Assembly: GCF_000341285.1 (NCBI RefSeq)
Contig: NW_005178445.1
Coordinates: 1-64,000 of the forward strand
Length of the DNA stretch: 64,000 nucleotides
Source: Galdieria sulphuraria
Taxonomy: Eukaryota; Rhodophyta; Bangiophyceae; Galdieriales; Galdieriaceae
Direction: 5' to 3'
Every line of letters starts with the position of its first letter. The stretch's first letter is position 1. Shown piece after piece: positions 1 to 64,000 of the stretch. Position numbers and translations under genes: made by a program. Below the pieces are notes generated by a model, which worked only from the letters and a program-made list of their open reading frames with translations, did not search any database and was not told the DNA's origin.

Positions 1-1009
1 GACAATTTTCAAACCAAAGTTGCACTATCATCCTTTACCCGCAATCGACCATTGCGTTCCCCCATAAAACCTAATAAAACCTAATATAACTTAATAAAAC
101 TTAATAAACATAACAAAAGAAAATTGACGTTCGTGACATTACACAATTACTCTACTTTTGAAAAAGTAAAGTTATTGCAATTTTTGGTTTTCTCGGTTTA
201 TTTCTATTATTTTTATTTCTAAACTGTATCCTACTTAATTTTTTTTCGACATCTTTAATCCCTTAAATGCAACTTCTTTTTGTGTATCATCTAAAATTGT
301 GTCTTATCGCTCACATAGATTGGTACCTATTTTGCAATTTACTCATGGTTAAAAATTAAATTTTCCGGTAATTGCATGATTCTAATCTTTTTTGTTTATG
401 TTGCGATTAATTCTAGTTAATTATTTTTGCATCTGTGGTTTCTATTTTTAGTAACTATGCTGAAACAAAAAATTATCTTCTATTGTCCATTAAGTAGCTA
501 CTTTATTATTTATATTTTTCTTAATAAATTTTTTTTACTTTATTCAATTTATTGTGACGAAATAGAATTTACTTTGAAACATTGACATATAAGCGTTGAA
601 AATCAAGACGGTAATAAATTTTTTTATTTTTTCAATGTTTTAATTAACTATAGTATTTTGTTAGCATAGTTTGATTAAGTTTAAAAAAGACTATTTTTGA
701 CTGAGGTTCTACTATGAAAATATAAAAATATTCCGTGAACAGTATGTCGTCAATCTTACTACCACCTCCATCTCATAAAATATAATGGAATTTCTACTTT
801 TTATCTTCTACTTTTAAAATTTGAATCCATCTAACACTCTTCTTGTATTTTCTTAATTTCCTCAATTCAAATTACTCTGTCATTTTCATACACTGTCCTT
901 ACAGTTTTCAATACCCCTTCCCATTTCCAATTTACCCATTCTTCCCCCACCACTCATAATGATAAATCTAAAATCTAAATCGCTGTTGGGTTGGCCCCCC
1001 TTTCTTCCC

Positions 1010-1262
1010 AATTGGCCCGCAATCCTTCCTTCCCTCCCATTCATTTTCCCCCATGGCAATCTTTAAATCACAATTGCCCATCCAAACTTCGAATTGACCC
1101 CTCTCTAAATTTGCCCATTCTTCCTCCCACTGATTTTCCACCATACACATTTTCCAAATCACAATGGTCATGCGCATTACGAATTGACCCCTCTCCAAAC
1201 TTGCCCATTTTTGCCCTTACTCATTTTCCCCCATGGCATTCTTCAAATCAAGCTTGTCTGTT
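1010..1262. repeat. C-rich minisatellite, first block
   Basis: Two to three imperfect copies of an ~88 bp unit with 'catggcaat', 'gaattgacccctctcc' and 'ttgcccattcttc' elements. It ends where the AT-rich half of the next long repeat begins. Confidence 0.7.
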
Positions 1263-2029
1263 TTCTTGAGTTATTTTGTCTATTTTTGTTTCTGCACTGT
1301 ATCCTATTCAATATTTTTGGACATCTTTCATTCCTTAAATGCAACTTCTTTTTGTGTATCATTTAAAGTTGTGTCTTATCGCTCGCATAGATTGGTATCT
1401 ATTTTGCAATTTACTGATGCTTAAAAATTAAATTTTCCGGTAATTGTATGATTCTAATCTTTTTTGTTTATGTTGCGATTAATTCTAGTTAATTATTTTT
1501 GCATCTGTGGTTTCTATTTTTAGTAACTATTTTAAAACTAAAATTATTTTCTCTTGTACATGTACTAGCTACTGTGTAATTTTTAAGTTAAAATTATTTA
1601 TTTTGGCTTTATTGAATTTTTTTGCCGTAATATAGAATTTTTTTGAAAACATTGACATATAAGCGCTGAAAATCAATTCAATAATAAAATTCTTTATTAA
1701 TGTTTTCAATGTTTTAATTGACTATATTAATTTTTCAGCATAGTTTCTTCAAGTTTAAAAAAGATTGTTTTTGAATCAGGTTGTATGATAAAAACATAGA
1801 AACATTGCGTGGGCAGTATGTCGTCAAGTTTACTACTATTTAAATCTTCTAAAATATGAATCAAGTTCAACATGAAATCTTCTACTTTTGGAACTTAAAC
1901 TCCTCGAACACCCTTATCGTATTTTCCTAACTTTCTTAATTCAAATTACTCTGTCCTTTTCAGACACTGCCCTGACAGTTTCCAACGCCCCTTTTCATTT
2001 CCAATTTACCATCCTTCCCCACCACCAAC

Positions 2030-2330
2030 AATAATGGCAATTTCAAAATCACATTCCGCCTCTGGGTTGGCCCCCTTTCTTCCCAATTGGCCCCAATCCT
2101 TCCTCCCACTCATTCTCCCCCATGGCAATTTCAAAATCACAATTGCCTATCCACATTTCGAATTGACCCCTCTCCAAATTTGCCCATTCTTCCCCCCACC
2201 ATTTTCCCCCATGGCAATTTCAAATCACAATTGCCCATCCACATTTCGTATTGACCCCTCTCCAAATTTGCCCATTCTTCCCCTCACTCATTTTTCCCAT
2301 GCCAATTTCCAATTTACATTTGCTCCAAAC
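2030..2330. repeat. C-rich minisatellite, best preserved block (~88-89 bp period)
   Basis: 'catggcaattt' occurs at about 2121 and 2210 and as 'catgccaattt' at 2298, giving periods of 89 and 88 bp. Between them lie near-identical 'acatttcgaattgacccc' and 'ccaaatttgcccattcttcc' segments. The + strand is nearly devoid of G, a strong strand asymmetry. Confidence 0.85.
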
Positions 2331-3199
2331 CCTCTCCCAATTAATTTACCCCTTCTTTCCTACATCAACACTCCCCCAAGACAATTTTCAAACCAAAGTT
2401 GCACTACCATCCTTTACCCGCAATCGACCATTTCATTCCCCCATACATACTCTCTCATCAAATGACAATTTACCAAATGCAATTCATTGTCTTTTTCAAG
2501 TTCGTACATTATTTTTTTGCAACATCCTACTTGAACCTTTTAAATATGTTTATTTCTTTGAGTAAAAAATCCTTTTTTTATACATTCTATGACTATGTAC
2601 TCATTTCTCTGATAGACTGGTTTTCACGTTTAAAATTATTGATTTAAGAAAAATAATCTTTGCGTTTATGGCGTGTCTGTAGTATAGCGTGTCAAGGCAG
2701 CCTTAAGATTTTACTTATTATCATTATTTTTATTGTGTATCTTTTCAGTAAATACTTTGAAACTAAACTAAAAATTATTTATTTTTGTCAATTTAGTGGA
2801 TACTGTATAAATATAGTCTTTTTAAAATTAATTCTTTTTTTGTTTTGTTGAGTTTTTTGTGATTATATAATATTTACTTTGAACATTTCATTGTAACAGT
2901 TAAAAAGTAAGTCAATGATTAAATTTTTTTTATAATGTTTTCAACGTTTCAATTAACTATATTAAATTGTCATTATATTTTCTTTAGAAATTTAATAAGA
3001 AGATTATTTTAGAGTAAAAATGTATTATGAAAGCATGGAAACAGTATGTGAAACAGTATGTAATTGAACTTTCTACTATTTCTATCTCATAAAATAAAGC
3101 TGAAGTTCAAACTTCAATCTTTTGCTTTTCGAATTGGAATTTTTCAAACACCCTTCCTGTATGGATTCTCCCAAGATTTTCAATTCACACTCAGTCCTC

Positions 3200-4310
3200 T
3201 TTGCACACTGTCCTCAATTTCAAATGCCCCCATTTCTAATTTACCCATTCTTCCCTGCATCCATAATGGCAATTTTCAAATCACGATCGCCTTTCGGTTG
3301 GCCCCAAATTGCCCATTTCCCCACCCATTTTCCCCATCGCAATTTCCCCTCCCATTTCCAATCCAATTTACCCATTCTTCCCTCAGCCCACCACACAATG
3401 GCAATTTCAAATCACGATCACCTTGGGGTTGGCCAAAATTGGCCCCTTTCCCCACCCATGTTCCCCCATGGTAATTTCCCCACTCTCTCCCATTCCCAAT
3501 TTACCCATTCTTTCCCACCCCACACCCATAATGGCAATTTTCTAATCAAAATTGCGCAGGCCCATTTTCAATCGGCCTCTCTTTTAAAATTGCCCATCTT
3601 TCCCATTAGCAGAAAAATCACTAGAAAGTCTGTTTTGTATACTGGTACTCATCATATCATGCAGAATCAGACCCAATAGCAAAATCAAAATCTTCATTTT
3701 ACAGTATACCAATATGATTCAACAGTGGGTCAATTCTGCAAACAATGGATTCAAACGAGTTTCGGTCAACGATCTGTTTACTATTAAAAGCAATTTACAA
3801 CTATCAGGGAAAGAATGTGAGGATTTTCTCTCATTATGATTCTTGCCAAGCAAACTATCAACTAGCTTATCCTTTATGCGTTAAGATAAATGACTACTAG
3901 TACTAGCTGGTATTTCGTTTGTCAAACCTATTTGGGTAAATTCTTCCAATAAATCCATATGATCATTGTGCATTTGCTATTAAAGAGACTATCGACGATA
4001 TATAAATACAAAGTGAAACAAAGTCTAGGATATGAATAATTCGACTTACATACGAGATAGTTTTCGTGTGCTAGTATAAAACAACTGGATGGAACAGAAG
4101 ACTTATGAAAAATCGACAGACAGTATACTGTAATTCAAACAACCCATGTCATTCTATCAACACTATCCAAGCCATATTCAACTTGAGAATGCACAATGAA
4201 CTTACTATTATTTATGTCTCTTGCCTTGTATAAGTCTTCTTCAATAGGTAAAACTTGTCTTTGATTCACAAATCAGCAACTTGTCTAAAGTGCATTCTTA
4301 CATCGGCATG
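3200..4310. repeat. Segmental duplication, copy 1
   Basis: From about 3200 to 4310 the sequence matches about 8830-9770 at an offset near 5,463 bp. A good anchor is 'aatatgattcaacagtgggt' at 3711 and again at 9174. Differences are scattered substitutions and small indels. The unit joins the third minisatellite block to about 700 bp of ordinary AT-rich DNA. No gene is seen inside. Confidence 0.85.
3225..3620. repeat. C-rich minisatellite, diverged third block
   Basis: Repeated 'ataatggcaatttt', 'ttggcccc' and 'ttacccattcttcc' elements, more diverged than the blocks at 1010 and 2030. It is shared with the copy at 8855-9075. Confidence 0.7.
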
Positions 4311-6560
4311 ATGTGAAAGTCTGCAAGAGTGAGATCGTTTTTTCCAACTTCTTACCAATCTGAGTTTCCATACTACAAAACAAGTTATCAGTTCGTTTTT
4401 CAATCATCATAAAAAATACTCTTTCGCCTTTCTGTTTCCTGAAAAAAGAAAAGAGTAATGACTTAAGAAATTGATAGCGTACTACAATTCTTTAGTCTTG
4501 TGTCTGGCAATCTATATAAACTGTACTTTTTTATATGAATTGTTCGTGAGTCTTGAAATAACTAGCTTCACACCATCAAAGTCATTTCGTTTAGCATCTG
4601 GAACAATCTCTTCCCAGTGCAAGCTGACCAGGTTTTGTTCGTTCGTTCATAGAGCAGTTTCCATCTGACCTTGGTGTCGAAGAAAATTCATAAACTTGAG
4701 TGTACACACTTTGGTAAATTTTCTTTTTCTTCTCAGTATGGACTGTCAAGTCTACTGCTTTCTCCCTTTCTTTATACCTTGGTTTCCTTGGAAAGTTTCA
4801 AAGAGCTACAAAGTAAACCTGCTCTCTCTCTTTTTTGGTTACATGGTACTTGATTGCTTTAATATATATACATATATGTATATGTATGTGTGTGTTTAGA
4901 GCGATATAGCCTTGACACCTTTTTGTTGAGTTTAAAAGAAACAAAAATTGAGTCAATGATAGATAGGATGTATATCTAATAGCTTTGCAATTGTTAAAAA
5001 CACTAAATATTTTCCAGTCAAACAAAAAGGTAGTCGGAACAACGAATTTCGGAATCTCTATGGAAAAAAAAAGACAATGAAATTTGATAAACAATTGGCA
5101 ATGTAGGTCAACTGAATAAAAGCCAGTGAACAAAGAATTCGTGAAATGTATGGACCAGTCCATTCTCAAACGAATAAAAATATGCGAGTAGTAAACAGAA
5201 AGCTTTATAAATAAATGAATGGGATGTAACTTTATGTAGTTTTCATTTATGAAAAGCCTACTAAAAGATATTTATTGGAATCCTTTTATCCAGAATAAGG
5301 TAAAGTAAGATCGTTGGCAACTTGAAACGAAACAATAATTATGGTGCTTCTTATCCTATTGCCAATTACCAAAGGACTGCTAGTCAGTTGAAAAAAGTCC
5401 ATATCAAATATACAATACCTCAAAATGACTACTATTCGACAATCAAACCCTTTCCAAATTTTTGCAAGGTTTTCTTATTTCTTTCACGGAAACAAAAAAC
5501 CATTTTACCTTTTAAATTCCAAAGTCTAAACTACTTCGCAGTTGTACGAGACTGAAATTTACGATTGACACAAAGTTATGAAACAGTATCAGAGGATCTC
5601 CTAGGAAATGAAAAAGTACACGTTGACTTTGTCAAAGTTCATAAAATCGTTTTCTTTGTTAAGGCATACAAATAAGTACCTTCAAATAGGTATTTCAAAC
5701 ACATTTTAACAGGAAACAATTGTGCTCAAAATTCGAATTTGCGAGAAAAAACAGAGATAGCATTTATCGAAGGAAAATTTGCAAAAAAGAATGACACCTA
5801 GTGTTTTTCTGTTCATAAAGGTGTAGAACCATACATAAAATGGTGCGAAAATGAAAAAATAACACTTGAGCTTGTTTCGAAAAACTCCATACAATAAAAC
5901 TAATCGTTCAATAAATAAAAGTTTTATCTATAACCATCTCATGGATCATTTCAACCGTCTCTCTCGATATCTTGTTACATTCAAAATAGCTTCCTTGAAG
6001 AACAGTCTTGTAAAAAGTGGAAAAAACAGTGCGACACCAACTTTGACTCGAAAGACGTTGTTCATATTTTTTTACCTTTTCCATTTTCCCATAAATATAT
6101 AGTTTTATACATTTTGTTTCACTCGCTCATTTTTGCACAGAGTTTTCCCGTCTTCTAAAACTCAAAACGCTTCATCTCCTTATAAAAGTCAACTCAAATT
6201 CCCAAGTTTCATTTCTTCCATAGTCTTGAGCCTATAATCCAACACTATCGTTTCTATATAGCCCCTTTCCTATCCATTCCAACATACAAAAAACAAAATT
6301 GTAAATACAACATACGCTGGAGCAGGCTTGTATATTCTTCTCTCAACGAAACGAAACAAACACGCTCTTTTCTAGTTGCTTTCTTTTGAACTTTTCAAAA
6401 AGTTTCCTATAGACCTCTGGTGGTGAGATCCCTTCCATTGCTGATGTCATTCAGCAATCCAACGTCTATTGATGTGGACATTACGTTAAACCAGATAGTA
6501 GTAAACAATAAATAAACCAAGAATATGCAGCAAATTTTTCCATTTATTGTTTGACAGAAA
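4311..6560. other. Gene-less stretch
   Basis: Only short ORFs without recognisable composition, homology or splice signals. A TA/TG-rich microsatellite lies at about 4861-4896. I see no RNA gene. Confidence 0.5.
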
Positions 6561-8825
6561 CTATTCGAGATACTTTTCAACAATTTCAATGGCACTCTCG
6601 CTTGTGTTTTCAAGTCTATGATGTCAGTAACTATAAATCGATTGGAAGAAATGTTGAACAATTCCTGGAAATTTTTCTGGGTCTCACCTGTAATGTATCT
6701 ACTTTATCTTCTTCGATTGACTCCAACATACATATTCGTTTAAAGTGTATACCTCTTCATAAAACTCAAACAGCATTGCTACGGCATGAACAGGATCTTT
6801 TTTTTAACCATTCCTCGACTTTTAAAAGACAAACTAGTACCTAATAGAACCTACATTCCAAGACTTGTGCTCTCAAACAAGATGCAACAGAGTCGCTCTA
6901 AAACTAGTCAATAAGGTCTTGGACAGATTGTTCAAAGCACGTCGAGACGCATTCATAAAAGTGTGAAAAGTCAAATGGTCAAAATAAATAAATGTGACGA
7001 TACAGAATAAACAGATGGACTTGGAGAAAGAGCCGTCGAGGAGGAGTCTTGTCATTTGAAAGAGTCGGTTTCTTGGTGATCCATCAATGTTTCTTGTACA
7101 ATGTCCAACCTGGCTTGCGTCTCTTCTTGAAAAGCTGGGACAATAGCCAAAACATTAGGTTGGGTATTATACAATGAATAAGTCTCCTTGATTACTGCTA
7201 GACCTTTGAGGACAATCTCTCCATTGTTATCGGTAATAAATGTACAAGTTGTTTTTGGCTTTACACGGCATCTTTTTGCAACGTCTTGAATGCTGCTCTC
7301 TGTGTTTTCAAGAAACTGAGTGAATCACAAAATATCTTTACAAAACAACTTGAGGTGTTTATCCATTTCTGTGGAGTGTTGATATTACCTTGGGAACCAG
7401 AAAAGGAAACCAAAAAAGGATTTCATCTATTCCCCAAAAAAAAGGACAGAAAGATTGATTGGTTTTACAATGAAACAATCAGTCCAAAAAAAAGGATAAA
7501 AAAGCTGCAACACTATGTTCAACCAGCTGTATTGCGTTCAACAGACTCGACACAACCAACTGGTAACGAGTCTCCGATATGGATGACAACACTCTCTCAA
7601 ACTATAGGAGAGAATGGGCATGTAATGTCATCAAGGTTTTGGGTAAACATGGGAAAAGACTGTTTCCAACTTGATGATGGGTAAGAATCAACAAGGTAGG
7701 GAATTCTACAGTATAGCAATCTTATGAGAAACCAATGCCAAGTCTTGTTGCCTCATCCAAAAAGCAACCAACAAAGATTGACAAATTTGCAGAGAGTTGG
7801 TATGTAAAGACGTTATTGAAGCTTCTATTGTATTTGATCGTAAAGGCTTTTTCATGAAATAGTTGCAAAGAAGAAAATGCTTCATAAAGCGAATTGACTC
7901 TTTTTCGTTGCAAGTGATTTCTTGGATCTGGTACTTGAGAATAGCCAACCAACATCATGAATTGATATTTGAGTTTGTAAAAGGAGATATCAAGTTGTTA
8001 AGGAATATGTAAAGGTGATTTCGTGGAGACTTGTTCAAAGGAAGTCTCACAAATGTAGGGGTACAGTACGCTTATTGTATGGATGATTTGAGGGAATAGT
8101 AGGGGAATATTGTCCCGATGTAGGGGCACTGTTTGGAGAGTGAAACATACTTTTATAAGTATCACTTGAAGACAATCTAGTAAAACCAAACCTATCTCCA
8201 AGGCTGTAGTTGCTGCACTTTTTCGTACAGACTTTAACAAGCCCTTGTCGTTGACGACTAGAACACAGTTCTTGGCTATGGACAAGACTGTACTCCAATC
8301 CTTCAAGTATGGTTATGCTTCAACAGGTAAACAAAAAGTTTTCAAGGGTTCTTTTCTTGTGTTTCTTGGGTGTCTTTGTCTCAAGGTTCCGCAAAGACTT
8401 GAGCTTCGAGAAGGACAACTTTTCTTTGACTTTTACTACTTGTAGCTTTGTTCAATGTCTTAGTAACCCAAACGATGATATCATTCAACTGGCTATTCAA
8501 CTCAATATCACTTGTGTTTTTCCAAACTCGTTACTCTCAAGGGTACTTGTCCATTTTTAGAGAGTCATTTCAAACAATATTGAGATGGAACCTAAAAATG
8601 TTACAGACTGTAATTTTGCTGAATTGAAACGTATTGTTTTGTTATGGTGATTCAAAACAAGTTCTTTTGAAAAGAGTAAAAAAATAACCATTTTTTGTCA
8701 TTCTTCTCTTCTTTTGCATAGAATGTGTCTTTAAAGCAATGGCTCTTAATGTTTCGTTATCAGTGTGGAAATCAAAGTTAACTTTCTTGGAATGATCTTT
8801 TACTGTTTCAAATGGCTTTATTGAT
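6561..8825 (-). pseudogene. Possible decayed multi-exon gene, ANTH-domain (AP180/CALM) like
   Basis: On the minus strand a series of separate open segments reads, in order from 8825 downward, like pieces of one helical protein. They include TLNKATSSKSQRKVV (about 8480), a segment starting DWSTVL (about 8305), NSLYEAFSSLQLFHEKAF (about 7890), ETRYQLVVSSLLNAIQLVEH (about 7560), NNGEIVLKGLAVIKETYSLY (about 7220), FYECVSTCFEQSVQDLID (about 6950), DPVHAVAMLFEFYEETQKNF (about 6780-6690) and LENTSESAIEIVEKYLE then stop at 6561. The last three resemble the end of an ANTH fold, the phosphoinositide- and clathrin-binding module of AP180/CALM. Splice donors are poor and stops lie between some pieces, so I read a decayed gene. 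Its 5' side ends where the duplicated repeat starts (about 8825). Antisense frames here also look fairly open, so strand and family are tentative. Confidence 0.35.
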
Positions 8826-9770
8826 TTTTACACACACTGTCCTCAATTTCAAACATCCATAATGGCAATTTCCAAATCAACACAATCGCCTTTGGGTTGG
8901 CCCCTCTTCAAATTCCACAACCATTTTCCCCCATCGCAATTTCCCCACTCTCCCATTTCCTCCAATTTACCAATTCTTTCCCACCTCACACCCATAATGG
9001 CAATTTTCAAATCAAAATTGCGCGGGCCCATTTACAATCGGCCACTCTTTCCAAATTGCCCATCTTTCCCATTAGCAGAAAAAATCAGTAAAAAGTGTGT
9101 ATATTGGTGCTCAACATATTACGCAAAATCAGACCCAACAGAAACAACAAAATCTTCATTTTTACAGTATACCAATATGATTCAACAGTGGGTCAATTCT
9201 GGAAACAACAGACTCAAACGAGTTTCGGTCAACGATCTGTTTAGAATTTGAAAGTAATTTACAACTATCAGGAAAGAATGTGGGGATTTTCTCTAGCTAT
9301 GATTCTTGTCAAGGAAACTATCAACTAGATTGTTCTCTGTGCATTTAGATGAAAGAATACTAATACTCGTTGGTATTTCGTCTGCCAACTCTACTTGGGT
9401 AAATTCTTCCAATAAATCCATACAATCGTGAAGCAATCGGTATTAAATAGACTATCGAGGATATATAAATACTATATGAACCAAAGTCTAGGGTATAACG
9501 ACTCTTCTTATGGGACAGAGAGTTTTATAGTGCCATGATAAAGGACCTTGATGAGCTAAAGAACTCGTAATAGACAGAAAACCCAGTGTGGCTCAAACAA
9601 CCCATTTCATTCTATTAGCACTGTCCAATCCAGTCCGTATTCAGCTTGAGAATGCACAATGAAACTACTCCTATTTGTATCACTTACCTTGTATATATCT
9701 TTTTCTATGGTACAACTTGTCTTTGACTCGCAAAACAACAATCTGTCTAAAGTGAATTCTTAGATCACCT
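8826..9770. repeat. Segmental duplication, copy 2
   Basis: Second copy of the unit at 3200-4310. It opens with a shortened C-rich block (8855-9075) and continues with sequence matching 3590-4310. Its left edge abuts the ANTH-like remnant, which suggests the repeat or a rearrangement removed the gene's 5' end. Confidence 0.85.
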
Positions 9771-12700
9771 TTTTGAATAGAATTGACCAACTACTATTCC
9801 TCAAATACTGGAATCAGTCAATTTCACAAGCCCAAGTGCAATTATTTGTCACTTGATGAATAAATAGGCTAGTATGACACAAAACAATCAATCATTCAAT
9901 CAATGAATCAACACAAACCAAACTAAATTCTTCATCCATAAAGATAACAAAGAGTCTGCTGTGAAAGGCACCCTGTACTAGTAAAAGCTGTACCAGGTTA
10001 TCAACTTGATTTTGTAATAGCTTAATATAACAAAGGTAAGGGACAACTTTTTTCACCAAAGGAAGTAAACGGACATAACCATATGTCTCAGCATGACTTG
10101 AAGTACTAACAATCAAAGGTTAGGATCAAAGTGCTTCTTCGTCAATCTTCTCAAGTTGTCGTGTGGATTCAAATCTTTCAAACAACATAAAACCGAATGT
10201 TTGCGTTCTTCTACTTAAAATGGGAATGATCTCTAAAGTTGCTGAGCATACAGTTCCTTTCAGTTGAGTTGAATTGCCTCGTATGAATATGATTTTGTAG
10301 TTAGCTGCGACATTATATATGTCCCACTATCAAATCGATCCTTGATGAAACAGATTGGTGACAACTGGGTTCTATCAAAACTGTACAATTCATAGCCATA
10401 AAACTTGATAGTCTCAACGATACCAAGGCTTTTATGAACTAAGTTACAGGATGAGCTGTATGATAAACAGTGAAAAAAAAGCTAAGGGTAAATTCAAATA
10501 GCATATAATAGGTACTCCTCAAATACAGTATTCATAAGAAAATATGAATTCAAATGGACAAGGTCAAGTCGTTCTATTTGACACCAAGTTCAATACAAAA
10601 GTGGCCAGGATAGATTACAGTCCCTCTTTCTGCAACTTAAAATCGAGCTTGTCTTTAGGCATGAATGATATGACAGAAACCAATAATATTCTATTTATGA
10701 CGAACTCGTGCAATTCTATAGGTAAGGCTCCGTGAATAAGAGAATGAAAGGTGCTTAAAGAAAAAATAAATTGCTCTTAATCCGACATTGTTCTGATTCT
10801 CTCAAGCAAAGCACCTGGCTTATTCACTAGTTTGATGGTTGATTGCCCTGTTTTGCACAGTCGCTTGTTTCTCCACTCAATACAGTTTAAACTCGATTCA
10901 ACATAGCCGAAACTATGATCCTGAAAAATCAGTTGAATTTAAACTGATTCCTGGAAACTAGCTCATATCCCTATTGTCTCTAGTCTTGTCGATTAGATAG
11001 AAAAATATATCCGTTCCACAATTCAAGAACGTATTGAGTTTTTAATATACACAAAGCGAGTGGTCGTAAAACACCATTCACAATTCTAAATAAATGACGA
11101 ACTATAGAAGAAATGCTATGTTCACGACTCTTCGAGAACAATGGTGTAGTGAGAAGTGCTGTCCTATTTCTTCCAAGAGTTGCTGTTATTGTTGTCGTAA
11201 AATGTGCAAATCAGATAGTAAATTCTGCTTTTATGATCATTTCTGCCAGTTTATACCAAGACCTCAATGATTTTTGCAATGGAAATAAATACAAGCAACT
11301 TTCTTCCGGTCAAGTTGTTGATTGACAAAGATGATTGATTAGTTCGAATCTAAAACCATTCGTCGAGTATGATGAGGAGTGATATCCTCCTTCATGGAAT
11401 AATAGTATCGAGATCGAGTTGAATCATAAACTTAATATTGTTCTTCCTATAAATGTTGTTGTCTACACTTTCCAAACCAGTAAAGAAAGTCACAGCTATA
11501 TAAACAATAAATATCTACAGAAATACAAATAACGATTCTGCAAGTAAGAATGTATATTCCTTGCTTTATTCTACACTTTGCCTTTTCGAATAGAAATTTG
11601 ATTGCCTTCTATCAGTGAGAATTGTATGATATTCATTTTAGATAAAAAAAAGAAGGAAGAAGAAGAATAAGGGGAGTGTGAAAAGCATGAAGAATGCCTA
11701 AAGTAATCAGGTCTTTAAAGCATTGGGCAATTTGTAACGATTGGGGATGCCTTGAAATAAAAAACCATTTTGTTTCAACAGCCTACTTCTTATTTTATCG
11801 TGTGCGAGTACCGGTCATGCATATCAGTAGAATGGGTAAACAAAACAAAGTACCATAAACGTTCTACTTCTACCAGTATGAGGTACTAGTAGGGAATACT
11901 TTTTCTACTAGTGACTACCAGAATATCGTTGATGTTTCTAGTGAGAATCAAAGTCAAGGCTTTTGGCTCATGACACTATCTCTGTAGTCTATTGAACTAG
12001 GAAGCCATTTCTTTATTTTTTCACTTTATATCTTTCACCATCTATTTTCTTCCAAAGCAAATTGTTGTATTCTTTTGTTCAGCGAGTTGTATAAAAGTTG
12101 AAATGAAAGGAATCATTTTCTTCATCTTGTACTATAAACAACATTTCAACATGACAAGAAATTCAATAGCTTGTATCAGCAAGGTTACGTTGCTTCTTTT
12201 TGCGGCTCGTTTGTGACCAATCGTCTACAATCTAGTTAAATCTTGTTCTAAATCAAATGATTCTGTAGTCTATGAATAACATAGCTTATCGCTGTTATAC
12301 TTTTTTACAATGAAAGTTCAGTTTTTAGTGTTCAGTAATTGTAACTTTCTTGAAAACATAAGATAACAAGATGATGACTACTCTCCGACCAGTCAATAGA
12401 AACAAGCAATAGACTTTTAACACGATGTCTTTATCCAAAAAGTAATGATTCTATGACGCAAGTTGAGCTTGGTACCAACGCAGCAAAACGAGAACGTGCT
12501 ACACCAATATTGATAGGAACAAGTGAATTCAAACAAAGCCTCAATTGAATTCCGTACAAATACAAGAATAGTAGAAGCTGATTGATCTATGCTCATCAAT
12601 AGTAACATGTTCTCAATATTCTAGAAACAAATTGTCATTCAATATGAAAGTCAATCCACAAATGTACCAAAATTGAATTATGGCCGACCACCAGTCCACA

Positions 12701-15700
12701 TAGTGCAAACAGCATACAAATATCAAGGGAAAAATTGATGCAATGCAGCAATTCGGACCCTTACCCAGTGATTCTCGAATAAATTGATCTTCAACTTGAT
12801 TCTAAGTAACCCAAATAATAGTCTGCAAATCATCCTTTTAGAGTAAGGACTAGAATACTTTAGGCAAATCGAGATAATCTTCAACAATTCGACTCTGAAT
12901 CAAACATACAGGGAACCTAAAGACCACATAAAACACTGCTTCGAATATAAAGACTCTGTACATACAACAGCAAGATTTCAAGTGCAAAGATACAAAGTCT
13001 TTATCAACTCGACAACTACTAGTCAATAAAGTATCAATTCTACCTTAAAGGAGCCATCTTATACAAACACTATCTAACAGAAACTCTATTGGATAACCCA
13101 ACGTCCACATAATGACAATTCAAACAACTCTCTCTTAGATAACCCTAAAAAGATAACAAAGTATATTAGTCTTGCTATCAAACAATTGATTTTCAATGAA
13201 AACGTTGATTCAACTTTTTGTGCATCGACTTGTGCCGTTATCTTGCCTAACACATTGACTCCATTCATTACTAAGGCTATATTTCAATAGCCAACTTTAA
13301 ACGTTTCTAACAAGCAACGCATTAAAATGCGAATACTTGAAAAAAGACTGAAATCTGATTCCTGATTCTTCTCTACCAAACGAATATACAGTACCCAGCA
13401 ATGCATGGTTGGAACGAAATGATACAACTAAAAGTACTTCAAAACAAGTAATTATGAATTGAATCAAATACAGTGCAACATATATATATCTGAACAAACA
13501 ACTAGTTAATATCAAAATATATAAACTAGTAGTAACATATTCGTGGCACTGCAAAGATACAATACAATTCATCGCTTGAGTAGATTCGCGAAGCTATCTA
13601 GGATGAAATGATCAACGAAAACGTATCCATTATCGCAAATAGAGTGCAAGTATCGCGGAGGAATAATTGGACACTCAAACACTACCAAGTTTTTCTCAAA
13701 CCAAGTCCTCAGCTCCCTAGTCCTCGGTATCCTTAGTAATAACACTAATACTAATACTATATGGAAAATAGCTTTTCTCGGAATAAGGACTAACTCGTTC
13801 GATAAATTCAGTATAATCTCTAAGAATTCAAAAGTTGAATCAACCATAGAGGACATTTCACTAACTTATGAAACAGAATTTCATCTTGATGAAATATTCA
13901 ACTAATAATCAAAAAATAACCAACTCCTACACAAAAAGTCATCTTAAATGAGCAGTATCAAGAAATATCTTACTTTCTTTCCAATGAACAGTAAATCATT
14001 GAATTCAGTATACAATTCAAGTAATATAAAACAGTAACCAGTTTCTAAATACATTGAGAAGGAAGAAACCAAATAAACCTTTTCTTACGTATCTAATAGA
14101 ATAATTATGCCATATCCCCTTGAGATTTAACTAGAAGTGGTAAGATTCAGAGTACTCTAAAGCAAGTGATTATTACTTCCTTCAATACAGCTATAACCAG
14201 AATTGTTTCGGATATCACACTAAAATAAGATTCAAACTCAACTCATAAATAGAAACAAGGTATTATTCGTACGGCATAAATACATTGTCATTTATCACTT
14301 GAATCAATTGTGAAAGAAGTCCAAGATTAAGAGGTGGATGATAACCACCAAAGGTTGTAAAAAGTTCGAGCATCAAAGGATACAATAAAAGTCCTGAAAT
14401 TAGAACATGACTATCAATTTATGTTCTGCTGCTACTTGTGTAAAAATCACAGAATTGATTCTGCTTTTTGTGAGGATCAACCTCAAAATCTATAAATCAT
14501 AGATCTGATATTTTAACCCCGTGAAGCCAGGGACGCATTGATTCACTTCCTTTCCTTGAATTTCTTTCAACTGACCCTTCTATATTCTTTCATTGAAAAG
14601 TATATACTATGTAAAACATAAATTTTTGTCTTTTATAACAATTCATAAGAATAAGGGAAAACAACCAGTAGGTCGTACTAGGACAAGTTCAATTTCGATT
14701 CCTTATCCTTATCAGCTAGATGACTACTCCATATGAAGCTGGTCTTAGGGTCGAAGAAGTAAGATGGAATTGTTCTGAAGCATAAATAGTCAAAAGGTTT
14801 AGTTTCGACATAAGAACATTACAATGTATCAAGATAAATAAGTAGTAGATTCAAGATCACAGAAAACAGTATGTTGTACACTTTCATGATACTGCAAGTT
14901 CACTTGTCAAAGATTACTTGATTCAACTGACGAAATTGTCTCGAACTGATTATTTGGAGTTACCCATCCCTGCAGATACCACAAAACTATCACGGGACAA
15001 AGAGATTCTTTGTAATCGGGATTTCCAATGAAAAAAGCTTCTGAAAGGTTGTACGTCGACGTTTTAAAAAATGAAATGACGACTAGTTGCTTCATCATAC
15101 TATCATGAGGTAACAAACAAGTTCATTTCAAGAATCAAAAGACAAAGATTAGTCTCAAACAGGTACAAGCAAAATCGAAAATCGACCAGTAAAGTAACTC
15201 GATACCCTATTTGTTGTTCAAAATCAGGACCGTATATAGTTATACTGAAAGTAATGTACAGGAATAGCCTGTAAGTGTGCAAATAATACCCTTTTATTTT
15301 GTAAAGTCAACAATAAAATTTTCCTTTATGGTAAAAAATAGGTCAAATTCGTACTTTTATGACAAAAACTATTATTAATATTCCATGTACTACTAACCAA
15401 TAAACTATAACTCTCTCGTTGTTGTTGTTGTCGTTGCTGTCAGTTTACAATTCCAAGTAAATAAAAAAATTGCAATTCTCCACTCATGCCAACAACGAAG
15501 AAAACAGTAAAAGATAGAAACACAAGTCATTCTCTTTGTAGAATTGATGACTATGCCATACTGTACTAGGCTCGGGCTAATATTTGTTGTTGTTGCTGTT
15601 CTGGTTGAATTTCAAGTAGTAACGAACGGTTTGATTTTGCTCAATAATCGAAAAATGTTTTAGGTCCGTGTCAATGTATTTGCAAACTACTTTGTTCGTC

Positions 15701-18700
15701 TGCATATGCTTTCTAGGAATTGTATACCAAAAGCTGGACTTTATCTTCAGAGTCAAACCAAAAACTCTAGTCGGACACGATGACATCAATATGTACACTC
15801 GTATAACATTGTACAAGTTCAACCAATCCTTCATGAGTTTCTTTCAGAGCTACTTTGTATACTATCCAAACGCAAGCTGTTTGCACAAAATGTGAAGTTT
15901 CCTTTTCACTTTTTGACAGCTACAACTACCACTACTTTCAACAGCATGACTTTCAGTGTGTTGAAATGAAAAAAAGATCAGCAGCACTCTTGACACGGCA
16001 AATACTGTTAAACACAAGTCGCCTTGTTTCCCATTCACACCGTACTACTACTGTTACCCTCCTCTTCAACTATATAAGGACCAAAGACGATTTGCAATAG
16101 ATGCCTTTCAGAAACAGCAGCAATACTGGCTTCAACACTATCACTCTTACGACTTACATATTCTTAAGACAAAACTTAACTTTTGGTAAACCCAGTAATT
16201 CAAAAAAACAAAGGCGTTTCTCGAAAACGGACTAATAGCTACAGTCGCCATCGTCAAAACATTTTACCCAGGTGAACACAACCAAGACTTTCAACAGTGC
16301 CCTTTCCCCTGCTTTATTTCATGGTTCCCAACAAGGTGAGTATACTTTGAACTAAAAACTGTTCCCTTGCTTTCAAAATACAAGTATATTCAGCTTTCGT
16401 TATCTAAAGCCCCACATCCATAATATTTCAAAAGACATACTCGAATCAATAGAGAATTGATATAAAAGCACAACAATACAAACAACCATTAAAAATAAGC
16501 AATGATGGACTCAAGACTTTCCTATGCTATCCTGAGAAATGCCTGTTGCAGAGTTACAGACCGATTACTACATCGTGAAAAGAGTCATATAGAAGACAAG
16601 GAAAACTAGCATACGGAAAATAATGCTGTGTACTGAACAAAACACTCAACGGAGAGTCTAACTGCTTTCTTGCAGAATATCTTTGAAATATCAACCCAAG
16701 ACTGATTCTCAACAATCGACTACAAGACTAGACTATCAACTGCTAATAAATACGCAAAAATGCTCTCAAACAATTATCGACAAAAATAAACAAACTTGCG
16801 AGACAACTAATTGACTAAAGTACCAAAACTCAACCACAGCTTAAACTCCTTTGTCTTTGCTCTCTTCTCGACAACGCTAATCTCAAATTTCCATACAAGA
16901 CCAAAAGTGAAATAAAAACAAGTGTTGCATAAAGTATATAAATTCCAAAGAGATAATAAAAGTTGAAAATACTAAAAGAAACTACAGTCTACGTGGAACT
17001 CAGAGCACAAGAATCGATGGATCGTTATAAAAGAAACATTTGAACGGCTTAAAAAAGAAACGTAGATAATAGAAATTCACTTGTCCAACTAAAACAAACG
17101 ACGAATTCGCTTTAGAAATTAAAGTCTGAAAAGTTTCACTAGCAAACTTGAATCAAGTCCACAGCCTTGACAACACTCACTGAGCCTTCCCCTTCATCCA
17201 ACAATCAAACCATTGTGCTACTTTCTAATTGGATTGTTATGAGAAGGATCGCTTTGTATTGTCTCCTTTCACTGGAGATATATTATTTTAAGTGACTAGT
17301 GAGTTTTATGAAAGAAAATATTCCACTTGGAGATATGTAAAAAGGTTCCGGAACAATAAGTGTGCTAGATACAATCAATCTCACATCTCAGTAATGTTGT
17401 GAAACGAGAAAAACAGTGTCGTAACAAAGGTCCTCTCAACTCCCTAGCGACAATGTAGCCTTTTAACAGAGTTGAGTTTGATCAATCTTGTCTCTGCAAG
17501 GTAAATTTCAAAATACTTGTGACCCTATTTTGATAACAAATCAAGAACGGGTTTTGCTACAACCAGTTTTTGACTCGTTCTCGATCTGAGAACCTTTCTT
17601 TGTTGGTCACTCAAAATTAAGGAAAACTCCATAAAGGTGTAAAATGGTCATTTTCCAATTTCAATGACACTAACTCTGTTTGGCTTGCATTGTGAGAGCT
17701 AGAACCTTCCCTTCCATGCAAATTACGCTCAAGGAACAATCTTGTTCGATTACGAGTTATAAAGAAGAACAAATCGTATATTCAACTCTAGAATTGGAAA
17801 GTATACAGAGGACAGGACGATAATAAAAAACTGACCAAAGGTTGGGAATACTTTTGTCTAGACACAAATTCGTACATAAACTACTTACGATAAGGAGGAT
17901 CGAACCTCAAACGATTCAAGGCTATTGGTTCGTTCTCTACATAAACAACTTGTAGAGAGTTTTGACTAGTATAACAACAGTAAGAGTGGTGATGCTTTTA
18001 CTTCTCCTTGCACATATATTTCAAGATTCACCTTTCTTTTTTACTTTGCCAAGAGAGATGAAAGATTCTTATTTTTCCATTGTTTCTACGTTTATATTCT
18101 TTTCTTTTCACTAGGAGACGAAATTGATTCAATATATTCAAAAGAACAAGACCTTTACCGGTTTGGATAACAACCAAAATATCATTTAAGATTTGACTCT
18201 GCAAAGGAATCAGATAACTTGTTTTATTTTATTCTGCTGAATATTGCTTGCGAGTTGACGACATTTTTATTCTTTGTAAAGCAACTTGGATAAGAAAGCG
18301 TTTCTCTTCTTTTTCAAGTTTGACTTGTCCCTAGTAGTAAAGAACATTCCTTCTATTGATAGTCCCGTTTTTTATACCAAACGTTGGGTTGTCTTTGATT
18401 CTCGTTACCAATATCCAAAAGGAAGCCTCTACTAGTGTACCCATCAGGTTATACTTCTCAAGAGTCTTCTTTCAAGTGCCTAACGCAAGGAACTTTTGTA
18501 TAGTGACTCAATTATTCAATGAGCTGATGGTTGAGAGTGGAAGAAGAATTAGGACTCAACTGCAGCTGAACAAATCGTTCTTTGAATATGCAGAGCTTTT
18601 AAAAGTTTTACCTTTTTTTATATTGGAAGAAATAATAGCCCTCTTGGAGTTATATCGTTCCTAAAGCAGCTTTGTACTCTTTATAGTTTGCTTTCTTGTA

Positions 18701-19818
18701 TATCTTTAAAAGTTGTGGTTTTTACAAAGTTTACCGTACAAGAGGATGCAGCAAAAGCCTTTAAACAGAAACAGTCATGTTTACCTTCAAAAACACCTCA
18801 AATGTATAGTCGACTACTGAGGAGAAAGAATTCAAACTATGATTCAAATGCTATGCAATGACAATCGATAGAATAGACTCAATTCGACTGAATTGAATTT
18901 TTCTTGAAAATATCTTTTCTCCTCTTAACAGAATCCACAGTATCAAATGCCACTATTTTCAGAGGAAAAAGAAACAGGAGCTATTGACTCTTACAGAAAT
19001 TGAGTATTGATGATACACTTGTGTGAGTCAATGTTGTTTCTGAGATTTGATAACACAACGAGATATTTTGGATCCTTCTTTGCGCATTTGTTTTGGTTTG
19101 TCTTTTGCTATCATCAACCTTTGTAGCTTTAGTGATAAGCTGCTACTTGTCATGATATCGTAAGAAAGGAATTTGATGATTGCTGAGAATAAAACACTGC
19201 TATGCTTGCGGGTTTCTGCATTTCTACTAAATAATATACTTCAACTGGAGCTTTTGAATAGACTACACAAGAGAATGACTTGGTTCATAATCTAGATCCG
19301 TGTTTTGAAATGAAGCAAAAGTGACGTAAAAACTGTTCCATAAAATACAGAAAATCTAGAGAGAGACGTCTACGGAACAAATTCTTCATGAACAATCTAT
19401 ATTACTCGGAACTCTCATGACTACTCTCGAAAATTCTGAAAGAAACGTTCTTATCTATGTGAGAATGGGCCATGTTTAATAGCTTTATACTCTCAAAGAG
19501 CATAAAAAACTTGTGAAATAAACATTGGCTTCCTTCCAATCCTTCTTGTACCCTATGAGAGTTGCCATTATATTAGCATACGAGAATAAAAATATCGATA
19601 GCTGAAAAAGCCATATTGATCGTTCTTCCATAGTTCAAATCATCTCAGTCCAAGCCATAAAGGGTATGACATAGTCATCAGTTGATAAAGAGAAGAAGTT
19701 GGATTGGTATCCTTTACTATTTTCCTTGTTGTTGTTGTGACCGACAAACAATCAATTGTTCATTTATTTATATTTGTACTCCGAAATAAACAGAAGATTG
19801 TTTCATTTCACTTTGGCG
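9771..19818. other. About 10 kb without a convincing gene
   Basis: Only short ORFs. The most protein-like are the open stretch at 18356-18664 (+, 102 codons, no ATG at its start, ends FFILEEIIALLELYRS) and 15577-15834 (-, 85 codons). Neither has recognisable homology or clear splice partners. Short GTT/GCT triplet runs occur near 15420 and 15585. No tRNA, snRNA or tandem array was found by eye. Given the gene fossils elsewhere in the window, decayed genes beyond recognition are likely. Confidence 0.45.
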
Positions 19819-21933
19819 ATGGCGAGTTTGGATGACAAGTGGAAAGCTGTGGACAACTTTGAGTCTGTTGTGGTAGTAGATCGTGAAAGAGATGTTGTTC
19901 GAGTGACAAAAGAACTGTATGATCTTCATAGCAACAGAGAACAACTCAGGGGTGTAACAAGTAGTTGCAACTATCGCTTGACGATACCATTCGCTCCGCA
20001 CATGTTCGGTTCTGGCAAGACGACCTTTGCCCGAACCTATTTGGAGTTGGTGCAAAGGTTTGGTGAAACTTCCCTGTCGACGTTTGCTTCGGACCCTTCG
20101 AGGAGAACCTTTTTGGAGAAGCTGAAAAGGGCTTCATTGCTCTTTGTGGATTTGAGGAAGTTGGAGCCCACAGAACCGAAAGAACGAAACCTGAAGTGGG
20201 CAGTCTACTATTTGTTAATAAAGGCTGCCTGCTCTCAAGTTGGCGCGGAAATTTTGCGAAAGAAAGAAGCCTTCGAAATGGTGGACATGGAACCCTCCAA
20301 CCTAGTTCCACTCTTACGAGATATACTAAGGATTCCTTCCGATCAATATCTTTTGTTGGCATTTGATGAAGTTGGTGTTTTGGATACGAATGGAATTCTT
20401 TTTGAACTGGAGAAGAATGACAAAGGTGTGGTTCGACCTTACAATGACTTTTTCGGTATCATTAGTCAATTGTGCAAAGAACCCGACTTGTTTTTTATAG
20501 TTGTTGGGAAAAGCAAGGGTTTAAGTATTAAGAATGATGTGGCTTTTGGGCTATCAAGAGTTATACTACATTTTATCCCTTTATCACCTTTGGACGCTTC
20601 CAGTATCGTTGAATTCCTTGAAAAGACTCTTCTAAAGACACCTACTCAAGAACCAGTTTGTAATGTCTTATGTAGTTCTTCATTTTCAGTAAATGAATTG
20701 GCAGATTCGTTATTGGAATGTACAGGTGGAGTTCCTGGTTTGTTGACTCGTGCAGTAAATATGCTTCTGAATTATATAAAAACAAGAAACCAGCCTTTCA
20801 TATCGAAAGAAGAATGTTTGACTTGTATGAATGACTACAATTTCCGAAGAATTTGTGCTGAACCATTTGTGGAACGAATATTGAATTTGGACGAAGATAG
20901 AAAAAGTGTTTTTGATATACTATTGATGATGGCACTTTATCGTATACCGTCTAAAGTAGATGACAGATTGACATCGGAGTCCTATCTATATGATGCAGTC
21001 ACTGAAATGGGATTATATCGATATCCTATTGACCAGAATACTTTCCAAATCCTAATTCCGAAAGTATTTGTTGTAATCTTCAAGAACGACCCTTCCATAT
21101 CTTCTTTGGAAAAGATACTTCTTGGATCACTTGATGTAGAACCAGTAGATTGTTTCTTCTATTCAAAGTGTCGTGTATTTGAAGGAATTGTTGCTTTACG
21201 ACTAGTTTTGATGTTGTCTTCAAAGAATCGAAATGAGTTGAGGGAATTGTTGGGTCAATTGTCTCCAATATGGAAACAAATGAAACTTCCAATCAGTACA
21301 ACATCACCTATTCACTATATCAAGTCTGTTGTTAGTTCTACAGAAACAAGAAGTGAATCGAACAAGAGTCGAAGAACTTTTGCCAATACTGAATGGAATA
21401 AAATTATTCGAGAGACACTTTATTTAGAGACTATTTACATTCCTTTGGACGCTACTTCTCATAGTCCTGATATTATATTCAAATTACAATCTCCTGTGGA
21501 ACCCAAAGTTCTTACTGTTGGAGTTGCATGTAAAGGACGTTGGAGGTCGGAAGGAATTGGCTGGTCAGATATTATAGATGAAGCCAAGAAATTTTTAGAT
21601 CCTGTTTATGATCAAGTCTTATCCAGTGCAATGGATTATCATCATTGTATGCTTATTATCGTTAGTACAAAGTTATCATTGAATGTTTCTAATGAGTTGG
21701 GTAATCAGAGTCGTTGTTACTCCAGTGGAATGTTTATTAGAAATGATTCGTTCAAAGTACCTGATAACTGTGAACTTGTTATTCTTTGTGAAAGAGATGT
21801 CCAAATGCTGATTGACGAAGAAATATTGAATGGACTTGAAAGAGCATTTCATGTTCCTCATAATCCTACTTTTTGGAACTTGGGACTAAAACTACTTCAT
21901 AAAATCCGTAACAGTTTCTTAAGTTGGCAATAG
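19819..21933 (+). CDS. P-loop NTPase with C-terminal restriction-endonuclease-like domain (Crinkler/STAND-type family)
   Basis: A 704-residue single-exon protein. I start at the ATG at 19819 (MASLDDKW); an in-frame ATG-like start at 19756 would only add a hydrophobic stretch. The N-terminus has a VVVDRERDV motif, then Walker A FGSGKTT (about residues 63-69), Walker B LLLAFDEVG (about 177-185) and a sensor-like FFIVVGKS strand, followed by a helical region. Near the C-terminus SPDIIF (about 548) and VGVACKGR (about 567-574) are spaced like the PD...(D/E)xK core of restriction-endonuclease folds, then EAKKFL. The position expected to be E/Q before the lysine is Ala. NTPase-nuclease fusions of this kind are known in the Crinkler-RHS effector class and in mobile or conflict genes; archaeal-type STAND ATPases are reported as an expanded family in Galdieria. 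Function is unknown. The closest relative in the window is the tandem copy at 23868-26354. Confidence 0.8.
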   Translation: MASLDDKWKAVDNFESVVVVDRERDVVRVTKELYDLHSNREQLRGVTSSCNYRLTIPFAPHMFGSGKTTFARTYLELVQRFGETSLSTFASDPSRRTFLEKLKRASLLFVDLRKLEPTEPKERNLKWAVYYLLIKAACSQVGAEILRKKEAFEMVDMEPSNLVPLLRDILRIPSDQYLLLAFDEVGVLDTNGILFELEKNDKGVVRPYNDFFGIISQLCKEPDLFFIVVGKSKGLSIKNDVAFGLSRVILHFIPLSPLDASSIVEFLEKTLLKTPTQEPVCNVLCSSSFSVNELADSLLECTGGVPGLLTRAVNMLLNYIKTRNQPFISKEECLTCMNDYNFRRICAEPFVERILNLDEDRKSVFDILLMMALYRIPSKVDDRLTSESYLYDAVTEMGLYRYPIDQNTFQILIPKVFVVIFKNDPSISSLEKILLGSLDVEPVDCFFYSKCRVFEGIVALRLVLMLSSKNRNELRELLGQLSPIWKQMKLPISTTSPIHYIKSVVSSTETRSESNKSRRTFANTEWNKIIRETLYLETIYIPLDATSHSPDIIFKLQSPVEPKVLTVGVACKGRWRSEGIGWSDIIDEAKKFLDPVYDQVLSSAMDYHHCMLIIVSTKLSLNVSNELGNQSRCYSSGMFIRNDSFKVPDNCELVILCERDVQMLIDEEILNGLERAFHVPHNPTFWNLGLKLLHKIRNSFLSWQ

Positions 21934-23867
21934 ATTCTAACTCAATCCTTCCCTTTGTTTTGAAGAGCAAATAAACTTTTTTTTGTATGTTTGAAACTTG
22001 GTTACAACTTATTTGCTTGTCTTTTGGACACCATACAGTCTTCCTTGAAAAGAGTTTATTAGTTGGCTTTCAAGGCTGGCTTATAATCGTTTCGTGTCAA
22101 TTTGCAATAATATTGCAGAGTTGTAACAATGATTCAAAATGAATAGACTATACATACATACATGTTGATACAACTAGAATGAAAAATATCCTTTCTTGTC
22201 CAAATACTTAGTAAAGTGGTTACCCAAAGAATATCTCAAAACATTCTTCAAGTGTCTGCTATGTTGTCTTTCTAGCCTGTTGAAAAAAGAACAGTAACTT
22301 TTTTACTATAATTTTCAAAGACTGAGACAGAAAAAGGTTGTTTGTACATTTCACTTGGACTGTCCTTCTTGTCTTTTGTTAACTGAATAGAAGAGAGTTT
22401 TCCTCGGTTTTAGACCAAACGAAGGGAATGGCAGCAAAAACTTGAGGCTTCCTCTAACTTGAGAACCTGCACTGCGGTCTAAAAAAGAGTTTTAGCTTCT
22501 TGAAATTCGATAAAAGTTTAGATTCCTTTCGTTTTTATGTGTTTTTTTCAAACTGCATTTCTAGCCTTAGAATTCATATAAATGGCTCCCACAAATATGA
22601 AACTTGTTGGATCCAAGAGAAAACATAGCAAAGGTAAGAAAAAATACTAAAAAAAGTATTTTAGTTTGCAATTCAAACTCTATCTCAAAAGTACTAACAA
22701 CACTATATATCCAAACTCTGTTTTAGTGAATTAGACTAAAAACTCACCGACTCTTAGATAGGGAAAGTAACCCGGTTGCAAAGATGATATTCGATATAAA
22801 AAATTTCGTTTGACTATCAATAGAACAAGAGACATCTTAAATGAATCTACCCATGTGACAAACAGAGAAAAAAACTTTCTATTTCAGAAAATCACTATTT
22901 ACAGAGGAGTTCTATTTATATTGCATTGCAAAGGACAACTTTGAGAGTGGAACAGAATTGTTTCTAATTAGTCAAAGGAAACCATATCCAATCTTCAAGT
23001 ATTGTCATTCCACAACAATCACTTGACAGATAACTTAGGAACTACAAAGTCTCTCAGTCAAGAGTCATGTTGGGTAAAAGTTCTTCAATATGGAGTGGCT
23101 TTCAGTTGGAGAATTGCTGAAGCTTTCAAGTTGGTACACTACTCGACCTTGACTCAAGTATGAAAGGCTTCTTCTTTAGTAAAACAATTTTTTGGCTCAG
23201 TCTTTTGCTCTTTTTTCAGCATCGATATGTGCAAAATGAACGGTTATAGTGACTACATTTGAAGCCTTTATTGATGTCCTTATATAAGACATATTCACAA
23301 CTTTTTAAAGTCGAACAAAGGATAGACAACTTGTGTAGCTATTACATCAATAATGGCTTGTATTTAATGATAAGTCAGTATGACAATCTACATAATACAC
23401 TTCTCCAAATTCAATTAGATATTTTTGTATTTATAAACTGCTACGAACGGTTACAAACTAACAGACTTCCCATTCATTGCAATTCTCTGTTTCCCACTGT
23501 ATTTCGTCTGTAACTTACAAAAAGCTTGTATCTAATTAGACTTGTATATAGGAGTTTGCGTGTAAGATAGTGTGGAAGATAGTAGAAAAACTCTCTTACA
23601 GTATACAAGCCATAGAAAGAGTACCAATCAGTCTAATTCACCACAAAAACTCATAGAAACCTATTTCTTGTCTATAGTAAAAGAAAGTTTCTAGTTATGA
23701 CAAGCAAGAAAATATTCCTGCTTTCTCTCTATTGTCATTGTGAGTCTAGAAGTGTCAACGAGATCATTTCTACCAATCACCAAATAAAGCAATCTCTCGA
23801 ACAATAAAACATACACTCCTTCCAACTCCTTTGAAAGTCAATTGATTTCGGATTGGCGGCGTGTAAA
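21934..23867. other. Spacer between the two NTPase paralogues
   Basis: No supported gene. At 22582 an ATG opens an 18-codon reading (MAPTNMKLVGSKRKHSK) that ends at a good donor, GGTAAG, at about 22634. No convincing following exon was found, so it may be the leftover first exon of a lost gene. Confidence 0.35.
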
Positions 23868-26354
23868 ATGAGTTTGAGAGAACCGTTGATAGACAGAAAA
23901 GAAGATGTTTATTCTATTCTTCGAACTTATTTCCACCAGTTTTCTTCAGTTGACGGAAAATTGAACAATTTACGTCCTGCAGCGTGCTTTTCTCCTCAGG
24001 TCTTTGGAGCTGGCAAGAGTTTTGTTGGAGAAAATTTTTTAGAGTTTTTAAAAAAATTCGCCGACGAAGAAGAAGAGCAGACGAAGACGGAGGTTTTCAA
24101 CAAGAGCTCATCGGGAAAAGTTGATTTGAAGATTTTTTCTTGGAAACACTTTGCGGAAAACACTTTGTCAGTTTGCTTTAAACTAGAAGAGGGTTTTTCT
24201 CGTGCTCCTTTTCCAAGGTTTCTAGAGGCTTTGATGTATAATATAATTTTGAACGCTTATCGACAAAATGGTAAAGATACGGACGCTCTTCAGATGGCTC
24301 AGAGGATGGTAAAGAAATTCGATACTGTAGGAGCTATTGATTATCTTCTCGAACAATTTGAGAAACAATATTTATTTTTGATGATAGACGAACTTAGCCA
24401 TCTGAGTTACCTCACCAAATACTATAGTGAACTCACCAAGAAACAGTTCATCGAGTCTGACCCAAAATATGTACCTTTTCGGAACTTCTTCCGCATTCTA
24501 CGTAATTTGTTGATTACAGGGAAGGTAATTGTCTATTTGGCAGGTCGAACTGCTGAAATCTCAGCCCCCCTGTCTGATACTCGCTCCAGTAGTGTCACCC
24601 TCCATATGTTGCGGTTGAATCCCTTTAATCTCCATGATATTAACGAATATATTGAGCTGGCAACTTATGATGGAAAGTCCTTGAAGGACTAGTTATTGCC
24701 CTCCGATGATTTACAACATCGATTCGTAGAATTGTTGAAAAAGAAGACAGGAGGTATTCCGTTGATTGTAAGGAATACTTTATTAGCCCTAGTAGAGAAA
24801 GTTGCAAACTTATCTCAACCTGTTATCAACGATGAAAATATGGAACCCTTATTAGATAGAATCTTTCAAGAGATACTAAAAGAGTCAGGAACCTTTATTA
24901 TTCCAGAGATACTAGATTCCGCAACCCTTCTTCGATATCAATTCGTCCTTTTGAATTATCAACTCGGAACAATTTTCCCAATCAAATTTGCAATTACTCT
25001 ATGTGGAACGAAAACTTATTTGATGGACTTGGTTGCAACTTTTGGGTTTTATTCTGAAAGTTGTGGAACTGACGGGATTGATACGGGCACTAAGTTCAAG
25101 ATTGGTTGTTGTGAATTTATATTGAGAGCTCATAGCAACTATAACTTTTTCCGTGAAGCTACTGAACTCTTTCCTTTATCTCCGTTTAGTTATATTCCCG
25201 ACACTTCAACAGCAAAAGGAGTCTTCTTTGAATTTGTATTTATGAAGATCTTTCGCTTTCGCTTATTAACTTTTCTTCATTCTAATTCCTCGCCTATTGT
25301 ACATTCTGCTATTCCAGGAATTTTCCAGGGTTCTTTTATTGAACAGGACAATGTTTCTTATTCTATGGAATCAACAAAATCTTGTGATATACCCATCTTG
25401 AGAAATGTCTCTGATTCATTTTCTGACGATTATAGAAAACATTTACAACATGGTGGTATTTTTGTTCCAAAAGATGGCAATTCGAGTGGCCCTGATGCAT
25501 ATGTTGTATTCCATAATGGACAAACACGTTATGTTGTTGGATTTTCATTTAAATTTTATCACAAAACTGAATTTTCGAAAGCAAATATTAAGAAAGAAGC
25601 CAAAAAATTTTTCAAAGAAGTTATTTCCGTTTTGAATAACGAATCTCCTTCATCTGTTCAACTTTGTTTTCAGTTTGTGGTGGTACTTTGTACTAAATAT
25701 GATCGATCTGTAGGTTTCTCTGTCGAAGAACAAAATATTGTTGAAGATGCAAGTGATTTGGTAACTCAACATTCTACTACTGGGTCAACTTTGAATGAAA
25801 GTAGTCGATCATGTATGCAATTGATAATTGTTTCCCAAAGGAACCTTGAAAGATATTTGGGAATAGATAATGTCGATATTTTGAGGAAAATTGAGAAAGC
25901 AAACCGAGAAGAGTTCAGTAAAGACTTTTCAGTATGGTGCAAAACTCTCTTTGAGTCGATGTCCAATAAATATGTTTCATATTTGGAAGCTGAGCAATCA
26001 AATGTTACTTCAAGAGTGGCTCAAAATATAAGACCGAGAATAAATGAGGAGAATCGTATGCAAATGGAAGGTTTTCAAAGTTCTATACAACTGGAAAAAG
26101 ATAAAACAAGAAGAGAACAAGTATCGAGTGATATAAATACACATTTTGACTGGAAAGAGTTTCTTTGCAAGTCTGCGTTATTACCGGAAGAAGTTGCCAC
26201 TCGTTATGCTTTCACATTTCCTAGTATATTTGGAGATAATCCTCAAGTGATTCGAAGAAAGTCACTAGAGTTGATGGGTATACCAGAGCAATACATTCAA
26301 AAAATTCTAAGAGCTGCAGTATTACTGAAAGAAAACACAGAAATGAAAGAATAA
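23868..26354 (+). pseudogene. Paralogous NTPase with nuclease-like and SAM-like domains; apparently broken
   Basis: Tandem paralogue of the gene at 19819, same strand, 1.9 kb downstream. The start is the ATG at 23868 (MSLREPLIDRKEDV); LIDRKEDV matches VVDRERDV of the first copy. Parts in order: Walker A VFGAGKS (about 24000), Walker B YLFLMIDEL (about 24370-24395), long helical middle, nuclease-like core GPDAYVVF (about 25488) and VGFSFKF (about 25540) followed by KEAKKFF (about 25590), and a C-terminal block (26149-26345) with the WKEFL...LELMGI...KIL pattern of a SAM domain. The reading frame carries about one break, so I list it as a probable fossil; whether any product is made is unknown. 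As in the first copy, the acidic/Gln residue before the catalytic Lys is replaced, here by Ser. Confidence 0.65.
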
Positions 26355-28125
26355 TCAGCTGCTTTCAAATTTGTGTTATTGAGAGACATTCTTTTTAGAA
26401 AATAGAGTGGAACGTAGGAGAGAGAAAGAGAGAGAGTTCTTTGTGCTTTTATTCTAATTGAAGCTTACAACAACAAAGCGTATCTCTGTTTGTAAGCTTT
26501 TACATTTTCCATGAAAACGGACGAATAAAACTATGTTTTTTGTGTTGAAAAACGCTGGTTGAGTTTAACTAAAAAGAGAGGATGTGTGCACTCAATCTTC
26601 GAACTCATTGTTGTTTGGCTGGCACGTAAAGACACAAGCTTGTCACTTATGCAAATTGGTCAGCTTTTGAATACTTGAACGAGCAAGTTGAGAACAAAAG
26701 TTTCATTGACTAAGAATTTGCTTGATCTGCTTGTGGTTTCTATGCAAGGAATGATCCAGAAACTACTTCGTCGTTATTATACCTAGAATTTGTAGTTTTT
26801 TCACTATTTATTGCAAATATGCGTCGAGTAACTTCTACTTATATCTAGCAATGCCAATGACATATATGTGGTCTGTTCCTTTTTGGACATCTTCTCAAGT
26901 TTACTTTTTCTTTCAAATTTTAGAATCCGCATATTCTTATGAATATATCCAATGGTTTTTCTCTTGTTGCAAAGTGAGCAAGTCATCATAGTCTCGTGAA
27001 TGATGTTTGAAAAGTTGAGAATTTGGATGGAAGAATATTGTTGCAGCATATATACATATGAGGACCATGTTATGTTTATAAAAAAAAATGACAGATTATC
27101 TATAAATAAATAAATGCAGTACTGAATAAAAATGACATGTTGGTTCAGAAAGACTATAGAAGAATAAAGATTCTCTCTCGATCAATGCCTTATTCGAACC
27201 TTCCTATGCATTCTAGATAGCAACACTCTTGAGACCGTCATGCGGTTTGAATCACAATATGAAAGCCACAGCAAACAACGATTCTTCTGATGAATTTGAA
27301 GAGGGAAATGTATTCAAAAATGGCCTTGACAATTGAGAAGCAGAAGAGTCCAAGGCCAACTATAATATCTAGTAAAACTGCCTCAAGGGGACGTAAGTGG
27401 TAAAAGTTTCAAAGACTAGTGATAGTCAATGTAATTGAATCCTTGCTCAGCTATTGTTGAACAGCCTTGACAAAAAAGTCTTCCATAGACGGGACTATAA
27501 GGCATTCTTCGAGTAGTACATGATATGATACAATGAGAACCCTTGACAGACAACTTTGCTCTGCCAGCGGAAGAATACTTGAATTTACGTTCAAGGCACC
27601 ACTTTCAACACAACAACAACAACCATGAGTCGATGATACTGCGCTACTGTTATGACAGGCAACCTTTGCGAAGTCTAACATGCATTATAATATTATTATG
27701 CTAGTCAGAAAGTGAACAGCAGAGAGTTTGACTAGCAGAGACATCCTCAAATCAACCAAGAATAATACGTGCAATCAAAACGACCAATGGAGCTCACTGA
27801 AAGTCGTTAAGGAATTGGTTGCTGAATTCATGTTCTTTCTTGAGGCTCTATCACCAGAATTAAAAGAGAATATACTCTTAGGACACAATTTATGACCAAG
27901 CTTTATGGAATCCTCAAGATTTCTAAACTCGAAAGAAAAATGCTGGTTAAACTCAACTTGCTTTTGCACTTGCAACGACAAGTATGTGTTTTGTTGCCGT
28001 TTCTTCACAATCAGTTTCCTTGGCCAACATTGATTCCTTTTGTATTCTATAATAACAAAAATTTAAAAACACCTATTTCTCTTTACACTTGGCTTCTCTT
28101 TTCATAGAACCCTAAAAAACAGTAC
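26355..28125. other. Gene-less stretch
   Basis: A short purine-rich gag/aga run follows the NTPase end (about 26417-26435). The minus-strand ORFs at 26804-27049 and 27451-27681 have no recognised homology. Nothing else is supported. Confidence 0.45.
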
Positions 28126-28132
28126 AAAAAAA
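28126..28132 (-). terminator. Pol III T-run after 5S rRNA
   Basis: Seven A on the + strand, so TTTTTTT on the minus strand, directly after the 3' end of the 5S rRNA: the usual RNA polymerase III stop signal. Confidence 0.75.
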
Positions 28133-28133
28133 C

Positions 28134-28249
28134 GTACGGCACTTGGGGTTCCCGAGTGATCCCTCACCTCAGTACTAACCAAGCCTGAGGGCGCTTAGCT
28201 TCTGAATTCGAAATGGGTTCAGGCGCATGTGCCACTAGTATGGCCGTAC
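28134..28249 (-). rRNA. 5S ribosomal RNA
   Basis: On the minus strand a ~116 nt sequence begins GTACGGCCATACTAGTGG and ends CCCCAAGTGCCGTAC. The two ends pair to form helix I (GTACGGC with GCCGTAC). The loop/A-box region AGAAGCTAAGCGCCC and the GGTTAGTACTGAGGTGAG and GGGATCACTCGGGAA segments are classical eukaryotic 5S features, including the internal Pol III control region. It stands alone, outside any rDNA repeat or tandem 5S array in this window, and is followed by a T-run. Confidence 0.95.
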
Positions 28250-28944
28250 ATATTTGGAAGAGTTGTTAAATACTATTTATACAAATGGACATTATTTCAT
28301 ACAAGTAATTGCAAAGAAAAGAATCCAGTGTGAGAAACAGTAAATATTGTAATGTGAATAGTTTTTTATACAAACACAAGTTGCAATTTTGTTATATAAC
28401 CAAAGCGTTTCTCATTATATCATTTGAGAAAAAAGTTCTGTACAACGTCCATTCAAAAGTAACTTGAACCTTACTAAAAGCCATTCCAAAGTTTATAACA
28501 TGGATAAAACTAATTCTTTTTTGAATAGAAATTTCGTCACGATATACTAGAAACGTTTCTACAATATAAAAAAAGTATAAATTGGGTCTTGATAAATAGC
28601 CATCTTCCATTATTGATACTATAAAAAGGTATATTTCAAGTATCAACTGATCGCAAGAAATTTTGCAAATAATAGGAGAATACGGTGACCTCGACATTTC
28701 CTCCTTTTAGCTGTGACTGCATTTAGAAACATGTAATTGTCATGGGACCCATCGCCTACTTGTCTGCCAAATGGATGCAATCGGCATCGAATTTCCAAAA
28801 TTAGTAACAATTCTATGATTATCCAGATTACATCTAACCAAATGAAACGTCAGCATCGATGCTTTAAATAGCTTTATGAAATAGAAACTTTAAGCGTATA
28901 TTGCTATTCTTCTTTTTCGTGTCTCCAATATTTTTTTGACAAAC
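28250..28944. other. Spacer upstream of 5S (-) and secreted protein (+)
   Basis: AT-rich spacer with no supported gene; the minus ORF at 28392-28697 has no ATG-anchored or homologous content. It must carry the upstream regions of the divergent 5S gene and the 28945 gene. Confidence 0.4.
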
Positions 28945-30135
28945 ATGAAGAGATACCTTTGTTTATATGTAACTGTTATACTTGTAATAGCATTAACAGT
29001 TAGTTTTGCAATGGCAGATACAAATACATTTTCTTCTTCCTTTTCCTCTGGAAATGGAGAAGCTTCAGGATTCTCCTCTTCAACGGATGGAAAACAATCC
29101 TCCGCATCCAACTCCCAAGTCGATTCTACTGGAAATGGATCTGCTGCTTCTGAAGATTCCAGCTCTACTACTTCTCAAGGCACCTCTAGTTCATCCATAT
29201 CTTCTTCTGTAGGCTCTGCCAACGCCAAAGGTATTACAGCAGGTAACAATGGTAAGAGTTCAACAGCAGCTGGTTCTAGTGCGTCTTCCAGTCAAGATGG
29301 TGCTGCAATAAGTTCAAGTGGTTCAACCAGTTTTGATAAGAATATTAGTGGAGTGAACTTTCAAGGTTCACAAACCACTAATTCATCTTCCTCTTTTGGA
29401 AGTGGACAAGGGGATTCTGCTTCTGATAGTAATACTCCTAATACAAGTTCAGAAAGCACTACAGGAACAAGTGGCAACGCTGCAGCAAAAGACTCCTCAA
29501 GTAGCACTTCTGGACCTAGCGGAGTGACAAGTAGTACAAATGCCAATGCTAAAAGTAGCTCTAGTGGTTCAGCAGCAGCACAAGGAACTGCCAAAGCTTC
29601 TACAAACTTGAGCTGTGTTTGGCAGTACAAAGAAAAGTGTTTACCTTGTGCTCACATTGAGAACGATGTTTGTAAATGTTACTGGAATGTATCGGATCAA
29701 TGTATATGTACGAATTTAACTTGTGCAAAGCCTTTGTTTCAAGCAAGTGTGGAATCCAGTGCCACCGCATCTTCAAGTGATGGTGGTTCTTCTAGTGCAG
29801 GAGCTAATGCTGCTTCCAGTCAGTTGAGTGGCGGTGCCAAGTCTCAAGCACTAGGTTCAAGTACAGGGTCAGGCTCCGTCAGTGCTTTGAGCCAAGCACA
29901 AAGTATTTTGGATCAGGCAGAAGGCAGTGTTCAAAGTCAAGGTTCTAGTTCCAATGGAGGAGACTTTGGCTCACTTTCTGGTAGTTTCTTTCGCCAAGGT
30001 ATCCAAGTGACAGCTACTTCCAATAGCTCTGAGTCTTGTTCTACTGTTGGTCCTTTTCAACTTGACTCTGTACGCTTTTCTTTTCTAAACACTGCTGATG
30101 GAATGGTTTTTCTACAAATTTGTAGCACGGCATAA
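28945..30135 (+). CDS. Secreted Ser/Gly/Ala-rich low-complexity protein with a Cys island
   Basis: A 396-residue protein from the ATG at 28945. Residues 1-24 (MKRYLCLYVTVILVIALTVS...) form a signal peptide with likely cleavage after FAMA. The rest is low complexity: Ser, Gly, Ala, Thr and Asn, with many SSS and GSS runs and possible N-glycosylation sites. About residues 224-260 form a compact cysteine island with about ten Cys (CVWQYKEKCLPC, CKCYWNVSDQCIC, NLTC), and two more Cys lie near the C-terminus (ESC...QIC). It is likely an extracellular, cell-wall or mucilage protein, with the Cys island disulfide-bonded. I recognise no family; the repeat-like parts may drift fast. Confidence 0.8.
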   Translation: MKRYLCLYVTVILVIALTVSFAMADTNTFSSSFSSGNGEASGFSSSTDGKQSSASNSQVDSTGNGSAASEDSSSTTSQGTSSSSISSSVGSANAKGITAGNNGKSSTAAGSSASSSQDGAAISSSGSTSFDKNISGVNFQGSQTTNSSSSFGSGQGDSASDSNTPNTSSESTTGTSGNAAAKDSSSSTSGPSGVTSSTNANAKSSSSGSAAAQGTAKASTNLSCVWQYKEKCLPCAHIENDVCKCYWNVSDQCICTNLTCAKPLFQASVESSATASSSDGGSSSAGANAASSQLSGGAKSQALGSSTGSGSVSALSQAQSILDQAEGSVQSQGSSSNGGDFGSLSGSFFRQGIQVTATSNSSESCSTVGPFQLDSVRFSFLNTADGMVFLQICSTA

Positions 30136-33100
30136 GTTACCTTTTGTTTATAGTAAGTTTTTTTTTAAAAAAAATTGGAGCGACTCTGAAAAAGTTGACT
30201 TGGAAAAAAAAATTGGTTTCACTTTTTTTGAGTATGGTTTCGAGTGTTTGTCAAAGGTAGCAACTGCAATCACTACAAATCTTTCTTTGCTTCAAGGAAA
30301 TTGCAGTTAGTCGCTGACAGGAGTAAGGTTAAGCAGAGCAGGTCAATAAAATCAATCCACTTGAACAACTTTGATAAAAATGTCGTCAATCATACTTGGG
30401 AGACATCAATAACATAAAAAAAAAAGATTCTCAAGAAATATTCCCAACGTAATATCTTCTCAACCTTCTTCCAAGACAGTAAGAAACAACTAATGAATCA
30501 AAAGAAATTCAACCAACTTTGATAGCTATTGACTTTACAACCAAAGAACTGCTCTTCAAAATCAAAACTACTTCAACTTTTAATAAAAGAACTTCTTATC
30601 TCAAATGGGTTCTCGTGTTTAAGATTTTCTCAAGTAACTCGAGGCTAACGATTCGACAGTGAGACATAAACAGTCCAAGATTCCAAAGTACTACAACTAA
30701 GGCGACACAAAATCAATTAAACTATTTCAATGGAACATATGTGGAAAATTTTCATAAGAAAAAGCATCAGCCAAGCCACACCTGCAATAGAGAAGAACCT
30801 CGATCACGCAAGCTTGTTTGGCAATTGTAGAACTTATCTTCAGACTCAAATGATTCTTAACAATCAAACGTTCACAAGAGAAATACATTATAGCCATTGA
30901 TAGGCAAATTCTCAAGATGAATACCTTGATCTTTCAAGTGCTTTAAATAATACGATTTTTGCGATTGCCATCCTTGCATAAAATTTTAATGTCTTTCATT
31001 GAAACGAATTGGATAAATTGAAGAAAACTTGCTGATAAACTTACAAGATTGAACTAACTTGGACTTTTGATTTCATCTTCATTGACCTGATAACTAAAAA
31101 AAATGTGGCACTTGAAAAGGCAATTTGAATTCAGAGTCTTTTGAGGATTTGGGTAATTTGAATAAAGCACACAGTGCACACTTCAAAAATTTCGTGACCT
31201 TCTCTTTCAACGCTGTTCATTCTGTGACAACTTAAAAAATAGAATGTCAAGTAAAGGTTTTTCTAGTAACGTTGGTTGAAACTAGAACACAAATTTTAAC
31301 AGAATGGAAAGCATTTGTCCAATTTGCACCAGAGTTATGAAATCAAACCTTTGCCTCGGCTATTGGTAATACAGAGTAAAAAGAAGAAGAAGACAATTTT
31401 TCAACTTTTGAAAGATTTGCACAGATAGTTTTCACTCTTACCAAGTTTCTCAAAGTGCTTCCAGTTGATAAAATATTGAGCATTTCTAGTTGTTGAGAAG
31501 ATAATATTTTGTCAATGAGTGCAACTCTTCCTATGAGAAAAGTCTCGATAAAGATATGCTGTCAACCCTCAATCTCATGAGATTCTTCTTTAAAGATCCA
31601 ATAGCTTAAAAGAAACCTTTGTATATTTCCAAGATACTGTAAAATCTTTTCAAAGTCCATGAGAAACAGAAAAAGAGGGTAGAGAATGTCAAATGATCAA
31701 AAGATTTTTGTTTTTGATGAATATAGATATGTAATATGGTTAGGTTGTTTGAATTCAATACAACGGATCATGATTGCATGAAGAATGCTTCTCTTCAACA
31801 TGTCTCATATATTTCATTGGATGATTGTGAGGTTTTTCAAGGACAGGCTTAAAGCATCATGAATGAGAGGATCCATTCACTCATAAGTACAAAAAGGAAG
31901 CCTTTAAGTGCAACCAACTATTCCCATCTATCCTTAAGAAACATGTGCATATATTAAATGATCCAACTTTAAGGATTGAGTCCAAAATAAAGTTCAAGTG
32001 TCGAGGTAATAAAAGACATCGTCGAGTAGCGATGAAAAGAAACCACCATAAAAAATATCTCAAAACTGCTACAAAAATGAAGGAAGCTTTACAGAATGTT
32101 GATTTGTGCATTTTTTAAATCATAAAACTCCACCGTTACCTATTTGCCAATAGTGCTTATAGAAAGAGATCATGATAAAGATTGACATTTCAAAGCAACA
32201 ACATCGTACAGTATATTGTTTTAGACCAATTTCTATATTCAATAGGAAGAGAAAAACGATTCACCATTCGAAAGGTTGAATCCTTGTATTGAGTATGATT
32301 TCTTTTCACATGTGTCTCATTTGGGCTTGAATGACATTTTGAATACTCACAGACCACCATCTTTAAGAACAACAAAAATCAATAAGATGAAATGGAAAGC
32401 CATTCAGTCTATTTGTTTTGAAGGAATGCCAACTAGCTCATTTCTAGTATAGACTGATCTTTGTGTGCTTACAATGGCTTATCGAGTTGTGAATGAAATA
32501 AAGATTGTGAAGATATCTGTTTTACATATATCGGAACATAAAAGGAAGTTTATTCAACGCCCATTAAAGATCTACAGATGACTTCCTCTTTCGAGTTTAT
32601 TCCATTTTTAAGTATTCCTTTCAGATGAATTGGATAAAATCCTGGAAATTAATTGATAGCAATGACTATTCTTATCGAGAGCGAATATGTAGTTTATATA
32701 AGAGAATTTGTTGGCGACTGAGAATATCCAATGCTTCCATCATTTGTGCGGATTGTATGACATGAAAAGAATTTGAAGATTCTAACTCGTCTTTAATACC
32801 ACATCAGGAAAAGAAAATAGCCAAAATAAGGTGCTCGTCAATTGTACCGACAAATAGCTCATTGGAAAGAATTGTTTAGCAATTCTGTTTTCGATTCTAT
32901 TCGTTGGAAACAAGGCTGATAAGAGATTTGCATAATATTTCTTGTCAACAGGTTTTGGAAAAGATACTTGCAAATGTTTCCATTAAAGTAATCAGATCTA
33001 GAGCAACATTGGACAGCAAAGAAAAGGTTTTGGAGATATAATCGTATATACCTGTATATGTTACTGTTTAGGGAGATGGAAAGTAGAATTTTTATACTTA

Positions 33101-33691
33101 CCTTTGTAACTATCGATCGCATAGTATGACAATGCATATACATAATGTCATTATCATTATTACATTCATCTCAATCATTGGAAGAAAGTTGTGTTTATGA
33201 AATCTGCAAGATTACAAGCCTCCAAAATTTATCAACAAGTATTGAGAGTTCTTATTCTGGATGATGGAACTTGGAGAATAAGAATGAAGAACAACTCTAG
33301 AGTATTTGAGATAAGAGAATGACAAGAGCATGCTTCCAAAGCCTTTTAAAATGAAACGCCAAAACAATAAAACGAGCAACTGAAAAGAGCCATCACAAAT
33401 ATCCGCATTCAAATTCATTTCTGTTACAACAACTCTTTCATTGAGTGTTTATCATATTTATTATTACTTTTGACAAACGCCATGAATCCTCAAAAAAGTG
33501 GAACATCATAAATGTTCAAGACCCTTTTAAGAGTTTAATGGCTACTCGTGTATCATACTTCTACAAAGTGTCAACAAAAGACCTCAACTCTAGTTGCAAA
33601 CTGACAAGTGGTCGTTCAATTTCCTTTCCTTATGTTCATAGTACTTTTGGAGATCAAACTCACAACAAAAGTATAGATAAACCAATGCTCT
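30136..33691. other. Gene-poor stretch with possible minus-strand gene debris
   Basis: No supported gene. Around 32780-33143 the minus strand has a good donor (CAAAG|GTAAGTAT at about 33110) and an acceptor about 50 nt on, joined to short open segments such as FSLLSNVALDLITLMETF, but no family is recognisable and stops intervene. The minus ORFs near 31881-32111 and 32190-32375 are likewise unassigned. Decayed genes are likely. Confidence 0.4.
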
Positions 33692-34507
33692 TTATGACTT
33701 GTTACTATTGGTAAGACTCTTCAAAACATCGTTCTTACGTAATTTTTCTTTTTCTTCTTGAGATAACAATCTTCCAAAATCTCCCTTTTCTTTCCTTTCA
33801 CTATATCTATCTACTAAAAAAGAAGAATGGTCTCTCAACATCAACGAAAACTTGACCAACTCTTCAACTACATCGACCAATCGATCTCTCAAAGGACCAG
33901 GCTTCATTCTGTTATATTCATCAAACTCTTGCCAAGCTTTAGGAATAGAAGACTGATTTGGAATAGTAAACATACGCATCCACCTTCCCAATACTCGCAA
34001 TGTATTTACTGCGTTAAAGGATTGTGAACCTCCATACACTTGACATATAGCCAAAGTACGACCTTGTGTAGGACGCACGGAACCTAAACTAAGTGGTATC
34101 CAGTCAATCTGATTTTTAAAACAACCCGTTACGTTCCCGTGCATTTCAGGTGAACACCAAAACTGTGCTTCTGACCAAAGAGCTAATTCTCTCAATTCTT
34201 GGACCTTGTGATGGGTTTCCTCCACTTGACCTTTTACAGGTAACTCTGTAGGATCAAAAACTCGTACGTCTGCACCCAAATAATCCAACAATCTGGCTGC
34301 TTCATAAGCACAACAACGAGAGAAAGACCGTTGTCTTAAGGAACCATACAATACTAGTACTCTTAGTGGTCTGTCTTGAGCTTCCTTTTCATACAAAGAC
34401 TTGGCACCAGAAATATCTATATCCTCAATCCAGTCATTCTTGTCAGAGTCTAAACGAAACTTTTTCCATTCACTCAAGTCCTTTTCAGCTGTCAATGGAC
34501 AATCCAT
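33692..34507 (-). CDS. arsH: ArsH-type NADPH-dependent FMN reductase (organoarsenical resistance)
   Basis: A 271-residue intronless gene. From about residue 47 it follows ArsH closely: [17 protein letters not shown] (flavin phosphate loop), [80 protein letters not shown] and [10 protein letters not shown]. ArsH is a flavodoxin-fold NAD(P)H:FMN oxidoreductase that oxidises trivalent organoarsenicals to less toxic pentavalent forms. The family is mainly bacterial. Here it is a single exon among intron-rich neighbours, consistent with horizontal acquisition, and arsenic tolerance fits a hot-spring cyanidiophyte. The N-terminal ~45 residues are not conserved; no clear organelle signal. Confidence 0.95.
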
Positions 34508-34689
34508 TTCTCAATGTGTATACTCAACAATATCTCAAGTCTTATTTGTCTTTCAAATATACTCATTGATTCTTATGACAACTTGTAAACATCATTTCAT
34601 CATCATGATAGGACAAAAATAGAGACGCTTAGCATAAATAACTTACTTTTATTAACTTTTTGAGAACCGTTATTCCCAAAAGTATGAGC

Positions 34690-35700
34690 GTTTTTTGTCG
34701 GTTTTGTAACGAAAATTTGAACAAGAAAAAGCTCTTTCTGTAGCAGTTTACAAGGATTGGAAGAGATTTCCTTCTAGTCAATGATTTCAATAAAAACTTG
34801 AGAAAATATTTAAAACCTGAAAGAATTGGATGGCTACTAGAATATGTGAGAGAACTCGTTTTTGTTTTCTTGCTAATAGGAGATGCGACTGAAGCCACAA
34901 GATGTTAAGATAGAAAAGGATTCACCTGAATGGGATTAACCAAGTTTGCATAGTTACTGTCTCTTTTTAGCGCCATTACGGCAGAAAACATCATTTTGTT
35001 AAAACCCTCCGAACAAGCTCCCAATATTGCACACTTATTGGAAGCTCTTCTTTCACAATATTTGAATGTTGAACGTTGTGAAACTGAAAGGGGTTAAAAC
35101 TAGGGGAGCTTCTATAGCACATAAGATCATGAAAACTACTGCCAAACATCGTTCTCCATTACTATCCATTAGCTAGAAGAAAATGATCACGCAGTTACAA
35201 AAGTTGTGATTGGTAAAGATGTGAGTCATGAATGTTATTTTGTATGATGATGACAAAAGACTGCGAGAATGATTGTCTCGTCTGAAAGACTTTCAACTGT
35301 GATCAGATATGTGTTTCTGTAGACTATGCAATGACTCAGTGATTATTCTTATATAATGAATGCAACTCATTTTGATCATCCAGTTGTATTATTGAACCAT
35401 ACTCGCGGTCAAATTGTATATGGGTTCTTTTGATAAGCCTAGTTCTGTCGCTATATATTCTCTAGATGATTGTTTAATGAAGGAAGAAATCATTAGAACA
35501 AGTATATGTCGTGGTATAGTGAACATTCGTATTGTATATATTTTCCAATGATTCACTCGTGGATGAGCAAGTGATGGAAAGAATTGCTTCTGGAGGAGTT
35601 TGTATCAACAAAGTCATTACTCATGTTTTGGCTTCCTTTTGGTGGAAGTGTATCATAGCAAATATTCGAGTATTTTCTCATACCACTTTGAAAATAAACT
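34690..35700 (+). pseudogene. Decayed ALDH3-type aldehyde dehydrogenase
   Basis: Fragments in correct order but several frames match class 3 (fatty) aldehyde dehydrogenases. They are AVYKDWKRF (about 34740) near the N-terminus; AEN then IILLKPSEQAPNIAHLLEAL (about 34985-35050), equal to the NAD-binding 'GN..VLKPSE' region; TRGASIAHKIMKTTAKH (about 35100), equal to the 'TGST.VGK.IM..AAKHL' motif; SLDDCLMKEEI (about 35460-35495), equal to the '..MKEEIFGP' region; IFSNDS and VMERIASGGVCIN (about 35535-35610), equal to 'SSGGVCIND'; and LPFGGS (about 35630) near the C-terminus. Several stops and frame changes separate them and the catalytic-Cys region is not readable, so this is a pseudogene. Its 3' end abuts the RNase H1 gene on the other strand. 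Confidence 0.8.
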
Positions 35701-35766
35701 GTCACCTACAAATAGTAGAAAGAATGGATTGCTGGGTGTACATTAACAATTCAAAAGATATAACAT

Positions 35767-36609
35767 TTATACATTATCTCGACTTAATCTTTGATGAATG
35801 CCTAAAGTGGCTAGTCTATCAGCTTCTTCATTGCCTTTTAATCCATCATGTCCTTTTACCCAAACAATTTCTATTTTAGCTTTACTTTGTTGATGTACTT
35901 TGTTCCATAAATAGTCCAGACGTTGAATAAGATCCAAATTCTTCAACTCTCCTACTTTTCTTTTCCAGTGGTTAAGTTTCCATTGTTCCAACCAACCTGC
36001 AGTTAAAATATCCTTTACATATCTGGAATCTGTATAAATATATATTTCAGCTTCTGATTCATAAACAATAGGTTCCTTACAAACACTTTCCAAAGCAGCT
36101 ATCATAGCACTCAATTCTGCACGTTGGTTGGTTTGTACTTGACCCAACAATGGTCTACTTATATTTCTTGAGTCTCCATCACCAAAATAAACTCCATATC
36201 CTGCCTTTGCACTACAACTTCCATTCGAAATACAAGCACCATCAGTATATAGTTTAAGTATACGCTTCCCTTGTTCCTTATATTGTGGATTGACACAAGT
36301 AAAAGGTTCATTAAATGGAACATGGAATAGAAAAGTTCCAAAGTCTTCTCCTAATCCTGCTAGAGTTTTCACAAATTCTTCAGCTGCTTCTCTTCTTTTA
36401 AAACTCTTATATCTTGTGTTTCTTACACGATGAACGAGGTCTTTACAAGCATCCCAATTGTCTACTACTCCAGTAAACCCATTCTTACCTCCAACTATGG
36501 CATAATATTTATTTTTTGAGCTATTCCAACGATACTTTTGAGTACGACGACTAGTCTTTTCAGTCAAGGCTTTCGAAACGCGACCCGCCAACATCTTCTG
36601 TGTAGACAT
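35767..36609 (-). CDS. Ribonuclease H1 with N-terminal hybrid-binding domain
   Basis: A 280-residue protein from the ATG at 36609 (MSTQKMLAG); the frame stays open to 36798, but that start would run to within 5 bp of the divergent gene. A basic N-terminus (about 1-35) may be a mitochondrial or plastid targeting peptide. The hybrid-binding domain (KYYAIVGGKNGFTGVVDNW ... YKSFKRREAAEEFV) lies at about 35-85. The catalytic domain follows, with LYTDGAC (first Asp), NQRAELSAM (Glu), IYTDSRYV (second Asp) and VKGHDG...NEEADRLA (His and last Asp): the full DEDD set. It cleaves RNA in RNA:DNA hybrids. No intron. Confidence 0.93.
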   Translation of the reverse strand: MSTQKMLAGRVSKALTEKTSRRTQKYRWNSSKNKYYAIVGGKNGFTGVVDNWDACKDLVHRVRNTRYKSFKRREAAEEFVKTLAGLGEDFGTFLFHVPFNEPFTCVNPQYKEQGKRILKLYTDGACISNGSCSAKAGYGVYFGDGDSRNISRPLLGQVQTNQRAELSAMIAALESVCKEPIVYESEAEIYIYTDSRYVKDILTAGWLEQWKLNHWKRKVGELKNLDLIQRLDYLWNKVHQQSKAKIEIVWVKGHDGLKGNEEADRLATLGIHQRLSRDNV

Positions 36610-36802
36610 GCCAAGCTTTGGTATGACACCCCAATATGTCCAACAAAGAGATGACCACCTAATATGCGTATGTAGACCAAAAGAGTAACACAGTCGACTG
36701 TTTCGTTTCCAATTCAACCAAATGAACAACTGAAAACCAATCATCATCAAACAACTGCCATTGCTTTTTGGAACATTTTCTCCCTCCCAAAAAGCCAAAT
36801 AT
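36610..36802. promoter_or_regulatory. Divergent promoter region, RNase H1 / VTT protein
   Basis: A 193 bp spacer between two start codons that point away from each other; by position it must hold both promoters. No motif is claimed. Confidence 0.4.
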
Positions 36803-37877
36803 ATGAAAAGAGAATACCGTTGTTGTTTTTCATTGATAGGAGTTGTATATCAACTCACTAGTAGAAGATATTACAGGAATTGTTGCAACAGACAACCTAT
36901 TTGTTGTTATAGTCACAAAGGTAGTTTTGTGTCTGTTGCAAAGAAAAATCTCCGAGTAGTTACTCCTCAACTTGTTTGTCGGACAGAAGAGAGACCTTCT
37001 TCTCAACAAGTATCCAACTCGAATAAGAAATATACAACGAAAAGCATCACCAAAGGAATAGCTGTCCTGTTATTATTGTTATTATTTTTGGGTAAGTCTC
37101 TTGTCTATGGAGTGAATTAGGGAACTTCATAGAATATGTCTAGTATATGTTCACAATAATTGGCCTATATTATCGAGGCAAGTTGAAAGTTTGTAAAAGA
37201 TTGTATAGATTCTGAATATTGTGATAGATTGGATATGAAAAGTAGTTTGCAATGGATTCAGTCACTTGATTTACCTTTACGTTTCGTTATTTTCTTTGGA
37301 GTACATACCATAGCTGTTGTTGGTTGTTTTCCTGGTACGGTTGCTATAGAAATGGCAGCTGGATTATCCATGAATCTGTATTATGGACTTGCTTGTATGT
37401 ATACTTCCAAATTATTGGCAGCTATGGTATCCTTTTTATTAGCCAAAAGTATTTTATATCGTTGGACTCAAAAGAGACTTGAACAATATCCACAAGCAAA
37501 GAAATGGATGGATGCTATAGCTCAACAAGGCTGGAAACTGGCATTGTTTTCTAGGTAAGAACGTAATAATATATTACTTAATTCTTATTTATGAAAAAAG
37601 GTTATCGCCTATTCCATCTTTTATCAATAACTATTTGATTGCACTGTCGCCCATCTCCTTTCATGATTATATGATAGCCACCATTGTAGGTATTATTCCC
37701 TTTCTATTTCAAGTAGTAGCGTTGGGTGCTGGTATACAAGAAATGAGACAACAACTTTCATGGATAACTTTATCCAAATACATAGCAATTATTTTAGGAA
37801 TAATAGGGTTAGGTTATTATACCAAGAAAATGTTTCATTCCATGTGGGAAGAAAGCGATCATCACTCCCAAACATAA
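36803..37877 (+). CDS. VTT-domain (TVP38/TMEM64, DedA-like) membrane protein, probably organelle-targeted
   Basis: Three-exon model: 36803-37091, 37209-37554 and 37601-37877; phases agree and give 303 residues. Exon 1 supplies a basic, Ser/Arg/Asn-rich leader followed by a hydrophobic run (GIAVLLLLLLFL). Exon 2 carries FFGVHTIAVVGCFPGTVAIE, typical of the VTT domain start. Exon 3 begins RLSPIPSFINNYLIAL, the family's 'R..P..PF...NY..G' type motif, and ends in two more TM helices. VTT/DedA proteins include lipid scramblases and transporters. The leader suggests plastid delivery, as for cyanobacterial-type relatives in plants. The exon 1 join rests on splice signals (GG|GTAAGT, TATAG|AT), so a shorter protein starting at 37235 is the alternative. 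Confidence 0.75.
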
Positions 37878-37890
37878 AAGGAAGGACAAT

Positions 37891-38176
37891 ATGGCTTTCA
37901 CACTTGGATCGATTTTATTGGCCACTTTATTAACTGCCAACGCTTTAGCTATCTTAAATGAAGAACGCTTTTTATCTAAAGTGGATTGGAGTTATGAACA
38001 AACTCGAGTGGACCCTAGTGGTATAAAGGCACAAATAAGTCGACTCTTATATGCCTTTCGTGTGATTATGAGAGGTATGGGGTACAATCAAAAACACTTG
38101 TATTTACTTGCAGCAACTAGTTCCTTTGATCGTTCTCAATATTTTAACTATACTGGTGTTGTTGGTTATAGGTTGA
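37891..38176 (+). CDS. YOS1: YOS1 / IER3IP1 family ER-Golgi transport protein
   Basis: Two exons, 37891-38074 and 38121-38176, joined across a 46 nt intron (AGAG|GTATGG ... CTAG) give 79 residues, the normal family length. The N-terminus MAFTLGSILLATLLTANALA then ILNEERFL is diagnostic, and the splice restores the conserved end RVPLIVLNILTILVLLVIG. Without splicing, the frame would run into an unrelated 147-residue ORF. YOS1 binds Yip1/Yif1 and is needed for COPII vesicle traffic from ER to Golgi. It has two hydrophobic segments. It starts only 13 bp after the stop of the VTT gene. Confidence 0.93.
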
Positions 38177-38879
38177 ATTTTCAGAAATCAACGTTGGCAA
38201 CTCTCGCTATGAAAATAACTTTCCAGATAGGATCCACAAACCGCTTATATCTTCATCCAGACAATAAAAACTCACAATATTGCATATCAGAACAAGCAGC
38301 CATATCTTCCCAACCCTGCAAAAGATATTTGTGAGAATATTCAGTGTGAATAAGTCCACGTTGAGACTTGATTATTATACATAGAGCGCTAGCGCAACTT
38401 GGGCGGTTCTCTATTCTCAACAATATCGACTTCCATACAGGCAAAGAATTTGTGAAACTGGAGTTTATGTTCTCTTCATAAATTATGCTTTTTCAATTCA
38501 ATTCTTATACATTATACGCAACTTGAACGATTTTCATAAAGTTAACTGTAACTTCGAACGCTTCAACGATGCCTTTATCCACTGAATAACTGAAAGTTCC
38601 AATCAAGCACAATCAGATCGCTGGTACTGATAGTGTTACAAAAGTTCACAGTTGAAGTTCAGAGGCTATCCAATGAGTCTCCTTTGAGGAACCAAATATG
38701 GAATTAGAAGAAACGAACGGGTCCTTTTCAAGGTTTATACCTTCCTATGTCAACTACAATGCCATACACACTGCTATGGTTGGTTTGTAAATGGTAACAT
38801 GGGTGGCGTAACCCGTTTTTTAATCACCTTGTGCAAAGAATTCTCTCCGAGATGCAAGTTCGATGTCTTTATACAGACA
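38177..38879. other. Spacer between YOS1 and MFS remnant
   Basis: No gene supported. The right part (from about 38700) may still belong to the decayed transporter. Confidence 0.4.
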
Positions 38880-39970
38880 ACAATTGGCATATCCATCCTT
38901 TAAGGAGTTTTGTTTGGTTTGCTCACGTTTGGATTCATAGCTGAATATTTTGGAAGAAAAAATGGACTTCTTACTTTCTTTTGTTTGGCTTTTCTTGGAA
39001 ACGTTGTGGAAATAGTCTAAAAGATGGTATAAACGTAGATGTTACCTTGTGAATGATATGTAACGATTCAAACGTCATAAAAGATAGTGACGATGTTGAT
39101 GCAACAAAAGAGAAGGACGAGTCACCAGATTGGCAAATGGAATGGAAGTCATTAGAAATTGTGCATCTTCCACGGCTTGTGAATATCGAGCTGGCTTGTC
39201 ACAATGTCCATGTTGATGGCTGTTTTCTGGTTGCAAGCATCAACAAGTCACGCGAGTTGTATTTGCTGTAGCAATTCTTCCAATGACTGAAGTTCCTATC
39301 AATCGCAATCATATAACAGACTCACAAATGAATCTTCAAGACAGAGACGGTTCGCAAGAGTCGTTTTAATGGCTTCGATTTTTGTTCTTTTCATTCTCTA
39401 TTTTGCGTTTAGAAGCATTAGATGTATTACTATGTGATCTCTTGTCTATTGGCTGAACTATTCATGAGAAACATTTGAAGACCTTGTCCTGCAATCAGTT
39501 TTAGAAGTCTCCTTGTTCAAAGTGTTTTGGACGTCACTTGCAGGTACGGTAACATAGGCCAAGCGGGTATCTTTCATGGTTTCTTTTGGCATCTGAAGAC
39601 TCAGCCTGTTGCTTATATCATTCGAATAATGTTGGCTAACGTTTTTCAATGTTTCATTTTCATTCCTGTATATTTGATTCCTACGAAGGCATTTCCAACC
39701 AGAATGTTTGCTATTATGAAAGGTCATTGCTCCTTTCTCGTAATAATGAATGCAATTATATTTCCGCAAATATGGAAATTGTTCAGAGTGAGGAATATCT
39801 GAAGAGTCCGTACAATCTATAGCTTAGTATTGGATTTGGCATTTCTGGGATTGATTATCGCCATAGCATTTGTTCCAGAATACTTCAAAAGAACAAACTG
39901 TTTGGGAAATGTTCACGGTTTAATGAACTACGTCTTCGATATGCAGATAGAACGCCTCTATGCAAATAAC
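38880..39970 (+). pseudogene. Decayed MFS transporter, first copy
   Basis: Ordered fragments of a Major Facilitator Superfamily permease. At 38886-39017 a frame reads IGIS then, after an in-frame stop, GFIAEYFGRKNGLLTFFC, the loop 2-3 'G..ad..GRr' signature. At about 39655-39745 comes VYLIPTKAFPTRMFAIMKGH, the 'yi.paE.fPtr.R....G' signature before TM10-11. At about 39845-39920 comes LGLIIAIAFVPEYFKRTN at the C-terminal end. The pieces lie in different frames with stops between. The two signatures together point to the sugar/phosphate permease group. A second remnant lies at 48680-49230 on the other strand. Confidence 0.7.
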
Positions 39971-41507
39971 GGATGAAGACGTACGATGGTGTATGCATGG
40001 GAGCTTACCACAACATCTTCGGGGAGGAATTTCATTAGTCTCTTTGTTTTTTTTGCTATTCAAATGATTCAACAATGGTCTCTCCAAGACATTTCCAAGT
40101 GCAAAAAGTTTCTGCCCTATTGATGAACTATAATGACCTGAACCTCGAATGTACGAGCTCCTTCGGACTGAAGTATGGGAAAGAAAGAAGTTATCTTGAG
40201 AGAGAAAAATTCTGAGGAGATGGCAACATATGACTCTGGTGTAGAAGAATGCTATAATTAAGAGGAAGAACACTGGCGACAAGAATAATATATACATACA
40301 TATATGGCAATCAGTGAAGTCTTGTCTCCTTGCGTTCTCAATACTTCGTGCTTTTTACTAAATGTATGCTACTTGTTTCGCAGTCAAGATATTGAATCTT
40401 TTCATTACTTGAACAACACGATAAGAACCAATACTTGTGTTCCGACTCTTTTTCAAAATAACTTTTCAGCATGGTTTGAGAAAAAACGTTCGGTTCTGGT
40501 AATACCGACCTAAATACATTTTCGAAGAAATAGAGATACGGCCTAAATATAAATGTGTATCCAAAAACAAACATTTCAACAACGATACAGAGTAAGAGTA
40601 GTAACAACAAATGTGGTTCGGACCAATGCAACTTAACGAAGGCTTCAAAACTATTGGGTGTGTGGCAGGTTTGCACCAAAACTTGGGTTGCCTCGGGAAT
40701 ATTTCTCGTCAGAACTTTTGGAATTCGCTGCAATTTCTGTAGACAAGCAGATAAGTGAATGTTACAAGTTATCTAGTAAGCCATGAGCTAGTTGTATTGG
40801 AAGCAATTTAAAAGAGCAACGAGGAGCTGAACAGCAAAAGTGTTTTCTTCTCCTTTAGAAGCTGCTTTCAAAGAGCCGAACGGAAGCGAAACGAGACCCA
40901 GTATTGCTGAATTCCTATTTTATCCTGTTTCTCTTTAGGACCTGTCTTTCTTAGAGTGTCGTACATTCAAGGAGTTGTCTTGGAAGGTTAAAAGGAAATG
41001 GGAGACAGAGCCTGAAATTCATGGTAAGTTGATCTCAGATAAACGAATAACTTCCCTGAAGCGAGTTGGCGGTAAACCTCAAAGAAAGAAGATGAATGCA
41101 AATATTTCATACCATTTTCAAGAGAAGCAAGTAAAGTTGAAAATAGTGAGCTGCCGAGAAATTGCTTAGAAAACTTAAACTTGATACAAAAAGGAGTTAG
41201 CACTGCAAACGAGAAAAAAAAGGCAATAAAACTGGCGAACTCATTTCTTCAGCCGTATTTGTTTGAGTAGTACTTCTTTTCCATCTGACTTAAGAAAAAC
41301 GGACCAAACTTAGAGCAGCCTGGGAAATATCAAAACAAGGAGCATATAGTAGCTACGACTCCTGATCATTACATTGCTTGTAGTAGTTTTTTGGACCCGG
41401 CAGGAGGAGGATAGGTATATGAGCCGATTATCTGACTTGTTTGATCGAGGTTTCTCTCCCTTTGTCTATCAGCGGCACTGTAATAAATTTTACGCAGCCG
41501 GAAATAA
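39971..41507. other. Gene-less stretch
   Basis: The minus ORFs at 39920-40297 and 40338-40733 contain hydrophobic segments (for example LLLLLLLCIVVEMFVFGYTF) but no recognised family. They could be debris of a membrane-protein gene. A + strand ORF at 40975-41169 is unassigned. Confidence 0.4.
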
Positions 41508-42371
41508 TTATCCTGTTAAATAATGTATATGAGAGAATAGAATAGAAAACGTACGATTCGCAATGCCTTTTTGTAAGAAATTTTGGATGACGTCTACCTT
41601 CCTGAGGATATATTGTGAAAGCAATAAGAACAATTTCCGGTTTAGTAGGTTCCAGATGGAGAGTTCAAGTGAAAGCATATTGTAATCAACACCAACAGAA
41701 CAAATTAAGATGCTACTCGAGATTTCCATATGATACATGTATAAGAAAATATTTACATCGGTGATCATGTTAGCGTGAAATAGCATCTTGACAAGTCTCG
41801 AGTGATGCTGGGTTTTTATAAATCGTTTGAAAGTTGGGTACATTATTGGAATGATATTAATGACAGAAGTAGTTATGCAAAAAATGACGTGACTATATCT
41901 GGTGCAACCCAATTCTGCATTTCCTGCAAACACCAACAAACCAGATGACAAGCCATTTTCGTGAGTCTTTCCAAGGATACTTGCGAAAAGTTTACACAGA
42001 GAAAAAGGGAAGAAAGAGCGCGATTTTTGGCAAAGTCAATCTTATCATCACTCCTGTACCGATATACAACAAATATACAAACCAAAAAGTTAGAAACAAT
42101 TTGAAAAAAGTTGTACACATTCAAAACCAAGAAATAAGTAGGAAAAAGGTGATTCACAGTACTAAGAGCCAACAAAATCAAAATGATAAATGCAAGCTCA
42201 ACTAGAAAAATTCCATCAAACAGAAGCAAAAGCGAGCAACCGAACGACTTTAACCAAATGGTGTTAGATATGCTGAAACTGTATCATGGATCTGTAAATA
42301 ACATACAAAGCAACAAAATATAGCATGGTGAAGGTTTTTTCACGACCCTCCAAAGTGTGCTATCGTAAGTT
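41508..42371 (-). CDS. Possible multi-TM membrane protein (gene or remnant), unrecognised
   Basis: The minus strand carries successive hydrophobic open segments. GREKTFTMLYFVALYVIY lies near 42310. A 357 nt ORF at 41873-42229 includes ELAFIILILLALSTVNHLF and FLVCIFVVYRYR. Another at 41508-41951 includes ITTSVINIIPIMYP and LLNRKLFLLLSQYIL and overlaps the first in a different frame, with an AG acceptor between (GTTTGCAG|GAAATG). The layout is what a short-intron multi-TM gene would give, but I could not fix all exon joins, and decay is equally possible. No family recognised. Confidence 0.3.
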
Positions 42372-42497
42372 TACTCCTCTATTGCATTTTTCAATTTCTT
42401 GTTAATGACTGGATACAACAGAATAGAAACACTGATTCTGAAATTGGACGCACTTGATAATGAGAAAAATATGAATGCTAATGCCCGCTTATGAATA

Positions 42498-43123
42498 TTA
42501 AGGCTTCGTGAGCAAAGAAAGGTACACAACAAGAGCACATATGCTAAGAACACTCCAAACAGCATGTAGCTGTGCCCATTTCCTAAGTAGCCTTATGGTT
42601 TCCAAGGATGATAAGTCACCACCCGGAACAAGTAGTAGGTCATTTGTTGGCTTGATTGCAACGAACGTAAAAGGAGGAATAGCTCCTATTAGCAGAGCAC
42701 CAGCGAGCCATCCTCCATCAGCTGAAGACCACCACGATAATAGGCCAAAAAGCGTGCTGAGAACTGCTAGTGGCAACTGCATCACAGTCGCCCGCTTGTA
42801 ACTTGGTGTCCACTGAGAAAAGGCAACAAGAGCGCCGCAACTCATTCGTGCGGGATGCTCAACGAGGCTAATGTAAATTGCCGCTCCAGAAAACACACAC
42901 ACACAAGTTAGGACTGCCTAAAAATTGATAACTTTGCGTAGAATGCTCTTCAAGTAGGCTTTAGATTGTTATTAACCACAAAAAGCGTTTTGGATGATCA
43001 ACAGACCAGCTGACAATATACCGTGAACTGCGAAGACACACACCCTTTCCTTTCCTGTATTACGAAAGCCTTCCCCCACTGTCTTAGATTCTCGAATCCG
43101 CGGTAATCAATTTGAGGCTCCAT
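42498..43123 (-). CDS. DUF1772 (anthrone-oxygenase-like) membrane protein
   Basis: Two-exon model on the minus strand: 43123-43022 (MEPQIDYRGFENLRQWGK...) and 42917-42498, in phase across a ~104 nt intron (ACG|GTATAT ... TTTTTAG|GCA), giving 173 residues. Exon 2 is clear: AAIYISLVEHPARM, FSQWTPSYKRATVMQ, IKPTNDLLL and LLRKWAQLHAVWSVLS are hallmarks of DUF1772, a four-TM family whose fungal members are called anthrone oxygenases. The true substrate is unknown in algae. Exon 1 is less certain, being predicted only from phase and splice signals. It diverges from the ABCG gene 133 bp away. Confidence 0.8.
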
Positions 43124-43256
43124 CAAATTTGAGGGACAAACAAAAATCAATGGTGGTGATCGAATTTGTCTTGGGGTTCTCTTTTGGACAAATACTATCC
43201 GTAGATAATAATTGACTCCCCTACAACCTTTGAATAGCTGATAACCAGTTCTTCAA
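43124..43256. promoter_or_regulatory. Divergent promoter region, DUF1772 / ABCG
   Basis: A 133 bp spacer between opposite start codons; by position it must serve both genes. No motif is claimed. Confidence 0.4.
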
Positions 43257-45654
43257 ATGGCAAACATAGAACCTTTGACAGAAGAAATCAAGCCAGCAGA
43301 TGTTGATGATGCCTATAGTTTCGACCCTCTTGCGCTGATAGATGTAACTTGTGATAATAAGACCGAGCAACAATCGTCTACTCTGAGACCAAAAGTTTCC
43401 CTCAAGTTTGAAGACCTCTGTGTGAATGTTAATGAGAAGAATTTTTGGAAGAAACTTCCAGACGAAAAGAAAATCTTGCAAAATATAGCAGGAACGGTTC
43501 GTTCTGGCCAACTCCTTGTTATTATGGGTCCTTCAGGCTCTGGGAAGACGACCTTGTTGAACGCACTTGCAGGAAGACTGTCTGCATCAGGAAATTTTAA
43601 CGCAACTGGGACAATAACGGTGAACGGAAAGAAAAGGAATCCAGCTACTTTCAAGAAAGTGCGGCAACTATTCTTCTAAGATGTTTTTACGCTCACCAAC
43701 TTTTTAGATAAGTGCATACGTTATGCAGGACGAAAATATGTTTGGAAATTTGACTGTTGAAGAGCAAATTTCCATTTCCGGTAAGTTACGACTTCCGAGA
43801 ACTTTTTCGGAGCAAGAGAAAAGACGTCGTATCGAAGACGTAATTTCTGAGATGGGTCTGATGGAGACAAGAAAAACATTTATCGGTTCAGAAAACAGGC
43901 GAGGTGTTAGTGGTGGGGAAAGGAAACGAGTGAGCATTGGTAAAGAATTGGTAACAGACCCTTCTTTACTATTTTTGGATGGTTAGTTATTTTGATCTGT
44001 TCGTCTTTACATCCTCAAAACCCTGTATGACAGAACCGACTTCCGGACTGGATTCATTCAACGCCGAAAATGTCGTTAAAACGTTGGTTCGTTTATCGAA
44101 GGATCATCGTGCCATCGTGATGACAGTTCATCAACCGGGAAGCAATATATTCAATCTTTTTGATATGCTATTGTTGCTTTCGAAAGGAAAAATAATGTAT
44201 TTTGGACCAGCAAAGAAAGCGGTCTCATATTTCTCTCTTTTGGGATACGAGTGAGTTTTTTTCCGCAAATACCCGTAGTCTATTCAGGGAACTTCGAAAC
44301 AGGTGTCCAAGTCATTCTAATCCCGCAGACTATTTCTTGGATCTAATTGCGGTGGATATTCGTTCATCTAAGCTAGAACAGGATTCACTTTCCCGTATTG
44401 CATTTCTTCATAAAGCATACAACGAAAATGTATCTCTACAAAACAGAATCAGAGAAAAAGGTGCGTAGAAGTGCATATTTGATTTTTATTCTCAACTTTT
44501 AAAAAATGAAATTCTTATTGGAAAGAGGCCACATGGGAAAGCACAGAAGATTCGAACGGAATGAACGAGAATGAAACTTGGGAGAAGCATCCTTATCCGT
44601 ATTGGATGGAATTTTCTATTTTATTGATTCGTGCATGGAAACTTCTTATTCGCGAAAGAGTTGTTGCTGGAATTCGTACAGTCCAAACCTTGGTGGGATA
44701 TCTTATTTATCATCTTCTATATCTATGTACATTTTGTATTGACTCTGCTTTTCTTTGAATAGATTTTTTCGATACTAGTTGGTCTCATTTGGCTTAACAA
44801 AGGGCGAAATATCTCCTCCAGCAACTATGAAGGTATAGAAGGTGTATTATTTTACATTCTTATCATTCAAAGTTTCATGGCAATATTTGGAATAATATTT
44901 GCATTCCCACTGGAACGTTCGATTGTTTTGAGAGAGCGTGCTAGTGGCATGTATCGAGTGTCCGCTTATTACCTTTCAAAGATACTGGTGGAGCTTCCTC
45001 GAACAATTTTGTTTTGTTTGCTATTCTGCGTTGTGGTAGGAATATATCTTTCAAGGGCGAAATTTGTGCTAACCTTTGAAGTCATATTGGATGATTGGCC
45101 TTCGAGATTCCGTAGACTCTTTTTTTCTCTTTGTTGTTGTCATGCTTTTGAATTCATTGACCGTCGAAGGAATTGCTTTGACTGTTTCTGTATGTAGATT
45201 TAATGTTTTGAAGACACTTTTAATGAATGTTTTAGGCAGCAGCACCAACACCGAAGGTAGCTGCAGTAACCGTACCACTTATTTTAAATATAGCTGTTCT
45301 TTTTGGAGGTGCTTTGTTATCAAACGCAGAGATACCGAATCATTTTGTTTGGTTAAAATTTTCATCTTTTATGAAATATTCATATGGGGCATTGATGCAA
45401 AACCAGTTTGTCGATTTTGCGTTTCAGAGCCTTAGTAAGACTTGCGTCATTTGCGACGGGAATGAAGTTCTTGAAGATTCTGGAATCACCGATTTCTCCA
45501 TGGCGGGAAATATTGGAGTAAGAGAATGCCTCTCAGTTTCGTACTATCATAAATTTTCTATGAACAGATGCTGCTAATGGAATTGTTAGTCTTTCGAATA
45601 GCGGCATATTTGGTTCTACGAATGAGAGGTCCCAAACACGACAAAGCCTTGTGA
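43257..45654 (+). CDS. ABCG (White/BCRP-type) half-size ABC transporter
   Basis: Nine exons: 43257-43658, 43708-43981, 44034-44250, 44303-44460, 44526-44726, 44779-45035, 45082-45189, 45236-45517 and 45568-45654. All phases agree and give 661 residues, the usual half-transporter length. The N-terminal ATPase has Walker [17 protein letters not shown] (about residue 91), Q-loop [14 protein letters not shown], signature [12 protein letters not shown], Walker B SLLFLDEPTSGLD (completed by splicing) and H-loop MTVHQPG. The C-terminal membrane domain includes [32 protein letters not shown] and a Cys-bearing loop (CVICDG). Such half-transporters dimerise to export lipids, sterols or xenobiotics. Introns are 46-65 nt; intron 6 has a textbook GCTAAC branch site. 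It looks whole; the unspliced frames only seem broken. Confidence 0.93.
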
Positions 45655-47275
45655 GCGTTGAAATGCAGTCGGATAGGTATCCTCTGATTGGTTGGAATTG
45701 CCTTTTTATTATAAAGGCAAATGTCCCATTATTGTTTTGTTTTTGTTTCCTTCTTTGTTCTTTGTACTGATGGTGCTTATTTGGTATGGTATCAAAGGTT
45801 GAAAGCTTTTGAAATAACTTTTTAAAAAAGGTAGCAATGATAACAACAAAAATATTTGAGATAGAAATCACAATTCTATCAGGGGGCGACTATCATTTTG
45901 TGTTGAGCATATGCAGCCTCACTCATTCTTTTCAAACTATTACGCTCTCACTTGTTATATTATTTGCGTCATTCTGTCAAATCTTAAAGGTTCCTCTCAC
46001 TTTGTCCCCACATGGTAGTCTTTCCTTTTTATGACGTGAAAAACTTGTTTCATTTTGGCCTTTACGAAGACTTTGAAAGATTGGCTTAGTAACTTCGATG
46101 GAAAGAATCGAAATGCAAGCTTGCAGTTGACTTGTGAAGTAAACTACTATAGTGCGACTGAAACTGGCTTTTAGTGGACAAAATGGTCAAAAACATTGAA
46201 AAGCCACAATCCTTCCTTATTTGCTTCCTGCAGAAAATGGAGTCGCAAAGTATATTTTGCATTCATTTTCAAGTCTGCAACTTTTGCTCGTTTGTTATAC
46301 ATATATATAGATAAGGATGTTGACAACCAAGAGAGTTGTATGAGTTGAAACTGATGTATTTTCGAGTTTATGCCGGTAATGATGTTAGCCAAAAACCTCT
46401 CCATTTTTTCAGTTTGCTTCCACCCGCTAAGACGTTAAGAAGAAGATAGATGTAAAAATTATCGCCGTTGCTTTCTTGATGGACAACTAGAAAGAAATGC
46501 AAAGACTAAGACATTTGCATTCGTAGTTCTTTGGAAACGACCCTGTCGGTTTCATAAATTCTGGGTTTTCGAGGAAATAGCAATTCAAGATCTGAAAGAG
46601 AGATTGAAACAAGAAAGATGTGTTTTTGTGGAATAGATGCTTTATATCGTAGAAGGAAGATATGCAGAATGAAGAGAAGGGTTATCTAGTATTTCTGCAT
46701 TGTAGGAGGACTCTCCGGAGAGATACAATGGTGGAAAAAAAGCCATTTTCCTGCCTGAAAATCGAATACCAGTAGTTCTTCTCTCAAGATGAAAGAATAG
46801 AAACAACCGTCAAATGCTGATTATCAAGAGAAGCTTCTACACTTTTCTAAAAATCAACGCAAAATGCATATCAAAGTATGACAATGTTCTACCGATCTGC
46901 TACAAGACTGTACTGCCAGCTAAGAGCAATTCTCAAAAAAAAGAAATGAATAGTCACTAGCACAAAAAGGAATAAAGTGCAAGCTTCAGTCACCTACGAA
47001 TAATTCTTGTCTAGGTGAAACTCTCCGACCTATCAAAATTACTAAAGGTTAAATATAAGAACAAGAGATCCAAAAAATGGAAACTTTACAAATCGATGTA
47101 AAAGAAAAGATTTGTTGAAGTACATCAACAATGCAGTGAAAGGCAAGTAGGTACAGAGAGAAAAAGGGCTCAACCAGTATAAGAAAAAAATTCCAAACTC
47201 GTTTGAAAGAATAGTATGACTCTAACTGTTAGTCACTTTGCTCCGCGATTGTGTTACGAAGTTTTTTTAAGTTGC
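45655..47275. other. Gene-less stretch after ABCG
   Basis: Nothing convincing. Short ORFs on both strands lack homology, and no RNA gene was seen. Confidence 0.45.
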
Positions 47276-47671
47276 TCAATTCATTGCATTATACTTTGCA
47301 GTTTCTTGTACAGAAGCACCTTGAAAGCAATGAATAATTGCAATTGAAAGGCTTAAAGTAGTATCGAAGCATGGAAATCCCGAATATTTTAACTTTTTTA
47401 CTAGCACTGATACGAAGAAAGTGTTAGACATCATCGCCATGATGTAAAACATAATAATCATAGCAAAGGAATCAAGCAAAACACATATATTTGAAGCTTT
47501 TAGAAAGCGCACTACAAGATACAGACCAAGAATAATTTCAACTACTGCCGCGGAAAGCCGAAAAACAAACAAAGGAATCTGTTGATTTTGAATAAACAAG
47601 ACGCAGTAAAGTATACTTCGAAAAGCGTACAGGGTGATTTTATCTGATCCATTCTCCTTCAATGTCACCAA
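47276..47671 (-). CDS. Hydrophobic ORF, possible membrane-protein exon, unrecognised
   Basis: A 131-codon open frame with three or four hydrophobic segments (for example SAAVVEIILGLYLVVRFL and FAMIIMFYIMAMMSNTFFVS) and a natural end. It has no ATG at its 5' side. An upstream minus ORF (47678-47941) and a CTAAC-like element near 47675 hint at an intron, but phases did not resolve. It resembles in style, not demonstrably in sequence, the ORFs at 41.5-42.4 kb. Confidence 0.3.
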   Translation of the reverse strand: MVTLKENGSDKITLYAFRSILYCVLFIQNQQIPLFVFRLSAAVVEIILGLYLVVRFLKASNICVLLDSFAMIIMFYIMAMMSNTFFVSVLVKKLKYSGFPCFDTTLSLSIAIIHCFQGASVQETAKYNAMN

Positions 47672-48679
47672 TATGCGTTAGTCACAACGATTGAGGCTGG
47701 ATAAACTTTGGTTCTCAAAAAAAAGCAAAGAGCAGTGAATGTTTCTCAAGGAAGGTTGCGCACCTCTTTTTCTATATATCATACCCGATTCTTTTTCATT
47801 CATTACCAAGTTTCTGGATATCAACAGAAATTCACCAAAAGCTTCGAAACTCTTTTTCAAAGATGATCTGTCAAGCATGCATATATAGCAACTTGAACTT
47901 GACACGACGACAATATAAATAAGATTTTCAGTTTGGAACAACTAGAATGGGTCATAAAAAGCAAACTATGATATTGGTTCCAGGGTATCAAGGTAAAGAA
48001 ATTTAACATTTTCGGGAAAAATACTTAAAAGGAACTCTACAAAAGAATTTGACTTTGATTATCACTTGTATAACAATGCAGACAGAAACACCTTTCTAGG
48101 AAAGACGGCTTCATTTCCTAGTAGCAATCGGAATTGGATTTTTGGTTCGAACCGTTATTGTTAAAAAATCAAATTTTGCGTGACTAAATAGAGTTGCTTT
48201 CCAAAACTGACAAGTCTATCTCTAAGAATCCTAAAAAACCTTCAACATTGAATGGTTAGACATTGTTCTCAATTAAGACTGGATGATGATACACTTTTAA
48301 TATCAAACTATTGCGTCTCTATTTTTACTTGTAATGCAATATAAGTTTACTTTAGAAATGACACCTAGAAGATTGAACATTTATCGACAAAAAGGACAAG
48401 GAATTTTGAGAATGAAGACTTCTTAGAAAAATACAGGAACATTGAGATCAATTTCCATCATCGTATAAAGCTCTCAAGTAGAAATTTCCATCAGACTTTG
48501 TAGGAAGACTCGTTTATCTAGAAACAATTGCACATCTTTAGTCTATTCTCTATGTTCAAATGTCATATAAACAACAACATTATAGACATCCTTTAATATA
48601 CTTCTATTCATGAAGAAGAAGAAGAAGAAGAAGGGCAATTGTTGGATCTTCACGAAAGGTGCTATTCCTTAAAATTTGC
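47672..48679. other. Gene-less stretch with an orphan first exon
   Basis: At 47947 (+) an ATG opens MGHKKQTMILVPGYQ, ending at a donor CAAG|GTAAAG near 47992. The next acceptor (AATGCAG, about 48080) leads to only 27 more codons. It is either a very small protein or a leftover. A GAA/GAAG run lies at about 48611-48635. Confidence 0.3.
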
Positions 48680-49230
48680 CCCAAGATTTTGATCCATTTT
48701 TAACCGAAAATCCGTAGCATCTTGTTCCAAAAGTTTGCCATTGCATTCAGGAATATCCAATATATTTTCTAAATCGGCCAGAGCAACATCTGATATACTC
48801 TATGAATGAGAAATACAACTGGACCACCTATATCATGTCGATATGACTGCCATGATAAACTGCTCTATGAATAGATTCAACTATTTTATTTCCAACTGCA
48901 GCAACTGTGCTTCCAAAGACAGCAATTATGCCATGAAAAGTACCATTAAAGGCAGTAGAAAATATTTCAGATGGAATTATATAAGCTGTATACATCCTCA
49001 AAATGAACTAAAAAAGAAATGACTTCCATGAGTGATGATGGATGTAATAGTCACAGATGTCAAACAAAGCAAAACATTCCCAATGACATTGCTTATTTGC
49101 AATCCACCATAGACAATCCAAAGATTCATCAAGTTTTTCTTCCAAACTTATCCACAGCAAAAAGAGAGACATACTATCCTGGTGTTCCTATCACAATCAA
49201 TGTTTATGACAATTCTTCATTTTTTTAAAG
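48680..49230 (-). pseudogene. Decayed MFS transporter, second copy
   Basis: On the minus strand two MFS signatures appear in the right order. LFAVDKFGRKT (about 49185-49150), preceded by GTPG and a stop, resembles the 'DK.GRr' loop of the C-terminal half. AYIIPSEIFSTAFNGTFHGI then IAVFGSTVAAVG (about 48990-48880) matches the 'yiiPaEiFpt..RGT.hGi....gk.gA..G' signature of phosphate/sugar permeases. Stops separate the pieces, so it is a pseudogene. More 5' debris may reach about 49700. Opposite in strand to the remnant at 38880-39970. Confidence 0.7.
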
Positions 49231-50282
49231 GTAGTTGCATTGGGCATTACGTTTTGATAATAAATGAAGAAAAAAAAGGTCTATTTGTGTAGAACATTAC
49301 ATCTAAATAGGAAAACCACAAGACACTAGTTGCAATCGATCTCCATCCAAAGAGTTAGAAAACCACTCGATAAGGATGCTTTTGAAAAGTTGTATAGTTT
49401 TGTTTGTCAATAGATTAGAATACAACATTTTTCAGCTATATAGTTAGATGATGAGGAAGGTGGAAAAAGAAATGCAAGAGCCATTCTCTGCATCATGCTC
49501 ACAGCAAAATTCAGTCTAGCAAGCTCCACCGTCCTCTTTTAGAGCTACACTCAATAGAGTTAAGACAACATTTGTAGCATCTGTATTACTGATTCCTTCC
49601 ATGGATAATATCGATTGTTGCGATTCCTGCTCTCTTCTTTGGAAATATTTCTGTCACTTGTTTTGAAGAATCAGCACCAGAACAAGGCCACCTTTCATCC
49701 AACACTAAAGTCTAGAAAGTCTTTACATATCAGTAAGGACCAAAGAATATCCGAAGCAGATATGTTTTCTCTAAATATAGCATAAGAACACAATATAAAG
49801 GCAATGAGAAGGATCGAGTCAGTTACAAGAAGACATCTTTTCTGAAATACTTCATAGCAAATTTCAAAGAAGACTTGACAGGGGAAGAATGGATCATAAG
49901 AAGTGCAAGTCCAAAATTGTGCAACTATCCATAATTGACGTCAAACTCTTCTCTTACATACTTGCAGCCTTCTCAACCATTCATTCCTTTTGCCTTCCCC
50001 TTTTAACAACTCGATTATGGTCATTCACAGAGAAGTTAACTTTGTCGTATATGTGATGACTGACAATCCACAAAAATATAGTTTTTGCGAATGAAGGCGT
50101 ATATTCTTGAACTAAAATGCTATCATTAACTCTTTTGTAAACAACAATAATCCCGATTGGTTGTATCGGCATCCTGCAGGGATTGAATTAACAGTAGAAA
50201 TTATGAATTAAAGCGAAACGCACATGATCACGAGACAGGAACGATTGACCACAAGACTAACCCCAGATTGGATTTTAATTGT
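49231..50282. other. Gene-less stretch
   Basis: May hold the unreadable 5' part of the second MFS remnant; the ORF at 49981-50172 (-) has no recognised homology. Confidence 0.4.
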
Positions 50283-51170
50283 ATGACTTCTAAAATATCT
50301 ATTTGGCTCAGATTCGGATTAAGCTTTGTATTTTTTACATTGCTACTTCAATTGACCCCTTTGAGTCTTCCAATGAACTTGGAACAGAATTTAGAACAAA
50401 ACTACGTGCCTAGAAAGGCTTTGCAGGTTTCTATGAACAGTGAAGTTGAAGAGAAGCCTCTACTAACGCAATATTCTGTGACAGATAGCTCCAGCGAGTT
50501 TTCTCTAATACCACATGACTCTATGATGATAGAAACATTTACAAAGTCTTATAACTCCTTTTCAGACTTGGGTAGCTATTTTACACAATATAAGGATGAC
50601 AGCATTGAGGAGAATTCTATAGCCTTTCCAATGTCATCACATGAATCCTCCTACTCTTATACTTTAATTAGCTCTGGCAACTCAAGTATGAAAACAAAGC
50701 AGGAAGAAAATGAAGAGCGACAAAGGCAAGTGAGCAAACAAATTTGTCAGGATCGGGAAGAGATGGCAGGCAAGAGACAGAAAGGCAGGCCATATAAGGT
50801 GAATAATGCAATATTTTCCTTGGCAAGCAGTAAATACATTCCAGCTACCTACAGAAAGAGCTTAGAAAGAGCTTACAAAACCCAAAAACCATCCCGATGG
50901 TGCCATGTATGCAACAGAAGTTCCATCAGAGCTCATTTGGTACCCTGTTTCAATAGGTGGTATCACAGGTGTCGCAAGTCAATATGCCAATTTTGCATCT
51001 ATCGTTACTACTTACTAAAACCCAATGTGCCGCCTTGCATGTTTGCAAAAGATAAATTCTTCTGCAGTCACTGTCTTGGCATTTGTCCTGTAACCTCACA
51101 GTGCAAAACATATCAAAAAACCAACGTAAGGAGACATATTCAAAGTTTATTGGATAAACAACAAAAATAA
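50283..51170 (+). CDS. CDCA7-type (zf-4CXXC_R1) zinc-finger protein with hydrophobic N-terminus
   Basis: A 295-residue protein from the ATG at 50283 (MTSKISIW). Residues about 8-30 (LRFGLSFVFFTLLLQLTPLS) are strongly hydrophobic, like a signal peptide or anchor. A Ser/Glu-rich acidic middle (about 35-150) and a basic stretch (REEMAGKRQKGRPYK) follow. At about 206-275 is a Cys-rich domain with WCHVC, CRKSICQFCIYRYY, FFCSHCLGICPVTSQC and final basic residues. This is the spacing of the 4CXXC_R1 zinc finger of CDCA7 proteins, which are nuclear and bind hemimethylated DNA with HELLS/DDM1. Here some CXXC partners differ (HRCRKSIC). The pairing with an N-terminal hydrophobic segment is odd. Single exon; no start nearer the zinc finger is evident. 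Confidence 0.75.
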   Translation: MTSKISIWLRFGLSFVFFTLLLQLTPLSLPMNLEQNLEQNYVPRKALQVSMNSEVEEKPLLTQYSVTDSSSEFSLIPHDSMMIETFTKSYNSFSDLGSYFTQYKDDSIEENSIAFPMSSHESSYSYTLISSGNSSMKTKQEENEERQRQVSKQICQDREEMAGKRQKGRPYKVNNAIFSLASSKYIPATYRKSLERAYKTQKPSRWCHVCNRSSIRAHLVPCFNRWYHRCRKSICQFCIYRYYLLKPNVPPCMFAKDKFFCSHCLGICPVTSQCKTYQKTNVRRHIQSLLDKQQK

Positions 51171-52459
51171 AACTCTGGTTTTATCATATAAAAATTCACC
51201 AACGTTATTTTCATTTGCAATTGATTCAAGACAATATATAGCGTTATGCAATGTAAACCTTCTATCCACGATACAAAAATCAATTCAGTGACTAGCAACT
51301 CAGTACTAATAAAATTAAGAAACCGATGAATGTTAATTCTACATTCACAATGCACATTTCAACAAATGGCATATGAGAACAAATATGACTTGACACCAAT
51401 TGTTTGAAACAGACCCAACGTTTAAAAAAAGGACAGCATATCAAAAATAACATTGTTTCGATATATAGAAAAGTATACGAAAGCAGATTTTAAGAAGAGG
51501 ATTTTTGGGGAATATTTTCTGCAAATTGAACTGCCTTGTTAAAATACGTCTATGTATCTTTACTCCGAGAAAAAAGTCATCCTCAGGTAGGATTTCAACA
51601 ACCTTAAGGTGTTGGAAAAATTTTGAAAATTCAAGGGAACTTGAGAGTTAAATATCAGTTGAGGATGATCTTTGTAAAATGCCAGTTCAACCCAAGTTAA
51701 AAAATTCCAAAACGAAACTCAGTCACATACACAGACGAAGCAAATCCTTCTACACTGTTACACCCACTTTGAGCTGCGCCAATGAGAAGGTAAACTCATC
51801 TTGCTCGCTTTCGTAACTGTTCGGATTATACAATTCTAAATAGCAAACCTATATGTAGAAAACTTTCACTGATAACAACACTCAAGAAAGACTTGAGAAA
51901 AACCAAGCATTACAGTTTCTTCAAATATTATATTCAAGCAAAATTTACGAGAATTCGAAGACTAAAACTTCAGTAATATCGTACAAAATATAGACGTTGC
52001 TACAAGTAAGAACAGAATATTCTACCTTGAATGTCCGGCCTATCAGCGAACTATTTTCGTTGTAGTCTATCTGTTCAAGTGTTTCAAACGGGTTTCTTAT
52101 GGAAGAACAAATAAGATTCTTTTATCGTATAACAAACTTGCCAAGCACGGTGGGTGAATTGTAAAAGTTTTCAAAAAGACACCTTCTCCTTGACTGTTCT
52201 TCGTTCTGTTTGGAGAAAGTTTCGAGTTACAAGTAAGTTTACTTCAATGTTTCCTTCACCAATCCGGAATTCCTATAGTTGGTTTCGCTTCAAACCACAG
52301 TAACACAAGACCAGACAACTTTCCAATTGTGCAAAGATATTCCTAAAAGGAATCTTATCCATTTCAACCAAGCAGCAGCCACCAGTTTTGGTGACATTCA
52401 AACAAATAACAAACCAGCAGTTTATTTTGTAACATGAAGCTTTTCTAACAGCTACTTTA
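51171..52459. other. Gene-less stretch
   Basis: Nothing supported on either strand; only short ORFs. Confidence 0.45.
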
Positions 52460-53026
52460 CTACTTGCGGTCTCCAGAGTTTACGTTCTTGTTGATTTCAG
52501 TCAATAACCAATTCATACCGTCCGAGAGACCTTCACCTGTTCTTCCTGAGCAAGGAACCACCTGATAACTTTGAAGTGCCAGTTTGTGAAGTTCTAATTC
52601 GTTTGCAATGTCTGCTGGTGCTAAAGCACCTTCCTTGTCTTGCTTATTTGCAAAGACCAGCAAAGGGACTTTACGGTCAGATTGCTTTTGTGTTCTTAGA
52701 AAATTGAATAGTGCTTCTTTAGCTTGGGGTATTCTTTCTCGGTCATATGAATCTACTACGAATATAACTCCTTGTGCGTCCTTGCTAAACTCTGACCATA
52801 AGGATCGCACCTTGTCAAGACCCCCGATGTCCCATATCACCAGTTCGTTATCTCCGTACTGTACTGTTTCTGTGTTGCAACCCAGGGTCGGCATTGTCAT
52901 CATTTGCTTTCCAAGCTTTAGAAAATACAATATAGTTGTTGCTCCTGATCCATCCAAGCCTATCAAAACCACTCCGTACTTTTTCTTCCCGTTGCTCTGA
53001 AACTCTTTGCTAGAAAAGCACCCCAT
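52460..53026 (-). CDS. ARF-family small GTPase with altered P-loop and switch II
   Basis: A 188-residue single-exon protein. MGC at the N-terminus gives a myristoylation-type Gly2 and possible palmitoylation Cys3. The ARF fold is clear: GLDGSGATTI (G1, residues 23-32), MPTLGCNTETVQY (switch I with Thr47), WDIGGLDKVRSLW (G3/switch II, 65-77), VVDSYDRERI, ANKQD (G4, 126-130) and CSGRTGEGL (G5). Two changes are striking. The P-loop lysine of GxxxxGKT is Ala29, and the catalytic Gln of WDVGGQ is Leu70, the position of the GTP-locked ARF1 Q71L mutant. Codons are GCA and CTT in otherwise clean coding sequence. It may be a constitutively GTP-bound or low-affinity scaffold. ARF versus ARL subclass is not decided. 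Confidence 0.93.
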   Translation of the reverse strand: MGCFSSKEFQSNGKKKYGVVLIGLDGSGATTILYFLKLGKQMMTMPTLGCNTETVQYGDNELVIWDIGGLDKVRSLWSEFSKDAQGVIFVVDSYDRERIPQAKEALFNFLRTQKQSDRKVPLLVFANKQDKEGALAPADIANELELHKLALQSYQVVPCSGRTGEGLSDGMNWLLTEINKNVNSGDRK

Positions 53027-53640
53027 AATCTACGTTCACGTTCTTTTGCAACACTTGATGTGTCTCGCTACTTCTAAAGCGCTTCCATTGAATAGTGGAA
53101 CAGATACCAACAAAGTAACACCACTCCACCCACCACTGGCGCCCAAAACCTTTGGCCTCTCAACTGCCCAAAATGCAATTCCACTTGGAGTCGGAAAGCT
53201 TATTATTTGATTCCAAGTAAGTGGACTTTATAAGGGAATGAGAAGGAATTGACGAATACTTTTGTACATTAGTTCAGGGAAGAATATAAAACATTAGAGA
53301 AACGTTACAATTCCAAAATGAATTAATAATAAGAAACAGTTGTGTAGACTAATGTGATTTCATTTATTTTCAATCACAACGAGGCATTTTACCGAATCTT
53401 TGTAGAAAGGATTCATTGTGAGACAGTTATGATAAAAGCCTGGGATGAGGTTACTGCGGTTCTTTCTTCGATATCCTTATTTTCTTATCAAGCAAGACCC
53501 AATGCAGGTTCTCGCGCAAGAGATTTGTTTGCAAGTGAAAGGTATCTACTGTCTTGTTTTGGTTATCTTGGTGATAATTGTGAATGGGTTGAAACAGGAC
53601 TTTTCTATCTTGGTTAAGAACTGGACTGGCTTCAATAACT
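53027..53640. other. Spacer between the ARF gene and small membrane protein
   Basis: An overlapping ORF at 53445-53684 contains a hydrophobic stretch (IYCLVLVILVIIVNGL) that could be a 5' exon of the next gene, but the phases I tried do not join. Otherwise nothing. Confidence 0.4.
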
Positions 53641-53892
53641 ATGGGGTTAGCCTTTGGAAAACTACTTGGAACTGTCATCTCTAAAGTCGTTGGTGCTCTT
53701 CTCATTTCGATGGGAGCTTTTTTGATTGTCTACAGTGGGCAACACTATTATTGGAATATATACCACATTGAACGTGGTGAGACGATATTCGACCGACTTC
53801 GATCCTATATTTTCGTTGGATTTCTTTCGCTTATTGCCCTTTCTTGTTTTATTTTGCTATTTGTCAATACCGAAGGTTTCCTCACGAGGTGA
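53641..53892 (+). CDS. Small two-TM membrane protein, unrecognised
   Basis: An 83-residue ORF with ATG at 53641 (MGLAFGKLLG). Two hydrophobic helices: VVGALLISMGAFLIVYSG (about 16-33) and YIFVGFLSLIALSCFILLFV (about 57-76). A polar loop HYYWNIYHIERGETIFDRL separates them. No family recognised. It may have more exons on either side; a donor-like GTGAAAG follows its last codons. Confidence 0.45.
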   Translation: MGLAFGKLLGTVISKVVGALLISMGAFLIVYSGQHYYWNIYHIERGETIFDRLRSYIFVGFLSLIALSCFILLFVNTEGFLTR

Positions 53893-54241
53893 AAGAGTCC
53901 AGTCATCCTGGAGGATAAATGATAGAGCATTTTGGCTTTTGTACTTTTCTGAAAATTATTATTGTAAGTAGAACGTATTGGAGTGCATAGTTGAAGTACA
54001 ATGAGCTACAATGGATGATTTCGGACAAGCTTGAGCCAGGGTTGGTTGGATAGTTTACGATATTTGGATTTCGTTTGCCACATATTTATTATAGTTGTTG
54101 TATGGATAGTATTTCCAATGATAAGTTTCCATAGTATGTTAAGTGTAAAACTTGTCTCACAAGTGACAATCATTGAAACATAATTCATCAACGTTTATTG
54201 CTGTGGATTCCACTTGACCTGAAGAAGAGAGACCAATAACG
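53893..54241. other. Spacer
   Basis: No supported gene. A GTAAGT at about 53966 could be a donor for an unresolved 3' exon of the small membrane protein. Confidence 0.35.
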
Positions 54242-55601
54242 ATGAAGATATCAACTTGCATTTTATTTGTTTCTGTATATCCCTTGTCTTTTCGTTGTCT
54301 CAAGTGTCAAAAGCAACAAAAGAGAGTTACCTCTTCGGTGCCTATTTCATACACGTTTGCTGTTTTCGATTTTTTTCGTAAGAAGGAACAAGTTGCAGAA
54401 AAGAATGGTAAAAGTACCGATAAAGATAACGACTTGTTGAAATACATAGCGGAAAAATCATCTTCTGATTGGAATCAAGTAGTGAAGCTTGGAAAGGGAT
54501 TAGAAAAGACCCGTGAGAACTGGTCCAAGCAGTTTCAACGTTTATTTACTTCGGTAAGTGAAGGTTACTCTTTTTATGGGTTGTCTTTCATATTTATTGT
54601 AACAAAAGGAAGAGGTTGAGCAATTTCCGTGGAAAGAGTTGGAAGAAACACTCTATTCTGCAGATCTGGGAACGAAGACGACCAAGAGTATATTACAGGA
54701 ACTTCGACGAGTTGTTCAAGAAAGGAAATATAAACAAGTTGAAGACTTGAAAGCTGCTTTAAAGGAAATTCTGTATCAGTTTATTGCATCGGGTACAGTG
54801 GACTGCTCCTTGAAGATGGCAAAGGAACCTCCAACCGTTTTATTATTTGTTGGCTCCAACGGTATGGGAAAGACAACTAGTATTGGAAAACTAGGATATC
54901 AGTATTCATTGCAAGACAAGAAGTAAGCAAAATGAAATGGGCATTAGATATTCTTATCCTTGTTTGAGGACATTGTTGGTTGCTTGTGATACTTATCGTC
55001 CAGCTGCAGTGGACCAACTTGAAACTTGGTAATTCATTGTATATAGCAATCTGTTTTGTTTATTGATAAGTTATAACAGGGCCAATCGTGGTCAAGTGGA
55101 TATTTTTATACCCAAACCGAAACAATATAAACCTACAGCCGTTCTATTTGATGCTTTGGAGAAGTCTTTGAATGAACAATACGATGTCGTATTGATAGAT
55201 ACGAGTGGTAGAATGCATAATAATGAGCAACTTATGAAGGAGTTGTCGAGTATGTGTCGAATAGTGGAGAAAAAGTTGGGTCGAGGTAAATATGAAAGTT
55301 GATTGGCTTCATTCTGATTGTTTCTTCTCTCTTTCTCTTTTATATAGGACCAGATGAAATATTGTTGGTATTAGATGGCGTTTTAGGTCGCAATGCATCC
55401 AATCAAGTAAAAGCATGGAAGAACCTTATGCCTATAACAGGATTGATAGTTACTAAATTGGATGGAACAGGCAGAGCAGGATATTTGGTTTCCATCATCA
55501 ATGAAGAAAAGTTGCCTGTTAAGTTGATAGGCGTAGGTGAAGGTTTAGAAGATTTGCGTAGTTTTGATCCTCAGTTGTATATTCAACTCCTATTCGATTG
55601 A
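54242..55601 (+). CDS. FTSY: Plastid SRP receptor FtsY (cpFtsY)
   Basis: Five exons: 54242-54553, 54609-54922, 54969-55028, 55080-55285 and 55348-55601; all phases agree, giving 381 residues. The N-terminal ~40 residues (MKISTCILFVSVYPLSFRCL...) look like a plastid targeting presequence. The N domain follows (ELEETLYSADLGTKTTKSIL). The GTPase has G1 FVGSNGMGKTTSIGKL, G2 DTYRPAAVDQL, G3 LIDTSGRMHNN, G4 TKLDGTGRAG and the C-terminal LIGVGEGLEDLRSFDP. cpFtsY receives cpSRP54-bound light-harvesting and other thylakoid proteins and docks them at the Alb3 insertase. It is convergent with RPA43, 264 bp apart. Confidence 0.95.
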
Positions 55602-55865
55602 AAAATTATTTTGATTTCTTAAATAGCAAAGGATTCATTTCATCTTGGAAAACAATTTCCTCAAAAACAAAAATTGAGTATAAAACCAATGATATCAAGC
55701 TGTTAGAATAGTCCCATTCGGTCATATTTATGTGTCGAAATGGATATCAATAGGATGGAATGTCTCTATTCTAAAATAAGCCATAACAAAATGTCTCTTC
55801 TATAGAAAACCTATTCGATCATTCTATTCTTAACGCTATCATAATCACTGCCATTGCGCATCTTC

Positions 55866-57025
55866 TCATTTGGAATGTTTTCTACGCTTTTTACGATTCC
55901 TTTTATCTTCTTCTTCCTTTCTCTTCCTTTTCTCTTTCTTATGTTTCTTCTTTCGTTTCCTTTCATGTTTCTTATCCTTCTTTGAATGTTTCTTTTTTCT
56001 CTCAGATGTTGAGTCTTTTGTGGAGCAACCTATACTTTCCATAGTTGTCTTCGTTGGAGATATTCTTGTATCTTCATGGTCTCTATCCACTTCTTCTTCT
56101 TCTTCTTCTTCTTCAGGCGAATGGTCTGCAAAATAGTGATGAACAACTGTCTTCAGAGTAGGATCATCTAAAAGTGGGTCTCCCAGTGAACTATATTCAA
56201 ATGAAAATGGTTCCTTCTCACGAGGTGTTCTTTCCTGTTTGAATATATTCGAACGACGTCTTCCTTTCCTTTTGGATTGTACTTTGCTTGGCAATGAAAA
56301 GCTTTCTCGAACTTGGTCCTCATCCAACAATCCTAGTTTTTCTTCTCCTGTTAACTGCTCTCTCGTTTCTTTCAAAGTTCCATGTAATAAAAAAAGTCTT
56401 TCCGAAGCACCCAGTTGCACTTGTAATATTTCAAAGCGTAACCAACTCCCAATACCGATCTTCTCTCGATGATCTTCCACTGCTTCTTGTCTAGCCAATA
56501 TATCCAATCTGAGTATTCCATATATAACCATTTTTCTTCTTCTTCTTACCTCCACTCTGATTTCCCATCCGTAGAAACTGCGTCGACAGCATCCAAAATA
56601 GCATAGTCACTCAACCCATTATCCACCGTTATAACAGCAGGAAACACTCCAAATACTTGCAAACTAACTTGATCTTCGCCCTATATTCCAAGTTATTCGT
56701 TATTTGCCAAACAACGAAATCAACCACGAACCACAAAAACAACCCTTCCTATCAACCGCTGACCAGGTTTCAGTGGAAACAACAATACCTTGACTTGACA
56801 AGTTACTTTTCCAAAAGGAGTATAATCTACCCATGTTACTGCATTTTCAGGCAATCGAATGTTACCATAAGCAAGTATGACGCCACCCAAACTGGGTTCG
56901 TAACCAAGTACAGCGTCAGAAAGTAACTCTTGGAAACAAGTTTTCACCCAATAAGGTCCTTTTATAGGGTCCAGTAACCACGGTGGAATCAAAGTGGTTA
57001 CTTGACAGGGAACTACCAGAAACAT
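55866..57025 (-). CDS. RPA43: RNA polymerase I subunit RPA43
   Basis: Three exons on the minus strand: 57025-56732, about 56680-56550 and 56490-55866, about 349 residues. The start is the ATG at 57025 (MFLVVPCQVTTLIPPW); an open frame continues upstream without an ATG. Exon 1 carries the Rpb7-N-like part (GYEPSLGGVILAYGNI ... GKVTCQVKVLLFPLKPGQRL). The join to exon 2 gives GRVVFVGEDQVSLQVFGVF, the OB-fold start, and exon 3 continues IGIGSWLRFEILQVQLG. This is the layout of RPA43, the Rpb7/Rpc25 counterpart that with RPA14 forms the Pol I stalk and contacts Rrn3/TIF-IA. The C-terminal ~80 residues are a Glu run (EEEEEEEE) followed by a Lys/Arg-rich tail, known in RPA43 homologues though long here. 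Divergent from AOX by 255 bp. Confidence 0.88.
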
Positions 57026-57280
57026 ATTTCTTGAACGATCATTCGACGAACCACTCCTCCTCCCCCTAACCAAGAAAAGAAGAATAGGGATGTTATGAAG
57101 TAAGATGTGTTTATGGATTCTTTATTGAGTTTTTCTATCGAGTTACAAGTATTCAATATGATTCTATAGAGTAATCTAGAAATATGCATAAAAAGAAGGT
57201 CATTGGCATTCCTTACAAAAAGTTTACAATGGGCTAGCCTAACTAGGATCGAATAATGATAATAATAATGTCAACGAGCG

Positions 57281-58537
57281 ATGGACGGAAATCATTTTAT
57301 TCATTTTTTGGTTATGTGCACGATGATCACAAAAGCACTCAGTTGGAATAGAATATTGAGTAACTATTCCAAACATTTGCTCCAAGTAACTTTAAAAGAT
57401 GGTAGAATACCAGCAAATAGTGTTGTGCTTACAAATACGAATTGGTTGTATACCCATGCAAGTCTGTCTTCCATGACCAATGTTGCTCGCAAGTTGTCAT
57501 ACAACAAACCACTACATACTACTGCTTACTATTGGCAACAACAACAAGAGATTCCATCTTCTTCAAAGTCAGAACAGATTACGCCATACCATCCCGTATC
57601 AGAAAATTTGGATAAGAGTACTGAAGACTATCCTTGGAAGGTAAGCAATGCAATGGATATTCCACCGTGACAAACTCACGAGCTATACTAGTGGAGAAGC
57701 TTTCTTCCAGAACATACTTACAAACCTAATTTAAAAGTCGACTTGACGAGACATCATGACCCAATAGACTTTCGAGACAAAGTAGCTCAAAAAGTTGTCA
57801 AATTTTTGAGAGTGTTTGCTGATGCCTTTTTCAGAAAGAGATATGGACATCGTGCTGTAGTATTAGAAACTGTAGCTGCTGTTCCTGGAATGGTTGGAGG
57901 AATGTTGCAACACTTGCAATCGTTGAGAAGATTCAAACCTTCTGGAGGCTGGATAAGAGTGTTGTTAGAAGAAGCTGAAAATGAAAGAATGCATTTGATG
58001 ACCTTTATGGCCATTGCCAAACCAACGATTCTAGAAAGAGCCTTGGTTTTATTGACTCAAGGTGGTTTCTTTGCATTTTATGCGTTCATCTACATACTGT
58101 AAGTATAATATTTCAGTGGGTCATCAAGAATAATGTCCTTTGTAATAGTTCTCCCAAAACAGCTCATCGTATTGTTGGATATTTGGAAGAAGAAGCTATC
58201 ATATCATATACTCAATACTTGCAAGAGATTGATAAAGGAACTCATGCCAATATACCTGTAAGTAGTCATTGAGATGGATATATTCGTATTCACCGAGGTC
58301 ATTACTGAATAGGCTCCAGAAATAGCTATCGATTATTGGCAAATGGATAAAGGTGCTAGGCTTCGAGATGTGGTATTGGCAGTAAGAGCTGATGAGGCAC
58401 ATCATCGTGATGTCAATCATCTTAAAGCCAATTTGTTGTATAAAAAGAGATATTCGGAACCAGCTCCTGTACAAGCTTTGAGACATGGAGATGTGAATCC
58501 AGAAGAAGCATTTCGAGAAGAAAATAGGTCTACCTAA
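57281..58537 (+). CDS. AOX: Alternative oxidase (mitochondrial ubiquinol oxidase)
   Basis: Four exons: 57281-57640, 57692-58098, 58149-58257 and 58313-58537; phases agree and give 366 residues. The first ~110 residues are poorly conserved and include a mitochondrial presequence; Met12 or Met15 could be the true start. The di-iron carboxylate ligands are all present: LET (Glu179), NERMHL (Glu218, His221), LEEEA (around Glu270) and RADEAHH (Glu320, His323). The enzyme sits on the matrix side of the inner membrane, oxidises ubiquinol and reduces oxygen to water without proton pumping, which relieves over-reduction. Introns are 50-55 nt with GTAAGN donors. Confidence 0.96.
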
Positions 58538-58685
58538 GATGGATTGGAATCATAGTCATGCGTGTCTTTGTATAGAGAAGTTGATATGTATCGTAATATC
58601 TCATTTTGGAATAGTATCGAGTATGTGTGAAAGATAAAAAAGTAGTTGTTGATCATGTGCTTTGTTTCAAACAAATGTATGTATT

Positions 58686-58712
58686 CTATGCATATATATA
58701 TATATACAACAC
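58686..58712. repeat. TA/CA microsatellite
   Basis: Short TA-dinucleotide run followed by 'caacacaca', between the 3' ends of the convergent AOX and 58765 genes. Confidence 0.7.
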
Positions 58713-58764
58713 ACAATAATAACCTTTCTCTCTATTCCTTCTATTCACAACAATCCCTAACCAT

Positions 58765-59802
58765 CTATTCGTCTTCTTCTGAAGTAGAAGAAGGAATACT
58801 GGATTCTAGATGAGAATAGATCAATTTCTGATGATCACTAGGAATGGACTGGAGTTCTTGTATCCATCTTTCACCGACTTCCAGACGAAGTTCCATTAAA
58901 CGATGAGCAATTTGATTGGGATATATCCACTTGACAGGATGGGTTCTTTGAATAGGAGCCAAACGCAACATATTGAAGAGAAACCCTTGCTTGTTATATT
59001 CTCCACTCCATAGATAAGGATATCCAGATGAAAACTTTTCTTGGTGTTTCCTATATTTTCCAAATAATTTGGCTGCATCACGATATTCCATTAACCATAG
59101 ATAGTCATGATAACTTGTCTCACGAAGCTCCGCGAGATATTCACATACAGCAGCTTCAGTTAACAATGCTTGTAACCTACGATACGTTTCCGTTCTCAAT
59201 GGGGTGGAATCCGAAGTAAAAGGATCATTCTCAAAAATTAAACTACGCAATGGCTCCAAATCAGCACCCACATTGAGTGACAGCTCCATTTGCTGTCTGT
59301 TGATTTCCAAATTTTCTGCAGATACCAAAGCCAAGTCACTAGCACATTCTGCTGCTACTTGTTCTCGTACTCTCATCAGTCGAATGGCTATAGAAGAAGG
59401 ACTTATTTCTATTTCAAACTTACGACTATACGAATGATAACGTGGGTCGGGTCCACTTGAAATTTCAAAAATATGCATAGGCGACTTGAATAGTCTCAAC
59501 AGGTAAGCATAAGAGCCGTCTCGAAGTTCACCTCGGTTGCCAAAATTTTCAAACTCAAGTAACCATGTTCTAGAAAATTCGTCATGCAACTCACTAAAAT
59601 AGTAGCAAAGAGTGTAAATGGCTCGTTTGGTCACAAAATCCTTGACCGTTCCAGTAGAAGGAGTCCAACCAGCCTTAGAAAAACAGTTGAAAGATGATGA
59701 AGGTGAGTGGTCTACTTTTTTTAACTTGTTAAAGGAAATAAAACTATGGATACATTGTTGGTTTTGAAAAGTAGAAGAAATAAAAAGTGAAAAGCAAGAC
59801 AT
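58765..59802 (-). CDS. Conserved-looking protein of unknown function, possibly plastid-targeted
   Basis: A 345-residue single-exon protein from the ATG at 59802. The N-terminus (MSCFSLFISSTFQNQQ, Ser/Asn/Phe-rich, few acids) resembles a plastid transit peptide. The body is soluble and helical with clear coding character: FSRTWLLEFENFGNRGELRD, RLFKSPMHIFEISSGPDPRY and SPSSIAIRLMRVREQVAAEC. It ends in an acidic Ser tail (SSTSEEDE). I do not recognise a family and see no catalytic motif. Convergent with AOX (227 bp) and divergent from the 60003 gene (200 bp). Confidence 0.75.
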   Translation of the reverse strand: MSCFSLFISSTFQNQQCIHSFISFNKLKKVDHSPSSSFNCFSKAGWTPSTGTVKDFVTKRAIYTLCYYFSELHDEFSRTWLLEFENFGNRGELRDGSYAYLLRLFKSPMHIFEISSGPDPRYHSYSRKFEIEISPSSIAIRLMRVREQVAAECASDLALVSAENLEINRQQMELSLNVGADLEPLRSLIFENDPFTSDSTPLRTETYRRLQALLTEAAVCEYLAELRETSYHDYLWLMEYRDAAKLFGKYRKHQEKFSSGYPYLWSGEYNKQGFLFNMLRLAPIQRTHPVKWIYPNQIAHRLMELRLEVGERWIQELQSIPSDHQKLIYSHLESSIPSSTSEEDE

Positions 59803-60002
59803 GGGAATCCACTAACTGAATTGATCCAATAGGACAGGAAGAAAAAGATTTTTTGTAGGATTGTGACGTTTCTTTCTTGAAAATATTTTTCTTTTAAATA
59901 AAAAAAAGTTATATTTAGAGACACATGTTTGTTCAGAAATAGGGTTGTGACTACATAGCTCAAAAGTAACTCACTTTGGGTTGAGAAACATTTTAGTTGG
60001 GC

Positions 60003-60781
60003 ATGTTTTGTGGACCACTTCATTTGTCATATAGAAACCAGTTGTCCTCGAGGGCGACTAGAATATCGTATATGAAACGAAATGGCTTGTGTCACAAACT
60101 TACTGACATAATGTGTTGTTTGTCTTCGTCTCGTATTCAAGAAGGAGACTTGGTTGTAGTGGCTCTCCCCTTTGGAAAATACCGAGTGGCAAAAGTCACA
60201 GGGTTTGATTATTCGGGAAGAACAGCGGATGTGATTTATCTCGAAGAGAAAAAAGGTTTGTATAGAAAAGTCGCTATCTTCGTACTTGTTCGACGTATCG
60301 AGTTTACTTTTCTTTAGCTGCCTGCTTTTATTTACAAGATGAAACCAAGTCATTTGAAGCTGTGGCCAATATGACGCCCATAAAAGCACGTTACAACGCT
60401 ACTCAACTTTGTTATGAAATACCACACTCTGAAATCCAAAAAGTTTTGAGTTCTAGAGGCCCTGTTCCCAAGGCGGTGGTTCGAAATCCCCCACCTGCTC
60501 TTTTTCGAGTCGGCAAACCTACCAGGCAACAAGCTCTATATGGTGCAGGTATATCTATAGGTATGAGTTTGCTTTTCAACTTATTATTTACTCAGATACA
60601 GTCCAATGAGTATATACAAAGCCAATGGTAAGAGTAAGCATCGCATATTGTCGAATGGGAGGTTAAACACTTATCCAGGTTTGCTCAAGTATTATTACTT
60701 TGTATACAATGGATGACTTTTATTTCGTTACTGGTGGGATTCGGGCTGTTGTTGGGAGTTTTTGTGGGTAAATTGGAATAA
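60003..60781 (+). CDS. Two-TM protein of unknown function with an N-terminal SH3/Tudor-like stretch
   Basis: Three exons: 60003-60255, 60318-60627 and 60679-60781; phases agree, giving 221 residues. The start is the ATG at 60003; the first ~40 residues are basic and could be a plastid transit peptide. RIQEGDLVVVALPFGKYRVA then KVTGFDYSGRTADVIYLEE reads like a small beta-barrel (Tudor/SH3-like; 'G..V.A.....Y..A.V......G...V.Y'). Then comes a Pro-rich linker (NPPPALFRVGKPTRQQAL) and two hydrophobic helices, GAGISIGMSLLFNLLF and MTFISLLVGFGLLLGVFVG. Family unknown; membrane location inferred. Confidence 0.7.
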
Positions 60782-61099
60782 AGTTTGCAACTGAATACAT
60801 CATATGAAAAGAGAATCTCTCCCTGGAATAGTTTATAAAAGAGTTTTTTTCTATTGTATTACTGAATAGGCATTCCTCATATTTCTAGGATGTCTCATTC
60901 ATTTTTAATGGCAAGTCATTATTGTGCTGCATTCCATTTTGACCCGCCAATGGGCAAAATTTGAATCCAGTAACGGGAATCTTCATCCCCACAAAGGCAG
61001 CAGTTGATATTCTTGTGACTTGTAGTAGGCACTCGTTGTGTTCTTTGTATGCTTCTCTATTGGATTGAAAACTTTTTGTCCTAGTGAAAAAACCATTTG
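60782..61099. other. Spacer upstream of kinesin
   Basis: No gene supported; it presumably holds the promoter of the kinesin gene. Confidence 0.4.
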
Positions 61100-64000
61100 A
61101 TGATAGCAGAACATTCACTTTATTCGACGGAAAGCACAACAGAAACATCCGATAAATATAAACCAACGGGTTGGAGAAACGCGACAACTTTCTTCTCTTC
61201 AGATAGTACAATTTCTCCTATTCCTACAAAGTCCCTCTCCTCTCTCAGTAATATTCACACTTATAGAGTAACCGTAGAAACCGCGGACGTTCGATGGGCA
61301 GGTACAGATGCGCAAATATTTATAAGACTCATAGGTGATATAACTACGGCTCCTGAGCAACATTTGGCTGGAGGAAACTTTGAAAGAGGCGGTATAGATC
61401 AATTCACCTTTGATATTCCTCACATAGGAAACCTTGTCAAGATAATGGTTCGTCACGATGGAAAAGGTTGGGGTTCTGCTTGGATGTTGGAGAGAATCGT
61501 CGTAAAAGATGAAAACTTGCAAAAAACTTGGGTTTGTAATTGTTCTAAATGGCTTAATAGAGATGTCGATAATATGATGGAACTGGTTCCAACTTGCACC
61601 AATTCCAACTCCTTAAGTAGCTTCCTCCAACGAAGAATAAGTGGCATCTTTTCGAGCAGTTCTCCTGCTAAGAATCTATTTGCATCCAATCCAACCAACG
61701 GAAAAAATAATGTTCTTAAGGAAACATCTCCGAAAACATTCTCGCCAAAGACAGAATCGCCTTATCACGAAGAAACCAGTAAATCTATCATAGAAAGACC
61801 CATAGAACATACTCCCTCCAATCCAATTTCGCCGGTTGAATGGCAATGTAATGGCTCTCCAATAGTCATTCGATTTCATGTCAACTATTTCACTCAAGAG
61901 TCCCAGTATTTGTATGTATGTGGTTCAGCCAAATTTCTAGGTGAATGGAACGCTCAAAAGGCACTAAAAATGAATATGTTTACTGCTCCTGATGGTGCCT
62001 GGAGAGGTGACTGGCGTTTGGAAGTTCAAGTTTCAGAAATTGAAGATTTCCAATACAAATATCTTGTGGTTGATGAAACCAATGGAAACATTACTTGGGA
62101 AAATGGTGAAAATAGAAAGATGGAATTTCATAGGCATACCAGTCAAATGATGAAAGTCAGAGATGTTTGGCATACACCTTCGAACTCTCGGAAGATTATA
62201 ACGAGTTTCACGCCATGCGACTCGAAAACTACTCCTAAAACAGTAAATGATAATGCAACGCCATGCTTTTATCGACAGAACGCATCTTCGTGGACAGACC
62301 CTAAAGGAGGAGATACAGAATTGAAAATGGATGATATTCGAACCAGAGAAGAACTTATCGAGAAAATTCAACAATTACAACAACAATTGGATGCAAAAGA
62401 AGCTAAATTATCCCATGCTAATGCCTTGTTATTACAAAAAGGAATCAGTGCCGTGATGAGTAGAAAGGATGAAAACTTGACTTGGTCGAGGCTAACAGAC
62501 TTTGAAAGAGAAAACAATGAGCTTCGGTCAGAATCTGAAACCATGAAAGAAAAAATAAGCCAGTATGAAAATGATGTGAAGATACTTCAAAAGGAAACGG
62601 AAACCCTAAAGTTACAAGTAAGTGCTTCAATACCTGAGAGAATAACACATGGAAAACTCAATTTTTCTAGTTTGAAGAAGAAATGAACAAGAAACAGGAA
62701 CTGGAACAACAACTTGTACAGCTCCGTCAGTTACAGTTCAAATCTCAAGACGACAAGTGTTACACAAATAATGCATCGAATATACAACAAAGCGTTGTAA
62801 ATGGCTCCATCTTAAAAGTTAAGGAAAGTGTTCAGCTATTGAGTGCTGCGATAGAACAAGTTCGTTCTGAAGTTGTCTCCAGTATTTCTCAAAACGAAGA
62901 GCGAATGAGTCACGACTGCCAGATTCTACACCGAATTATCTTAGAAAACCAACAAAAAATGAACGAATTAAAAGAAAGATGGAGAAAAGAATTCGAATGG
63001 CGTCGAAGGCTTTTCAATCAAGTTCAAGAACTTAAGGGAAACATTCGAGTCTTTTGTCGACCAAGACCTTCTCGCTCATCTTGTGCAATTCAAGTTCTCG
63101 AGGAGAATCGTCTCATGGCAAAAGGAAAGGTCTATGAGTTTGATAGAGTGTTTTATCCAAATGCTAGTCAAAAAGAAGTATACGAAGAAACCTCCTCCTT
63201 GATAACTTCTGTGATGGATGGCTATAATGTTTGTCTCTTTGCTTATGGACAAACGGGAAGTGGTAAGACCTACACAATGAATGGTGATGAAGCCAGTCGT
63301 GGAGTGAATTATCGAGCAATCGAAGAGCTCATTAAAATACGAAATGAAAGAGCAGAGGAGATCCAATATGAAATTGAGATGAGTCTAGTTGAAATATACA
63401 ACGAACAGTTGCATGATTTGATAGCAGGCAGTGATGAATCCTCTCAGTCTATTCATTCGTCGTCTTCCAAGGGCAGTAATACCTGGAGTACTCAGAAACT
63501 GGAAATTAAGCTTAGTCCACAAGGGCCTTATATTCCAGACTTGACTTGGATACCAGTTATTTCTGTCGAACAAATATGGCAAGTGATGGAACAAGCATCC
63601 AATTATCGCTCACAAGGAAAGACAACTATGAATGATCGTTCTAGTCGTTCCCATTTGGTCATTAGTTTAAGGATTCAAGGTCGAAACTTGATAAATGAAA
63701 CGAAGTTGAGTGGCAAGCTTCATCTTGTAGACTTGGCAGGATCAGAAAGGATATCTCGTTCGGAAGCGACAGGAGACCGTCTAAAGGAAGCACAGCATAT
63801 CAACAAAAGCTTATCATGTTTGGGTGACGTTTTCATGAATCTCCTTTCTAAAAACAGTCATATACCCTATCGCAACTCTAAGCTGACATTTTTACTTCAA
63901 GACTCATTAGGTGGCGACTCTAAGACTCTTATGTTTGTTAATGTGAGTCCTGAAGAACCAGACTTACAAGAAAGCATATCTTCTTTGAATTTTGCCAGCA
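61100..64000 (+). CDS. Kinesin-14 with N-terminal PLAT and CBM20 domains (partial, runs off window)
   Basis: Exon 1 is 61100-62617 (506 codons); exon 2 starts at 62671 and stays open to the window end. The intron is GTAAGT...TTTCTAG, 53 nt. Domains: PLAT/LH2 at about 55-155 (TYRVTVETADVRWAGTDAQI, NFERGGIDQF, VRHDGKGWGSAWMLERI, WLNRD); CBM20 starch-binding at about 255-345 (VIRFHVNYFTQESQYLYVCG, SAKFLGEWN, WRGDWRLEVQV, FQYKYLVVDE, WENGENRK); coiled coil at about 405-620; then the kinesin-14 neck ELKGNIRVFCRPRP (about 627) and motor with P-loop GQTGSGKTYTM (about 695), switch I NDRSSRSH and switch II LVDLAGSE. A C-terminal motor with this neck is typical of minus-end-directed kinesin-14. PLAT binds lipid or protein and CBM20 binds starch-type glucan, so a link between microtubules and floridean starch or membranes is a reasonable inference. 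The motor's last part lies outside the window. Confidence 0.92.

Follow-up and report, generated by a model that had tools for sequence, protein, structure and literature searches.

The motors closest in published layout to the protein reported here are the malectin-domain kinesin-14s of plants, MDKIN1 and MDKIN2, which are likewise intracellular and carry an N-terminal carbohydrate-binding fold (PMC7094084). They are described as plant-specific and differ in that this fold is malectin instead of CBM20, PLAT is missing, the motor is central and sugar binding is unproven (PMC7094084). Their moss homologue is dimeric without processivity (PMC7094084), and kinesin-14 processivity can arise upon clustering (Jonsson 2015, as cited in PMC7094084). 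On the side of the storage glucan, a related case is laforin (Cyanidioschyzon merolae, PMC2714694), which has a single N-terminal CBM20 and, in red-algal descendants, acts on the storage glucan, but as a phosphatase and not as a motor. Analysis of a 64,000-nucleotide stretch of Galdieria sulphuraria DNA (the window) supports the presence of a kinesin-14 whose predicted cargo tail combines PLAT and CBM20.

Gene structure

The frame starts at ATG 61100, behind an in-frame stop (TGA 61085-61087), and the gene runs past the window end. Its features are the following:

61100-62617, forward strand: exon 1, residues 1-506, an open frame with a 53-residue Ser/Thr-rich N-terminus, PLAT, a linker, CBM20 and the first stretch of coil
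61262-61567, forward strand: PLAT/LH2, residues 55-156 (PF01477, E 2.4e-15, 57.7 bits against a cut-off of 23)
61865-62143, forward strand: CBM20, residues 256-348 (PF00686, E 4.5e-18, 65.3 bits against a cut-off of 23.3)
62486-62736, forward strand: coiled coil spanning the splice, about residues 463-528, with the intron inside these coordinates (a/d hydrophobic excess, register)
62618-62670, forward strand: spliceosomal intron of 53 nt, phase 0, GTAAGT...TTTTTCTAG, which restores the frame and is of the local intron type
62671-64000, forward strand: exon 2, incomplete because the window stops within it, residues 507-949 with the remaining coil, the neck and the kinesin-14 motor
62983-64000, forward strand: kinesin-14 neck and motor (PF00225, E 5.9e-102; PF16796, E 1.3e-45)

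Exon 1 is free of stops until 62617, so that a single 506-codon frame encodes PLAT, CBM20 and the coil start. The intron is of the GT-AG type, its length is not a multiple of three, and its removal leaves a stop-free frame of 949 residues to the window end. The GC content is 0.390 in exon 1, 0.392 in exon 2 and 0.340 in the intron. The window contains four in-frame GTAAG/YAG pairs joining coding sequence (53-59 nt), whereas decoy motifs give 0-1 of that size, counts that are small and were obtained with a coding threshold lowered after a stricter first run had missed the kinesin intron. The neighbouring alternative oxidase (AOX) gene (57692-58312, forward strand) has at least two short introns, one of 55 nt predicted at 58258 and one of 50 nt (58099-58148, GTAAGT...AATAG) that is homology-verified, its removal restoring the AOX homology. 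Between this gene and the kinesin lies a probable small two-exon gene (60120-60631, forward strand) with a Tudor-like start recognised by eye, a hydrophobic C-terminal segment and no Pfam match.

The two halves are read as one protein because the heptad register is the same across the splice and a similar intron occurs in the neighbouring AOX gene. Two adjacent genes would consist of a PLAT-CBM20-coil protein that ends at TGA 62684-62686 without any intron and a kinesin that begins at ATG 62683. The unspliced read-through frame does stop at 62686 and the ATG overlaps this stop, but no space is left between the two for a promoter, the splice borders are canonical, the intron has the size of the local class, the heptad register is common to both sides and the read-through sequence would place a proline and a glycine in the coil and break it, all of which makes this arrangement very improbable. 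An assembly chimera of unrelated genes is scarcely credible: no point in its favour was found, PLAT, CBM20 and the coil start share one frame, the exons are alike in GC content and the coil stays in register from one to the other. Chance is excluded as the source of the Pfam domain matches. The fusion of PLAT, CBM20, coil and kinesin motor in one protein is well supported at the sequence level, and the single frame across one canonical intron proposed in the first-pass annotation is borne out by the stop-free frame, the intron borders and the preserved register. Retention of the intron would add 22 codons up to TGA 62684-62686 and give a motorless PLAT-CBM20-coil protein; such retention, if regulated, could yield a free PLAT-CBM20-coil tail.

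Tail domains, coil and motor

The PLAT match lies above the gathering score, and its relatives in a phmmer search are polycystin-1 and coral and human lipoxygenases. A single-sequence AlphaFold2 model (pLDDT 78.5) has a predicted beta-sandwich for which Foldseek returns lipoxygenase PLATs first (E 5e-7, probability 1.00), followed by Rab6-interacting protein and lipases. PLAT domains often touch proteins and membranes.

For CBM20, phmmer relatives are CGTases, glucoamylases and human STBD1. When its residues were mapped onto the A. niger glucoamylase SBD (1ac0), site 1 proved complete, with W543, K578, W590, E591 and N595 corresponding to W283, K320, W333, E334 and N338, and the core W563 to W301. 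Site 2 is altered, E267 replacing Tyr527 and F294 replacing Tyr556; the assignment of the A. niger residues to the two sites is well established. Since site 2 varies within the CBM20 family, its tyrosines are no defining feature of membership. Predicted sugar binding is likely, because every site-1 residue is kept. An AlphaFold2 model of CBM20 alone without alignment had a mean pLDDT of 35.2 and was left out of the analysis.

In the coil, the hydrophobic excess at a/d positions of residues 463-504 was reached by none of 500 shuffles, and the best register is identical for residues 463-506 before and 507-528 after the splice. The coil is segmented, significant over about residues 463-518 and continued by weaker segments up to the neck; it is likely to dimerise the motor. 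The Pfam matches Kinesin (residues 650-949, 341.4 bits) and Microtub_bd (residues 611-757, 155.5 bits) exceed the curated cut-offs, and the P-loop GQTGSGKT (residue 699), switch I SSRSH (residue 830) and switch II DLAGSE (residue 860) are intact. The neck GNIRVFCRPRP begins at residue 629, directly before the motor, and in its wider context ELKGNIRVFCRPRP, which is preceded by coil, it agrees with the kinesin-14 neck (L)KGNIRVFCRxRP. By match score to solved motors, which sets the class here in place of a tree, the best relatives are KIFC3 (266 bits), KCBP (260 bits), Kar3 and Ncd (range 266-227) versus 207 for the best kinesin-1. The window ends within the motor at ...SLNFAS, position 322 of 327 of the Kinesin profile, and from the kinesin-14 neck the motor is expected to lie at the C-terminal end. 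Kinesin-14 is the minus-end kinesin class.

Both N-terminal domains named in the first-pass annotation were thus recovered, PLAT by Pfam and by the lipoxygenase-like fold of its model, CBM20 by Pfam and by its phmmer relatives. The long coiled coil proposed there is real as a coil with an a/d signal and is not one long rod, and of the C-terminal kinesin-14 motor the class stands on scores and neck while the terminal position is deduced from the neck.

Host and storage glucan

The GC content of the window (35.8%) and its introns of 50-60 nt fit Galdieria and not the sequenced members of Cyanidium, Cyanidiococcus or Cyanidioschyzon: the Galdieria partita genome has 37.6% GC and 16,347 introns, versus 54.6-65.7% GC and an intron count below 50 in those sequenced from the other three genera (PMC13353863; PMC9812998). 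A weak match to the Rubisco chaperone RbcX (58768-59811, reverse strand, 27.6 bits against a cut-off of 27) suggests a photosynthetic eukaryote. The telomere motif of Galdieria partita is absent from the 64-kb window, a result that is uninformative if the segment is internal, and a scan with bacterial settings detected no tRNA gene in it. Elsewhere in the window are a 5S rRNA gene (28131-28251, reverse strand, 92.7 bits), around which the long open frames of 19741-30132 have no Pfam match; a single open frame for RNase H1 with an N-terminal hybrid-binding domain, matched by the Cauli_VI model (35770-36849, reverse strand); and an ABC transporter gene with several short introns and the ABCG-like order ABC_tran then ABC2_membrane (43245-45800, forward strand).

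Soluble glycogen is found in Galdieria and Cyanidium, and semi-amylopectin granules in Cyanidioschyzon (PMC9424615). The glycogen of Galdieria sulphuraria is of low molecular weight and highly branched (PMC8301940); its chains are very short and branch points make up about 18% (PMC13011383). The first-pass annotation had floridean starch granules as the cargo, a proposal that is not supported for an alga that makes soluble, highly branched glycogen instead; because of this reserve, the moving of glycogen particles is a better reading than that of starch granules, and cytosolic glycogen would be the likely cargo. Over the cell cycle the Galdieria reserve increases about six-fold, to be consumed later, during the dark phase and around the time of division (PMC8301940). 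Given this rise and subsequent use, and since the cells divide by multiple fission, it is reasonable to suppose that the protein has a part in placing or sharing the reserve. Red algae including Galdieria sulphuraria have no cytoplasmic dynein heavy chain (PMC3583065), and a kinesin-14 would therefore be their natural minus-end motor.

A possible glycogen-carrying motor and its alternatives

It is conceivable that the protein links the carbon reserve to microtubules as follows. The protein sequence shows no obvious hydrophobic signal at its N-terminus, and for this reason the protein would be cytosolic. The paired CBM20s of a dimer would grip the cytosolic alpha-glucan, that is, soluble and highly branched glycogen particles, with PLAT supplying a membrane or protein contact. 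Because it offers many chain ends, a glycogen particle could gather many dimers and act as a clustering scaffold. Kinesin-14s that are weak singly would turn processive once clustered, and glycogen would by this means be carried to, or anchored at, microtubule minus ends, so that the reserve is positioned in the cell and divided between the daughters that multiple fission produces.

A glucan-cargo mechanism of this kind is plausible. The model as a whole, in which a kinesin-14 with a PLAT-CBM20 tail carries or holds glycogen at microtubule minus ends, is tentative and falls somewhat short of an even chance. The stricter form, in which the motor takes the storage polysaccharide itself as cargo, CBM20 binds glycogen directly, the multivalent particle brings motors together and so activates them, and the cell positions and partitions its reserve on microtubules, is possible and held with still less confidence. 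In favour of glycogen is the presence of human STBD1, the glycogen tether, among the solved CBM20 relatives retrieved by sequence. Many CBM20s prefer longer chains, and the very short chains of Galdieria glycogen with their frequent branch points weigh against the model on this account. Moreover, the altered site 2 could reduce affinity, and soluble glycogen diffuses, so that a motor may be unneeded.

The protein might instead be an ordinary spindle or microtubule-organising kinesin-14, the tail of which holds a protein, a membrane or another ligand and for which glycogen is no cargo. Most characterised plant kinesin-14s work in division or plastid positioning, and MDKIN2 sits at division structures with a sugar cargo unproven (PMC7094084); PLATs commonly contact proteins or membranes, and the model of this one resembles the PLATs of lipoxygenase and Rab6-interacting protein. 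A complete CBM20 site 1 would be unexpected had sugar binding been lost, and we regard this explanation as rather unlikely. The intact site 1 would equally serve a reserve-sensing switch, in which CBM20 parks the motor on plentiful glycogen and frees it as glycogen runs down towards division; spindle or cytokinetic microtubules would in this way come under the control of the carbon reserve. Such a switch agrees with the climb of glycogen in the cycle and its drop in the dark, dividing phase of synchronised Galdieria (PMC8301940), and a division role suits the kinesin-14 class; it requires a high glycogen occupancy of the tail and the regulation is a supposition, which leaves it improbable. Carriage or anchoring of glycogen is the reading that we prefer.

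Comparison with known systems

A Pfam scan of the 949 residues gave no malectin match, which places the Galdieria protein outside the MDKIN group. Odd kinesin fusions are not rare in themselves, since the main text of a survey of 1624 kinesins reports 105 domain architectures, most of them in one organism, beside 1300 kinesins without another domain (PMC2867816). That main text names neither CBM nor starch (PMC2867816), and no paper on CBM20 or PLAT in a kinesin was found in the literature searched; automatic database annotations may exist. The first-pass statement that no standard kinesin class has this layout accordingly stands for CBM20 and PLAT within that literature, and needs tempering in that malectin kinesin-14s precede it with carbohydrate-binding-fold tails and one-organism combinations are common. 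Back-translated peptides retrieved no homologue from viral and genome contig collections, which cover no eukaryotic set, as expected for a eukaryotic gene.

Among the better known relatives of each part, KIFC3 and KCBP are the best-scoring solved motors and have the neck in common with the Galdieria kinesin, but neither carries PLAT or CBM20, and KCBP has MyTH4-FERM and an end that binds calmodulin. The PLAT of the Galdieria protein belongs to the fold and sequence family found in lipoxygenases, polycystin-1 and Rab6-interacting protein 1; these hosts, unlike the kinesin, are enzymes, channels or Rab effectors. Human STBD1, which tethers cytosolic glycogen, has a non-enzymatic CBM20 that matches that of the kinesin in sequence, but it is a membrane-anchored glycophagy receptor without a motor. 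Known cargoes of motors are membranes, proteins, RNA-protein particles and chromosomes, and a motor tail that directly recognises a storage polysaccharide is, to our knowledge, undescribed. If the glycogen model is true, a single polypeptide joins the carbon reserve to the cytoskeleton in a lineage that lacks cytoplasmic dynein, and would offer a simple way to test how unicellular algae split their reserves among daughters.
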